Source of the DNA: Plicaturopsis crispa FD-325 SS-3
Lineage: Eukaryota > Basidiomycota > Agaricomycetes > Amylocorticiales > Amylocorticiaceae
Length of the DNA: 64,000 bases
Direction: 5' to 3'
Assembly: GCA_000827205.1 (NCBI GenBank)
Contig: KN832572.1
Span: 420,224 to 484,223, forward strand
Below, one piece after another: positions 1-64,000 of this stretch (positions are counted from its first letter, which is position 1; each line of letters starts with the position of its first letter). The notes beneath the pieces were generated by a model. That model did no database searches and was not told where the DNA came from. It saw only the letters and a list, made by a program, of their open reading frames with translations. Position numbers and translations under genes: made by a program.

Positions 1-608
1 TGCAGGACAGCAGCCTGCGCGCGCCGCAGGGCGAGTTCCACCTTTCCTTTGTCCGTGATAACGTCTCCAAATCCGATTTCGGAGACCTCTGACTTGCGCG
101 TCCCGTTGTCCTCAAACTCCCATCGTATGGATATCTGACAGGACCAAGGCCCCGTCGACGAAGACATGCGGCACTCCATTGGGCAGCGCGTGCAGGTGCC
201 CGCATCCCGGGGGACATTAATCTAAGCGAGACTGATCAGGTAAAAGCGCGTATGCGAAAGCGGTAGGACTCACATCTGAAATTGCCTCTACGACACTAGA
301 TTTCCCTGGAAGAAAGGGGAGAACTTGAGTAAAGAGGCACGTAGCAAGCATTTGTTCAAGTACCAGCGCTTTGGTTTCCGATGACAGTAATTCGAGGCAA
401 GTCAAGATCAGCCTGAGCACTGCGCAATGAGTAGTGGTAATTGAACGTTCGCCAAGCAACATGAGCAATTTCACGAGAAATTTGACAAAGAAAACCGAGA
501 AAGAACGCACCCAATAGCCCGTAATTGCTTCACCAACGAGAGTAACTCCTTTCGTCGAAGGGCATACTGACTCTCAGAAAGTCTAGCTGCCTCTGTAGTG
601 GCGACCAT
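1..608 (-). CDS. Dynamin-like GTPase, 5' part only (runs off the left edge)
   Basis: This is the amino-terminal part of a large dynamin-superfamily GTPase, a family that assembles on membranes and remodels them using GTP. Exon 1 (608-511) starts at an ATG and ends in KQLRAIG. Exon 2 (419-364) carries DLPRITVIGNQSAG and exon 3 (from 305) carries GKSSVVEAIS; together they form the G1 P-loop. The next exon (from about 219 to the edge) carries VPRDAGTCTRCPMECR, the switch region. Exon phases and two exon lengths match the complete paralogue at 11059-14041, but the introns differ in sequence. The G3 and G4 motifs, stalk and GED would lie outside the window, so intactness cannot be judged. The identity as a dynamin-like gene is very likely. 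Confidence 0.85.
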
Positions 609-986
609 AGCAGTAGTATAAGAAAGACAAGTAGGGGATAAAGAAACTGGGACTCAAGCTGAGGCGCGCCGCGTCGCGCCGCCAGTCTACATGTAAGGAC
701 TCAGGGGCCCTTCCCTTCTTTCGGACCACCTACGTACGGTGATATTTTGGTCCAACTCCCCCGAGACACTACCTACCAACCAATCTGCAGGCTCGACTCG
801 GACTCGCTTTCTGGGTGTCAGAAAGGACCGTTCCGACACGCCGCAAATTTGTGTCTAATTTTCTCTGATTTTTGACGCAATCGTTTGAACACTGAGGGCA
901 ATAGCACTCAAGATGTTGACAATATTAATATGTGTGTACTACAGTTTCGAATGTTTCTGTATTACATTGCACACTTGAGAGATATC
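609..986. other. Intergenic, between the dynamin start and the 3' end of zinc-cluster factor 1
   Basis: No open frame here resembles a protein. The stretch must hold the dynamin promoter, reading leftwards, and the 3' flank of the zinc-cluster gene. I see no repeat or RNA gene. Confidence 0.5.
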
Positions 987-3900
987 TCATGAGCTCGAAT
1001 TCCTCTCTAGCATGTCCACGATGTATGCCCTCCACTCATCTAGCCTGGGAGAAAGGGGCCTGCTGTATTAGCCCTGGCCCCAGCCATGAAGGCTAAATAT
1101 TTAGTACTCACTGAAACCCCGGGGGTGCGGTAGACCAAACGTTGGCGGCTGCATCAGTGGTGTGCCCATAAATCCCCTCCGAGTCGTGAATAGACTCGTG
1201 TGGATACGAGCCCGACCATATACCATCAGCGGAGGGCATGTCCATGTGTGTATGCGCAAGCGGGTCCATCGGCATCGCTGCGAGGGAATCGTCGAGTGTG
1301 CTGTTATTACTGAAATGCGGTCGATCCATCGGCGGCATCTTGTTGCGGTCTTCCTGCATGGGGGCATCCATGGATAGCCACCTGGCAAGATCCGTCCCAC
1401 TTGGAGCCGGGTCAAAGTTCGCCTGGCCATGCAAGGGCAAGCGACTGAGGTCGTCACTCTGAATGGGTTTAGAATTATCCGGAGATACATCGCCGCTTCC
1501 TCGGTGGTGGCTGTCAGGAGGACTGGACTCCGGAAACGGCAGACCCCCGACAGCTACGAGTTCACGGAGAACGTCCCTAGACAGTATAAGTATGCCATTG
1601 CAGTATATTTTCAAGGGTTCCCTAGAACGTACCAAAGGCGGCCGGCGCCGTTCCAGCGTTCTTCGAGGCTTTTGAGAATGTCCATGCACTTGTGGACACT
1701 CGACATTGCTTGTATGGAATTGATTGATGGTCCTGACTGTTTATCATCCCGTGCATTCAGCAATAAGACGACACAGGACGAAAACAGCCCTGACTATGAG
1801 CAGGTGTTAGCTTCGAGCGCCATGCCACGGACCACGGTTGGAATCGAAAAGACGTACCAACGAGAACTGTATTGACGAGGAATCAGGGAACCGATCATAC
1901 TGACGGATAACCATACGAATGCACGACCGGGCGGCATTGGTGCATATTGCCAGGGAAGGAAGCGAGAGAGGTGACACCTTGTGCGGAGACGGAATAAACG
2001 GCCGATGCACGAGGATTTGCACGTAGTAGTAGCTCGAGTAGAGGGAGGCTGATTGATTGAAGAATAGCTCATCTTCGCGTGTTGGATCCCAGCGCACTGC
2101 TGCGCGATTAGCAACGTGGGCCCTGGAGTCACGAACACAGGGACCTACAGTGATCCGGGACTTGTTCAAGCCATCTGTTCAATGCGGAGTCAAGCTCTAC
2201 CACGATCTTCTGTTCCCATTCTTTTGCGTAGCCACTTGGAACCTTGGACTTCTTTATCGAGTACTATGAACGGGAATTGGATGTGAGAAACGACAAAAAA
2301 ATGCCATGGGATGAAGGACTTGCAATGGTACGGAGAGCGAGGACAAGGATCTTATTCAACTTCAAGAAGGAGATGAACCAAGCGGTCTCGGCTAGTTTCC
2401 CCGGAGGTTGCTTGAAATTCTGCTCAGCACCGTCAGTGCTCTCCCAGTACTCGTCATCACAGTTCTCCGGGAAATCGAGGTCAAAACTATGCAAACGAGG
2501 TAAGAGAGAGGGAAAGCAGTTGCATCTCGAGACATACTCATCGTCATGTACTGCGCACGGCCTGCCAAGACCGGAGCTCGCAGCCGTGTCGAAACAGACA
2601 AGAACCCTTCAAAAGATGTGTCTTTTATATGATTCTGTCAGACCCTGAATACTATCGACGCTCACCAAAATGCGCGCTTCCTCAATTCATCTTCGATGTT
2701 GTTGCTGGCTTTCTGTCTATGCACCCCCATGTCTATCGCTAAGCGAACACCGATCCCAATCAGAGTCCATGCCCCGCGCGGAGCAGAGGTTGCTTGCAAA
2801 AAGATGATGGACAGCTACAGACGCCTACGTCAATGGACTAGCGAATAGTCATACGGAGGAGAACGTGTGGCGACGCACACAAATCAATTGCAGCTCATAC
2901 GGACTTGGCGGGGCATAGATAGACTGGAGAGTCTGCACCTGATCAAACCATATCCGTCCTGCTGAATCGAGCTCGTGTTCGTAGCCAAGAAATACTCTCG
3001 GATCGGTGCTGTATCTCGACCCCAGAGCGCAGACAAGAAGTACAAGCGAGCCAAAACTCTTGTCTCGTAGATGCAATCCATCCGCTAATCCGCGACTAAA
3101 CGTTGGGCGATGGAGAATGGGAAAATATGCGTTGAGTCGAGTGAAATAAAGATCGACCAGCGCGGTCAGCAGGTCTGCGTCAGGGAGGAGAAAGTCGTGA
3201 GGCTCAGTTATGTATTGTTCCCGCTTCATAAAATGGAAGGTTCGCGTGAACGGGTAGGAAACTAGCAAACACAAAAAACTGCAATGCTCACTGAGCTCAC
3301 GCCCCAAAATCGGGATCGTATACGGGGCAGCCGGGATCGCTGGTCGTCGCTGGGTGTATGTTTCATATCCTGGATGCGTTGCATCAGATTGGAGCCACTT
3401 GATTTTCCACAGAATCGGTTCAGATGCAGATGTTCCAGTCTATCTGCCAAAAAGTCAGTAGTAGCGTTGCCATCCTCGCTCTCGGAATGGTCCTCAACGA
3501 GTCCGGGGGACTCGGGGCTGCTTTCTACGATAGGAAACGGAGAGGGCGCTGCGATATCAGGTACGACTTGGCTCGTGCTAGCAGTTGAGTCAGGGTACGT
3601 GAACCAGCTAGGGTGAACTCGGATGCCCAAATCTCGAGAGAAGTCTCCAATGGGACGAGGCTTGAGGAGAAAGATGTTAGGGATGCTCAACGAGGACGAG
3701 TCGGAGAAATATAACAGCACATTTGCTAGCAGCGACTCCAGTTTCTTGAGCCGACGTTTTGTCCCTTCCTCTATTGATCTATATGATGCCGATATCAATG
3801 AGCCTCGCGGCCTTAATATATGGTTGAATTGGACATACACCGTGTGTCTCTCATATCTCTGCGGGACGGGAAAATTTGTGCCAATCAGCCGTTACAGGTA

Positions 3901-4213
3901 AACTATCCTTACAAGAGTATTGATACCTTTCTCTTTGTGTAGACGCAATTCAAGTCAGAAGCAGCGCAGTTTGTGCACTTTCCATCGTCTATGCTGCCTT
4001 CGCCTACAAGATGATATACGAATTAGCGTAATGCAAACCTCAGCGAATACATATCCGAGGGAGCGCACATCGGACTGGAAGTTCAGAAATGCCAAGTTAA
4101 TATGCACACAGGTTCCAAGTCCCAATTGAGCACTCACTTTTCCTTTGCCTACAGAAATCGCAAGCAAGCTCAGTTCTGGGCTTTTTGGATCCTTGCCGCG
4201 ACCCGGACGCCAT
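987..4213 (-). CDS. C6 zinc-cluster transcription factor with fungal-specific middle domain (factor 1)
   Basis: This is a nuclear DNA-binding regulator of roughly 800 residues in many exons. I start it at the ATG at 4213 because the protein then opens MASGSRQGSKKPRTELACDFC, matching factor 2. All six zinc-cluster cysteines are present (ACDFC, IRC, GKC, TNC, LNC), split over three exons with introns after RK and inside the IRC codon. A leucine-rich linker (RRLKKLESLLANV) follows. Then comes the Fungal_trans-type domain with DLYFTRLNAYFPILHRPTF and LLVCALGSRYS at about 3.0-3.2 kb. The last exon, reached by a small intron near 1.1 kb, encodes LDEWRAYIVDMLERNSSS and a stop. It is closely related to factors 2 and 3. 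The target genes are unknown; the middle domain is of the type found in xylanolytic activators, but that does not define a target. Confidence 0.85.
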
Positions 4214-4673
4214 GATTTGACTGCCATTTTGCTTGTAGTGGCTTGAGGGATACATTCGCAAATCTTGAGAAGCTCGCCGTTCGAACGCAAGTGCTCAGCG
4301 CTAATCGATCATCCGCGCCGAGAACGACTAGCAAAACTCAAGCAAAAGTTGCTTGAAAGTTGTTGAAAGGTGCGCGCAGTCGAAACAACGACAACGTAGA
4401 ATTATTAGGCGCTCAGAAACACGTGCGAGGATCACGACGTCGCGAGGACGCGAGGACGCGAGAAGAGACGGCCCCAAATTTGCCAGATTTTATTACTCGT
4501 CAGGGTAATACTTACTATCTACGTACATACAGTAGTCCTCGTAATTCAGTACCACAATCTCAAATGACCACCACCATACTATAGTCCGACGAAATGCAAC
4601 AAAATCTTGTTCACCGTTGTACCCACAATTCGATATACCCATTCCCGCGCGTATCTCGTGCATGCATGCGTCG
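4214..4673. other. Intergenic with a short GCGAGGAC tandem repeat
   Basis: No gene is seen. The stretch lies upstream of zinc-cluster factor 1 and downstream of the receptor gene, both on the minus strand. At about 4438-4462 there are roughly three imperfect copies of an 8-base unit, GCGAGGAC. An acceptable factor promoter would fall in 4214-4450. Confidence 0.5.
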
Positions 4674-6376
4674 TCATGCACTCTCCCGATCCTGCGATTG
4701 CAGCGAGGCCCGGAGGCTGCTCTCCTCGATATCCCAGTCACCAACGTCCTCCTGAGGCAGCCTCCCCATCCCGCGGTCTCCCGCCCAGTCGGCCTGCCGC
4801 ATCTGCAAGTCGCCACTTCGGTCTTTCATACCCGACGTCGACGAGCCCGAGAGCGACGGCGCGCGCCCGCGGTCATTCGCCTGGGTACCCGGGTCCCGCT
4901 CGCTGAACAGCAGAAGCCCTGGCCGCGCGTACAGGAAGAGCAGCACGTCGAAGAGCCCGGACAACTCGAAGATGAAGTTCACGGCGAACGTCGCCTGGTA
5001 GGAAATGCGGTTATCGTTGACAAAGCCTATCCAGCGGACGACACTGAGCGGCAGGACTGCGACACAGTATACGAGGGGGTATCTGCGATGACACGGTTAA
5101 CTAGAATACGAGCTGAGAAAGTCGGGACAAGCACGCACGCAAGCATGGCGAAAGACCGGCGCTTTCCACGGGTTTTGGCAGTGTCGACCTCAGCTGGAAC
5201 GGCTCGGTGGATGCGGAAGCTAAACCACTTTCTGTCGTCGACTATTGTGAGATTACCGCTGGAGGGTCCAGTCAGGCGCTGAAAGGGTACCTTTGCGGCT
5301 TGCTACTCACCGACTCCATAGATGCAAAGGAATATAGACCACAGCGGATACGACGAGGCAGAGCCAAAACCATAAGTACTCGCCGGATATCTTCTCTTTT
5401 AAATAATCTTGTCCGATCCAGCACCAGTATCTAGCTGTCTGTTAGCACGTGTAGCCCGAACGAGGAAACGTTTGCACTTACGGTGAAGGGGCTTCATACT
5501 TTTGTGCATGATGGATAGACTCTCCGATGATGATGTAGAGTATCACAAAGAGCCAACAAACGCCGACCGTGGCACTCGCAATCGGGAGGGAGTGGGTGCC
5601 TTTACCCCACCATACAACAACGAACGAATGAACCGCGATGACCTACTGGATAGTGAGATATGTTTCGTAGCACGGACGTATGGAATGGGCGCACGAGGGT
5701 AGCCAATGAGACATTTGTTTCCCCGAGCTGCTGGATGATACCTACAGCGATGACGCGAGCAAAAAAGCCTGAGAATACAATTCACAACGATAAGTCAAGT
5801 CAACTTACCTTGCGTAGTACACAGCGGGCCACTTTGTGTTTTACCATCATTAACCCATTTAGCACCAAGCACAGTCCCAAGCGCCTGAAAGAAATTTGCC
5901 CAGAAAAGAGACAGCTACACCAAGATGAAAAGAAACGCGTACAATGTCAGCTCAAGTACCCACAGACAGCAATCAAGAGTATGATATTTACCATGTAGAT
6001 GTCCATGGGTTCTTGGATTAGGCGTCGTTTACCCGGAGGACTACGATAGATATTCCACTGGTGAACGTAGTCGGACATGAGCAGAACCGTAATGTGTGAG
6101 TAGCACTGGCATGCAACATGATACTCACTGCGATGCGACAGAACATCCCCACAATCGCGACCAGTGACATAGACGCTGCTACGACATTGAGCTAAATGTT
6201 GTCAAGTCTCTAGTTAGATCGTGGTTGGCAATGTCAGGGTGCTCGCCGCTCACCGTAAGGCCGACAGTCTCCCCCCGCGTCAAACAGTGGATGTCTGGGT
6301 CCGATAGATTTGAACGCGACCATTCATCGAGCGTGCACACGATTCCATTGAACTGAGATGGGTCTACGGCAGACAT
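4674..6376 (-). CDS. Seven-helix G-protein-coupled receptor, fungal Git3 / cAMP-receptor-like type
   Basis: This predicted plasma-membrane receptor has about 420 residues in about eight exons. I start it at the ATG at 6376 (MSAVDPSQFNGIVCTL). Helix 1 lies in LNVVAASMSLVAIVGMFC. Next come LSLFWANFFQALGTVLGAKW, a conserved extracellular stretch (CTTQGIIQQLGE) and ATVGVCWLFVILYIIIGESI. The loop and helix YEAPSPYWCWIGQDYLKEKI and WFWLCLVVSAVVYIPLHLWS are diagnostic of this basidiomycete receptor class. The last helices are YPLVYCVAVLPLSVVRWIGF and FELSGLFDVLLFLYARPGL, followed by a hydrophilic tail rich in D, R and S. In the family such receptors couple to heterotrimeric G proteins; the ligand is unknown. 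The order of all seven helices looks complete. A Git3 or CAR-like label is a family-level call only. Confidence 0.8.
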
Positions 6377-8567
6377 GTAGACCGTGGGTGCGCGCGATGG
6401 TACAAGGGTGATGGCACTGACTCGGGGCTCAGCTGGGATGTCGACCGTTGGGCGCCTTTTAGCTGGCCGGAGACAACGTCGAGGAACGAGGAACGATGCA
6501 CAGCGCACAGCCCGAGCATAACTCTAAGTGCGCTCGTTATCGTCAGCTCACTTCGCGGATCAAGGAGAAAGACTAGGCACGTCCCCGACTTGGTCAAGGC
6601 AAGTCCAATTCAAGCGTTGGGCGCTTAAAAGTGCTCGACGCATGCACGTTCCGTAGGACGAAGAGCCTTTACAGCTGCAGGATCCGGAAGATCGGGAAGA
6701 GCATTGAATATACTTATGCAATATATTTCAAAAATATACACGAGATATCGATACATCGTCGAAACCGCTGCAGGTCTCGCCACTGCACATCCGAATCGAC
6801 GAGCACAAATGCAGTGCCAACTTCCCCACCGCTCCCTACATGAAAAGCGGAGATTGCATCAGGGCGAGCCGCGTCATCGAGTGATTGAGCCTTTCGAAGT
6901 CCTGAGTGTCATAGAGGTGCATCGCCATCTTAAATGAAGAGTTAACCGTGGCTGTGATTCAGATAAGCAACGGTCGCGGAACCGTCACTCGGTGACCTGC
7001 GTCTCGTAAAGTAGAAGAAAGATAAGTAAATCAATCAGAGGGGCGCGCTGCAGCCGGTGCAAGGGAGCACCAGCTACGCACTCCGGAAATATTCAGCGCG
7101 CTGATGATGTCCCTAGACGCTGCTCAGACCTGGAGAGCCGTGTGGGGTTGGGGCTGATCATGAGTGCGACGCAGTATGTCGCGGACAGCCGTGGTAGTGA
7201 TAACACATATGGTCCGCATGTGTTTCCGCGAGCGTCGGTCGTGAAATGTTGCATTTTTAGTGGTTTCGGAAGGACGGAGAACGTCCGAGTCGGTGTTCGC
7301 TCTGTAGCAACGGCGTGCCGATAGAGATGGACTGCGCTTAATGTTCAATTGCATCGTCAGCTTTCAATTCTGTACAAGAGACAAACAAGAGATGTGTCTA
7401 CTTATTGCGGCACCGAAGGAAGTCCATGCAGTCCGTGTTTTAGACGCCTTTGGTTTAAGTTTCGAGTGCATGTGCTCGACCTAATTAACCTAAAGAAGTG
7501 GGTGAAAAATGGAGAAACGAGGGATTCGAGAAAGCTAGAAAGATCCATGTACTCACCTGAGACTTCATGTACTTATCATGCACGCAAAGAAAGTTCCTAC
7601 GCTCTTGGAAGTACGAGGCCCCGCCCCACTGCAACGTGCATAACGGCAGCCACCATCACCTCCAGGGCTCCCGGGTCAAGAAGATCAGCTTCGTAGAGTC
7701 CCCGTTTTCCTATCTCGAGCAAAAGCCAAGGCCCAGCTGACAGGAAAATGTGGCAATAATATGATGGATCCGGAGGCAAAAGGAAGGGACGCGCTGCAGC
7801 TGGGACGCGCGAGGAAAATAGAAGCCACGTGGGACCTGTACATGTACATCTCACACCACCATGGCGCTGAGACCGCTGTATTCCGATAACATTCGAATCC
7901 ACAGACAACTCAACCTCTTGTGTCGTTAGGCATCCGTTGGGCATCCGAGTCCTGTTCATATAGCCATCGCGTGTGCGGATCCTTTCCGGGTACTTGCAAT
8001 GCAACCAACGCCGCTGTTTACATACTAAAGAACGAGGGTGCGAGCGTTGCAAGGAACGGTCTAAGTCCGAGACGATCTCGCATTTTTTAGTTCACATCAA
8101 GCTGATATCGCGCTCTTTTCTGTCTAGGCTGACGCGGACGTTCTCTGAGTAAGCAGCGGGCCAGTGGGAACCGCGAATACGCCACGTCGATCCAGCGTCG
8201 ATCTACGCACGGGTCCATGCCCTTGCAGAATGAGGTCTTTATATCGCCTCCGCGCCAAAATCGTGGACTCGTATCAGTCCGTACATTGGAAGCCGACATG
8301 GTCGCACGCGGTAACTATGGTGTTTCGGAGGTGCTTTTTTGCGGTTTAGGATGGACCAGGATTGCCGCCCATACTGCACAATTGACTGCACGAGGACGAT
8401 CATCTTCGACTCTGCTCTGCGGGAGCCGCGATTAGAACATAGCTGCAAGAATTCCGTCCTGTCTCGGGTCTAGCTGCACTTGATTCTCTGTCCTACGGCG
8501 TCGCAGCCTCTCACCCTCCTTTCTCTTTCCTTTGAACACTCGTTGGGTCCCACTTTTCTGGTTTGCG
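6377..8567. other. About 2.2 kb without a recognisable gene
   Basis: Both strands carry only short open frames with no family resemblance. A minus-strand frame at 7597-8052 has a basic, cysteine-bearing start (CKQRRWLHCKYPERIRTR) faintly like a zinc-cluster motif, but it lacks the remaining cysteines and I do not call it. The right end must contain the promoter of the membrane-protein gene at 8568. I see no tRNA. Confidence 0.45.
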
Positions 8568-10590
8568 ATGGCCTCCCCTGCGAGCGAGCTCTTCAACATT
8601 GGGCCGACGTATGGCGCGTTATTTATTGGTGTGCTCATCTCGGCACTGTAGGAGACTTTCCCTCGCTTCTCTCAACCCTCGCTAATAAACCCTCCCCAAG
8701 AATATTCGGCATCACCAATCTACAGGTGTTTTGGTACTACAGAACATATACAAAGGACGCTGTGCATGTTAAAATCGGGGTGAGTCAACTATTTGTGCGC
8801 GGCTGCTTCGCGACTGTTTGTATTGAGTTGCCATTCTCGCCATAGGTGGCCTGGCTTTGGTGCGTCGTCTTCCTAGCATATTTACGAGATCGTGGTCGAA
8901 CTCTTTTCCAGGTTACTCGATGGTCTGCACATCGCTTTCGCTGCACACACCATGTACTTCTACCTGGTCCAAAACTTCTCTTCGCCTCTCACGCTATTCC
9001 ACCTCGTCTGGAGTTTCAATGTACGTCGCTGAGATATAAATCGCGGGTCGAACAATACTGATTTATTTCCACAGCTTCAAATTGCTGTAAATGTATGTAC
9101 GTCGTCCGCGGCGTTTCTTGCATGCAAAGTGGACCGTCGTTAATGTAACCCAAAGATTTGCGTTATCCTCAGTGTACAAACGTGAGTGTCTCGTTCGACA
9201 TCTGTTGCACAGGAATATAATCTGACCAATGCATAGATTCTATTCCGTACGGTTATTGAAACGTAAGTTCGCGTTGCCCACCACGCTCGGTTGATTGTTG
9301 TTGACGGGAGAGACCCGGTCACAGTCAACAAGGGGCAAAGTAAATGGGTGCTAGCTCTTGTGGTAAGATTTGTCCTCACCATCGTGCGGAAAGTGGCTTA
9401 AATGCGGACGTAGGCCCTAATCCTGATCGTTGCATACGGTATGTTTCCGCACTCAATGGATCAAATGAGCGATGTCTAATGAGTTCTATGTCTACCGTGG
9501 GTGTTTGCGATGGAAGGCATTGGCATCAGTACGTCTGCCATTACATTGATGCCGATGCATTTATAGCACGCTCACGCCCGTTTGTTCTCAAATAGCCGAA
9601 TGCTACGAGGTGTACGCCGCGCTTGTCCCGACATCTTGCGCAATGCTGACCGTTTTATAGCTTCACAGTCCACTCGATCACGGAAGTAAACAGGATCCAA
9701 GTACGTGGTAGTGATACTTGACCAGAGGTTCTACGCCTCATATTTTTGCGGTGCGCAGACGGAGACATACATGTCTCTAGCCTGTATATGCATCGTCGAT
9801 GTGCTCATCGCTGCGACATCATGTATCGTGCTCTCGCGCTACCGGACCGGAATGTCGTCGTGCGTGTATTCCTCCCTTCCTGCACCATGCATTTTTTATA
9901 TCCTTGTTTTTTTCAGGACTGATTCTGTTATCACCACGTTGATGCTGTATGTCATGAACACTGGTGTGCTAACGAGGTTGGTGTCTGGTGCTTTGGACCA
10001 TGTGAATATTTTCTGATTTCGCCGCAACAGTGTGTGTTCCTTAGTAAGTATAATAACGGTGAGTTTTTCGACCTCTATACACGACGGATACGAATATTGA
10101 ACATCTCCCTAGTATGCTGTGTATCCCAACGACCTGGTGTTTCTCAGCATTGAGATCGTGTCGTCCAAACGTAAGTGGCGCAGCCAATTGCTCAACGACT
10201 CACCAATTTCATATTGTGTTTCCAGTCTACGTCAACTCGTATATGGCCATGTAAGCGACTCGTCCGCTTTGCCCGCTCACCGACTGATATTCTTTCCTCG
10301 ATAGGCTCAACGCCCGACGGCATCTGAAAACGCGGAACGCAAGCAGCATGGGCGACCCCGAGGCGTCTCGAACCGCCATCAACCAGTCCGAGGCCTTCAC
10401 CCTGCAATCCAGGTCCAAGTCACTCCGCCGCGGGACGCTGGATGGCGAATCGTTCCCGCCGCAGATGTACCCCATTCCCACGATATCGCCGCCAGTGTAT
10501 CATGTTTCGACTGAGCCGCGATATACTGAGGTGTGTTGTCCGTGTCTTTTCCTCGAAAGCATAGGTATTGACGCGGCAATGGTGTACTAG
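8568..10590 (+). CDS. Multi-pass membrane protein, DUF6534-like
   Basis: This integral membrane protein of about 350-390 residues belongs to a family greatly expanded in mushroom-forming fungi and of unknown biochemical role. The first exon gives MASPASELFNIGPTYGALFI. It is followed by FGITNLQVFWYYRTYTKDAV, LLDGLHIAFAAHTMYFYLVQ, FTVHSITEVNRIQ, LACICIVDVLIAATSCIVLS, then RYRTGMSSTDSVITTLMLYV and YAVYPNDLVFLSIEIVSSKL. The order fits the family pattern of about seven helices with the RTG...TDS(I/V)ITTLM signature. The cytoplasmic tail is S/T/P-rich and ends at 10590 if the last stretch is read through; an alternative final intron near 10535 is possible. Very small exons make the structure between 9080 and 9250 uncertain. 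It is followed by a same-strand dynamin gene, but no functional link is evident. Confidence 0.75.
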
Positions 10591-11058
10591 CACACACCGA
10601 GGCGTCATCAAAGCCGTCAGAAGGTTCCGTTGCGCGTCGCAGTGTCGCGAGAGACTTTTTCTTCGTAATATTGAGTAGTTTTCTAGGAAGGACGGTCGGG
10701 GACCTGGACGATCCCCGCTGGATGTGCTGATTGGCCAGCACTGTCTGTAGATCGATAGGGCGGATGGAGACTTGTAGATCGTAACAGAGTTACTGCACCT
10801 TTCATCTGGGTCGCATGGTTTGTGCTTTGGACCGAATATTCTCAGCATAAGCGTTAAGGCGGTCGCCGCCGGACCCCGGTAGCAGGGCGGTGGCACAGAA
10901 ATTATGAACTCCGCGACCTTGTAGACAACGCGTCGGGCGAGACGGATAATTGACGCGCATATTCTCCTTCCTCCCTTTCTTCCTGCTGTTCTCTCCCTAT
11001 AGTCTCCATTCACTTGTGTTATACAACACACTATTGCACACCAGCTCGTCCATAGCCA
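10591..11058. other. Intergenic, promoter side of the dynamin gene
   Basis: No coding segment is supported. A long minus-strand open frame crosses it (10420-11031), but it overlaps the last exon of the membrane-protein gene and looks like a shadow frame. The stretch just before 11059 is pyrimidine-rich. Confidence 0.5.
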
Positions 11059-14041
11059 ATGCTCAACGGTGAAACGCCCAGGCTTGCTAAGAGCCAGTAC
11101 GCTGTGCGCAGCAAAGAGCTACTATCGCTTGTCAAACAGCTACGGGCTATAGGGTGAGCGGACTCCTCATGACGGTTGATCATATCAGCTTATATTCATT
11201 GTGATCCGTGGAGAGCACAAGCTGACCTAGATCTGCCGCGCATCACGGTTATTGGGAATCAGAGTGCAGGTGAGTACATGGGCGCCCGCAACGCCACTTG
11301 CTGCAATCTTTATGTGCCTCCTATATAGGAAAATCAAGCGTTGTCGAAGCGATATCTGGGGTAAGCTCCAGATGGACTCTGGGTATTGTTGACTGTTGAA
11401 GTCAAATAATGCAGATTACTGTGCCGCGCGATGCTGGCACCTGCACAAGATGCCCGATGGAGTGCCGTATGTCTTCCTCGGACAAGCCTTGGTCATGCCA
11501 GGTATATATCCGTTGGGAATTTGACGCTTCTGGAAAACGTAGCGAAAAGGTGCACGAGGAACCTTTCGGTGGCGTCATCACCGACAAAGGGGACGTCGAG
11601 CTCGCTTTGCGGCGCGCACAGACAGCAGTTCTGCATCCCACGTTCCCTCCACAAAAGTTTTTGCACATGAGTGCCGCTGAGCTTAGTAAGCTCGGTCGAC
11701 CCGGGGACCCTGTCGCTCTGCCATTTTCCCAAAACGCTGTCTGTGTTGATCTAGAGGGACCCGACTGCACGGACCTGTCGTTCATAGACCTACCGGGTGT
11801 GTACAATGCCTGCTATATCAGTCAGGCTACCTGACGTGAATGCTCTGACAGGTATCATACAGAATGCAGATCCTCATGTAGTGAAGCTCGTCGAAGATCT
11901 GGTTGTTTCACACATAAAGGGAAACTGCCTCATTTTGGTCGCTCTACCGATAACAGGCAAATATCTTTCGTGATATGCGTGTGCGGAGTCCTTACCATTC
12001 GCATTATAGATGATATTGAAAATCAGAAGGCACTCCGCCTTGCTCGCAAGGAAGACCCTGCCGGGCGGCGCACGATTGGTGTGTCCTTGTAATACATCGC
12101 GCCCTGTAGCCCAACTGATTCGCCACATAGGTGTTATCACTAAACTTGATCTGCTGAGCGTGGGTTCCACAAAAGTCCGCGATTTGTGGCTCGAAGTCAT
12201 CGAAGGCCGCCGCCATGCACTCCGCCACGGATATTTCTGTACCCGCCAGCCCGACGACGACGAGCGGGCCGCAGGCGTCACCCCCGAAAGCGCGCGCGCC
12301 GCAGAGGCGGATTTCTTCGCTACGACGCAGCCGTGGGCGGCCTCGGTGCACCAGCACCGTTTTGGGACTTCCAAGCTCACCGCGACGCTAAGCTCACTGC
12401 TCGTGCGGGTTATCGACGACACGTGGGTAGCACAATTTCTTCCGACTTCGCTATGGCATTGCTGACGCGTGGTTAGCTTGCCGAACATACGCGCGGAGAC
12501 GACGCGGGTGCTGGACATCTGCAAACGCGAACTCGCGGCACTTCCGAAGGGAATCGACCAGGAGCCTGCGACGTACATGCTCAGCCTCATCACGGATTTT
12601 TCCAGCCGAATATCTCAGTACGCGCAAGGAACTGCGGATGCACGCAGCCTCATACAGGAGAATCGGGTGTACTATACTCAGTTCAAGGAGGCCATACGCG
12701 CAACGGCACCGTACTTTGTTCCGTACACTTCTCGAAAAGAGGAGCCGCGTTTCGACAACCGTCTAGACGATGATGAGCCCGCATCTGAGTCGAAAAATCG
12801 TCCATTCTTCCTGGATGACATGAGACGCCACATCGACGAGTGAGTGAGTCCGGAGACGGTGTATGAGACTGACGCTGACGGGACATTTTAGTTCCATAAC
12901 GCGCGAACTCCCCAATAACGTGCCATTTGACGCTAAAGTTGTGCTCATAGACGAGTTTCAGAGCACTTGGGAAAATTTTGCTACCGTCTGCTTCGATCGC
13001 GTCCGCAAGTGTATGCTGAAGACATTGCTCGAGTGCATAAGCAAATACTTTGGTGGCTACGAGGGTTTGCGCAACCATCTGAAGTGGGTGTCCATTCAAT
13101 ACGGTGTATCGCAACGTCAACTCATTGGTCTTTCTGCTCGCAATCAGCGTCTTCGTTTCAGAGCTCGTCGAGCAGCACTATGACTCATGTCTCAGCCACA
13201 TTGCGGCAATCCTTGAAGGTGAACGGACCCCGTTCACGCAAAATGATCATTATCTCGCGACGTCCAAGGACAAGTGGCTCGCAAAATACAAAGAAGCGCG
13301 TGCAGGACAGAAGGAGCCTTCTCCAGCACAAGGTATCGCTGCTAGTACACTGTCGAGTCCGTTCAGTTTTGCCAACCCTTCGGCAATCTCGTCCCCTGCT
13401 AAAGCGCCATCATCCGCTCCCGCGCCACTGCCGTTCAGCTTCGCAAAGCCACTCGCGTCCTCAGTGTCGGGCAGTAAGCCTGCTTCCTCCAAGGGCGGAC
13501 CCCCGGTCATCGTCACCACACCAGAAACCGAGTTCAGATCTCCGGCACCGTCCCCATCACCCTTTGTGCTACCTGTTCCGCAACCCAACCCCGTGGATAA
13601 GTTGAACGCGGCGTTAGCAGCTCTGGCTGATCTTGGGTACTCCGGTATAACGGCCGAGGATCTTGGGAAACTGAACCCGCCCGACGAGTACGAGACGGAG
13701 CTAGAGGCCATGGCAGAGGTCAGAGGATATTTCCAGGTCGCGTACAAGGTGCGTCCACTTTTGCCTACTGTTGTGAACATGGCAGGGTCTAATATAAAGC
13801 CCCTCAGCGCGTCATCGACAATGTGCCGATTTTGATCGACTTGTTGTTCGTGAAAGCAGTGTCGAAAGACGTGCAGTCTTTCCTCGTCACGAAACTCGGT
13901 CTCGGTACCGCTAACGCGACGGCGCGATGTGCACAGTACCTTGCAGAAGACCCGAATATAGTCCAGAGGCGCGACGAGCTCGTGGCAAGGAAGAAGAGAC
14001 TGGAGAATGTCGCGGACGAGTTATATAACTTTGGGCTTTAG
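11059..14041 (+). CDS. Dynamin-like large GTPase, complete
   Basis: Eleven exons give an 808-residue protein with consistent phase: 11059-11153, 11214-11269, 11329-11360, 11415-11796, 11852-11956, 12010-12078, 12131-12422, 12477-12839, 12892-13103, 13162-13748 and 13808-14041. The GTPase domain shows G1 (GNQSAGKSS), the switch region (PRDAGTCTRCP), G3 (DLPG) and G4 (TKLD). A stalk follows, ending near FTQNDHYLATSKDKWLAKYK. Next is a disordered S/P/A-rich insert of about 80 residues and a C-terminal helical assembly segment (GED-like), from LAALADLGYSGITAEDL to the end. There is no PH or proline-rich tail, so it is of the fungal Vps1/Mx-like type rather than classical dynamin. The role is presumably membrane fission or organelle remodelling; the compartment is unknown. 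The intron after 11956 has a GC donor. It is a paralogue of the gene cut off at the left edge. Confidence 0.9.
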
Positions 14042-14471
14042 GTATTTAACATCTCGGGGAATAATCTATCGAATGTATCCTGGTACAATAATGGCACAAT
14101 GCTTGTTGTCTTTGACTATTTAATGTGTGAAAACATGCTGTACTACATATAGTAGGATACATACGATGGAGCACGCCGTCCTCCAGGTCGCGCTGCAGGT
14201 TTCGCCTGGGTTTCGCTCTTTGCTCCGTTACTTATGGATAGCACTATCATTTTGTCACAATAGCGGTACACTCCAGTGATATTGGACGAGGATTACACGT
14301 AGTATTATTTATACGATAGCGACGAGATCAAGAAGGAATAATGATCAGATAAAAGCCACAAAAAATGCGAGCATAAAAAACCGATACGAAGAAAAGACGA
14401 GGAAGAGCTCCAGAAGCAGGCTACAAGAATGAAAATAAGGGAACTAGTGAGAGACACTACCACAGTACGGG
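14042..14471. other. Intergenic between convergent dynamin and SET3-type genes
   Basis: The shared 3' flank of two genes that face each other. It is AT-richer than its neighbours near 14300-14400. No open frame of interest is seen and no clear poly(A) signal can be assigned. Confidence 0.5.
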
Positions 14472-17400
14472 TCACCGCCATCCACCCCTCCCACCTCTCC
14501 CTCGCGCCGACCACGGTCCCCGTTCACGGTCCCACTCGCCGCGGTCCCGGTCAGCCGAAGGCCCACGGGGTATGAACTGGGATCCGCTGTACGCCGGCCG
14601 ACTGGGTGGATAGAGCGAGGTCGAGTGACCCATTGCATTGACCCCACGCAGCGCGCGCGGTCCGCTGGGCAAGGGCCGTGCTGCAGGATTCGTGTACGGA
14701 AGCGATGATCGTCGGGGCGACGGGGTAGAAAGAGGGCCAGGGCTTATCTGGAACGACCGCGGTTGCGTGGGCGGAGTATGCGAGCGCGGTGCAAATGACA
14801 AAGGCTTTGAGGGAGGAGGACTGGGGAGGATTTCACCATCTTCACGTGAGGGTCTGCGGTCGCTGATGCTTGGGTTGGGACTGGGTGCTGACGGCCTGCG
14901 GGCCTTGGCAAAATCGAGAGGCGGCGGTAGCTCGGGGGAGAAGGCTCGTCCACGAGATGTGTGCTCTGCTGCAGCAACAAGCCCGTTCGGTATGGGTTCA
15001 TCCAGAACTTCAATTTTCGCTTGCAAGGACGCTGGAGGAGGATGAGGATCGCTTGGAGTCACACCATTACCGTTGCCGTTACTCGGCAATGGTGAGGTCG
15101 GACCAGTTAACTTGGCATCGGCATTCGACTCGTCAACCGACGCAGGGGTGCTGTCGCATATAGTCATTTTCACGGGAGGGTCGTTGAGGGACGCAGCCCG
15201 ACGTGGACTCGCCGGCGCTACGGATGTTTCTTTATTCTCCACGCGTGCCTTATCGGTCTCCGCCTCCGCCTCCGCCTCGTGTGACTTGAAAGCAACAAGT
15301 TCCACCGTTGGTATACTGTCCGGTGCCATCGTAGTGTCCCCGTTCCTAGTCTGCGCAGCATCCACAGTAGGGCTGTCAGTCTTGACATCGTGTCCGTTTG
15401 ACAAAGCATCCAGCGCAGGAATACTACCTCCGTTGAGCTGAGGAGTAGTCGGCACTGATTCATCATCATGCGTAGCCGTAGAGGGTGATACAGCCTTCGC
15501 AATCTCCTCCTCTCTCTGCTTCTTCTTCCGTAAGGCAAAGTCCTTGAGGGAGAGTTTGACCTTCGGAGGAGGTGGTGGGGGAGTGGGGACCCGAGGAGGC
15601 GCAGGCTCAGTTACAGGCTCCGGTACGGGCTCGTGATTGCTACTACGTCCATGTTCACTATTTGGATCGGAGGAGATGGGTTCCTGCGAGCGATCGAGAC
15701 TGATAGCCCTGTACGAAATACCGTTATCCTCCGGCATAATGTCCGCGTTCGTGCTCGAGTGTGAACTTTCTGGCGGAGGAGTGGCGGACTGGGGAGAACG
15801 GAATGTAGGGTCGTCACGCTTTAAAGATGGAAGATGGCGCAATTCCTCTGGGGAGTCAGAGCGTGCTCGCGGCGCGAGAGGGGAGGGAAGCAGAGTTGAG
15901 GGGTCGGGTGAGAAATTATCAATGGGTGGTAAACGGGATGTGTCGATGCGTGGTAATGGCTCAACGGAGGGTTCTGGCGTAGGCAGGAATAGCCGAGAGG
16001 GCATGGACTCGCGCGGTGGGGAATATGAGGATCGAGAACGAGGAGACGGCCCACGCACGACTGGCGATTGTAAAGACAAGTTCGCAAAAGAGGTCGAAGG
16101 CGAAACCTGCACGTCAGGAGCAGGTGAGCGACTAGTAGACTTCACAGTAGTCGGGTCGAGGTATGCTGGCATGGGCGGTGGCGGCATATCGGATGGATCT
16201 ATATTATGTGTTAGCACGCACGAATAAGCAACGAGTGCATGTATTGGCTCACTAGGCGGCTGCATGTCGACATCCATTCGTTCAGTTTCTGGTATGCTCA
16301 CTCTATCTCCAACGACGCCGGGTCCGTGGGGAGCGCCACCCGTAGTAGATGGAGATGCGTTGCTCACTGCCGTACCTATTTCGTCTTTTGTCTGGCGCAA
16401 CCACCGTTTCCGCATTTTCAACGGCATGCTCATTTCGCGTTCTGGGTGCAGGCCGTGCAGGTCTCCCCTGGACCGTGGCGACTGGTCTTCTTCGTCAACA
16501 TGCATAGCATCCGGAGTATGATGTCGAGGATGTCGAGGAGAGCCAGTTGGTGATGAGTCTATGATGACTGCCAATTTGGTGTGCTTGCGTCGCCCTCCGC
16601 CAAGGGCTACATGTACATGCAGCAATCAGCATCAATAATCAATTGGTTGTACAAGTACTCACAAGTGTCCAAGCGCATTGCATCGTCGCCGTCCTCATTA
16701 GTCCACATATCCATCGACACGGCATCTTCAGCGGGTCGCTCACCCCAAGCACGCCTTTTCCCCTTCCGGTCTTTCTTGGGCGAAGGCGACGCGGTTGCCG
16801 GGGAAAGCGTCAGAGCGGGTACGCTCAAAGTCTTTCCTCGCTCAGGAGTCGAGAGGCGCCCGGAAAGCTGGCTATTCGAAGCCCGAAACGCGTCGGCAAC
16901 ATCCTCAACCGCGCTCCGAGACGGCCCCGGCGTAGGATAATCCATCTCCATCCCGCTCATGCCCCCTGAAGGCACGCGCTCACGCGTCCTAAACCCCCGC
17001 TCTACACCAATAAGGGGGCCAAGATCGGGCTTGACTTCAGGCGCGTCGGGAAGCTGGCCGTCGACAAAGGCCGCCATTTGCGCGAGGGCGCAATCGCGTG
17101 CGCTGCTCCCGCACGCGCAGGTCGTGAACGTCGAGCTGAGCGCGTGCAGGATGCTAGTCATCTGGTTCCGCAGATGGTTCAGGAGGCTGGGGCTGTGGGA
17201 AAACATCGATGGGGGGCAGGACGTTAGAGGTGCCAGTCTACGGATCCGATGTTATAACGCATCGGGGAAAAGTACAGGGGACAGACTCACGGAAATGCGG
17301 TAGGTTGCTCGATAAGCGCCGGAAGCGCATGCACGGCGTGCCCATCATCCCATTCCCAACCGAGAACCACCTCTTCATTCGCTTTCAAGTCGCGCAGCGC

Positions 17401-18561
17401 GAATACGCCGAAGGTGAGATCGGGGTCTTCTGGAGAGTGATACTGCTTCTTGGTTGGATCAGGCTTGCAGAGAACCGGTCGGAGAACGGCATTGGGCTTG
17501 CACCCGCTGCGTACGAAGCGGCCATTGTCGCCAGATATTCGCGCGTCGAGTGTAAGGTCAAGAGGAGGGCCCATGAGATGAACGAAGGGCTTTGGCATGC
17601 CGAGGTGAGCGTAGGAATTCAAGGGGTCAGCGAGATAAGTAGAAGAGGGAGTAATGACCGAGGTGTAGGGCGTAATAAGATGTGCAGAAGGAACGGGTGC
17701 GGTGGTGTGCATAGCATAAGAGGGTGGTCGCACAGAAGCGTTAGTGTTGAGAGAAAGTGTCGGATGAGAAAAGGCAGAGTCTGGTAGCTGGTGTAGTGCC
17801 GTAGGTGCTGGGTGGGCGTCTTCTGGGAGGTGGACAGGGGAAATATGTTGCGAGGACTGCAAGGCTGTGATGCCCCGCCAATGCTGGGCTTGTCGTCGCA
17901 GTTTATCTCGAGTTTCTTGCCGGGGAACGATATCTTGTGAGATTGGTACATAGCTGTGCGTCCAAGGTTCGTCGATGTCGACATGCTCGTCTTCCATATG
18001 CGCTGGGGGCTGAGGCGTGTGTGGTGTATGCGGATGGTGGGTATTTACGCTGGATCGTCGCCGTCGTTTGCCCCCTTCACTAGCGTTTGCACTCGTCCGT
18101 TGTCGCCCCTTCTTCTCCGTTCCAGGGCTCACTTTCCTCGCAACCGCTGCCTGCTGCTCCTGCGCCTGCTGCCTCGCCCGCTGCAACCTCGCCGCTTTCT
18201 CCCTGTTGACCTCGCGCGGTTTGCAGATCCAACATCGCCACTCGTCGGGCACCTCCCCCTGAACAATATCAAAGCATGCAGCATGGCACCAACGAGAACA
18301 GTCGTCGCAGGCGATAGAGAAGCCGTCGTCGTATCCTGAGCCACAAATGCAGTTAATGCCCTCCGGATTGGTGACTGTGTCTGCGTCGGTGTCGTGGCCG
18401 TCCTCGTAGCCGTTGATGCCAGTGCGCTCTTCAGCGACACTGAGGCTGGATTGTTTGCGTTTGAGGGGTATGAGGGGCGAGGGCGGCGGCGGGGGTGGCA
18501 GAGCATTTCTTGGAGAAAGCCCGAGTAGACCCAACGCAGCCTCCGTCGCATCGTTGTTCAT
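14472..18561 (-). CDS. SET3: PHD-finger and SET-domain chromatin protein, SET3/UpSET type
   Basis: This large nuclear protein (about 1,250 residues in about four exons) starts at the ATG at 18561 (MNNDATEAALGLLGLSP). Exon 1 (18561-17291) holds the PHD finger at residues of about 69-116: INCICGSGYDDGF, then CDDCSRWCHAAC and WRCWIC, with all zinc ligands in place. A basic and glutamine-rich linker follows, then a SET domain at about 300-415 (YLADPLNSYAHLGMPKP, ISGDNGRFVRSGCKPNA, FGVFALRDLKANEEVVLGWE). In yeast Set3 and animal UpSET/MLL5 this SET fold is thought to be non-methylating and the protein is a subunit of a histone-deacetylase complex, so that role is inferred here. The remaining two thirds is disordered, rich in P, S, E and R, and ends in an RGG-like tail (GPWSARGRGGRGGWR). 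Introns lie near 17190-17290, 16610-16665 and 16200-16253. Confidence 0.88.
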
Positions 18562-19971
18562 CACACAGGACGGCGACAGACCAGAATTATGAGGGCAGCC
18601 AGTGTAATATACAGAATGTCTGGTGGTGGTCGAAGTGAAGGCGAAAGTTTGGGTGCTTTGAACTTAGCTTTGACCAGCAAATAGGCCAAAACTTTTCCTT
18701 CTTCCCGCCACCTCCTTCCAAACGCTCTTTATCTTCGCTTGTCTCTTTTTTCGTGTGCATGGAACCTTTTGTCGAGGCGGTCCGCTGGTAGAGAAATGTA
18801 AAACGTAGAAAGGGTCTCCGGTGTTATCCTGCGATGCAAAAAGGGGCTCATGCGCTCAGTGGCCCTCGGTATCCTACGTAGGCGCGATGCCAAGTTTTTC
18901 AACCCTCAATGGCATAGCTCAGCAGCTGGAGCGTCTTGGTGGAATAGACCTACTGCGGCCTGACAAAGATGGAGCAACGAAGGTGGTAGTGCCAGGTGCG
19001 ATCTAGTTGTTTCTCTTCTGCGCTGCTCAGGCTCAAGCTCCTCTGCCAGAAGTCTACAACCGTATCGCCCGTTCCTGATAAACCTAGATTCTTAGATCAT
19101 GCCAGCGTACTCATACTTAGACGCTTTTTTCCGAGGTGTGTATGGTCTCAAGCAGCTCGCAAGGGGTCCAAAAACCACGAGTTCTGCTACGCGTCGTCCT
19201 GTGCGTGCCCGGACTTGTATTTCCTCTTATCATTCCTTCTGACAAGATCTGATTATTGTCAATCGCAACATACGCAACCCAAGCAGAATTATGCACTCCA
19301 CTGGGCAAACTCGCTTGGGCCAGCATGCGTGAAGATTCATCGGCGCCTCCTATCGTTCTCTTGGCTATCTAGTACAACCGACCGCTCTGAGTGATTGATT
19401 TCAGATCATCCGTGGAACGTAACCGCGCCAACTTGTGTCTCCATACTCCTGCCGGACCACGACCAACAAGGATCTTGGACGATGTGCTATAGCCATAATT
19501 TCACGAAAAACGTCGCCCCTCGCCGGCACCAAACGATAGTCCAACCGGCATCGCTCATTGCTACCTCACATACTCGATGCGTCATTTGATCATCTATTTA
19601 CGCTCGATACCGTTTTCTGTGAGTGATGCGAGCGTGTCCCGGTACATCGGTGTGTCAAAACAAGCTTCGCGAGAGTCCGCGTAATGCGTTAGACCAATCA
19701 AAGAGGACAAAACACAGTTCATTGACGACGGAAACTACTTGTTACTTGCTAATATATAACATCATTTTAAGTGCGACATTGCAAGTCCAAGGTTTCTCTT
19801 CGTCTGATAGGGTGATGCTTCGACGGAATCTCGTAGGCGTTGTTTGGTTCTCGGAGGCTGCAGCCAAACATTCAACGTCTACAATAAACGATCGTGGTTC
19901 TCGCGCTGCTCAACGGTCAACCTACTGCTGATCCATGATTTACACCGTTGTTCCCTGACTGCGACAATTTA
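18562..19971. other. 1.4 kb between SET3-type gene and zinc-cluster factor 2
   Basis: A bidirectional promoter region for two divergent genes. Apart from one weak small gene candidate at 18887-19078 (listed separately), I see nothing that reads as protein and no structural RNA. Confidence 0.45.
18887..19078 (+). CDS. Possible small or truncated gene, unknown function
   Basis: An ATG opens MPSFSTLNGIAQQLERLGGI and continues DLLRPDKDGATK. The frame can be spliced through a 48-nt intron (18983-19030, gt...ag) to AQAPLPEVYNRIARS and a stop. The composition is protein-like, with an amphipathic helix and a Pro-rich end, and it sits in an otherwise empty 1.4-kb gap. I do not recognise the protein. 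It could be the first exons of a decayed gene. The 48-nt intron is at the short end for this window. A chance open frame is the main alternative. Confidence 0.25.
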
Positions 19972-22900
19972 ATGGCGGCCTCGCAACAAGGATTGAAAAA
20001 GCGGAGAATTGAACTTGCCTGCGACTTCTGTAGGAACAGGAAAAGTAAGTTGAATTAGCGCCCTTTGTTGGTTAGGAGTCCGAACGAAATGGAATTGACT
20101 TTGCAACCTCTGAAATTCTAGTTCGATGTATGTTTGCTCAAGTGCACGCTCGTTCTAGCCTACATTTAACGAGGAACATGCCTGTGACTCCCAGGCGACG
20201 GTCTGACGGACGCGGGAAAGTGTTCCAATTGCGTTAATTTTAGCGCGCAATGCACGTTTGCGAAGCCAAAGGCACGCAGTGTTTGCTGTGACATCGGTAG
20301 CTAATGCAAACTTTCGTGCTGTCAGACATCCAATGGACAGGCAAGGTATGTTCGGTGCCCCATTCACGCAATATTGCGATGCTCATTCTCTGCACGCGCT
20401 TAGAGGCAGAGGCGACCTCAAACGCAGGCTCGAAAAACTAGAGTCGTTGCTAGCAAATGTTTGGATCTAAGTGCCTTTCTTCACTGTTCTGTCTAATTGA
20501 TATGCATCCTGCCAGCCTCGTCCCACTGGTGATTTTTCTCGGGAACTCGGCGTTTGCGTACACCCTAGCTGGTTCACGGACGCACCTCCCGGCTCAAGCC
20601 TCGGTTTGCCCGATATTACAGCACCTTCTCCATTTCTTGGAACGAGCGACGGCGCCGATGTTTTCGACGAATCGTTCGAGAACTCACAATCCGACAGTGA
20701 TGATGGTGATGGAACTGGGTGTTTAGGAGAACAATTGAGCCAGTTGCACTTGAAAGACCGATTCGTCGGAAAGTCAAGTGGTGTTAAACTGGTCCAACGG
20801 GTCCAGGAAATGCAGCAGGAACACTGTGATGGTGCTCATAACCAAGACATCCTGATGCATTTACGATCTAGGTTCTGGGGCATGACTCCGGTGAGCACCG
20901 TGTTTTCCTGTATGTGCACAGTCAGTCATCTAAGCACTCTCCGCCTGGAAATTGGCAGTGGGAGCAATTTTTGCCTCTGCCAGAGCGACACGAGTTTCTG
21001 TTCCCCGAAGCGGACCTAATGAACGCACTGACCGATCTGTACTTCACCCGACTCAACATATACTTTCCTCTGCTCCATCGCCCGACGTTTGAAAGGGGCA
21101 TTGCGGAACGCTTGCATGTGCGCGACAATCGCTTTGGCTCTACTGTCCTTCTGGTTTGCGCCTTGGGGGCGAGATATAGCTCGGACCCTAGGGTCCGCCT
21201 GACCCATGAGACCGACCCCAACTCCGCAGGATGGCAATGGTTTAACCAAGTGCACTCGTACAAGTCAATATATGCCTCGCCCACTGCATACGAGCTGCAA
21301 ACCATATGCGTGAGTGTTCATGTGTATCCTTCCAATATTATTTCCCCTCCTCGATTTACGCGACTCTCCCCAGATGTCTGCCATGTTCCTCCAGGCCAGC
21401 TCCGCTCCGCAGGTCGCATGGACTCTTATTGGATCCGGCGTACGCCTTGCGGTGAGCTCGGGCGCTCACATGCGAACATCAAATCACGGCAGAACGACCA
21501 TGAAAGATGAACTATTGAAGCGTGCATTCTGGTAAGCGTTCAACGCTGTCTACGTTCCGTATGCCACGTCTCGAATGTATACTATTTTTCCACAGGGTGC
21601 TTGTGTGTTTGGACAGGAGCGCAAGTGCTGACCTCGGCAGACCGTGCGCGATACAGGACGAGGAGTATGCACCCAACACACGGTTTCTTCCTTCGTTTTC
21701 TCACTTCAATTGCATAGCTTCGACCTCGATCTCCCAGAGAACTGCGATGACGCGTACTGGGAAAACTTTGAGCATCCCGAACAGAGTTTCAAGCAGCCGC
21801 CGGAGCAACCGTCCGAGATCGCTTTTTTCATCTGCTTGGTGAAGTTAAATCAGATGATCGTCTCTGCTCTAATGAATATCGTGGGTCTGCTCTCGCTCCC
21901 TCTCTGTGCTAATGAGACTCATGTTTTTCTGCCGTGTCCAGTATTCTGCCAATAAGTCCAAGATCACACCTGCCTCCAATAGCGAAACACTCGTGGCGGA
22001 GCTCGACTCGGCTTTGAATAAATGGATAGATGACATCCCGGATCACTGTACGTCGCTATCTACTCTATCGTTTCTGCCTTGACTCGGACTGCTTATATGG
22101 CATGGCAGTACGATGGGATCCATCACGTGAAGATCCCATCTTCTTCAATCAGTCTGCAACACTATATTGTAGCTATTACTACGTTCAAATCCTCGTACAC
22201 CGGCGGTATATCAACAAGGCCTCAACTTTCTCATTATCATCCTTTGCTATATGCAACAACGCCGCTCGGTCCTGTTGCCGCATAATAGCTCTGCAGCACC
22301 AACGCTATCCTGATTCCGTACCAATACAGTACTCGCTAGTACGTCTGTTCAGTTATCGCTGTATGCCCGAAGCTAACGGACACATACGCCTCCTCAAGTC
22401 GGCACTGTTTTCATCGTGCATTGTCCTTCTCTTGAACATGTGGAGTGGCCGACGGTCGGGACTATTGACAGACACTGCACAGGAAATAGAGGGTGTGCAC
22501 AAATGCATGGCCGTGCTCAAGTCCTTGGAGGGACGTTGGCATGTCGCAGGCCGCTTATGGTTCATTACCTTGTTTACTGCAGAGCGATTTTCACTGCAAC
22601 TGATATGCTGCTTATCTCCAGGGATGTCATCCACGGGCTCGTGGCTGTTGGCGAATTGCCGCTCTCCGACGCTAATCTCGCAAATAGCAGGAAGCGTCGC
22701 CACTCGGAGAGCAGCGACTCGCTCTTTGCAGAGAAACGCAAGCCCATCGTCAGCGACGACTTAAGCCGCTTGCCGCACGGGCAGCTGAGCTTCGACCCGG
22801 TCCCAACTGGAATGGACTTCGCCAAGTGGTTATCCACGGACACTCCTGCACGGACGGAATGCAGCGTGTCGTCGATGAAGACGCCGCTTTCCAGGAATGG

Positions 22901-23189
22901 TACGACAGGCGCCTCTCAGATGAATTTAGTGGACTCCTTCCAACTCGCACAAGCAAATGCACATGCGGCTCATGATCTCGGTGAAGTCCCCTCGCAGCCG
23001 CAGATCTACGCCGAGCGCAATGAGATGCACTTTCCTGATGCCACCGACGTCTGGTCTTCGGCACCTACAGGCTTCGAGTGAGTCCGTTTGACTTTACAAT
23101 AAGATTCTCAAGCTAACGCGTCCTTTTCCAGAGGGAACGACTGGGGAGCATACATTATGGACATGCTGGAGCCGGGATCAGGCTCATGA
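19972..23189 (+). CDS. C6 zinc-cluster transcription factor with fungal-specific middle domain (factor 2)
   Basis: A nuclear regulator of roughly 800 residues, starting at 19972 with MAASQQGLKKRRIELACDFC. The six zinc-binding cysteines are ACDFC, IRCDG, GKC, SNC and AQC, split by introns at the same two places as in factor 1. A leucine-rich linker (RGDLKRRLEKLESLLANV) follows. The Fungal_trans-type domain contains LYFTRLNIYFPLLHRPTFER, TVLLVCALGARYSSDPRVRL and later SFDLDLPENCDDAYWENFE. An acidic serine-rich segment lies before it. The C-terminal exon after an intron near 23080 ends GNDWGAYIMDMLEPGSGS. It is co-oriented with the GMC oxidoreductase 0.5 kb downstream, which could be a target, but adjacency is the only evidence. 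The splicing of a few central exons was not resolved. Confidence 0.85.
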
Positions 23190-23682
23190 TACGAAGCTTG
23201 ACAGTCATTCAATCACTACGCACGTATTGCCTTGGACTATACCTACTTGTACTTATTATCATTCAAAAGCAAAAATGCACATGGAGCCTCACGGGTGAGC
23301 ACCTCAGAGGTATCTTTCACGTGGAGATTTACTGACTGCTCTCACGCAGCATCGATTCGTACACTTCCGCTGGATATTTCTTCGTCGAATCTGTCGAATG
23401 ACACTTATCTTCAAACGTTCTAGCGTCTCATGGTCTGAGAATAACGTTGACCACATGCTCAACGATTGGGGCCCTTGCGCGCTCCGACACCATATCAGCG
23501 AGTATCTCTTTCCGTATTAAAACGCATCCTCGTGATTAGAAGCTCACCTCGAGGTTCGCCGCTCGCGCGCCTTTCTATGACGCTCGTGCTGCTTCTGCTT
23601 CTGGGCGATGTACTAACCCTACAAACTCCGCCCGACTGACTCCAGCAGCCACAGTGGACCATAGCTCATCGCATCATTCAAA
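23190..23682. other. Intergenic, promoter side of GMC oxidoreductase
   Basis: 493 bases with no gene: 3' flank of factor 2 and upstream region of the oxidoreductase. No repeats are noticed. Confidence 0.5.
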
Positions 23683-26646
23683 ATGACTTCCAATGTCGTT
23701 CCACCCATTGATATCATCTCTCAAGAATTCGACTACCTCGTCGTCGGCGCAGGCATTGCGGGTCTCGTACTAGCGACTCGGTATGATCGTGCCGCAATGG
23801 CGTGTACCTTCCGGTCACTCAAATGAATGTGTATGTAGCCTCGCAGAAAATGGGAACGTCACCGTCGGTGTGATCGAGGCGGGCGAATATGCGCCCAACG
23901 TCGCGACGCTCAGCACCCCCGGTACGCTTCTGATCGATCTGCTGCCCAGACGGCGTGGTCTCTCAACGCGGTTTGTGCATCAGGCATGGCAACAATCGGG
24001 AACGCTCGATTCGACTGGAACCACCATACCGTTCCGCAAGCGGACTGCAATGGCCGCGAAATCACTCTACCGCGGTGAGGATTACACGCGATTCTGTTAG
24101 CGACTGTTTTCTTTCGCGAATTCTGACAGCAATTTGCCCCAGTGGAAAAGTTGTGGGAGGATCTGGTGCGGTATGTGTCATTGTTATGAGTGATATTGAT
24201 ATGCGATCTTACCGGCCTGCCCCTGTAGATAAATTATATGGCTTGGGGAAGGTACGCCTCGATCGTCTATCATACTGTTCAGCATTGTCTGATTCTGATA
24301 CTTGTAACTTGAAAAGGGCGTCAAAGGAAGAATACAATGGTGCGTAAAATCGCCCAGCAGCCCACGCTTAGGTATCGAAAGTATCACCTACAATTTGCCT
24401 GACGAGAAGATCGTAGCTATAGAGGCCCTCGGCAACCCCGGGTGGAACTGGGCAGAATTTCTCAGATACTTCAAGAAGGTGCGTTCTGCTATCTGACCTA
24501 CCAGCACACCGCTGATCCTGCCCGGCCAGGTCGAGGGCCTCGTCCAGCCCTCAGCCGGTACCGCGGCGACATACCACGCAGGGGGCTACACCAGCGATTT
24601 CCACGGCACGGACGGCCCCATCAAGCTCTCGTTCGCGCACTTCTTTAACCCGCTCCACGTCCCGTTCCTCACCGCCGCGTCGAACCTCGGTGTGCCCATC
24701 AACGCCGATCCGGTAAGCACGCGCAGTGCACTGCTCCAAGTCGTCTCTTATATCCTCCCACGCTAGGGAAACGGGAACAACAGCGGTGCGTACACGGGCG
24801 TGTCGAGCGTCGACCCGGAGACGGCGACGCGGAGCCACGCGACCACGGTACGCGCGCCCCGCGCGCATGGGTTGGCACGGAAGCTGATTGACACCGGGTG
24901 CGGTAGGCGTACTACGAGCGCAGCATGCACAGGAAGAACCTCGTCCTCATCACGAATGCGCACGCAATACGCGTCGTCTTCGTACCCCGGGCGGACGCGG
25001 AGGACCTGGTCGCGCGCGGCGTGGAGGTCAACGGGCGAGCCACGATATACGCCACGCGCGAGGTCATCCTATCTGCAGGTCTGCTCATACTTTTCCGCTC
25101 CGAGTCAGATGCGGCGTGGATAAAATTGACATTTGCTGTAGGCGCATACCAGACCCCTCAGCTCCTCGAGCTCTCAGGCGCGTAACGCCTGATAGCTCCT
25201 GTGTGTGTTTTTTTGGGCTGATTTGTATGTGGACCCCTAGGAATCGGGAAGACGGATGTCTTGCAGGCACACGGCATTCAACCTCTGGTCAATCTGCCTG
25301 GCGTCGGCGAGAATCTACGTACGTCCCCCGCCATTTCTCACGTAAGATCTAACCCCAACCAGCCAGTCTTATCCTGACATCGTTTCGCTTCGTTAGAGGT
25401 ACGTATATGTGCAACGGTGCCTCCTCATTTGCGTTTCAAAAAATTTTGTTCCAGGACCACCCGTCGGTGTCATTCGTATACGAGGTCTCAAGGGAGAACT
25501 GGACATTCGAGGCGCTCGCTGACCCCGAGAACCTGACTAGAGAACTGAAACTCTAGTATGTGCCACCACCGCCCTTCACTCTGCACACCCCTCGAAGTGC
25601 TTAAGGCGTGGTATATTTATTGCACGTTCAGCGAGGAGGAGCGGCGAGGCGTCTTCTCGTCGATACCGTCCGCGTTTGCGTTCGTCCCCTGCGCTACGGC
25701 CCTTGGACCACGCGAGTTTGCGGCACTCCGCGCGAGCCTAGGGGGCGAGACGAAGAGAGAGGCGATTCTTAAGGACTGGATCCTGAGCCCGGACCATGCA
25801 TACATCGAGTAAGCCATCCCATCTCATCCCTCACTGTACCCATCCCATGCCTCACTGTACCCCTCCCCCACCATCCTTCGCTTTACCCCTCCCCTCACAC
25901 ACACACAGGCTCGCGCAGGTCCCCGGCCTATACTCCCCCGGTAGCACGCTCGCACCAGCGCCCGGTGCGCGCTACAACTCCGTCCTCGTGGGCTTGCTGC
26001 ACCCGCTCTCGCGCGGCAGCGTGCACATCCGCAGCGCAGACGCGCTCTTCCCACCGGCGATTGACCCCGCGTACCTGCACGACGCCCGCGACCTCGACGC
26101 GCTCGTGGGCGGGGTGCAGCTGGCGCATCGGCTTGCTTGCGATCCTGTGTGCGTCACCGTGAACGGGGCGGCGTACAACCCTCCAGCTTCTGTACTCGCG
26201 GATGACGAGCAGCTGCAGGCGTGGGTGCGCGCGCGGGTGCAGCCGGTGCACCATCCGGTGGGGACGGCGGCGATGCTGCCTCGGGCGGATGGGGGCGTCG
26301 TGGACAGCGCACTAAGGGTGTACGGGACTGCAAACGTCCGCGTCGTGAGTCCTCTTTCCTGTCATGTTCTCTCGTATTTTGATTGTTAATTATGGTATGC
26401 CGCGGAATGGCAGGTGGACGCATCAGTTCTTCCGCTGGTAAGCATCAATATAGGTGGTATGGGAGTGGGAATGTGGGGCGCGTGCTGATGTATTTGCGGT
26501 AGGAACTGTCTGCGCATATACAATCGACGGTGTACGCCCTTGCGGAAAAGGTCTGCATCCTCCTACCTGTCGCCGGAAGCCGCCGTGCTGATCACAGTAT
26601 TTGACCCATGCGGTAGGCTGCAGATATCATCAATGGTCATTCTTAA
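23683..26646 (+). CDS. GMC-family FAD oxidoreductase (aryl-alcohol/glucose-methanol-choline oxidase type)
   Basis: An FAD-dependent oxidoreductase of roughly 600 residues in at least fourteen exons. The amino end (from MTSNVVPPIDIISQEFDYLV) holds the Rossmann dinucleotide motif VVGAGIAGLVLATRL. GMC signature 1 follows as LPRGKVVGGSGAINYMAWGR, then EALGNPGWNWAEFLRYFKK. Signature 2 reads AYQTPQLLELSGIGKTDVLQ with LPGVGENLQDHPSV. The active-site region is VQPVHHPVGTAAML, and the last conserved block is VRVVDASVLP...HIQSTVYALAEKAADII, supplying the second catalytic His. No secretion signal is visible, so the enzyme is probably intracellular, perhaps peroxisomal or cytosolic. The substrate (aryl alcohol, methanol, sugar) cannot be told from sequence alone. 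Two splicing oddities are present: a GC donor at 25178 and a 2-nt exon at 25397-25398. Confidence 0.9.
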
Positions 26647-27263
26647 GCAAATGTCTCGTGGAATCATATTGAGGGAAGGAGGTCAGGGTCTATTCTGCGA
26701 AGCACCGCTAGTCCGATGCAGGTAGGGCTCTGTGTAACCCTGCCGGATAACTTGCGCTGTCACATCCAGGCTCCAACCATCTACTGCACTGCGACGTCCT
26801 GCAGTGTTCGCTCCACCTTACTGGCAATGATACATCATTTCTATCTGTATCATTGGCCTCTCTTCAGTCTCTGGATCTCGTCTTTTAGCTAGTAACGTTG
26901 TCTGCCTTGATGGCAGTCTTCCACTCTGGTCCAATCACCTCGACCTCGCGTCTACTAAGCTAATGACTAGGGTGACCGACCAGTAGCGCGAGCTGAATTT
27001 GCGGGGGAATCTACTGAATGAATCTTGAATCTGTCGCCCCGGGAGGCACCAACTTGAGGTCCATCACCACGCAAGGGCGCCTGATATAAGCGTCAGACAA
27101 GGATATCCCTGTCTAGATTGGGATGGGGCGGTAACAAGCTTTCGCCGGTGCTTTCCTCGGCCTCAACGTTCAACGCCTGACCTTATTTTGGACAGAACCC
27201 CTATGTGCTTTGCGACAATCTTAACGACGATCTCGATTTTGCAGCTCAATTCGCAAGTTGAAT
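26647..27263. other. Intergenic, promoter side of zinc-cluster factor 3
   Basis: 617 bases with no supported gene, lying between two same-strand genes. No repeat or RNA gene is recognised. Confidence 0.5.
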
Positions 27264-30200
27264 ATGCACGACGAATCCGAACGGAGCGATTCACAGAAAC
27301 TGGCCTCGAGCGCCCTACATGCCATCAAAAAACGGAGGGTCGACCCCGCTTGCGACCTATGTAGACACAAGAAGAGTAAGTTCTGCAGTTCGAAAGGGAC
27401 GAGGTCTGTGTACTGAAGTCGCTTTACGAGTTCACAGTCCGATGTGCGTTCACTTGGTCGTATGTGCAGGTAAAGCCGCCTCTTGACAGATGCCACTTCC
27501 TGCAGGTGGTGGGTCTACGGGTGTTGGAAAATGTCGCTACTGTCTTGCTTCAGGATCGGAATGCACGTACTCAAAGCCAGCGAGGAAGGTACGGAAAACA
27601 ATCGCAGTCAGGATATCGATAGCTGACCGTAGATCTTCCTACTCTGCTAGGAACAAGGGGATCTGACGTGGTATGTATCATCATCTCCGTACGTGTCTCA
27701 ATACTGACCTTGGTTCGTAAACATGCATAGGTCCCGAGACGACTCAGAACACAGGCTCAAAAAGCTGGAGTCCCTGCTGGAAAATGTCTGCAGATCCTCT
27801 TTCGCTGTAAGGCCAGTGTCTATGCTGACAATATGCACCTTACTAGCCTCGTCCCAGCGGTGACTTCTCTAGGGAATTAGGCATCCACGTACACCCCAGC
27901 TGGTTTACAGCTCAAGACATGCACAGCTCAAGCGTGGCCTTGCATGACCTCTCGGCGCCTTCTCTGTTCTCTAACATGGGCAACGCTGCTGATGCCACGC
28001 ACCATGCTGGGGACAGACAATCCGAAAGCGAAGGCGTCGAAGTGGGGCCCGAGTCTTTGACAAAAGATCTGGAGAGCTTACACTTGACCGACCGATTCAT
28101 CGGACAGTCCAGCGGTGTTAAACTCATCAACCAAGTCCAGGAAATGAAACCTCCGCACGTTGAGGTAAACCACGGCAAGCGACCCCCGGGCCTATCACAC
28201 ATGCGATCCCGATTTTGGCGCATAAAACCGGTACGCCATTTTTTTCAGGCGTTCGGCATTCATTTGACAACTTCCAGGATAATTACAGTGGGAACAATAT
28301 GCACCTCTTCCAGAGAGACGCGATTACTTCTTCCCCGAACCGGACTTGCTCGCTACACTGGTCGATCTCTACTTCGCCAAATTCAATGTATATCTTCCCC
28401 TCCTCCACCGCCCAACATTTGAACGGGGAATCGCGGAGGGATTACATCTAGTAGACGATGGCTTCGGTGCCACCGTTCTTCTTGTCTGTGCCCTCGGGTC
28501 ACGACATAGCTCAGACCCTCGGGTCTTCCTCGTTCACAACGAAACAGACCTCAATTCTGCAGGATGGAAGTGGTTTAATCAGGTTCAATATCGCAGTTCG
28601 ATATATGCGCCGTCAAGGCCATGCGAGCTGCAAGTAATTTGCGTGCGTGCCCTAGTCTTTCTGTGTACGGACTCTTTGCGATTGATTGTATCGCACCTCG
28701 AAGCTGTCCGCTCTATTTCTGCAGGCGAGTGCTGCACCACACGTGTCCTGGACGCTCATCGGGGTCGGAGTTCGCATCGCGATAAGCTCAGGTGCGCATA
28801 GGCGACAACCTACGATCACTCTCGAAGACGAATCATGGAAGCGTGCTTTTTGGTGAGCAGCACTGTCACATGCCCCTTATCTCCTGCACTACGTATCCTC
28901 TGAGCGCACACTCTCTTGTAGGGTACTTGTATGTTTGGACAGGACCGCAAGCGCTAACCTGGGCAGACCGTGTCAGATGCAGGACAAAGAGTAAGCCAGA
29001 GAGACACAACTTTCTCAATTTCTCTAACTTTGTGCATAGTTTCGACCTCGATCTTCCGAAGAATTGCGACGATGAATACTGGGAAAACGTCGACAATCCT
29101 GAACAAAATTTCAGGCAACCGCCAGAGAGACCGGCTGCGACCGATTTCTTCATACACTTGGTGAAGTTGAACCAAATAATTGCGCTTGCTCTGGATACGA
29201 TTGTAAGTCTGATATTATATGACGCCCTTCTGGCCACCTTAGCACCCAATCTTGCAGTATGCAGTGGACAAGTCGAAGGTTCCACGCGTTTATCCAAAAG
29301 GATGGGAACAGACAATCGTAGCAAAGCTTGACTCCGCATTGAATAAATGGCTTGAAGAGGTCCCAGATCACCGTAAGCCATTTCCCGCGCGCTGATATAA
29401 ATCGTCTCCCGCCTCGCTTTGCTTATTGTCGAACAGTGCGTTGGAACCCCACACGCGAAGATCCACTATTTTTTAACCAATCAGCCACGCTGTACGCGAG
29501 CTACTACTACGTGCAAATCCTTGTACACCGGCCGTTTATTCCATCTCCGCACAAGGCGTCGACGGTATCATTTCCATCCCTCGCGATATGCACCAATGCT
29601 GCCCGGTCGTGCAGTTCTGCTCTTCTGCTTCAGTATGAACGGTTCCCCGACGGCTTGTTGAATCAGTATGCATTTGTATGGCTGGTCATGTTAACCGCCA
29701 ATAATTGTATGCTAACCAAAATATGCCCGCTCATAGCCAGGTTTGATGTCCTCGAGCATCGTCCTCCTTCTGTCCATACGGTCGGGGGCGTCTAGAGATG
29801 TTACACAGGAGATGATCCATGTGTACAGATGTATGGGCTTGCTCAAAAGCATGGAAGAGCGCTGGCTCGGAGCAGGATGCCTATGGTTTGTTCTACCAAT
29901 CGTGATGTTCTCAAGTAACATATACATAACCTCTAGGGATGTTCTCCACGAGCTGGTCACCGTCGGGGACTTGCCATCTCCCGACTCTGATCCCTCAGAC
30001 AGCCGGAAGCGCCGTCGTGACTCTGATAGCGGCTATGCCCCAGGCAGGTCTCCTTTACAGGGTCACATCGACTTCGACCCAGTTCCGACTGGAGGGGACC
30101 TCGCCAGGTGGCTGTCCACGAACGTTTCTGCCCAGGAAGACAAAAGCGCGTCGTCTCCGTCGAATCAGCCGCCACTGTTCTCCAACGACAGTACGCCAGG

Positions 30201-30467
30201 CTTCTTTACGACGATGCTGACGACGCCCATTCAGCATGCGCCTCTGGATACATTTACCGGGAAGTATCAGCCGTCTATTTCTGAGGAGACAAACAGTAAT
30301 GTTCCTAACGTCGTCGACGTTTGGTCTACTGCACCTACAAACTTTGAGTGAGCACCGTTGTCTTTTAGGCATGCAATCAATTCTGATGCGTACTGCAAAG
30401 ATTGGATGAATGGGGAGCATACATCATGGAAATGATAGAACGAGAGTCGCTTGACCCCGGACAGTAG
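27264..30467 (+). CDS. C6 zinc-cluster transcription factor with fungal-specific middle domain (factor 3)
   Basis: The third paralogue of roughly 800 residues starts at 27264 (MHDESERSDSQKLASSALHA). Its amino extension before the zinc cluster is longer than in factors 1 and 2. The cluster reads ACDLCRHKKIRC, GKCRYC and SECTY, with all six cysteines, split by introns at the same sites. The linker is SEHRLKKLESLLEN. The middle domain has DLYFAKFNVYLPLLHRPTFE, TVLLVCALGSRHSSDPRVFL and FDLDLPKNCDDEYWENVD. The tail ends LDEWGAYIMEMIERESLDPG plus one residue after an intron near 30350. The shared exon layout means all three arose by gene duplication. The DNA target is unknown. Confidence 0.85.
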
Positions 30468-31042
30468 CTAACAATCTTACTGGCAGGCTTTTTCCACTCA
30501 ATATTGTAGACTACTTCGCTGAATGCCATGATTTTGTCGAAGAACATCATTCCCAGATCTCGTACTTACAACGCCAAGAAAGCCAACTAGTCTGTGCATA
30601 CATATGGACATGGCTGCTACCCAAGCGATTTGGACGAGCGTATAGTTTCCCTGCGAGCTCGCCCTGTGCATGCACTAACTGCGATGTGCAAAGGCTGCAG
30701 TCACTGTTTAAACTTCGTCCTTTATTTCACTGGCGACGATTAATCTACTTGAGCATGTAGATTGATAATGCTATCCAGACTAGTTCTTGTCCTCTGAAGT
30801 CGCGTACTCGCGTACTCGTGGATGTCTTAAAGGAAGTTTATCATTGCCATACACACGCCGGGCGGCGAGGCCCCTCGCATTCACAGCGAACATAGCGCGT
30901 AGCGCGTACCAATTGTTAAAGTGCTAAATTGCAATACGCATGTTTTCTCCAGAGGTATGCAAATGGTGAAAAACTAGTTGCTAATCGGCGGTCCTGGAAA
31001 GAATCCTTGAATTGACAATGGCAGCAAGGGCATACAAATGAA
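30468..31042. other. Intergenic between factor 3 and the family A stretch
   Basis: 575 bases between convergent genes with no supported coding segment. The right part belongs to the 3' flank of A1, which in other copies is duplicated together with the gene. Confidence 0.45.
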
Positions 31043-32035
31043 TCAATCGTCGCCGCTAAAATCAAGGACAACAACGTCCTGGGTGTCGACTTGGCGCGGC
31101 CGCACGGGGACCTCGAAGTATATAGGCAGTTTACCCGGGCGCTTGAATAAGCACGCCGTGCCCTCGAGCAGCACGAACTTCTCCTTCCCAGGTAAAATAT
31201 CCTTCTGTGCGATGCCATGCGCACGCTCCGCCGAGCACAGTCGAGAGGTTGGACACGGCATCCAAGGGGCCCTCCGATTGGGCACTGCCCAAAGCTCGTA
31301 GTCCTCTCCGAAGGGCGAGTTTACGGCTTCGCCAGTCTTCGAGTGCACCCAGTCGAGACAGTACTGGCGCTTCGTCTCGAGGCCTCTACCCCAGAGACGG
31401 AAGGAGTAGTCACTGTCAGGAATCTGACGGATGTGGATGTCCCCTTCGCCTGGCTTCGGCTTGCGCTGCAGAGAGACCCAAGTACTGGTAAGAACGAATA
31501 TCGGTTAGAAAGGGACGAAAGCACATACACCCACCGCCGCCGGGGGACCGTCCAGAAGCTCCGTCGTTGATTTCAAGATCGCAGCGCGCCTGCGTAGCTT
31601 CCCCGCGGCGTCGTAATTCCAGTAGAGGTCTTCGAGTTTGCTCTCCGACCATGCAGCAAAGTCCTTCGCCTCCACGTCGCTGGCCTTGACGGTAGCGAGT
31701 ACCTGGATGTCCCAGTCACGCATTTCTCCGGCTCGTGGTTGAAGATGTGGGTTCAATGCCTGGCAGTACTCGAGTAGACATCCCCGAAAGTCTTTCGGGA
31801 ACGTATCACCGGAGTCCGGTGTGTCTGCAGAGAGCGCGTCTTTGAGAGATGGAGAGTTAGTAGCTGTTGTTCTTGAGCCCAATGCAGCTTCCGTTGCAGC
31901 GCCACTCCCAGACGGCGGGGACGGCTTGCGATCGTAGGGTTTGGCTGGCAGTCGAGCCTTGGTGAAGGCGTCAGACACGATATGTGGATACTTTATGGAG
32001 AGACGTACGATATTCTTCGTTTTGCTTTTTGCCAT
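31043..32035 (-). CDS. Family A protein A1 (unrecognised, multicopy)
   Basis: Three exons give about 290 residues. Exon 1 (ATG at 32035) encodes only MAKSKTKNI. After a short intron, exon 2 begins ARLPAKPYDRKPSPPSGSG, a basic proline/serine tail, then a disordered linker and a compact block (FPKDFRGCLLEYCQALNPHL, MRDWDIQVLATVKASDVEAK, FAAWSESKLEDLYW). The second intron precedes RKPKPGEGDIHIRQIPDSDY. The strongly conserved C-terminal block follows: LWGRGLETKRQYCLDWVHSK, DYELWAVPNRRAPWMPCPTS, FVLLEGTACLFKRPGKLPIY and a final DFSGDD. There is no signal peptide or membrane segment, so it is probably cytosolic or nuclear. I do not recognise a known domain. It is arranged head-to-head with A2, 258 bp between start codons. 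Confidence 0.75.
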
Positions 32036-32293
32036 GTCTATGTGAGAAAGTGGTAACGGTGCTGAATCAACGCTGAGTGCACATCGCGTTAGTATAGGGA
32101 ACTCGGGGACTAGGTAAATACGTCTTAAATTCGAGCACACTGAGCAACGTCATCAAGTCAATCAGGATTCAGTGCGGAATCAGAGCCCTCAACAAGTCCA
32201 AACTACTCTTGCTCTTTCAATTTGGACAGCGCGACTCGCAAACCACTGCGCACCCACTGGCACCACCGTTATCACTTTCTTCGGACACTGGAA

Positions 32294-32690
32294 ATGGCGA
32301 AGAGCAAGACGAGGAAGAGCGTACGTTTCTCCATAAAGTCCACCTATCGCGTCTAACACGGTGCTCACCAAGGCTCGACTGCTATCCAAACCCTACAATC
32401 GCACGCCGTCGCCGCCGTCTGGAAGTGGCAGTGCAGCGGCGTCAGGACCATCGGGCTCGAAGACAATACTCACCAGCTCTCCGTCTCTCAAGGACGTGCT
32501 CTCCGCAAGCACACCGAACTCGGGTGATACGTTCCCGAAAGATATCCGGGGATGCTTCCTCGAAGTCTGCCAGCGCATGAACCCACAGCTCCAACCACGA
32601 TCCGGAGAAATGCGTGACTGGGACATCCAGATGATCGCTACTATCAAGACGAGCGGAATTGATGCAAACAACTTTGCTGCATGGTCCGAC
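32294..32690 (+). CDS. Family A protein A2, cut by the N gap
   Basis: This is the 5' part of a family A gene: MAKSKTRKS, an intron, then ARLLSKPYNRTPSPPSGSGS and onward to FAAWSD, where the sequence enters the run of Ns at 32691. Over its whole visible length it appears identical to the complete copy A2' (33874-34270). It is therefore either a true recent duplicate or the same locus placed twice by the assembler. It shares a divergent promoter region with A1. Confidence 0.6.
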
Positions 32691-33470
32691 NNNNNNNNNN
32701 NNNNNNNNNNNNNNNNNNNNNNNNNNNNNNNNNNNNNNNNNNNNNNNNNNNNNNNNNNNNNNNNNNNNNNNNNNNNNNNNNNNNNNNNNNNNNNNNNNNN
32801 NNNNNNNNNNNNNNNNNNNNNNNNNNNNNNNNNNNNNNNNNNNNNNNNNNNNNNNNNNNNNNNNNNNNNNNNNNNNNNNNNNNNNNNNNNNNNNNNNNNN
32901 NNNNNNNNNNNNNNNNNNNNNNNNNNNNNNNNNNNNNNNNNNNNNNNNNNNNNNNNNNNNNNNNNNNNNNNNNNNNNNNNNNNNNNNNNNNNNNNNNNNN
33001 NNNNNNNNNNNNNNNNNNNNNNNNNNNNNNNNNNNNNNNNNNNNNNNNNNNNNNNNNNNNNNNNNNNNNNNNNNNNNNNNNNNNNNNNNNNNNNNNNNNN
33101 NNNNNNNNNNNNNNNNNNNNNNNNNNNNNNNNNNNNNNNNNNNNNNNNNNNNNNNNNNNNNNNNNNNNNNNNNNNNNNNNNNNNNNNNNNNNNNNNNNNN
33201 NNNNNNNNNNNNNNNNNNNNNNNNNNNNNNNNNNNNNNNNNNNNNNNNNNNNNNNNNNNNNNNNNNNNNNNNNNNNNNNNNNNNNNNNNNNNNNNNNNNN
33301 NNNNNNNNNNNNNNNNNNNNNNNNNNNNNNNNNNNNNNNNNNNNNNNNNNNNNNNNNNNNNNNNNNNNNNNNNNNNNNNNNNNNNNNNNNNNNNNNNNNN
33401 NNNNNNNNNNNNNNNNNNNNNNNNNNNNNNNNNNNNNNNNNNNNNNNNNNNNNNNNNNNNNNNNNNNNNN
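32691..33470. other. Assembly gap (780 Ns)
   Basis: A run of undetermined bases. The sequence on its left (31891-32690) reappears on its right (33471-34270), so the gap probably marks an unresolved overlap or a collapsed tandem duplication rather than a measured distance. Any open frames crossing it are meaningless. Confidence 0.95.
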
Positions 33471-33615
33471 CCGTTGCAGCGCCACTCCCAGACGGCGGGG
33501 ACGGCTTGCGATCGTAGGGTTTGGCTGGCAGTCGAGCCTTGGTGAAGGCGTCAGACACGATATGTGGATACTTTATGGAGAGACGTACGATATTCTTCGT
33601 TTTGCTTTTTGCCAT
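33471..33615 (-). pseudogene. Family A, repeated 5' end of A1 (cut by the gap)
   Basis: A repeat of A1 from the ATG (33615, MAKSKTKNI) through PAKPYDRKPSPPSGSGAAT, then lost in the N run. It is incomplete only because of the gap. If the duplication is an assembly error, this is not a separate gene. Confidence 0.6.
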
Positions 33616-34270
33616 GTCTATGTGAGAAAGTGGTAACGGTGCTGAATCAACGCTGAGTGCACATCGCGTTAGTATAGGGAACTCGGGGACTAGGTAAATA
33701 CGTCTTAAATTCGAGCACACTGAGCAACGTCATCAAGTCAATCAGGATTCAGTGCGGAATCAGAGCCCTCAACAAGTCCAAACTACTCTTGCTCTTTCAA
33801 TTTGGACAGCGCGACTCGCAAACCACTGCGCACCCACTGGCACCACCGTTATCACTTTCTTCGGACACTGGAAATGGCGAAGAGCAAGACGAGGAAGAGC
33901 GTACGTTTCTCCATAAAGTCCACCTATCGCGTCTAACACGGTGCTCACCAAGGCTCGACTGCTATCCAAACCCTACAATCGCACGCCGTCGCCGCCGTCT
34001 GGAAGTGGCAGTGCAGCGGCGTCAGGACCATCGGGCTCGAAGACAATACTCACCAGCTCTCCGTCTCTCAAGGACGTGCTCTCCGCAAGCACACCGAACT
34101 CGGGTGATACGTTCCCGAAAGATATCCGGGGATGCTTCCTCGAAGTCTGCCAGCGCATGAACCCACAGCTCCAACCACGATCCGGAGAAATGCGTGACTG
34201 GGACATCCAGATGATCGCTACTATCAAGACGAGCGGAATTGATGCAAACAACTTTGCTGCATGGTCCGAC
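33471..34270. repeat. 800-bp duplicate of 31891-32690
   Basis: Every stretch I compared is the same as the sequence 1,580 bases to the left: the A1 5' exon, the divergent intergenic region and the A2 5' exon. Such perfect identity contrasts with the visible divergence between the other family A copies and points to a very recent event or an assembly artefact. Confidence 0.9.
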
Positions 34271-34871
34271 AGCAAACTCGAGAACCTCTACAGAGACCTG
34301 TTGCCCGAGGAGAAGCCACGCAGGCGCGAAGAGATCTTGAGATCGATGAAGCAACTGCTAGATGGACCCCCGGAAGCGGTAGGCGTACGTGTTCTCGTTT
34401 TTCTCTGGCACAGGGATCCATGTTTATAATTGCGGTTTTCTACAGCGCAAACCAAGGCCAGGCGAAGGGGACATCCACATCCGCAAAATTCCTGACAGTG
34501 AATACTCCTTCCGGCTTTGGGGCCGGGGCCTCGATGCGACGCACAAGTATTGTCTCGACTGGGTGCACTCGCAGACCGGCGAACCCGTCAACTCGCCCTT
34601 CGGAGAGGACTACGAGCTATGGGCTGTGCCCAATCGGAGGACGCCCTGGATCCCGTGTCCGACCTCTCGACTGTGCTCGGCGGAGCGTGCGTTTGGTGTG
34701 GCGCAGAAGGACATCTTGCCTGGCCAAGAGAAGTTTATACTACTTGAGGGCACGGCATGCCTGTTCAAACGCCCGGGTAAACAGCCGATTTACTTCGAGG
34801 TGCCCGTGCGGCCACGTCAGGACGACACGAACCAGGATGTGCTCGTCCTTGATTTCACCGGCAAGGATTAG
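33874..34871 (+). CDS. Family A protein A2' (unrecognised, multicopy), complete
   Basis: A complete family A gene: exon 1 MAKSKTRKS, exon 2 from ARLLSKPYNRTPSPPSGSGS through LRSMKQLLDGPPEAVG, exon 3 RKPRPGEGDIHIRKIPDSEY to DFTGKD and a stop at 34871. The C-terminal block carries LWGRGLDATHKYCLDWVHSQ, DYELWAVPNRRTPWIPCPTS, AFGVAQKDILPGQEKF and LLEGTACLFKRPGKQPIYFE. No known domain is recognised. The 3' flank (AATCCTTTGAGTGCTGAGCA and onward) recurs downstream of A4, showing that flanking DNA was copied with the gene. Confidence 0.75.
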
Positions 34872-35099
34872 TTCATTTCTGTCGGACCAGTGTCATTGTC
34901 AATGAGAATGTTATATTCAGGCTAATCCTTTGAGTGCTGAGCACTTATCCTCTGAGATCGTGTCAAGCTTGCCTGTCTACTATAGACAAATCGTCACAGG
35001 TCTAAAGCAGACGTGGGAATGAATTCGGAACCTGTCCTTTGAGTACAGCTGATGTTCGTGCTCTGTCCAACGCCCATTGAACTCCAGTATATTTCGAAT

Positions 35100-37081
35100 A
35101 TGGCCACAACCTCAACGCGAATCCCCAAGGCCACATCGAATAGCAAAGACATTGCGCGCCATGACAGCCCACTCGATCTACAAACCGTCCACGCAGCCCT
35201 CGCCGCCCTCGGCGCACCGCCCATGACCCCTTCCGAGTTCGAACGGCTCTACAAGGGGCCCCTTGCGCACCTGCTATCCGCCTGGGTCGAGCAGGTGCGC
35301 GGCCGCCAGGCGACCGCGGCTGCGAGGTGCCAGATACACGGGTGAGCACTGAGCACCGTCTTCCGTCCGGCGCGCCCCAGATATCATTCTAAGCTCGGGA
35401 AATCAAGCGTGCTACAGGGGGAAAAGCGCCAGGCCGTAGACTCGCCATCGAGGGTGGAGGCGCAGAAAGCGGCGGCGCGGCTCGCGGGCGCGAAACACTC
35501 GCTGGATGCGCTGCAGAGGAAACTTGGGGAGCGCCAGGACGCGCTGGACGCCGCGCGTGAGTACTAGTGCCCAACCCCTCATCCCCCACCTAGCTCCTTC
35601 TAATGCTCATGGAATGCAGATGCGGAGGCGGCGCGGTTACAGGCCGAGCTGGAGCACAAGCAGCGGGTCGGGCTGCTGCTGTCGGTGCTGGAAGCGAAGG
35701 AGACGCTGCGGACGCGGAGGTTCGAGGAAATGGCACGGCTGATGGATGATTTACGGTGGGTGCCAACTTTTCTTTCTCGTGAGGGGGTGTGCTCATAGAT
35801 CGCGTAGGAAGGCTGCTGCTGGCGACGCTGAAAAGGTGCGAAGGATCGTCTACGGATCGTAAATATACTCTAATTGCGGTCGCAGGAATTGCCCGTGTTG
35901 GAGACACAGCAAGACAAGGCATCCGAGGCGATGGAAATCCCGCGCCCAAGCCATACTCGCGACGCGTTAGCGGTATGTGCATCTTGCGTTCGGGAGCTCC
36001 ATTCAGACCACACTAATACGATGCCCCGCAGACCTTGCACGCACTCCACGTCTCCCAAACGACGAATGCCGACGCGGAGAGGCAGCTGCGCGCATCCATC
36101 GCCCGCGCTACCAACTTCCCCGAATGCGATCCGCACGTCGAGAGCCTTCTGTGCGCATACGCATTCCCTCCTTTTTCAGCACACTAGGAACTAACGCGGC
36201 ACGTCTCGCAGACGCGAATGCACCGACCTGGCGCAACGCCGGGCTTCTCGCGCGCCCCCGCCGCCGCCCGACCTCGAAGGCCTGGAGCAATCCATCGTGC
36301 GTGTCGTACATAGTGTCGCGTGACCGCGGCAGTGATTGAGCGTGTTTCTATAGCGCGTCAAGGAAGATACCTTGCAACGCCTCTCCGACGCGTCCATCGC
36401 GTACGGGTTCCTCTGCGACCACCTTATCCGTTCCGTGAGTCACCTTGCTCACGCGTACGCGTAAAATAGCAATATGTTGACTGGAACGCGCGTTGAAGGT
36501 CGCGACATTCAACAAAACGACCGCGAGTGATCTTCGGACGTCGCTCGAGGATGTAGGCGACGCGAAGGGACACGTGGAGATCCTGCAGTGGCTGGTGACG
36601 CACGCCCCGTCGCTCGAGGCCGACACGTCCTTCGAGCAGGATGTGAAGAAGGCGTTTAACATACACGGGGAGGCAGTACGTTGCTCATTCAAGCGTATGA
36701 CGAGCATTACTCATATTCAATGCGCAGGCTTGGGGAAACATCATCGGTAGAGTACAGGATACCGTACGCGAGACGCATGCGCAGCGTTCCTTCCTCGCGG
36801 ACGCGTCTCTTGGTGCACCCCGCGCGCCCGCGACCGATCTAACACCCCTCGTCCGTAAGTCCGACGCCACCTTCACCACTAACCGCGCACCGCCTGAAAT
36901 CACGACTTCAACCGCCGCAGAAAGCCAAGTTGAAACAAGCCACCGCACGCACGACGCGGCCGCGCAACTGCTCCAGCGCAAGGTCGAGAAGGCGAATGTG
37001 GCAGAGACGCTGGTGCGCGACGTGGAGGAGGTGCTGGCTGAGGCGGGGGCGCTTGCGGGGGCGGGGCTGGAGAGGCGATGA
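35100..37081 (+). CDS. Coiled-coil protein, unrecognised
   Basis: About ten exons encode roughly 450-480 residues with no signal or membrane segment. It starts MATTSTRIPKATSNSKDIAR, then has a small globular-looking start (TVHAALAALGAPPMTPSEFE) and a long helical region rich in A, E, Q, R and L. Examples are AQKAAARLAGAKHSLDALQR, LERQ-type heptads, and AELEHKQRVGLLLSVLEAKE. Later come SDASIAYGFLCDHLIRS and VEILQWLVTHAPSLEA, and the end is another coiled coil (AAAQLLQRKVEKANVAETLV). The layout is like a structural or spindle-associated coiled-coil protein, but I cannot assign it to a named family. The promoter overlaps a family A flank copy ending near 35085. Confidence 0.7.
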
Positions 37082-37714
37082 GTGGGTATCGGATCGGGCT
37101 GAGTTCGGGCATGAGGAGGACCTCAGTGCATCCGGACATTTGCACAAACCTTGGCCCCCAATTGGCCATTGACCTCAATTCGAAGAGACCTTCGGGCCTT
37201 CGGCGCTGCGCCATTTCGCGTCTGCGCTGAGAACACACATCTTGGTGGTTGCCGAGGGTCGGGCAGGGCTGGGGTCGGGCTCTGGTCGGGCTTCAGGACA
37301 GTCTGGTGACTGTTGACGCTAGCGCGTATGTCACTGTATCATTTCGTCTAACCTCGTGTAGGTTGCTATTCATGGCACACACATATGTCATAGCCGTCGC
37401 AGTAGAGGAGTGCATGTATAAGAGCACTGAGGTGCAAATACTGAAACCAACCATTTTTGTGCCCAGCTGCCCCGCATTTCGACTGCCATTTCTCCGCATT
37501 TTATTTCTACGAACGAGTGTCCAATCGCTGTGTTCGGCGTTGAGTCCGGCGACGCTAGCGGCGAATTTCGGATACACGGTCTCTGATTGGCCAAGGCGTA
37601 CCCAAACGGCACATCAATCACAAGGACGGCAAAGGAAACCAGATAAATTCGGGCGCGTATTGCCGACGCATCTCTTCACCTCCTACCACATCGTCCTCCT
37701 CCGCATCGTTGACG
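37082..37714. other. Intergenic, promoter side of aconitase
   Basis: 633 bases without a gene. Around 37255-37300 there are several near-copies of a GGTCGGGCT unit, too short and irregular to call a proper minisatellite. The rest should hold the aconitase promoter. Confidence 0.5.
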
Positions 37715-40676
37715 ATGTTCAACCTCTCTCAACGGACCGCAAAGGCGGTGCGCTCGCTCGCTGCGGGCATGGCCACCGCAGCACCGCGCATCGGTGACAC
37801 CAAGGTCGCCATGTCCAATCTCGAAAAGAATGCGTTCATCAACTACCAACGCATCGAGGACAACCTCGCTGTCGTCCGCGGGAGGTATGTTTCTTTCCGA
37901 CGGACGCTGTTTGACGATAGTTTTTGACGTTAGTGTAGACTGCAACGACCGCTGACGTTGTCGGAGAAGATTTTGTACGGTCATCTCGACGATCCGCATG
38001 GGCAGGATATCGAGCGTGGCACGAGCTACCTCAAGCTCCGGCCAGACGTGCGTGCATTTCTTGGCTACCGTCTCGCGCTGTGCTAATAGTTCCATCCAGC
38101 GAGTCGCTTGCCAGGACGCCACCGCTCAGGTATGTCGCCAGTGGCTACGTCACAATTTTTTTCTGATCTTCGGTTCAGATGGCGCTCCTGCAATTCATGT
38201 CTGCGGGCATGGACACCGCTGCAGTCCCCACTACGGTGCACTGCGATCATCTTATTGAGGCGCAGGTCGGCGGTGTGAAGGATTTGGCACGGGCTATCGA
38301 CATCAACAAGGAAGTGTACGACTTTTTGGCTACGGCCACGGCGAAAGTGCGTTTCGTCTGTCCTTTGTGGGTTCGCGCTTGTCACTGATAGTTGTCTGCT
38401 AGTACGGCCTCGGATTCTGGAAACCCGGTTCTGGTATCATCCATCAAATCATCCTCGAAAACTACGCCTTCCCCGGTGGACTTATGATTGGCACGGACTC
38501 GCACACACCCAACGCGGGTGGTCTCGGCATGATTGCGTGCGGTGTTGGTGGTGCGGACGCGGTCGACGTCATGGCAGGCATTCCTTGGGAGCTGAAGTGC
38601 CCCAAGGTTATTGGTGTCAACCTCACGGGCAAAATCGGCGGCTGGACCACTCCCAAAGGTGACCTTCCTCCTCGCTTCGCTGAGCGTCCGTAGCTAACAC
38701 GTGCACAGACGTCATCTTGAAGGTCGCGGGCATCCTTACGGTCAAGGGCGGCACTGGCGCTATCGTCGAGTACAAGGGTCCTGGTGTCGAGTCTCTTTCG
38801 TGCACGGGCATGGCTACTATTTGCAACATGGGTGCTGAAATCGGTGCGACGACGTCGATGTTCCCCTTCAATCACCGCATGGCCGACTACCTCAACGCCA
38901 CTAAACGCCGGGATATCGCTCAATACGCACAGCAATTCGCACACAACCTTAAGGCCGACCCCGATGCTGAGTACGACGAGCACGTCGAGATTGTACGTCT
39001 CATCTTTCCGTATCTTTCGTGCAAGTCCTCATGGATTCGCAGAACCTCTCCGAGCTCGAGCCCCACATCAACGGACCTTTCACCCCCGATCTTGCCACTC
39101 CCATCTCCAAGTTCGCCGCCGCAGTCAAGGAGAACAACTGGCCCGAGGAACTCAAGGTTGCGCTCATCGGCTCGTGCACGAACTCGTCATACGAGGACAT
39201 GTCGCGCTCCGCGTCCATCGCGAAGGAGGCCGCGGCGCACGGAATCGAGCTCAAGAGCAAGTTCACGATCACCCCCGGCTCCGAGCAGGTCCGCGCGACC
39301 ATTGAGCGTGACGGTCAGATTGGCGCCTTCGAAGACGTCGGTGGACTTGTCCTCGCTAACGCGTGTGGCCCGTGTATCGGTCAGTGGGACAGGCAGGATG
39401 TTAAGAAGGGCGAGAAGAACTCTAGTGCGTGGTCGATTTTTACTCATGTCCACGAGCGCGTTCTGATCTTAGGTTGGTACCACAGTCATCACCTCGTACA
39501 ACCGTAACTTCACCGGCCGTAACGACGCTAACCCCGCCACACACGCCTTCGTCGCGTCGCCCGACATCGTCACCGCATTCGCGTTCGCCGGTAGCCTTTC
39601 CTTCAACCCCCTCACCGACTCCCTCATCGGCTCCGACGGCAAACCATTCAAGTTCTCCGACCCTACTGGCAACGAGCTCCCTCCGCGCGGCTACGACCCC
39701 GGCGAGGACACTTTCCAGGCTCCCCCTGCAGACCGTGCTAACGTCAACGTCGCCATTGACCCCAAGAGCGACCGTCTCCAGTTCTTGCAGCCCTTCCAGC
39801 CCTGGGACGGCAAGACCCCGACTGACCTCCCCGTTCTGATCAAGGTCACGGGCAAGTGCAGTAAGTGCATCCTTCTAATACTGCTTAGCATTAGTCACTG
39901 AAGGAGAGTTCTGTAGCCACTGACCACATCTCCGCCGGTGGCCCCTGGCTCAAGTTCCGTGGCCACCTCCAAAACATCTCTCGTACGTCCCTTCTCCCAT
40001 ATCTCGCCTTGGCTTTTTTTTAACCGCTCGGGCTCGCAGAGAACTGCCTGATCGGCGCCATCAACGCCGAGAACGGTGAGGCGAACAAGGTAAAGAACCA
40101 GCTCACGGGCGAGTACGGCGGCGTCCCCCAGGTCGGCGCGTACTACCGCGACAAGGGCATCAAGTGGGTAGTGATCGGAGACGCGAACTACGGTGAGGGC
40201 TCGTCGCGCGAGCACGCTGCGCTCGAGCCGCGCTACCTCGGCGGCCTCGCGATCATCGCGCGCTCGTTCGCGCGTATCCACGAGACGAACCTCAAGAAGC
40301 AGGGCATGCTCGCGCTCACGTTCGCGGACGCGGCGGACTATGACAAGATCCAGCCCAGTGACAAGGTTACGATCGAGGGATTGGAGAGCTTCGCGCCCGG
40401 GAAGAACTTGACGCTTGTTGCTAAGCACGAGGACGGCTCGAAGGACGTGCGTGTCTTTGATTGTTTTTGTTAAGTGCGTGAATACTGACTTGGTGGACGC
40501 TGCAGGAAATCTCGCTCGCGCACTCGTTCAACGAGGGTCAGATCGAGTGGTTCAAGGCCGGCTCTGCACTCAACCTGGTACGTCCTCCGTCCCTTGACCG
40601 TCGCATCCGCCTGAATGTCGACTGACCTTTGATGTCGTTACAGATGGCGGCTAAGGCCAAGGCCAAGGGCAACTAG
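37715..40676 (+). CDS. ACO1: Mitochondrial aconitate hydratase (aconitase)
   Basis: This tricarboxylic-acid-cycle enzyme interconverts citrate and isocitrate in the mitochondrial matrix using a 4Fe-4S cluster. The start [20 protein letters not shown] is a typical basic, serine-containing import presequence. The catalytic core shows [29 protein letters not shown]-type substrate-loop sequence ([17 protein letters not shown]), and the three cluster cysteines in [14 protein letters not shown] and [15 protein letters not shown]. The swivel domain has [13 protein letters not shown] and the conserved [20 protein letters not shown]. The protein ends AAKAKAKGN at 40676. The ten or more short exons all join in frame where checked. 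This is a single-copy housekeeping gene in the window, lying between the two family A stretches. Confidence 0.97.
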
Positions 40677-41344
40677 ACCTAGACTTGGACACGATCCCTT
40701 TTATAATCGCATCCCTAGTTTTGTTTGTGTTGATTTCTGCTTCTGCATTTATCCTTTTCTTCCTTTCTGCGTATGTATACGTATACCGTCGCAACAACAA
40801 CTGTGTAATGAGCGCTGAGCTCTGCTGGACCTCACGTCGGAATGCAAAACGAAAAGCTTTACACCGCATCTTTTGGCGGATGGTTCTGCGTGTCGCCGTG
40901 CGTCTGTCCCTCAACTTTAGTCTCTCCTAGACAGACACCAACAGTCGTTCCTCCATTCTGTACCTCAACTTCTCGTTCGCGTCCTCTCTTTCTCAGGCGG
41001 GCGGGACTTGCTCGGCGAAATTTTAACCCGTGTTGGCAGTCAGTACGGTCTGTGTATTAATCGCAAGGAGCGTTGTGACGGCTCCAACTGTGATGTACAA
41101 TGAATGAGACGTCATGAAAGGAACGAAGTATACTGTCAATAGGGTTAATTAGACGGAATGTAGAGGAAAATGTAGCTGAGAAGGAACACTAGAGTAGAAC
41201 GGAAAGGACGGCGAGCGAGAGTGACCTTGGGAGGGTGATTGGGACAAGGAAATCGAGAGCGAGGGAGCTAAGACAACCCGAGCGACTAAGGCATATTTCG
41301 AAAGAATTCGATATAAAAGAAAAGTGTCCCGAGGTGGATGAAAA
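40677..41344. other. Intergenic between convergent aconitase and family B gene B1
   Basis: 668 bases of 3' flanks with no supported gene. Pyrimidine-rich tracts near 40730-40775 are compatible with an aconitase 3' UTR. Confidence 0.5.
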
Positions 41345-42081
41345 CTACATGTAGTACTGGTAATGATGGTCGGGGTCTCCAAGACCGTCAAGGAACCAGT
41401 AGGGATAGCCCAGCACCTTGATCATCATCTCCAACTGCGCAGGCAACGGTCGTGTATAGAAGCGGCGCTTCGAGTAGTTTGAACTCAGTGCCCATGCGTC
41501 GCAGTCGTCGTACTCCACTCCGTCGACCGGGTCGGTCACATCCTTGGGTACAGCGAGCGCAAAAATCAGGGGATCGTACCCAGAGAGTTCCGCCATCACG
41601 ATGTAGGGGTCGAAGTGGTGGGAGTCGTAGGACTGGAGGTGCCGCCCCGGTCTGACCTTGTCAACCCAAGATTCGACAAGCGCCTTGTCGATCCGCCACC
41701 CGTATAGCCAGTGGCGCTTGACGCGCGGCTTTGGGGGGATGGGAGGGTAGATCACCCACTTGCCATTGCGGTCGATAATGGGTTTGTCCGTCTCAAGGGT
41801 TGGGCGAATCGTATCCGTGGGTGACGAGCTCTTAGGCTTCGGCGTAGAGATCTGTCGTGAACCGTCAGAGGAGATGCAAGGCTCGCCCCAATGACAGACG
41901 TACGTTCAAGTGCTCGAAATCTTGTGGCAAGGTAGCGGTAGACATATCCTCCGTGGGTGACGAGCTCTTAGGCTTCGGCGTGGAGATCTATCGTGAACCG
42001 TCAGAGGAGATGCAAGGCTTGCCCCAATGACAGACGCACGTTCAAGTGCTCAAAATCTTGTGGCAAGGTAGCGGTAGACAT
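41345..42081 (-). CDS. Family B protein B1 with duplicated first exon
   Basis: Family B is an unrecognised small-protein family of about 180-200 residues. In B1 the main exon encodes ISTPKPKSSSPTDTIRPTLE, a linker, then the core: WVIYPPIPPKPRVKRHWLYG, DPYIVMAELSGYDPLIFALA, DVTDPVDGVEYDDCDAWALS, SNYSKRRFYTRPLPAQLE and WFLDGLGDPDHHYQYYM. A short first exon (MSTATLPQDFEHLN) is present twice, with ATGs at 41945 and 42081, because of a 136-bp tandem duplication. Reading from 42081 through the duplicate stays open into the second copy, so either start is possible. No signal peptide or membrane segment is visible. The function is unknown. Confidence 0.7.
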
Positions 42082-42086
42082 ATCCG
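41815..42086. repeat. 136-bp tandem duplication covering exon 1 and exon 2 start of B1
   Basis: Two adjacent units (about 41815-41950 and 41951-42086) differ at only a few positions. Each contains the start of exon 2, the intron and the complete first exon of B1. Confidence 0.9.
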
Positions 42087-42199
42087 TCTTCGAGATCACT
42101 GACAACTATGGGTTAGTCATAGTTCATAAACGGACTATACGCAACTTACATGGTTACGGAGAAACAATATACTGGAGAGTCTTTAGGCGGATGTCGTGA

Positions 42200-42413
42200 A
42201 GTTCAATGGGCGTTGGACAGAGCACGAACATCAGCTGTACTTAAAGGACAGGTTCCGAATTCTCATCCGAAATTCCCACGTCTGCTGAGTCGTCTTGCTC
42301 TTCGCCATTTCCAGTGTCCGAAGAAAGTCATAACGGTCGTGCCAGTGGGTGCGCAGTGGTTTGCGAGTCGCGCTGTACAAATTGAAAGAACAAGAGTAGT
42401 TTGGACCGATATT
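42200..42413 (-). pseudogene. Family A relic, internally deleted
   Basis: On the minus strand 42413-42300 matches the 5' flank of A2, including its first codons (MAKSKT). It then joins directly to sequence matching the 3' flank found at 35007-35085, so almost the whole coding region is gone. It lies between B1 and A3. Confidence 0.8.
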
Positions 42414-42582
42414 TAGCGTTGTGACAAATCCCACTGACAATGGTCTCTGCCACGTGCGAGGTTCCGAACTAGGCAGTTCCTGTTCTTCGGACTTTGAGCA
42501 CGCCGTTGTTCAACGTTCAACTTGCAGTGCTAGCAGTGAGCGCCGTTAACTTTCCTCGCTGGGCAGTCTGAGATAGGTAGTC

Positions 42583-43596
42583 ATGCCGAAGGGAAGTAGC
42601 ACGAAAAAAACTGTACGTCTTCTTGTAAAGCATCCAGCCTGAGCTGTGCTCACTAACACGTCGACTTGTAGGCTCGACCGGCTAAACCGTACGATCGCAA
42701 GCCGCCGTCGCCGTCTGGGAGTGGCATGATTGCAACGGCAGCTGAAGCTGAACGTTCGGGCTCGGAGATACAACCTGCCAGCTCTCAGTCTCCCAAAGAT
42801 GAACCCGCTTCAAGCGCGTTGCCAGACTCCGCTGATACGTTTCCGAAGAACCTTCGTGAATGTTGCCTCGAACTCTGCGAGTCTTTGAACCCGACGATTC
42901 AACCACGAGCCGGAGAAATGCGCGACTGGGACATTGAGGTGCTGTCTTCTGGCAAAGTCAGCATGGCCGACGCGAAGAATTTCGCTGCATGGTCCGACAG
43001 CAAGCTCGATAACGTCTTCAGGCACCTCACGCCCGAGCAGAAGCAACTTAAGCGCACCGAGTATCTGAAGGAAGCCAAGCAACGGATGGATGGGCCGCCG
43101 GCATCGGTAGGCGTACGTGATTTCGACGCTCTCTGACACCAGTATCCAGGCTTATACTCGCGGTTCTCTGCAGCGCAAACCTAAGCCGGGCGATGGAGAC
43201 ATCCACATTCGCAAAATACCCAACAGCGAGTACGCCTTCCGTCTCTGGGGCAGGGGCCTTGAGACGAAGCGTCAGTACTGTCTCGACTGGGTACACTCGA
43301 AGACCGGCGAACCTGTCAACTCGCCCTTCGGAGAGGACTATGAGCTGTGGGCCGTGCCCAATCGGAGGACCCCGTGGATTCCGTGTCCGACCTCGCGACT
43401 ATGCTCGGTCGAGCGTGCGTTTGGTGTGGCGCAGAAGGATATCCTGCCCGGCCACGAGAAGTTTACGCTACTTGAGGGAACGGCGTGCCTGTTCAAGCGC
43501 CCGGGTCAAATGCCTATATACTTCGAGGTGCCCGTGCGGCCGCGCCCAGTCGACAACTCGGACGTGCTCGTCTTCGATTTCAGTGGCGACGATTGA
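42583..43596 (+). CDS. Family A protein A3 (unrecognised, multicopy)
   Basis: Exons 42583-42612, 42672-43112 and 43174-43596 give 297 residues. Exon 1 is MPKGSSTKKT. Exon 2 starts ARPAKPYDRKPPSPSGSG and contains FPKNLRECCLELCESLNPTI, MRDWDIEVLSSGKVSMADAK and FAAWSDSKLDNVF. Exon 3 starts RKPKPGDGDIHIRKIPNSEY and ends DFSGDD. Exon 3 is nearly identical to that of A2' at many third-codon positions, whereas exon 2 is clearly diverged. It is convergent with A4, 359 bases apart. The function is unknown; the conserved Trp, Cys and Gly pattern in exon 3 suggests a compact folded domain after a flexible basic tail. Confidence 0.75.
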
Positions 43597-43955
43597 TTTG
43601 TTTGTATCAGCTCGCTATCATCGTCAATGAGAGGATTTCTCGAATATTTACGGGAGCACTTGCCCTCCGAGGTCGTTGGAACGAGTCCTTCACGCGCTAC
43701 ATGAGAATACACGCGTATCCCTATTCAGTGGTTTGACAATCAGTACGTACTACGTGCGCGGTTCACCGTGAATTCGAGTGGCCTCGCCGCTCAGCGTGTG
43801 TATAGCAATGCTAAACTTGCTCTGAACCACTCATGAGTACACGACCTCAGAAGATAAGCACTCAGCACTCAAAGGATTATCGATTATCCTGAACAGCATT
43901 CTGATAAAATAAAATGACATTCTCGTTGACAACGACGATGAGCCAACAAAATGAA
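43597..43955. other. Shared 3' flank between convergent A3 and A4
   Basis: No gene. The part next to A4 holds, on the minus strand, the AATCCTTTGAGTGCTGAGTG flank that also follows A2', and the part next to A3 holds a weaker match. The two flanks are inverted relative to each other. Confidence 0.6.
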
Positions 43956-44972
43956 CTAATCCTCGCCAGTAAAATCGAGGACGAGAATGTCCGGGTCCAC
44001 ATTGACCGGGCGCGGGCGCACGGGAACCTCAAAGTATATTGACTGCTTACCCGGGCGTTTAAACAAGCATGCCGTGCCTTCGACCAGCACAAATTTCTCC
44101 TGGCCCGGTGGGATATCCTTCAATGCCATGCCAAACGCCTGCTCCGCCGTGGCCAAGCGCCCGCTCGCGCAGGGGACCATCGGTGTCCGCCGATTTGGCA
44201 CAGACCAGAGCTCGTACTGACTCCCGAAGGGCGAGTTGACGGCTTCGCCGGTCTCCGAATGCACCCAGTCGAGACAGTACTGGCGCCTCGCCTCGAGGCC
44301 CCTGCCCCATAGGCGGAAGGAGTACTTGCTGTCCGGGATCTTGCGGATGTGGATGTCTCCTTCGCCCGGCTTCGGTTTGCGCTGCAGAAACCCATGAGCA
44401 TAAATATTGATATCAGTGTTGGCAATGAATGAAGGATGACGACGTACGTACACCTATCGAATCCGGCGGTCCATCCAACTGCTCCTTGGTCTTTCGCAAA
44501 ATCTCTGCGCGCCAGCGTTTGTCGTCCCCGGGCGGGAAGTCTTCGATGAGGCTCTCGAGCTGGCTGTCCGACCATGCGGCGAAATCGTTCGCATCGGCCT
44601 CGCTGACTTTGCCACTCGCAAGTACCGTGATGTCCCAGTCGCGCAGTTCCCCGGCTCGTGGACGAATTGTCGGGTTCAAGAGCTCGCAGCTTTCGAGGTA
44701 ACATCCCCGAAGGTCTTTCGGGAACGTGTCAGCAGAGGCCGACGCGCTTGAAGAGGACGCATCCTTCGGAGACGGAGAGCTAGCAGGTGGTGTTTTCGAG
44801 TGCGGCGAGTCAGCTACCGTTGCAGCGCCACTCCCAGACGGCGGCGACAGCTTGCGTTCGTAAGGTTTGGCCGGTCGAGTCTAGAAGGCAACGGATTAGC
44901 GAGCACACTGGGTATGTAGAGTGTACAATGGATACCAGTACTTACAGTCGGTTTTGTGCCACTCTTTGCCAT
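43956..44972 (-). CDS. Family A protein A4 (unrecognised, multicopy)
   Basis: Starts at 44972 with MAKSGTKPT. An intron leads to TRPAKPYERKLSPPSGSGAA, then a serine-rich linker, FPKDLRGCYLESCELLNPTI, LRDWDITVLASGKVSEADAN and FAAWSDSQLESLIEDFPPGD. After the second intron come RKPKPGEGDIHIRKIPDSKY, LWGRGLEARRQYCLDWVHSE, QYELWSVPNRRTPMVPCASG, GTACLFKRPGKQSIYFEVPV and DFTGED. This is the most diverged copy in exon 3 (for example RLATAEQAFGMALKDI). All splice sites and the frame are intact, so it should be expressed if its promoter works. Confidence 0.75.
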
Positions 44973-45556
44973 GTCTGTCAGCAGGGATTGAAAGTGTAAT
45001 GCAACGGGGCGGAAGGTCGGTCGACGGTGTAAGGAAACGTTGACGGCCATGGCCATCGCGCAACGCGACTTTTCGCTCGTCCTTGTCACGGTCCGCGCGG
45101 CCCGCGCAAGGCTAAGTCGCGCTGCACACACGGGAAATACAACTTCACGAAATATGTATGGAACGTTAGCGAGATCCTGGACGGACAAGAGATGTATGTA
45201 CCGGAGGCGGCGCTGTATACACCCGTGTAGAATGCAATGTAAAAAGCTCACTGCTACGATAGCGTATGCTGTTCAAACTGTACAAATATTATCCTGCGTG
45301 TATATTTCGAGGTGTGTGTATTTACGGGCTTGCGATGGTGACATGTGCAGCGGGAGCGTTCTGTCGGGCCTATGGCCGACCCCCGGAGGTCAGCAATCCA
45401 CGTGGGTCACTCCGAGCCCGTTTTCACGCGTCACCCACAAGGGCTTACCCCGCGCAATCGAAACGCCGTACTGGCAGCCATGGTCATCGACAGTCACAAC
45501 GGGTCCGGCGCGCTCACTGCCGTGGCTCCATCGTTTCGTTGGGTGCACCAGCGGAA
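44973..45556. other. Upstream region of A4, with a dispersed repeat copy
   Basis: No supported gene. At about 45250-45310 there is a stretch that reappears inverted at 57140-57195, listed as a repeat. Confidence 0.5.
45250..45310 (+). repeat. Dispersed repeat, copy 1
   Basis: Shares TATGCTGTTCAAACTGTACA and the following ATATTATCCTGCGTGTATATTT stretch, with a few changes, with the reverse complement of 57140-57195. No terminal repeats or coding capacity are seen, so the family is unknown. Confidence 0.7.
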
Positions 45557-45805
45557 ATGAGCAATCCGTCAGCCGTTGTCGACGTCGGCATCCACGACTC
45601 TCCCTCCGCGCGCTTCCACGACTCGCCCAACGCGGATTCGCCTTCGCCGCCGGTAGTCATCGCTTCCGCACGGCCTCTGAATGTCAAGTCCGAGAAGGAA
45701 TTGTGGCGGGTGATTGCGAGGACATGGCATACTGCGGGGCTCACGGACACCCCGGGTAAGGTAAAACTTCACGACCATAGCAGGCTATTGAGCTGCGAGG
45801 TCTAG
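45557..45805 (+). CDS. Possible small hypothetical gene or first exon
   Basis: An ATG opens MSNPSAVVDVGIHDSPSARF, a serine/proline/aspartate-rich stretch, followed by KSEKELWRVIARTWHTAGLT and a potential donor at TPG|GTAAGG. If not spliced, the frame ends at 45805. The helix-like second half reads as real protein. A later open segment at about 46050-46290 could be a downstream exon but I could not join it with confidence. I do not recognise the protein; it may be a decayed gene. Confidence 0.35.
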   Translation: MSNPSAVVDVGIHDSPSARFHDSPNADSPSPPVVIASARPLNVKSEKELWRVIARTWHTAGLTDTPGKVKLHDHSRLLSCEV

Positions 45806-48714
45806 GACTCAAGAGCTGTTTGCCGTATCGTCAAAAGGTCCGTCTTTTTCTATCCTATCTGTAGATCTCTAAGTAACCCGGGACCGTGTATCTAGCCTGA
45901 CCTGCGTGCACACGTTCTCCAGCTCGCGAGAGCCGGTTAGCCATTGGTTTTCCCGCTGCGTAAGTCCATCACCATATCGTCTGTCTTTCTTTACGGAATG
46001 CTGTTGACGAACATCACCAGCTCCACGACTGCTAGCCAATTTTAGCGCTCTTTCTAGAGCACCTCGCCATCGAGGGCGCCAAAGAGCACGAGTGGATCAG
46101 GAGTCCTCGAGTACGGGCGATCGGGCAGCGTGTTCAAGAAAGCTGGGGGCGTGGGCGAGCGTGAGCGTGAGGGCCTCGTCCGCTGCAAGGTGGACGTGTC
46201 TAACAATACCGACAGCATCATCGAGGACAACGAGGACGATGTCGGCGATGCGAGTTTCGGGACTGGGGTAGCCATCGAAACTGGATAGGCCTCGCCCACT
46301 TCCTGGATGCGTGTACCACGGCTCGAAGAAGTGTGTTGCAGACCGCACACCGCGGGGACAAGGTCACCGCCGCTCGCATCCCACATTTCTCGAATACACA
46401 GGGACTTGATTTATTTTCCTAGGACTCTGCGTCTGTTGGTTATACCTTGTTAATTTCATTTCTCACATAGCACGTTCCTCGTTTTCTGGTTGCCGTATAC
46501 CATAGCATGTAAGTCTGTACTATCATGTACACCAATGATTCGTAGGATGGCCACGGTGATTTGGGCGACGCAGACGCGTCCGAGCGTGTAAATGGCACGT
46601 GGGACCGCGATACGCGTTGTTGAACAATTCAACGTGGTCGCGTTGTTTGTTCCTCACCCGCTCGCCGTATAAATCCTCGCCGACCTCTGCCTCTCTCCTC
46701 CACGCACCCTAACCATATCCGCAGTTGGGAGTTGGTGGAGACGCCTCTAGCGGCCTATTCACGGGGTGCGTTCCCTTTCCTTGGACACAGCCGTCCTTCG
46801 CATGTCCTCCTTTCCTCCTTTTGTTCTATGCTAGTCCTTGGCCACCACAAGCCTCTCCTCACAGTGTGTATCCATTGTTTTAGAACTGATTCCTTCACTG
46901 ATAGCCACATATACAGCTTTGTGATGCAGGAAACTTGAAGGACGGGGTGTTGGTGACAACAGCGGCAAGCAAGCATGATTCAGTGAGTGCGTATAGTTTT
47001 TCTGCAACCTCTCCCCCCCACCTGCGCGCCTTTGATCGCCTAGCGACCTCTCGAGCAGATCGGGCGCGCACTCACATCTTCCTTGCTGTTTTCAATGCCA
47101 AGTTCTCTTGTAAGCTGACTGACTTTTTCACAGATATTCGATGTTCTGCCACCGACTCCGTTTTTCATAATGTGAGTTTACTTGCTCTAAGTCATGGGCC
47201 CTGCTGCCTGTATCCGCTACGCGAACTCGACGCAACGGGACTGCGGGTGGATGCAGCCAGCCAGCCCATAGGCTCTTGGATATATGATCATTGCTGACTG
47301 TGTTACATCCCAAGCACCACCGATGGCGTCAAAACAACCCGCACGGCGAGCGTAGACACGCTGCTGCTGTCACCAAAGCTAGAGACGATACATGGTTAAC
47401 TTGGTATGTTTTTTCTTTTCTTTTCTTTTCTTCCTTCTTCCTTTTTCTATCTCGGGGGCTACGGCATCAGTTCGACGTCCGACCCTGGACGGCGGAAGTT
47501 GACGAAGCCCTGCGCACTTTGACCTGCCGTATGCAGTCCTACACGCCGCAAGCCGGAGGTCCATGCTGAGTTGTGTCCGCACCAGAATCACGTTCTTTTG
47601 TGTTCTACGACAAGACTTTGTTGGAAGCAGGTTAGGGTGCATGGCAATCGGGATGGTGCGTCGCTCTTTTATATCACCAGTCCACCGCCCAGGTCTCATG
47701 GTTTTGTTGAATGACAACGGCCTCACCCACAGCCCACACACGCCACACGTCAACAGCAACATTGCGAACTACGGCGCGTAGATACCTGCTGCCTCGCAAG
47801 GTCAAGTCGGACGGAGAAACAGATACATCCTGACGCCTGCCGTCAGTCAAGCACCTGCCCCCGCGTCGCGCCCAATAACACCCCTTGCACAACCCCACGC
47901 ACGCGGTGGCCCCCATGCCTGCACGCTCACGTGTGCAGGCGCATGTACCAGCGCAGTGTACCGGCAAGTGGGCGGCTGAGACACAATCAGGAGGCAGCAT
48001 GCGGGAGGGGTCAGAAGGTCAAGACGACACTGCCGTCAGTGCCTGCGTCGTCCGTTGCGCTCTCTAGTGCATACTGACCATATCAAACGGACCTCTAGGC
48101 CTGCCCTTGCCCTACCCCCTCGACGTACACGCATGGTGGTCGACAACGACAACGGATGATGGTATGTGGTCCCCTGGTAGTATGGAATCTATGCTCTCGA
48201 ACTCACATGCCCTGCCACAGCCGTGTGCGCCCCCAATGCTAAGGCGATAGTTCGTTGGGCTTCAATGCTGCTCTTCAGCATATCCATTTATGCCTCTAGC
48301 AGTTTGTACCTAGTCATTCGGAAATGCTTAGTAGAACTGCAGTAAATCACGGCATATTTTTCGATTGAAACAGTACAACTTGAAGTTAGGTAGAAGGAAG
48401 CCGTGAACGTCGAAAGATCGCAGGAAATAAGTATGCTAACGCCGCCAGGGAGATATGGTAAAGAACGTCGTCTGAAACAGAGTGCCGAAATGAATGTATA
48501 GGCGTCGAGAACAAGTAGAGAACAAGTAACAGAATTGGGGCAGAGGGAATCAAAGTTACGGTAGTCAGAAAAAGGAATGGGGTTATGTAGTGAGCGAAGG
48601 GGTGGAACCGGAAGTGTACGGAGTGGCACAACGATTATTGTGAAGTTCGTGCAACACTTACGCCCGCAAGGCGCCGGCGCCTCCGAGTGGTGAGCAGTAT
48701 GAATGCTGACGTCC
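45806..48714. other. About 2.9 kb without a recognisable gene
   Basis: Only short open frames on both strands, none family-like. A stretch at 46050-46290 is open and rich in charged residues. A pyrimidine run of repeated CTTTT occurs near 47412-47445. No RNA gene or terminal repeats are recognised. This is one of the emptiest parts of the window. Confidence 0.4.
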
Positions 48715-50605
48715 TCAGAACTTCGTATCGAAGGTCCTGTTCTTCTGCCACGGGTCTGCGCAGAAATACAGGAAATCCGGATCGCACTCAGAGAATGGGG
48801 AGAAACTAGGTCCAGGAGGCGCAACTTGACTGGGGCTGGCTGCCATTGAAGCGGGGACAGGTCCTCCGGTAAGGATTTGCGTCGTGCTGTCTCCAGCTGC
48901 CGATGAATCAGTCGTAAGATCGATAACTGAGCCGTGAGCAGTGTCGGTTGGAACGCTGATAGGTCCTAGCGGAGCACTATTGATGGACGTAGTAGTGCTG
49001 TTTGGCGTGACTAGTGCTCCAAGTACGCTGTTGCCGCTGGCGATAGTGCTGGCTGCAGGCCCGCTAGCCAATGGAGGGCTGCCAACATTCAATAGGGCTA
49101 TCAAAGATTGAGGAGGCGTATAAAGTCAGTTTCTATCATGCGTGCAAAGGTCGTAATGCAGGCTCACTAGTAGCACCAAAATCAAATGAACCAAAGTCCT
49201 CCGGGCTGCTCAGTCTCGCACGCTTTGCTGAGGATGCTGCAGCCTTAGTAGTAGTCGTCGAACCTTGGAGGCCAAGCATTATCTCACGATCAACCTCATC
49301 GTCTGTCAAGTCGAATAGTGGACTGCGCGGCCGCTTGGTAGTTTTCTTCTGCTTCATCAGTTTTGCATTGTGCCGCAACCGGTCCCGGACAGATTCCCCT
49401 GTAATGAAAGCAATGTTGAGTGTCGGCATAGCAATAAGATACAGCCCAGTACGCACTTGGTCTCCCATGAGATCCCCTCTTGCTACGACGGTCTCCCTTT
49501 TGAGTTCTGTGTTTAGTGCTGGTAGACGGGGTGTCATTGGTACTCCCGCCTGACTCCTCTCCCGACGAGCCTGGGCTTTCTGAGGAATCCGAAAGCACAG
49601 GACGAGCGAGACATCTTCCGCCGGGGGTATCTTCTACCGTGAACTCACGGACGGTCCCTAAACACAATCATCCATGACATTAGCTTATATTGTCAAGCCA
49701 GTGGGGACAGCTCAACCGACCGAGATATAGAAAATATTCCGCAGAGCTACTGCGGTGCTTGTAAAAGTTGGCGCTGGAACCATCGACGACCTTCTTCACG
49801 ACTCTCAAGTGTCGGCCTTGCTTGAATAGGAGGACATAGGGGGGTTTGTCTGCCACCTCATTGAAGGTATCAAGAGTAGCGAAACCATCGGGAAGCTTTT
49901 CACGCAGAAAGCTATCCATGCGTTGGCGATCCCACGCTCGGCCAAATACAATTGGACCTGAGGTATTGGTTATCGCCAAACCGCCTGCTTCCAGTCGGTC
50001 GATGTCTCCCATGTCGGGAGCTCTGGTGCGTCGCAGGTCCCCGTTTTCCTTCATTGTTTTAGTCTTTAACGATAATTTGGCAGATATCTTGGCGTAAAAA
50101 CTTACATCGAGGCCTGCAGGAAAGAGAATAATTCCCGCTAATTTCACACCACCTTCTACCTTCTGCGCGCCATCGTCCTTCATGCCTTTGTTGTCCTTCA
50201 TGCCTTTCGACGGCTTTTTAGCCTAAAAGCACATATCAGGTATGAAAAACAACAACGCATGGCCACAAGCATCCTCACCTTTGACTTCAAATCTCCCTTT
50301 TTAGTGTCCTGATTGTCCGAGGAGGGGCGAAAGCCTTTGTTCGTCTCCCGACGAGCATGCTCATAGGCCTCAGGGCTGACCAGAGAGCGCAGCATATCAG
50401 TGACAGGAGCACTGCTACCACCTAGGCTAGGCGAGGAACCACAGTGAAGACTGCGGCCGTGGCAGCACTCCCGGCAGGTCACTGGCTGGCCTGTGGCAAG
50501 GTTGTCATGCTCAGTGTAGCATTGACATGCACACGTCTTTCCTGTACTCTCGTTAACGGCGGTACAGATACCAGTTCCAGCCGCAGTGTCTGCCGCCTCG
50601 GCCAT
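48715..50605 (-). CDS. Protein with Cys-rich amino end and serine-rich tail, unrecognised
   Basis: About 500 residues in five or six exons from the ATG at 50605 (MAEAADTAAGTGICTAVNES). The amino end has a probable metal-binding cluster: GICTA, KTCACQCYTE, VTCRECCHGRSLHC. After an intron come KPSKGMKDNKGMKDD repeats and VEGGVKLAGIILFPAGLD. A globular segment follows (GLAITNTSGPIVFGRAWDRQ, PPYVLLFKQGRHLRVVKKVV). The rest is disordered and acidic with a basic helix (RDRLRHNAKLMKQKKTTKRP) and ends in a block containing DPDFLYFCADPWQKNRTFDT. Every intron keeps the frame, so the gene looks intact. It sits in tandem just downstream of the integrase-core gene, and could be carried by the same mobile element. 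Its function is unknown. Confidence 0.65.
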
Positions 50606-50759
50606 GTCGACAAGAGATTTGGTGGAGTCAGGGTATTGGAATGAAGTGGGTCTTTTGCAAATTGCGCGCGCACAATGATCGACTCAAATATTTTTTACTC
50701 CGACATCCGTGCTAAAGGCGGTCAGACGAAACAGCGATCCTGTGAGGCTGTAGACCGGA

Positions 50760-52819
50760 CTATCCATTATCTTCAAGCATTTGCTGTAAACGCAGCATTA
50801 AATCGAGTGCCCTTCCCCATTTCTCCGCGCGTGGACGCCATATGTGGCCCGGTAGCGCAACTCGAAGCTCCTTCTTCCCCTTCTTCCCCGTCCGGAGTAT
50901 CTCGAACGGCATGTACTCGCCCCCCTCCCACTCATTCTCTAAAAGACCAAACCCTGTAGGTACTGTGCCGTTAGCGTGTACGGTATGAAAAGCTGTCCAG
51001 AATATGTCACGAAATTCGTCGGTGGGAAAAGGATTCGAGCTACGCGCCACGTCTACTGCTTCATGACGGATGTGATGCTCCTGGTCTGCTGCTACTCTCT
51101 CCGCCAAGTCGTCGTCATCAATCTCTGCAGCTTCCGAGGCATCGTCATGGTCATCGTCCAAATCCGACTCCTCCGGGTCATGGCCAGCACCTGTCTCCCC
51201 ATCTGCTCGTCGCCGAGCACGGCCGCTCACCCCATAATACTGACTGATGACATCGGGATGAACGTCCTCGCAGTCATCTTTATACAAGCCATGCTCAGTC
51301 TGGCCCAGGAGGCGAAGGTCCTTTATTTCAGGTCAGTGTTAGATCCTCTATGATCGGCTACTGCTCACGTTTGGACTTTGGTCGTGCGTGTCAGGCCCTG
51401 ATATTGGGTGCACATTCCATTCATCCTGAAAGGTACGGCAGTCATTGTTAATGTCCTGCAGGAATAGCTGATGCAAGAGCCATAGGTGATGCGGATCCTT
51501 GTAGTCGAGTCGATGAGCACGTTCCAAACGTGTGAAGAACGCACGCCACGGCCGTCCGAAGTGTCGACCTACTTCCACCCAAGTACGTTCAATTCTCGTA
51601 TTATGAGTAGATCTATACAGCATGTTAGAACTAGTCAGACACCTGCGAGCAACTTCAGCACTTACGACCCCCACATAAATGAAGCTCGGTTTGGGCCGCG
51701 GTGTAAGATCATGTACACAGATGAATCTACATTCTCCCCCCCTCGGTCACCTCTCATGCGCGATGGAAGGCCGTGCTGCTGCGTCGCCCGTACAAAGACC
51801 TCGAGGACAGTGGATGCCAGGTTATTATTGCTGGCATGTAGAGCGGTAATCTGCAAAATACAATGGTGAACCGTGAGCACTTGTAAAATATGAGAAAAGG
51901 GACAGCTAACTGTTCGACAATATCCATCCACGATGCCGTGAATAACTATGCCCCAACGGATTAACTTATGATGCCCGTCCAGGTGCCATAGGGCATTAGG
52001 TCTTGATATCGTGTACTTGCGACGGCGGATTGAGCTACGTTCACGAAGAACTCGACCGAGGCCGTCAACTCGCTCTACGGACTGTGCAAGCCTGATCTTG
52101 GGAATACGAACACCAAAGCGCCGCAAAAACCCAATTAAGTATCGGATTCCTGTCGCCGGGTTGTTTTGCTTGTAAGCACGGACAACAAGATCCAAGTCGT
52201 CGTCGGTGATCTGAGAGAAGTGTCGGGTTATACCATAGGCTTTTGCGTATTGTCGGACTGTATGTCGATGGGTCTTAAGCACGGACGCTAGTCTTGTCAC
52301 GGATATGTTGCGATGCAGAGACAGTGCCTCTTGAAGGTACGATTGGCTGATCACCTTCCGTGGACGGCCTGGACGGCCTGTGTGGATGACGGAAACCGGA
52401 TTGACGTGCAGAATGTTTGTGCGTTCACTGAGTAATTGAATGTCAAACTCGTAAGTGCTGAGACCTAGAGTAGCTAACATCTGGAACCATACACACTTTC
52501 CGTCAGCACCATCGGCTGCCATTCGCAGATGCAGTACCAAAGTTCCAAGGGCGCGAGCAGCGGTATGAATCCAGCCAAGTGGAAGGTGCTCATCATCCCG
52601 ACCTTTTTCCAGAGCTTCAATAAGTGGGAGGGCGTCTGAGGTGACCATATCGACATGGTACCGTAGGCGAGGGGGGTCAGCTTCTTGAGAAAGCACTTGG
52701 TGCGCTCTCGAGTAAATGTCAGAGAGACGTTGACGGGCTGCATGGACATTCGCACTCCAGGCTGCCTCATCATCGCGAGCAGGGGGCAGAAATGGAAAGC
52801 TAGGCGGGAGGTTTTCCAT
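50760..52819 (-). mobile_element. Integrase-core (rve-type) gene of mobile-element origin
   Basis: A gene of about 600 residues starts at 52819 (MENLPPSFPFLPPARDDEAA). An alpha-helical amino part is followed by a helix-turn-helix-like DNA-binding section (TRLASVLKTHRHTVRQYAKA). Next is a retroviral-integrase-like catalytic core (ALWHLDGHHKLIRWGIVIHG, MRGDRGGEN, NTRIERTWVEVGRHF) and an acidic C-terminal region. The DDE-type acidic positions of the core are visible. Exons can be read through with ordinary introns, so it looks largely whole. Multi-copy genes of this type are known in mushroom genomes; the exact element family is uncertain. I could not find terminal repeats, so element ends and age are unknown. 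It may also be a host-captured copy. Confidence 0.7.
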
Positions 52820-53020
52820 CGCGAAGAGCAACGTGTTCAAAGCCGTAAGCCGCACAGGAGATGGGGACACAAAAGGCGCACTCAGCGTCGACTACAGTGC
52901 GCAGGCGGCATTGCAGTTCCAACATTGTGGCTGAACTTTATCCATCTCAGCGGCGCGCTGTGCAACACAAACCGCCTCGTACTGCGAACGCTATCAAACT
53001 GTTGCACACAACAGACAAAT

Positions 53021-53997
53021 ATGGCCCACCGCTCCGTTCAATACTACTACGATGATGGCACGGATATCTTCTTGGTATGTACCTAGCAGACAATGTATTA
53101 GCATCTGACAGCTAACTTCAAATCACAAAGGTTGGAGGCGTACTGTACAAGCTGCATCGGACTGTGCTGCAAGCCACTGGGTCACCACTGTTCTGCGACA
53201 TGTTTATGATACCACAACCCAAGGACTCCAAGGACAAGGTGGAGGGGACCTCGGATGAGAAACCTATCGTGGTTCCGCAGGCGACGGCGGAGGAGTTTCA
53301 TAACTTGCTGGAGCTGTACTTATATCCAAAGTAAGTTTTGAGTATGATCACTCAAGAAAAAGACTTACGGTGATGCAGATGGACGCCACCACCCCATCCT
53401 GTGAGCCGATACATCGATGTGTTGAAGTTGTCGACCCAGTGGGGAATGTCGAATGTGCGCGAGGCAGCAATATGGAATATCTCGCAGTATAACAATCGTG
53501 AATTAGCTGCCACGACAAAACTAGAGCTCGCCCGCAGGTACAACATACCTCAGTGGGGTGGACCCGCTTTCCGCCAGCTCGTCAATAGGCCCTTGAAGTC
53601 CCTGTCGAACGATGACTTGGATTGCATTGGAGTTGCAGCATTTGTCGTTCTTGCGAAAGCCAACGAAGCCATCGCGGAGGAGCGGCGCCTCGTCGCTACG
53701 AAGACTCCACCCAATGTTTGCTGCGCGCAGTGCACTCATCATGTAGAGTGCTCGAGGGCATGGAAGGATGTATGGTGGAACAAAATCGCCCCGAGTATCC
53801 TACACCCGGACCCAGGATGGGCGATCGCTTTCCCGGGGGAGATCAAGCAGAAGGTGTCGGGTCTGCAGGTTCAAGGGATGGGTCAGGGATGCAGGGACGA
53901 GACGATTGCAGCTGTTCTCGATGGGTGCGGATTTGACGGAGTGGGGATTATAACGGATATGGCTGTTGCCCGTGTCGAAAAACTGTTGTTTAGTTAA
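53021..53997 (+). CDS. BTB/POZ-domain protein
   Basis: About 280 residues in three exons. Exon 1 MAHRSVQYYYDDGTDIFL joins VGGVLYKLHRTVLQATGSPL and FCDMFMIPQP, the front of a BTB fold, followed by the acidic insert typical of fungal members and ATAEEFHNLLELYLYPK. The rest (YIDVLKLSTQWGMSNVREAA, LAATTKLELARRYNIPQWGG) is the helical BTB-C/BACK-like extension. A possible small zinc site follows (NVCCAQCTHHVEC). BTB proteins are dimerisation or ubiquitin-ligase adaptor modules, and this subtype is greatly expanded in mushroom-forming fungi with unknown partners. It is divergent from the integrase-core gene, 201 bases between ATGs. Confidence 0.85.
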
Positions 53998-54383
53998 TCT
54001 TTTGCACGAAAGATATGCGCCACGTACCTAACCAAAGCCTGTATGAGTGATTCCTTCAAGATCATGCCAGCAGTGAGATGCAAGGTGCTTGCATTGTCGT
54101 CCATTATATGTCGGAAGATCTTATTTTGGGCGGCTTAGCGGTGGAAAGAAAGTAGATAATTCACCGTATCGTCTTACCTTGATAGCTTTTGACAGAATAT
54201 GGTGCACAGGTCATTAGTTGGAGGGGTCAGAGATGCAGTAGCAGAAGACATCGAGCTTGGAGACATTAAGGATCAACGTGAACAAAGGCGCAGGAATTTG
54301 CTTCCGTTTTTGCTTCCGATATCATTCATTAAAAGTTGGTCCATGTTGGTCCAACGATGCTCAGCGCTCATCACTTGCACAAC
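53998..54383. other. Intergenic between BTB gene and decayed SulP gene
   Basis: 386 bases between convergent genes. Nothing recognisable; if the transporter were intact its STAS coding part would be expected here, but I find no trace of it. Confidence 0.45.
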
Positions 54384-56240
54384 CTAGAGCGCGTTTAGTT
54401 CACAAGACAAAATGTAATTTAGGAACATGTTTGTTAGTGAGCATGAAGATCCGGACCAGTCAGTAGGCATACGCCTGCACGGCGATGGATGACGCTCCGT
54501 TCCGTACAGCTCCAGTCGCCTCAGCCGCTCTTTGAGTTGCGCGGTATTTGCTATATGTCGCCCGTCAGTCGCACCCTTCGTAGTTTAAAGCGGAAGGAGA
54601 AATGTATACCGAAATCGAGGTTCTCGCGTATGCGCACGATGAGCGCGCCCGGAACGTCCTCCTGCGCTTCTGGGTTCTCATTGATGGGCTTCCACCGCTC
54701 CGTGCCCGGTATACGGCCCTAGCCATCGCACTATCGTATGCAAACGATGACCACCTTAGGAGATTGCGGAAGGGTTGACTCACCAGTATCGTCATGCGCG
54801 TCCGCGAGGAGCGGCGGACGACGAGCAGGAGCGAGAAGATGAGGCTCACAATGATTCCGATCTCTAGGTCCAAAACGACGGAGAGGACGAATGTGAGCGT
54901 CATCAAGGAGAGGTCGGTCCACGCATGCATCCTACGCAGCTAGTCATCAGGGGGTGTACGGGGAAAGTGCACGTATGCCACACGTACTTGCAGTAGAAAA
55001 TGACATCGTGCGGCACTTCCGCGAGAAGGGAGAACACGACCAAGCAGATACTGTGGACAACAGACCTCAGCAAATGGGCAATCTAGGCGAGTAAACGAGA
55101 CGTACATCGACGCAAGCACGGCTTTCGGCAGGAAATACATCCACGGTAGAAGGAAGAACGTTGCCAGCAGCACGAACGCCGCGCAGACCAGGGAAGCCAT
55201 CTGAGTGCGCCCGCCAACATCGCCGTTGATTCTTGACCTCGTTATGGAGCCATACGCAGGTAGAGTGCCGGGGACGAAAGACGCCACAAGGTTTCCTGCA
55301 CCGAGCGCGACGAGCTCTCTGTTCGGGCTGATAGAGCATCCGTAGCGCGCAGCGTTCTGTTTCGCTGCTACGATACTGTCTAGGAAGCCGATGATGGCAA
55401 TCAGTCTGTCCATCTGCGGTTAGCATAGCATCGGTAATATAGGATAGGTCACTTGCATGGCAGTGGGGGTGGTCTTCCGCACGTAACGAAGGTTGAAATG
55501 ACGGAGGGGGAATCGTACGATGGACGACCCCAGGACAATCGGCACCGAGCCCAAAATCTCGACGCCATCGTTATCCCACCTAAACTGTTTAGACAGAACT
55601 GCAAGAACTTCAGCGATACAGACGTCAGACGGAAGGGCCTATCTACGTACCCGTGGAAACAACAACGACGAGGAGAACTTCCGGCAATCTGTAGATGAAC
55701 CAGTACTTCCTGAAAAAGCCCTTGAACGTCCTGACGAACACTAGCACGAAGAGTGCGCCAAAGCTGATAGTCGCGGTCGGAATATGCATGTTCGTGAGCA
55801 CATTTTCGACGAGGAAAACAAACTCCTCCATCGTGCCCTGCGGGTTCAGCTTGTGCGACAGCGCCGTGAGGCCGAACATTGGGATAAGTTGCTGGCTTTA
55901 CCATGACTGTAAACATGCCAATTCAAGGAGAAGAAGGCGGGCACATACATCATGATGACCACCGCGACGGCAGTGACGAAGCCACGGAGAAGTGCGCGAC
56001 TCAGTACGACGTCGATGAATCCCAGTCTGAAAAATCCGAGCAGGAACGAAATGAGGCCAGCCTGGAGTGTTATAACCGTCGCCACGGCTAATCCTACTTC
56101 GTCTGGGTTGATGGGATGTGAGTGCGGATCGCCATGGAGAACCTCGGAGACGGCTTGTCCGACTTGGGACGGCGGCATACGTGGTCGCGCGCATAGCTGT
56201 TGCTCGTCGGGGTTGCTTATTGAATGACCATCAAGCTGGG
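54384..56240 (-). pseudogene. SulP/SLC26-type sulfate permease, decayed (no STAS domain)
   Basis: The transmembrane core is clear: VATVITLQAGLISFLLGFFR, DVVLSRALLRGFVTAVAVVI, FFRKYWFIYRLPEVLLVVVV, IIGFLDSIVAAKQNAARYGC, GTLPAYGSITRSRINGDVGG and TDLSLMTLTFVLSVVLDLEI. The segment before the core is garbled: where the family has a GTSRQLNVAPEAALSLL-like motif this gene reads GATQLDGHSISNPDEQQ, and no start is convincing. After RIRENLDF and NTAQLKERLRRLELYG the frame runs into unrelated residues and a stop at 54384. The cytoplasmic STAS domain, needed for trafficking and regulation in the family, is therefore missing. Core splice sites are still good, so the decay seems recent. An assembly or exon-reading error cannot be excluded. 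Confidence 0.7.
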
Positions 56241-57569
56241 TAGCACCTCTTGAATATCGTCTAAAAACACTGCTGTCAGACATAGATACGCAAACCCAAA
56301 GACGTCGGGTGCTACGTGCCGGGGACACATCCATCAGGCGGGAAGTATGTGTCCGGCCCTGCGAGCCTCTCGATCAACGGCTACAGTCTTGCGTCACCGT
56401 GTGCTCATACGGGAAGGAGACGCGCAGCCCTGCGCACCACAGAAAGTTGGCATTGAGGTATAGCGCGATAGAAATGTTGATATCGTACCTGTGAGTAGAT
56501 ACTCAATCCGCGACGTCTCTTTTCTCAATCCTAGCCTCACGCGTCCTCGTCTACCTCGACCCTGTATCTGCTCATGATGCTAGCTACTGCTGCAAGGAGT
56601 GATCTCTGAGCCGCAGGGACGTAGGCTGCAGGTTGCACTAAGCAGCCATTGAGTCAGGTTGAGTCACGGTATTCATGTGCCTGTTCCACTCACGTACAAC
56701 ACTACTGTTCAATTTCTGGCCTCTGAAAACCCTGTCCGGGTGAGGGCTTTATCAGGCCTAGTAGTGTTTAGGCCGACATGCACGCAGATGCTCCGTGTAT
56801 GTACCAGACACGGGCCAACGAAGAATTAACCAGGGGCAGCCTGACTGGGAGTCAATGGCCAGAATTAGTGGCCCAGCAAACCGGTGTCGAAGCGAAGCTA
56901 CTCACATGTATGCAGTGGCCAATATCAGGTTGACATTGCTAACAAAGTTCCAAGACGCAAGTCCTGGAGCTGCGACATCGGGTGAGCATTCGAGGCATGC
57001 GCACGGACCAGGAGGTCTTGGTTTCATTTTTGCCGCTGACTAAGCTGACGGCAAAAACGAGACGTACTGCAGGCTAGCTCACTCCTGATTGGCCAGCTGC
57101 CCTGGCCATCTAGGTCGCGGATGGCCAAAGTGACAATGTGTATCACATCCCAAAATATACACGCAGAATAATATTTGTACGGTTTGAACAGCATAATAGC
57201 GACATTGAAGTGAGCAGATAAAGAGTCAAGACGATACCCCAATAATCGGGGTCGTGCGACAGAGCGCACTGCGGAGAGGAATGCCTGGGATGTCGGGGAA
57301 CTGATGTCTGACTCCTCTTGAAAGCAGAGGTTTGCGCCGTTAAAGAGTCCTGCCTGGGGTGAGTCCTCAGAGCCGGGGTATATCCTCTCCGAGAGCGACT
57401 GCTCATAGCGACACGAACTGGGGATATCTGTAGTACATATATAACATGTAATACGCTGTCTGGTTGTCTCTAATAGTAGGGACCACACCCCAGCTTCCTT
57501 CCAACTTGCAAGCAACAACAGGATACGAGATGCACATGTACATTCTGAAGGGGAAATGGCGAACAAAAG
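56241..57569. other. Gene-free stretch with a dispersed repeat copy
   Basis: 1.3 kb with no supported coding segment, lying between the decayed transporter and the family B array. The repeat copy at 57140-57195 is listed separately. The part next to 57570 is the 3' flank of B2. Confidence 0.45.
57140..57195 (-). repeat. Dispersed repeat, copy 2 (inverted relative to copy 1)
   Basis: On the minus strand it reads TATGCTGTTCAAACCGTACA followed by the same ATATTATTCTGCGTGTATATTT core as at 45250-45310. It lies on the edge of the family B array, as copy 1 lies on the edge of A4. Confidence 0.7.
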
Positions 57570-58171
57570 CTACAGGTAGTACTGGTAGTGCAATTTGGGA
57601 TCCCCGAGACCGTCAAGGAACCAGTACGGCTGACCCAGAACCCTGATCATCTTTTCCAGCTGCTTAGGCGACGGTCGTGTGTAGAAGCGACGCTTCGAGT
57701 AGTTCGATCCCAGCGCCCACGCCCGACAGCTGCTGTAGTTAACTCCCTCCACAGGTTCCGAGACATCTTCGGGGACAGCGCGCACGGGGATGAGGTTGCG
57801 GTACCCGCAGTAGTCGTACATCACGAGGTACGGCTCCCAGGTCGAGCCAAAGCGGTCGGGTTTTGGGCCTTTGATAGTGGTGACCCAAGCCTCTACGTGG
57901 GCCTGCTCGATCCGCCAGCCGTAGAACCAGTAGCGCCTGAGCTCGGGTTCTCGGGGGATGGGTGGGTAGTTCACCCAGTTGCCAGTGTGATCGACAAGGT
58001 CTCTCTGGGGCACAGGAGCTGCAGCCGGCCGTATAGTATCCGCAGATGACGTGCTCGTAGGAGTTGGCGTCGAGATCTATCATTGAGAACGGTTTAGAAG
58101 AGCAAGCGGACGAGCAATATACGACCTACGTTCAAGTGTTCGAACTCTCGTGGAAAAGTGGCTTCAGACAT
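57570..58171 (-). CDS. Family B protein B2 (unrecognised, multicopy)
   Basis: Two exons give about 185 residues. Exon 1, from the ATG at 58171, is MSEATFPREFEHLN. A short intron leads to ISTPTPTSTSSADTIRPAAA, a low-complexity linker. The family core then follows: WVNYPPIPREPELRRYWFYG, EPYLVMYDYCGYRNLIPVRA, DVSEPVEGVNYSSCRAWALG, SNYSKRRFYTRPSPKQLEKM and WFLDGLGDPKLHYQYYL. The core is rich in aromatic residues, with invariant YGW, GY, PVxGV, SxYS and GEPYWFLDGLG-like motifs, which suggests a compact domain. No signal peptide or membrane span is visible. The function is unknown. This is the cleanest member for defining the family. Confidence 0.75.
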
Positions 58172-58488
58172 TCTTCGTGGCTTTAGTCGTCCCGCAGAAT
58201 CCTTCGAGGACAGAGATCGCACCGAGTGGAAATCGAGGTGATGTTGCTGGCCGTGGTGGTGGCAGAAGGAAAGCCGTGTCCGTGTGACTTGTCACCGTGA
58301 CGGGTCGCGTCGGACGCGACACGCGTTCAACGTCGTTCGGTACGTTCAGCCGTGTAAGTTAGGCAGAACAGTCGCGCGCCTGCAGAACGCGCGGAAGAAG
58401 CAGCTTGTGCACCAGCAAGAGACGTCTTGTACAAATATATTCCAGTGGCGGTCAACAAAGGTCACAACGCGCATACCCGTCCAAAGAG
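58172..58488. other. Flanks between B2 and B3
   Basis: Upstream region of B2 and 3' flank of B3. It contains GGTGGTGGCAGAAGGAAAGC (about 58251-58270) followed by several ACGCGAC/GTCGCGT units, a pattern repeated upstream of other B genes. Confidence 0.6.
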
Positions 58489-59189
58489 TCAGATATAATA
58501 CGTCCCGTAATGGACCGCAGGATTCCCCAGTCCATCCAGAAACCAATACGGCTCGCCCAGGATATCCACCATCTTCCTCAGTTGCCCCGTCGTCGGCCGC
58601 GTAAAGTACCTCTGCGGCGAGTAACTCGAGCTAAGCGCCCACGTGTCGCACTCGTGGTAATTCACTCCCGGATCCACGGGGTGAGACACGTCCTCCGGCA
58701 CGGCGCACGCGGGGAAGAGCGCCTGGTACCCGGTGTAGCGCACCATGATGCCAAAAGGGTCGCTGGTGGCGTAGTTGTCCTTGGGGCGGCCGGGGAAGAG
58801 GCGGGCGGTCCAGGCATCGATGGTGGCTTGGTTAAGCCGCCACCCGTAAAGCCAGTAACGGTTGACGCGTGGTTCGATGGGGATGGGCGGGTATATCACC
58901 CATCCGGGAGGGTAGATGTAGTTGGGGCGCTTCTTTGGCGCGGACGGGCGGAGGTGGTGGGTGTTGGGGATGAGGTGCTGGGAGTCGGCGACGAGGTGCT
59001 AGCAGCCGGTGACGAGGTGCTAGGAGTCGACGAGGTGCTGGAAGTTGGCGTTGTGATCTGCTGCAGACAGTTAGAGCATAAAGGAGCAGGGTCAGCATAG
59101 GAACGTACGTTCAAGCCGTCGAGGTCTTGGGACAGGGTGGCCGCAGACGTGTCTGTTGTCGAGCTCGCTTCCATGGGTTGCGTCGACAC
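58489..59189 (-). CDS. Family B protein B3 (unrecognised, multicopy)
   Basis: Exon 1 (ATG at 59189) is longer than in the other copies: MSTQPMEASSTTDTSAATLS then QDLDGLN. Exon 2 opens with a tandemly repeated linker of STSSPTP units, encoded by about 24-bp repeats at 58965-59060. The core follows: WVIYPPIPIEPRVNRYWLYG, DPFGIMVRYTGYQALFPACA, DVSHPVDPGVNYHECDTWAL, SSSYSPQRYFTRPTTGQLRK and WFLDGLGNPAVHYGTYYI. It differs from other members in an extra residue in PVDPGV and the divergent YGTYYI end. The gene looks intact. Confidence 0.75.
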
Positions 59190-59302
59190 TCAGGGGATGT
59201 GCGTGTGTGAGGATGGATGTCCGAAGGCAAGATACGCGTACGAGAGGTGCAGGTATTCCAGGTGCGGTCAACAAAAGATTTCATGTCGAATGCAGGCTGA
59301 AA

Positions 59303-59880
59303 TTAGACGTAATATTGATAATGGTCCTTGTAATTCCCCAGCCCATCGAGGAACCAATACGGCTCGCCCAACACCTCCACCATCTTCTCCAACTGCTCCG
59401 GGCTCGGCCTCGTATAAAACCTCTTTCTCGAATAATTCGAGCTCAGCGCCCACGCCTCAAAGTCGTACGTGACCCCATCCACGGGATCCTCCACGTCCTC
59501 GGGCACGCCGCACACGGGCAGGAGAGCGTGGTACCCGGAGTACCGCGCCATGACGACGTACGGGTCGTACGTCGCGGGCCCGCTGAGGCGCGGACCGGGG
59601 TAGAAGAGGGAGACCCAGGCGTTGAGGCGTGGGCGGTCGATGTGCCAGCCGTAGAACCAGTAGCGTTTTGGTGCGGGGGATGGGAGGAGGGGGATGTGTG
59701 GGTATTTGACCCATTGGATGTGGGGATCCGCGTGGGGTGAGGAGGTGCTAGGAGTAGGGGTTGGGTTGGGGTGGGGTTGAGTATATACGAGATGCGCGTA
59801 AGCATGGATGGATGAGGATGCGCACGACGTACGTAGGCAATCGGGCCATCAGATCATCCTGCGAGAGTTGTATCGGACAT
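59303..59880 (-). CDS. Family B protein B4, first exon apparently spoiled
   Basis: The core is complete: WVKYPHIPLLPSPAPKRYWF, DPYVVMARYSGYHALLPVCG, DVEDPVDGVTYDFEAWALSS, NYSRKRFYTRPSPEQLEKMV and WFLDGLGNYKDHYQYYV, preceded by a NPTPTPSTSS linker. The place where exon 1 should be (ATG at 59880, MSDTTLAG) meets an in-frame TGA at its ninth codon. The exon-2 acceptor, AG in the other copies, reads GC in ACGCGCATCTCG. No other convincing start exists upstream. The gene is therefore either recently inactivated or uses an unrecognised start. The conserved Cys of the family (GVNYxxC) is absent here. Confidence 0.55.
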
Positions 59881-60207
59881 TCTTAGTCTTCCGTCGAGAG
59901 CGCGTACGACGAGCACAGGGCTTCAGGTTACGCGTATGGAGAGTGAACAATAATTGCAAGGGCGAGATGGTGGTGGCAAGAGGAAAGCGTGTAACGTGCA
60001 TGTGACGTGACCGCGAGCGCGTCGCTGACGCGACTTTGACGGTGACCAGCGCGTCATTAGCACCGTGCAACTCGTATGTACATCCGCCAATGTCGAGACA
60101 CGATAAGGCTCCGCTTGCTTTACTATGGATCTCGCTTGGCCAGTGAAGAAAGAACGAACTGCATATATATGTTCATCCGCAGGCAACACATGCACAGCAG
60201 CTCAAAG

Positions 60208-60792
60208 TCATGTATAATACTGATAGTGATGTCTAGGATTCCCGAGCCCATCGAGGAACCAATACGGCTCCCCCAGCACCCCCACAATCCTCTCCATCTG
60301 CCCCTTGTCCGGCCTCGTATAAAACCGCTTTTTCGAGTAATTAGAGCTCAGCGCCCACGCAGCGCACTCATAGCTCACCCCATCCACCGGGTCCTCCACG
60401 TCCTCCGGCACAGCGAGCACGGGGAACAAAGCGTCGTACCCGCTGTACTGCGACATCGCGACGTACGGGTTCCACGTCGAGCTGAACCGGTCCGTGGGCT
60501 TCGGGCCTCTGAGACGGACGACCCAGGCGTCGAGGAAGATTCTGTCGATGCGCCAGCCGTAGAGCCAGTAGCGTTTGCATTGCGGCGAGTCCGGGATGGG
60601 TGGGTAGTTCACCCAGGAGCCGGTGCAGTTGAGGATGACGGATTTCTGTGGTTGAGGAGGAGGAAGGGTTGGTGTCGAAGTCTGTCGGGAGCGGTTAGAA
60701 CTTAGAGGATGCAAGCCTGTGCTCGGTGAGAGACGTACGCTCGGGCGAGAGCCTGAATCCTGCGGCATTGTCAAGGCAATGACGTCGGACAT
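60208..60792 (-). CDS. Family B protein B5 (unrecognised, multicopy)
   Basis: Starts at 60792 (MSDVIALTMPQDSGSRPS). An intron with GTACGT donor probably leads to TSTPTLPPPQPQKSVILN, although reading through it also stays in frame. Core: WVNYPPIPDSPQCKRYWLYG, NPYVAMSQYSGYDALFPVLA, DVEDPVDGVSYECAAWALSS, NYSKKRFYTRPDKGQMERIV and WFLDGLGNPRHHYQYYT. It is close to B2 and B4 in the core and unlike them at the amino end. The gene looks intact. Confidence 0.72.
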   Translation of the reverse strand: MSDVIALTMPQDSGSRPSVRLSPSTGLHPLSSNRSRQTSTPTLPPPQPQKSVILNCTGSWVNYPPIPDSPQCKRYWLYGWRIDRIFLDAWVVRLRGPKPTDRFSSTWNPYVAMSQYSGYDALFPVLAVPEDVEDPVDGVSYECAAWALSSNYSKKRFYTRPDKGQMERIVGVLGEPYWFLDGLGNPRHHYQYYT

Positions 60793-61377
60793 GTCCTAGT
60801 ATATATCGAGGACAAGCAGCGTTTCGAGTGATTGAGTACTTTACTCAAACTTTCCTGGGTACTGAAGCTGGCACTGCAAAAGAATGGATTGAGATGGTGG
60901 TGGCAAGAGGAAAGGAGCAATCTGTTTCACGCGCGACAGCGCGCGACCAACACGCGACCAACACGCGACCAACACGCGTCACACGGCTTTCCTCCTGCCA
61001 CCCACCACCACCATCGCCCTGAGCGACTTCACCTCGATCTTCGCGCTCAATCACACGACATACATTCCGTGTCCTCAAACCGTTCTACCGCAAGACTATA
61101 GCTACGGAAGGATGTCTGATGCAACAATCTCGCGCCATTCCGGGTATGCGCGTTGTGACCTCCTGCCGGTGTTGACTGCGCTTGGAATATACTATCTGTT
61201 CAAGACGTCTTGTTGCTGCATGCAACTTGTAGAGTCCCGAAAGCGTGTAACGCGCACTGTGTGACGTGAACGCTCGCGTCAGACTGACACAGTGACAGTG
61301 CACGACCGTTTACAGAGGCTGGGCGCGCTTTCCTGGGCACCAGCTAGGCAAACAGAACAAAATGCTTCATCGTCACA
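60793..61377. other. Flanks between B5 and B6 with ACGCGACCAAC tandem repeats
   Basis: Contains GATGGTGGTGGCAAGAGGAA (about 60892-60911) followed at 60928-60980 by about four copies of an 11-base ACGCGACCAAC unit. The same box precedes other B genes without so long a repeat. No coding segment is supported. Confidence 0.65.
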
Positions 61378-61951
61378 TCACATATAATACTGATAATGAT
61401 GCTCAGGATCCCCGAGCCCATCGAGGAACCAACACGGCTCCCCCAGCACCTCCACCATCCTCCCCAACTGCTCCGGGCTCGGCCTCGTCCAAAACCGCCT
61501 CTCAGAGTAATTAGAGCTCACCGCCCACCCCGGGCATTCGGTGTAATTCACCCCGTCCACGGGCTCCGTGATGTCTTCTGGGACGGCGAGCACGGAGCGC
61601 AGGGCGGTGTACCCGGAGTACTGCGCCATGACGACGTACGGGTGGTAGGTGGAGGAGAAGCCGATGAGGGCGATGGGGCCTTTGACTTTGAGGACCCAGG
61701 CTTTGAGGCGTGGGGGGTCGATGCGCCAGCCGTAGAACCAGTGGCGTTCGACACGCGGCGCTGGTGGGATGGGTGGGTAGTTCACCCAGTCGCCGGTGTA
61801 GGAGATGGAGGGGTGGATGCGGGTTGCGGGTGTGGGAGCCGGGGGTGGAGAGGTCTGATGAGAGTGAGGGTTAGTGAGGAGAACATGCAGGTGATAGACT
61901 TACTACGGCGTTCGAGCGATTCGAGTCTTTTGGCAAGGCCGTGGCAGACAT
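61378..61951 (-). CDS. Family B protein B6 (unrecognised, multicopy)
   Basis: Exon 1 (ATG at 61951) encodes MSATALPKDSNRSNAV. After a 46-48-nt intron exon 2 begins TSPPPAPTPATRIHPSISYT, then the core: WVNYPPIPPAPRVERHWFYG, HPYVVMAQYSGYTALRSVLA, DITEPVDGVNYTECPGWAVS, SNYSERRFWTRPSPEQLGRM and CWFLDGLGDPEHHYQYYM. The GEPYWF motif reads GEPCWF here. Splice signals are intact. Confidence 0.75.
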
Positions 61952-62301
61952 GATGTCGATAATATACCTCGGGAGCGTTCGATGACAGGCTAATTGATTT
62001 AGTAGTCCAGAATTCGCTAGTACTAAGTGAACTGTTCCGTGTTGGAGGGTATGGTGCAGTGGCAGGAGGGAAGCAGGAGGAACGCGCCGCGCGGTCACGG
62101 TGCCGGGCGCGTACGCACGTGGCCTGCACGAGGCAGTCTCGTCGACATCCGCGAAATATTTCCCCTAATCCTTCATTACAACAGCTGCTGGCTTTCTTTA
62201 TCCTCCTGGTGTATCCCTGCTGCGTAACAAGCCTGCTCGGACGCGACCCGGACGCGACATCGTCTAGTACCACCCTCAGGATATCAGGAGAGTCGAACGC
62301 A

Positions 62302-62866
62302 ATGAACGTACGTCGCCCGACCCATCCTTCGCGCACATGTACTAGTACTCACAAGTACATACCGTTCTCGGCAGACCTCAACACCGCCCACCCCAACGCC
62401 TCTTCCCCCGGCCGCCCCAACCCCGCCCAAATCGGACCCCGCCCCCGCCCCCGCCGACTGGGTCCAATACCCACCCATCCCCGCCGACCCGCACGTGAAG
62501 CGCTTCTGGCTGTACGGCTGGCGCCTCGACCCCGCCCTCATCTCCGCCTGGGTCGACCACATCCTCCCCCGCACGCACAAGGACTCTTTCGCCTGTAGCG
62601 ACCCCTTTGGTCTGATGGCGCGCTACAGCGGGTACAGCGCCCTCCTCCCCGTGTTCGCCGTGCCCGAGGGTATAGAGGAGCCGGTGGACGGCGTGAATTA
62701 TTATACCTGCGATGCATGGGCGCTGAGCTCGAATTACTCGAGGAGGAGGTATTTCACGAGGCCGAGCCCGGAGCAGCTGAGGAAGATGGTCGATATTTTG
62801 GGCGAGCCGTATTGGTTCCTCGATGGGCTGGGGGATCCGGGGGATCATTATCAGTATTATATCTGA
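62302..62866 (+). CDS. Family B protein B7, inverted copy without a normal first exon
   Basis: This is the only plus-strand member of the right-hand array. The core is intact: WVQYPPIPADPHVKRFWLYG, DPFGLMARYSGYSALLPVFA, GIEEPVDGVNYYTCDAWALS, SNYSRRRYFTRPSPEQLRKM and WFLDGLGDPGDHYQYYI, preceded by TSTPPTPTPLPPAAPTPPKS. The intron donor GTACGT directly follows ATGAAC. The sequence where MS(T/A)(A)TLP is expected (near 62260) has lost its ATG, so the only in-frame start gives a two-residue first exon (MN). The gene may still be translated from that ATG. Confidence 0.6.
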
Positions 62867-63459
62867 CCAACTCGTATGTGGCGTTTTCGATGTTTTGCGC
62901 GAACAGTGATACCCTTGCAGGCTTGAACTCGACGTCGAATTTTTGGTGTGGCCGCGTTTATCGCGAGACGAGTCACCGTGTCGCGCAGTTCTCTGAACGG
63001 ACACCACCTTGAGGAGGAGGCTGAGTGTTCACTTCCCACCTCCCCGCGATCTTGTTGACTGCCATCGAGCACAGGGAGGATACAGTCTCTCCGCACCCAT
63101 CTCAAACAACTGACTATCATGTGCACGCGTTTAGCCATTAAATAATGATCTTCCGACCACGAATGCGGACCCGCGCCCTCTCCCAGGTTTTCCCTTCATA
63201 TGTATGTATTCCACTCGATAGCAGACGAGATACCTGTGACGCGGCCGCCTCTGTCAACCATGGCCTGTCCTCTTGGCTACCGTGTCTCGTCATCCTCGGG
63301 CGACGTGTCTCGTCATCCTTGGGCGACGGCGGAAAGGATCGTCGTCGAGGCATTAATATTGGGTACGCGCGGATCCACCGAGTGAGTCATACCGTCTCAC
63401 CTTCCTTCCTTCCGTCTCGTTCCCACTAGAACACATTTACTAGTAGAACCTCTTGAGGA
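62867..63459. other. 3' flank of B7 and gene-free sequence with a short duplication
   Basis: No supported gene. At 63281-63329 a unit of about 24 bases (TGTCTCGTCATCCTCGGGCG) occurs twice in tandem with one change. It introduces the minisatellite zone that follows. Confidence 0.5.
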
Positions 63460-64000
63460 TTCACTGCTGGCTCTTGAGGATTAACTGCTGGCTCTCGAGG
63501 TCCACACTGGTATTGTCGCTCCCTATGTCTGTACCTCGCTCCCTATGTCTATACCTCGCTCCCTATGTCTATACCGCACTGACTGACCATCTCCCTTGAA
63601 GATACACACCCAGCAGCGAAATGGCGGCTGAAAAATATGGTGCGAGCTTCCCCGGTCAGCTGTTTCTACTACGGCTGACCGACCGACCACCTTTTGCTCA
63701 GACTTGCACCTTTTGCTCAGACTTGCACCTTTTGCTCAGACTTGACCGCTCAATTCGCGGCGTCACGGTCTCTGTGTTTTCCTCTCGGGCTTGTGTTTTC
63801 CTCTCAGGCTGGTGTTTTCCTCTCAGGCTACTAACTATAGGGCGATTATGGACAGCGCGTAACGTGTCGAGGAGGACTTGTAACGCGTCGAGGGAGACAC
63901 CCGTAGCGCGTCGAGGGAGACTTGTAGCGCGTCGAGGAGGACTTGTAACGCGTCGAAGACGACTCGCGTAACGCGTCGAAGAGGACTCGCGTAGCGCGTC
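63460..64000. repeat. Run of five different minisatellites at the right edge
   Basis: Successive tandem arrays: a 23-bp unit (CTCTTGAGGATTCACTGCTGG) x2 at about 63448-63500; a 20-bp unit (TCGCTCCCTATGTCTATACC) x3 at 63518-63577; a 19-bp unit (CACCTTTTGCTCAGACTTG) x3 at about 63689-63745; a 19-bp unit (GTGTTTTCCTCTCAGGCTT) x3 at 63775-63831; and a 22-27-bp unit around AACGCGTCGAGGAGGACTTG x6 or more from 63856 past the edge. No coding sequence is supported within them. Confidence 0.85.

What the first reader, a model, noticed from the sequence alone, without database searches (positions are those of the whole stretch)
57570..62866. Unrecognised small-protein family B in a six-gene array plus one distant copy
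Seven members (41.3 kb, and 57.6-62.9 kb) share a core of about 135 residues with YPPIP, YGW, SGY, PVDGV, SSNYSxRRFYTRP and GEPYWFLDGLG motifs, all ending in an aromatic YQYY-like tail. Each has a tiny first exon and a proline/serine linker. I know no named domain of this pattern. The strong core against very variable amino ends suggests selection on one folded domain with changing tethers or targets.
Basis: partly seen in the sequence, partly recalled or inferred. Interest (0 to 1): 0.8.

Follow-up and report, generated by a model that had tools for sequence, protein, structure and literature searches.

The report
Genus-restricted fungal small-protein gene array
A wood-rotting fungus carries a small cluster of duplicated genes for an undescribed protein that, in the databases searched, was seen almost nowhere else; the protein is kept by selection, but what it does is unknown.

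Summary
The seven-member family is real. All seven copies share a 135-137-residue core with 48 invariant columns. Five of seven give intact two-exon genes of 165-182 residues; c2 has a shifted frame and c3 a broken 5' end. The relic of a further, deleted unit lies between c4 and c5. An NCBI record (P0005) is a near-copy of c7 on another contig.

The core is under purifying selection (codon-model omega 0.23; 0.16-0.19 over columns 61-141, 0.36 over 21-60; all below 1). Nothing reached threshold in Pfam, NCBIfam (4 of 7 scanned), PHROGs or PDB sequences. AlphaFold2 failed twice (pLDDT 50). No signal-peptide-like or membrane segment was seen. Exon 1 carries a recurring peptide, so the amino end is not simply variable. 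Kinship with a second small fungal family (...PRWY) is a weak lead. Function is inferred: an intracellular binding module.

The parts
57570..58171 (-). c1: exon 1 58171-58130, intron 53 b, exon 2 58076-57570; 182 aa, intact
58489..59174 (-). c2: exon 1 59174-59109, intron 51 b, exon 2 from 59057; the linker frame stops at residue 75, core in another frame
   Evidence: related P0004 reads continuously from linker to core
59303..59880 (-). c3: open core 59713-59303, but exon 1 stops after 8 codons and no acceptor site at the aligned place
60208..60792 (-). c4: exon 1 60792-60739, intron 57 b, exon 2 60681-60208; 175 aa, intact
60980..61218 (+). relic of a deleted copy: upstream region (60981-61125, matching upstream of c1) with a start of exon 1 (ATG at 61112), joined to a 3' flank (61141-61218, matching downstream of c2)
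61378..61951 (-). c5: exon 1 61951-61904, intron 49 b, exon 2 61854-61378; 174 aa, identical to PLICRDRAFT_46603 (P0001)
62302..62866 (+). c6: exon 1 62302-62307 (ATG AAC), intron 67 b, exon 2 62375-62866; 165 aa, identical to PLICRDRAFT_179891 (P0002)
41345..42081 (-). c7: exon 1 41945-41904, intron 52 b, exon 2 41851-41345; 182 aa; a second copy of exon 1 and intron at 42081-41988
58166..62285 (.). spaces between the array genes (seven stretches, 1,698 b in all) rich in ACGCG: 26 seen, shuffles mean 8.0, highest 16 of 200

Best explanation
This is a taxonomically restricted gene family of Plicaturopsis. Each intact gene makes a small soluble protein of 165-182 residues: a short N-terminal peptide from its own exon, a Pro/Ser/Thr-rich (probably disordered) linker, and one domain of about 135 residues, taken to be folded. 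The family grew by tandem duplication and dispersal, and loses members by frameshift and deletion.

Shown here: gene anatomy by sequence, duplication and loss, purifying selection on the core, no detectable relative elsewhere in what was searched.

Inferred: the domain acts inside the cell as a binding module. Its C-terminal half (PVDGV, SSNYS, RRFYTRP, GEPYWFLDGLG) would be the constrained structural or binding part, and columns 21-60 the part that differs between paralogues and gives each its own partner. I put the binding-module step itself at about 0.3.
For: Seven cores with 48 invariant columns. Intact spliced models in 5 of 7, two of them equal to NCBI gene models. Omega 0.23 overall; by region 0.215, 0.358, 0.189, 0.162, each rejecting omega = 1 (own script, one tree). 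M1a puts about 60% of sites at omega 0.08. Highest 15-residue hydropathy in the N-terminal part 0.63 or less, and no 19-residue stretch above 1.4, in the five intact copies. A relic unit, a broken c3, a shifted c2 and a duplicated c7 exon. Two unnamed-contig proteins pair with c1 (126 of 135) and c2 (116 of 136).
Against: No expression data were seen, and no structure could be modelled (pLDDT 50.3 and 50.2). Two of seven copies look damaged, so some of the array may be decaying. Simple counting (NG86) gives dN/dS above 1 in columns 21-60 for c3-c6 (windows 2.20 and 1.20) and 2.25 for c4 against c5 in columns 101-end, where pS is only 0.09. The codon model with codon usage gives 0.55 for columns 21-60 of c3-c6, below 1 (p 0.0017), so the two methods disagree on how relaxed this part is. 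About 39% of sites sit at omega 1 in M1a. The only clue to binding is the pattern of constraint.
Confidence: 0.5

Rival explanations
1. The family is a fast-diverged, tandemly amplified branch of a wider set of small agaricomycete proteins that end in ...L...PRWY, such as P. crispa PLICRDRAFT_39158, _33385 and _42645 and Termitomyces H2248_008704.
For: By eye, the same order of elements: G[WY]x[IL]D, a middle stretch, Y..C.A.A, then P.W[FY] near the end. hhalign of the two profiles scores 21.5, above all 150 + 150 column shuffles (highest 18.6 and 18.2). The score rose from 17.0 when the second family was deepened.
Against: hhalign probability is only 5%, E 0.0076, over 38 columns; with the seven-row alignment 4%, E 0.011. 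Family-B queries did not find it, and the baits found it only at E 0.64-1.5. Its GxRKGLGT motif is absent from family B.
Confidence: 0.3
2. Small secreted proteins (effector-like) in a fast-evolving array.
For: Small size, tandem array, restricted distribution, rich in aromatic residues.
Against: No hydrophobic leader in any of the five intact models (no dedicated predictor run). Only 1-2 cysteines per core. P. crispa is a wood-degrading fungus (PMC4503453 passages).
Confidence: 0.07
3. A decaying array of non-functional copies, or coding leftovers of a mobile element.
For: c2 and c3 damaged, one relic, a near-copy of c7 on another contig (P0005, 99 of 101 residues), and a 54-base repeat near c7.
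Against: Omega below 1 in every region. Five intact spliced genes. Only seven copies visible in 33.2 Mb. Some neighbours are ordinary genes (aconitase, sulphate permease), though one neighbouring frame has an integrase-core match.
Confidence: 0.08
4. A family born within Plicaturopsis or its near kin from formerly non-coding sequence, with its own new fold.
For: No relative found by sequence in the libraries searched.
Against: The core is long, strongly constrained and divergent among paralogues (dS near or above 1 for c1 and c7 against several copies), which suggests an age at which rapid divergence of an old gene is as likely. The protein search needs shared five-residue words.
Confidence: 0.15

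Closest known systems
Small ...PRWY family of P. crispa (PLICRDRAFT_33385, _39158, _42645) with a relative in Termitomyces (H2248_008704)
   Same: Small proteins without Pfam match (2 of the 3 P. crispa members scanned); by eye the same order of short motifs; profile match over 38 C-terminal columns above 300 shuffles
   Different: 108-112 residues against 165-182; no Pro/Ser/Thr linker; GxRKGLGT motif absent from family B; match far below accepted significance
Tandem gene duplicates of P. crispa (as in the long-read transcriptome study PMC4503453)
   Same: Neighbouring same-strand duplicates (c1-c5); the paper says polycistronic transcripts of this species are enriched in tandem duplicates (passages seen)
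   Different: Whether this array is transcribed, or co-transcribed, was not seen
Small secreted proteins of basidiomycetes (recalled kind)
   Same: Size and restricted distribution
   Different: No signal-peptide-like leader, few cysteines

Membership tests
Any curated domain family | match above the curated cut-off | tested here: not met
   Pfam: 6 of 7 members no hit at E 10; c5 has PF02267 at E 0.12, 12.2 bits against a cut-off of 25. NCBIfam: 4 of 7 members scanned, best E 0.23. PHROGs: 1 of 7 cores matched, E 0.072. PDB sequences with the profile: 0 at E 10
Small ...PRWY fungal family | significant profile match over the domain | tested here: inconclusive
   hhalign probability 5%, E 0.0076, 38 of 136 columns; probability 4%, E 0.011 with A3; above 300 shuffles, but the pair was chosen by a biased bait
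Small ...PRWY fungal family | GxRKGLGT motif | tested here: not met
   invariant in the 5 aligned members, absent by eye from the family-B alignment
Small secreted proteins | N-terminal signal peptide | tested here: not met
   hydropathy only, no dedicated predictor: highest 15-residue mean 0.63 or less in the N-terminal part of the five intact models
Mobile-element coding sequence | many dispersed copies | tested here: not met
   seven copies visible in the own genome, all on one contig, plus one database record on another contig; stretches that read N could hide more
Lineage-restricted tandem family | tandem copies, no relatives found outside a narrow taxon, mixed intact and broken members | tested here: met
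Lineage-restricted tandem family | absence from related genomes of the order | not testable with these tools
   only protein records could be searched for other fungi; no other Amylocorticiales genome was searched

The most novel reading that the evidence does not exclude
A new protein fold, young within Amylocorticiales. Its tandem copies sit behind ACGCG-rich upstream regions (a form of the MluI cell-cycle box, name recalled), so the family would be made at one stage of the cell cycle and its variable columns 21-60 would give each paralogue a separate partner, as in a recognition or self/non-self system.
Probability: 0.1. Interest if true: 0.65.

Novelty: new member of a known kind. Interest (0 to 1): 0.38.

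Why it matters
A constrained protein domain with no detectable relative outside one fungal genus is a clean case for asking where new domains come from. The related copies, broken copies, a deletion relic and near relatives of two members in other samples show birth and death of the family in one locus. Undescribed families of this kind are common in fungal genomes (general knowledge), so without expression or a structure the case is useful rather than startling.

Tried and rejected
Counting-based dN/dS suggested diversifying selection in columns 21-60 for c3-c6. A codon model that allows for the strong codon bias (GC3 0.77-0.82) removed this. The site test M2a against M1a gave 2 delta lnL 7.24 and 6.81 on two trees, but with omega at the search bound of 55.6, so I do not claim positive selection. 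These were my own scripts, not a published package.

AlphaFold2 on 7 and on 13 sequences gave pLDDT 50.3 and 50.2. The Foldseek matches to PDB (15 at E 10, best E 2.8) are meaningless at that confidence.

IMG/VR and bacterial/archaeal genomes gave no relative (0 of 32 and 0 of 78 pattern matches confirmed). The weak hit on contig C2 (14.4 bits) was looked at and taken as chance. The sigma-70 promoter scan does not apply to a fungus and told nothing.

Literature: P. crispa papers (27 hold the name, 15 listed), PLICRDRAFT (2 papers, listing only), orphan/tandem searches (0; 1; 1; 2). By their titles and the starts of abstracts none is about this family. Only passages of PMC4503453 were read.
Full report
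What is there. The window lies at 420224-484223 of a 515,234-base contig. The protein database places PLICRDRAFT_46603 (P0001) and PLICRDRAFT_179891 (P0002) of Plicaturopsis crispa FD-325 SS-3 on a contig of the same length. P0001 and P0002 are identical to the spliced products of copies c5 and c6. The organism is therefore P. crispa (Amylocorticiales). Seven open frames share a core of 135-137 residues with 48 columns invariant in 7 of 7 and 51-64% identity to the first row. The own-genome searches found these seven and no other significant match. Some stretches of the genome read N, so this is a lower bound. A database record, P0005 (PLICRDRAFT_179310, partial), is 99 of 101 identical to c7 and lies on another contig, so at least one more copy exists that these searches did not show.

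Gene structure. Six of seven copies have a short first exon and an intron of 49-67 bases with GT and AG ends at the same place (alignment). Spliced models are intact in 5 of 7 (c1 182, c4 175, c5 174, c6 165, c7 182 residues). In c2 the linker frame stops at residue 75, whereas the related protein P0004 reads through linker and core; by eye there are other AG sites in the c2 linker that would reach the core frame, and their use was not tested. In c3 the first exon stops after 8 codons and the aligned acceptor is missing. In c7 a 136-base unit with exon 1 and intron is duplicated (41814-42085, 96% matches). Between c4 and c5 lies a relic on the + strand: 60981-61125 matches the region upstream of c1 (67% over 145 bases) and 61141-61218 matches the region downstream of c2 (76% over 78 bases), with an ATG-TCT start between them. 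I read this as birth and death of a tandem family.

Is the core under selection? My codon-model script gave one omega of 0.231 for seven copies. By region (columns 1-20, 21-60, 61-100, 101-141) it is 0.215, 0.358, 0.189 and 0.162, and regions differ (2 delta lnL 29.3, p 2e-6); each region rejects omega = 1. For c3-c6 alone the values are 0.368, 0.546, 0.24 and 0.227, all below 1. Counting methods put columns 21-60 of c3-c6 above 1, and also c4 against c5 in columns 101-end, where few synonymous differences were seen; M2a fitted slightly better than M1a, with omega at the search bound. I read these as effects of codon bias and small counts, not as proof of diversifying selection. Neutral drift would rarely leave such frames open (4% of 5000 simulations from c4 at 0.2 substitutions per site).

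Where else is it? Two protein searches of about 5.8 billion sequences returned five proteins at E 0.01 (only the 7994 best-sharing candidates scored) and seven at E 10 (1411 candidates). They are P. crispa records or the window's own frame (P0001, P0002, P0005, P0006) and three proteins from unnamed assembled contigs (P0003, P0004, P0007). P0003 pairs with c1 (126 of 135) and P0004 with c2 (116 of 136), each with tree support 100/99, so the split of these copies is older than the split of those samples from this strain. Pfam, NCBIfam (4 of 7 members scanned), PHROGs and PDB sequences gave nothing above threshold. IMG/VR and prokaryote genomes gave no confirmed relative. The word-based search cannot exclude distant relatives.

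A possible relative. It belongs to a three-member P. crispa family with database relatives in Termitomyces and one JGI record. Profile comparison with family B gave 38 aligned columns, probability 5%, E 0.0076 (with the seven-row alignment 4%, E 0.011). The score of 21.5 exceeds 300 column shuffles, highest 18.6. Because the bait resembles family B, this selection favours a match. I rate the kinship at 0.3.

How it may work. The five intact models have no hydrophobic leader and no membrane stretch by hydropathy. P0001 and P0002 have mean hydropathy -0.42 and -0.43. The linker is rich in Pro, Ser and Thr, and is taken as disordered by inference. The strongest constraint lies in the C-terminal half. 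I infer an intracellular binding domain with a conserved half and a more variable stretch at columns 21-60. No tool result shows a partner, an activity or expression.

A regulatory hint. The spaces of the array hold 26 ACGCG sites in 1,698 bases; dinucleotide shuffles gave a mean of 8.0 and at most 16 in 200. Two of the seven stretches, the relic and the one downstream of c5, are not enriched on their own, and the region upstream of c7 has none in 408 bases. ACGCG resembles the MluI cell-cycle box (recalled). The spaces are themselves related by duplication and contain short repeats, so the sites are not independent.

Verdict. As a kind, restricted tandem families are common (general knowledge); the interest lies in origin and structure, which need data not held here.

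Noticed in passing
window 43111-43593 (+), 34383-34868 (+), 31046-31483 (-), 43959-44429 (-): A second unnamed small-protein family: four copies in the window, three at 71-85% identity to the query copy, and four weaker matches (27-33%) on two other contigs; no Pfam match for the one tested copy.
   Followed up: partly
L053 1501-1827 (+), L051 1492-1818 (-), L054 1495-1833 (-): Three-member P. crispa family of 108-112-residue proteins ending PRWY-like, with a GxRKGLGT motif; relatives in Termitomyces and one JGI record.
   Followed up: partly
window 35033-35086 (+) and 42197-42250: A 54-base repeat, 96% identical, one copy upstream of c7 and one near a copy of the second small-protein family.
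   Followed up: no
window 57573-62863 and 38684-39463: Third codon positions switch from C-rich in the first half to G-rich in the second half of the array cores (clearest in c2-c6, hardly in c7), and also in an aconitase exon and in L054 of another family, but not in the PHD/SET frame.
   Followed up: partly
window 63859-64000 and L015 1-579: Minisatellite with units of about 21-23 bases around GCGTCGAGGAGG next to the array; its run into L015 is judged by eye from the repetitive open frames.
   Followed up: no
window 17290-18663 (-), 38684-40470 (+), 51665-52891 (-), 54943-55419 (-): Neighbouring genes: PHD/SET protein, aconitase (40024-40470 part by eye), a frame with integrase-core (rva_4) match, sulphate permease.
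   Followed up: no
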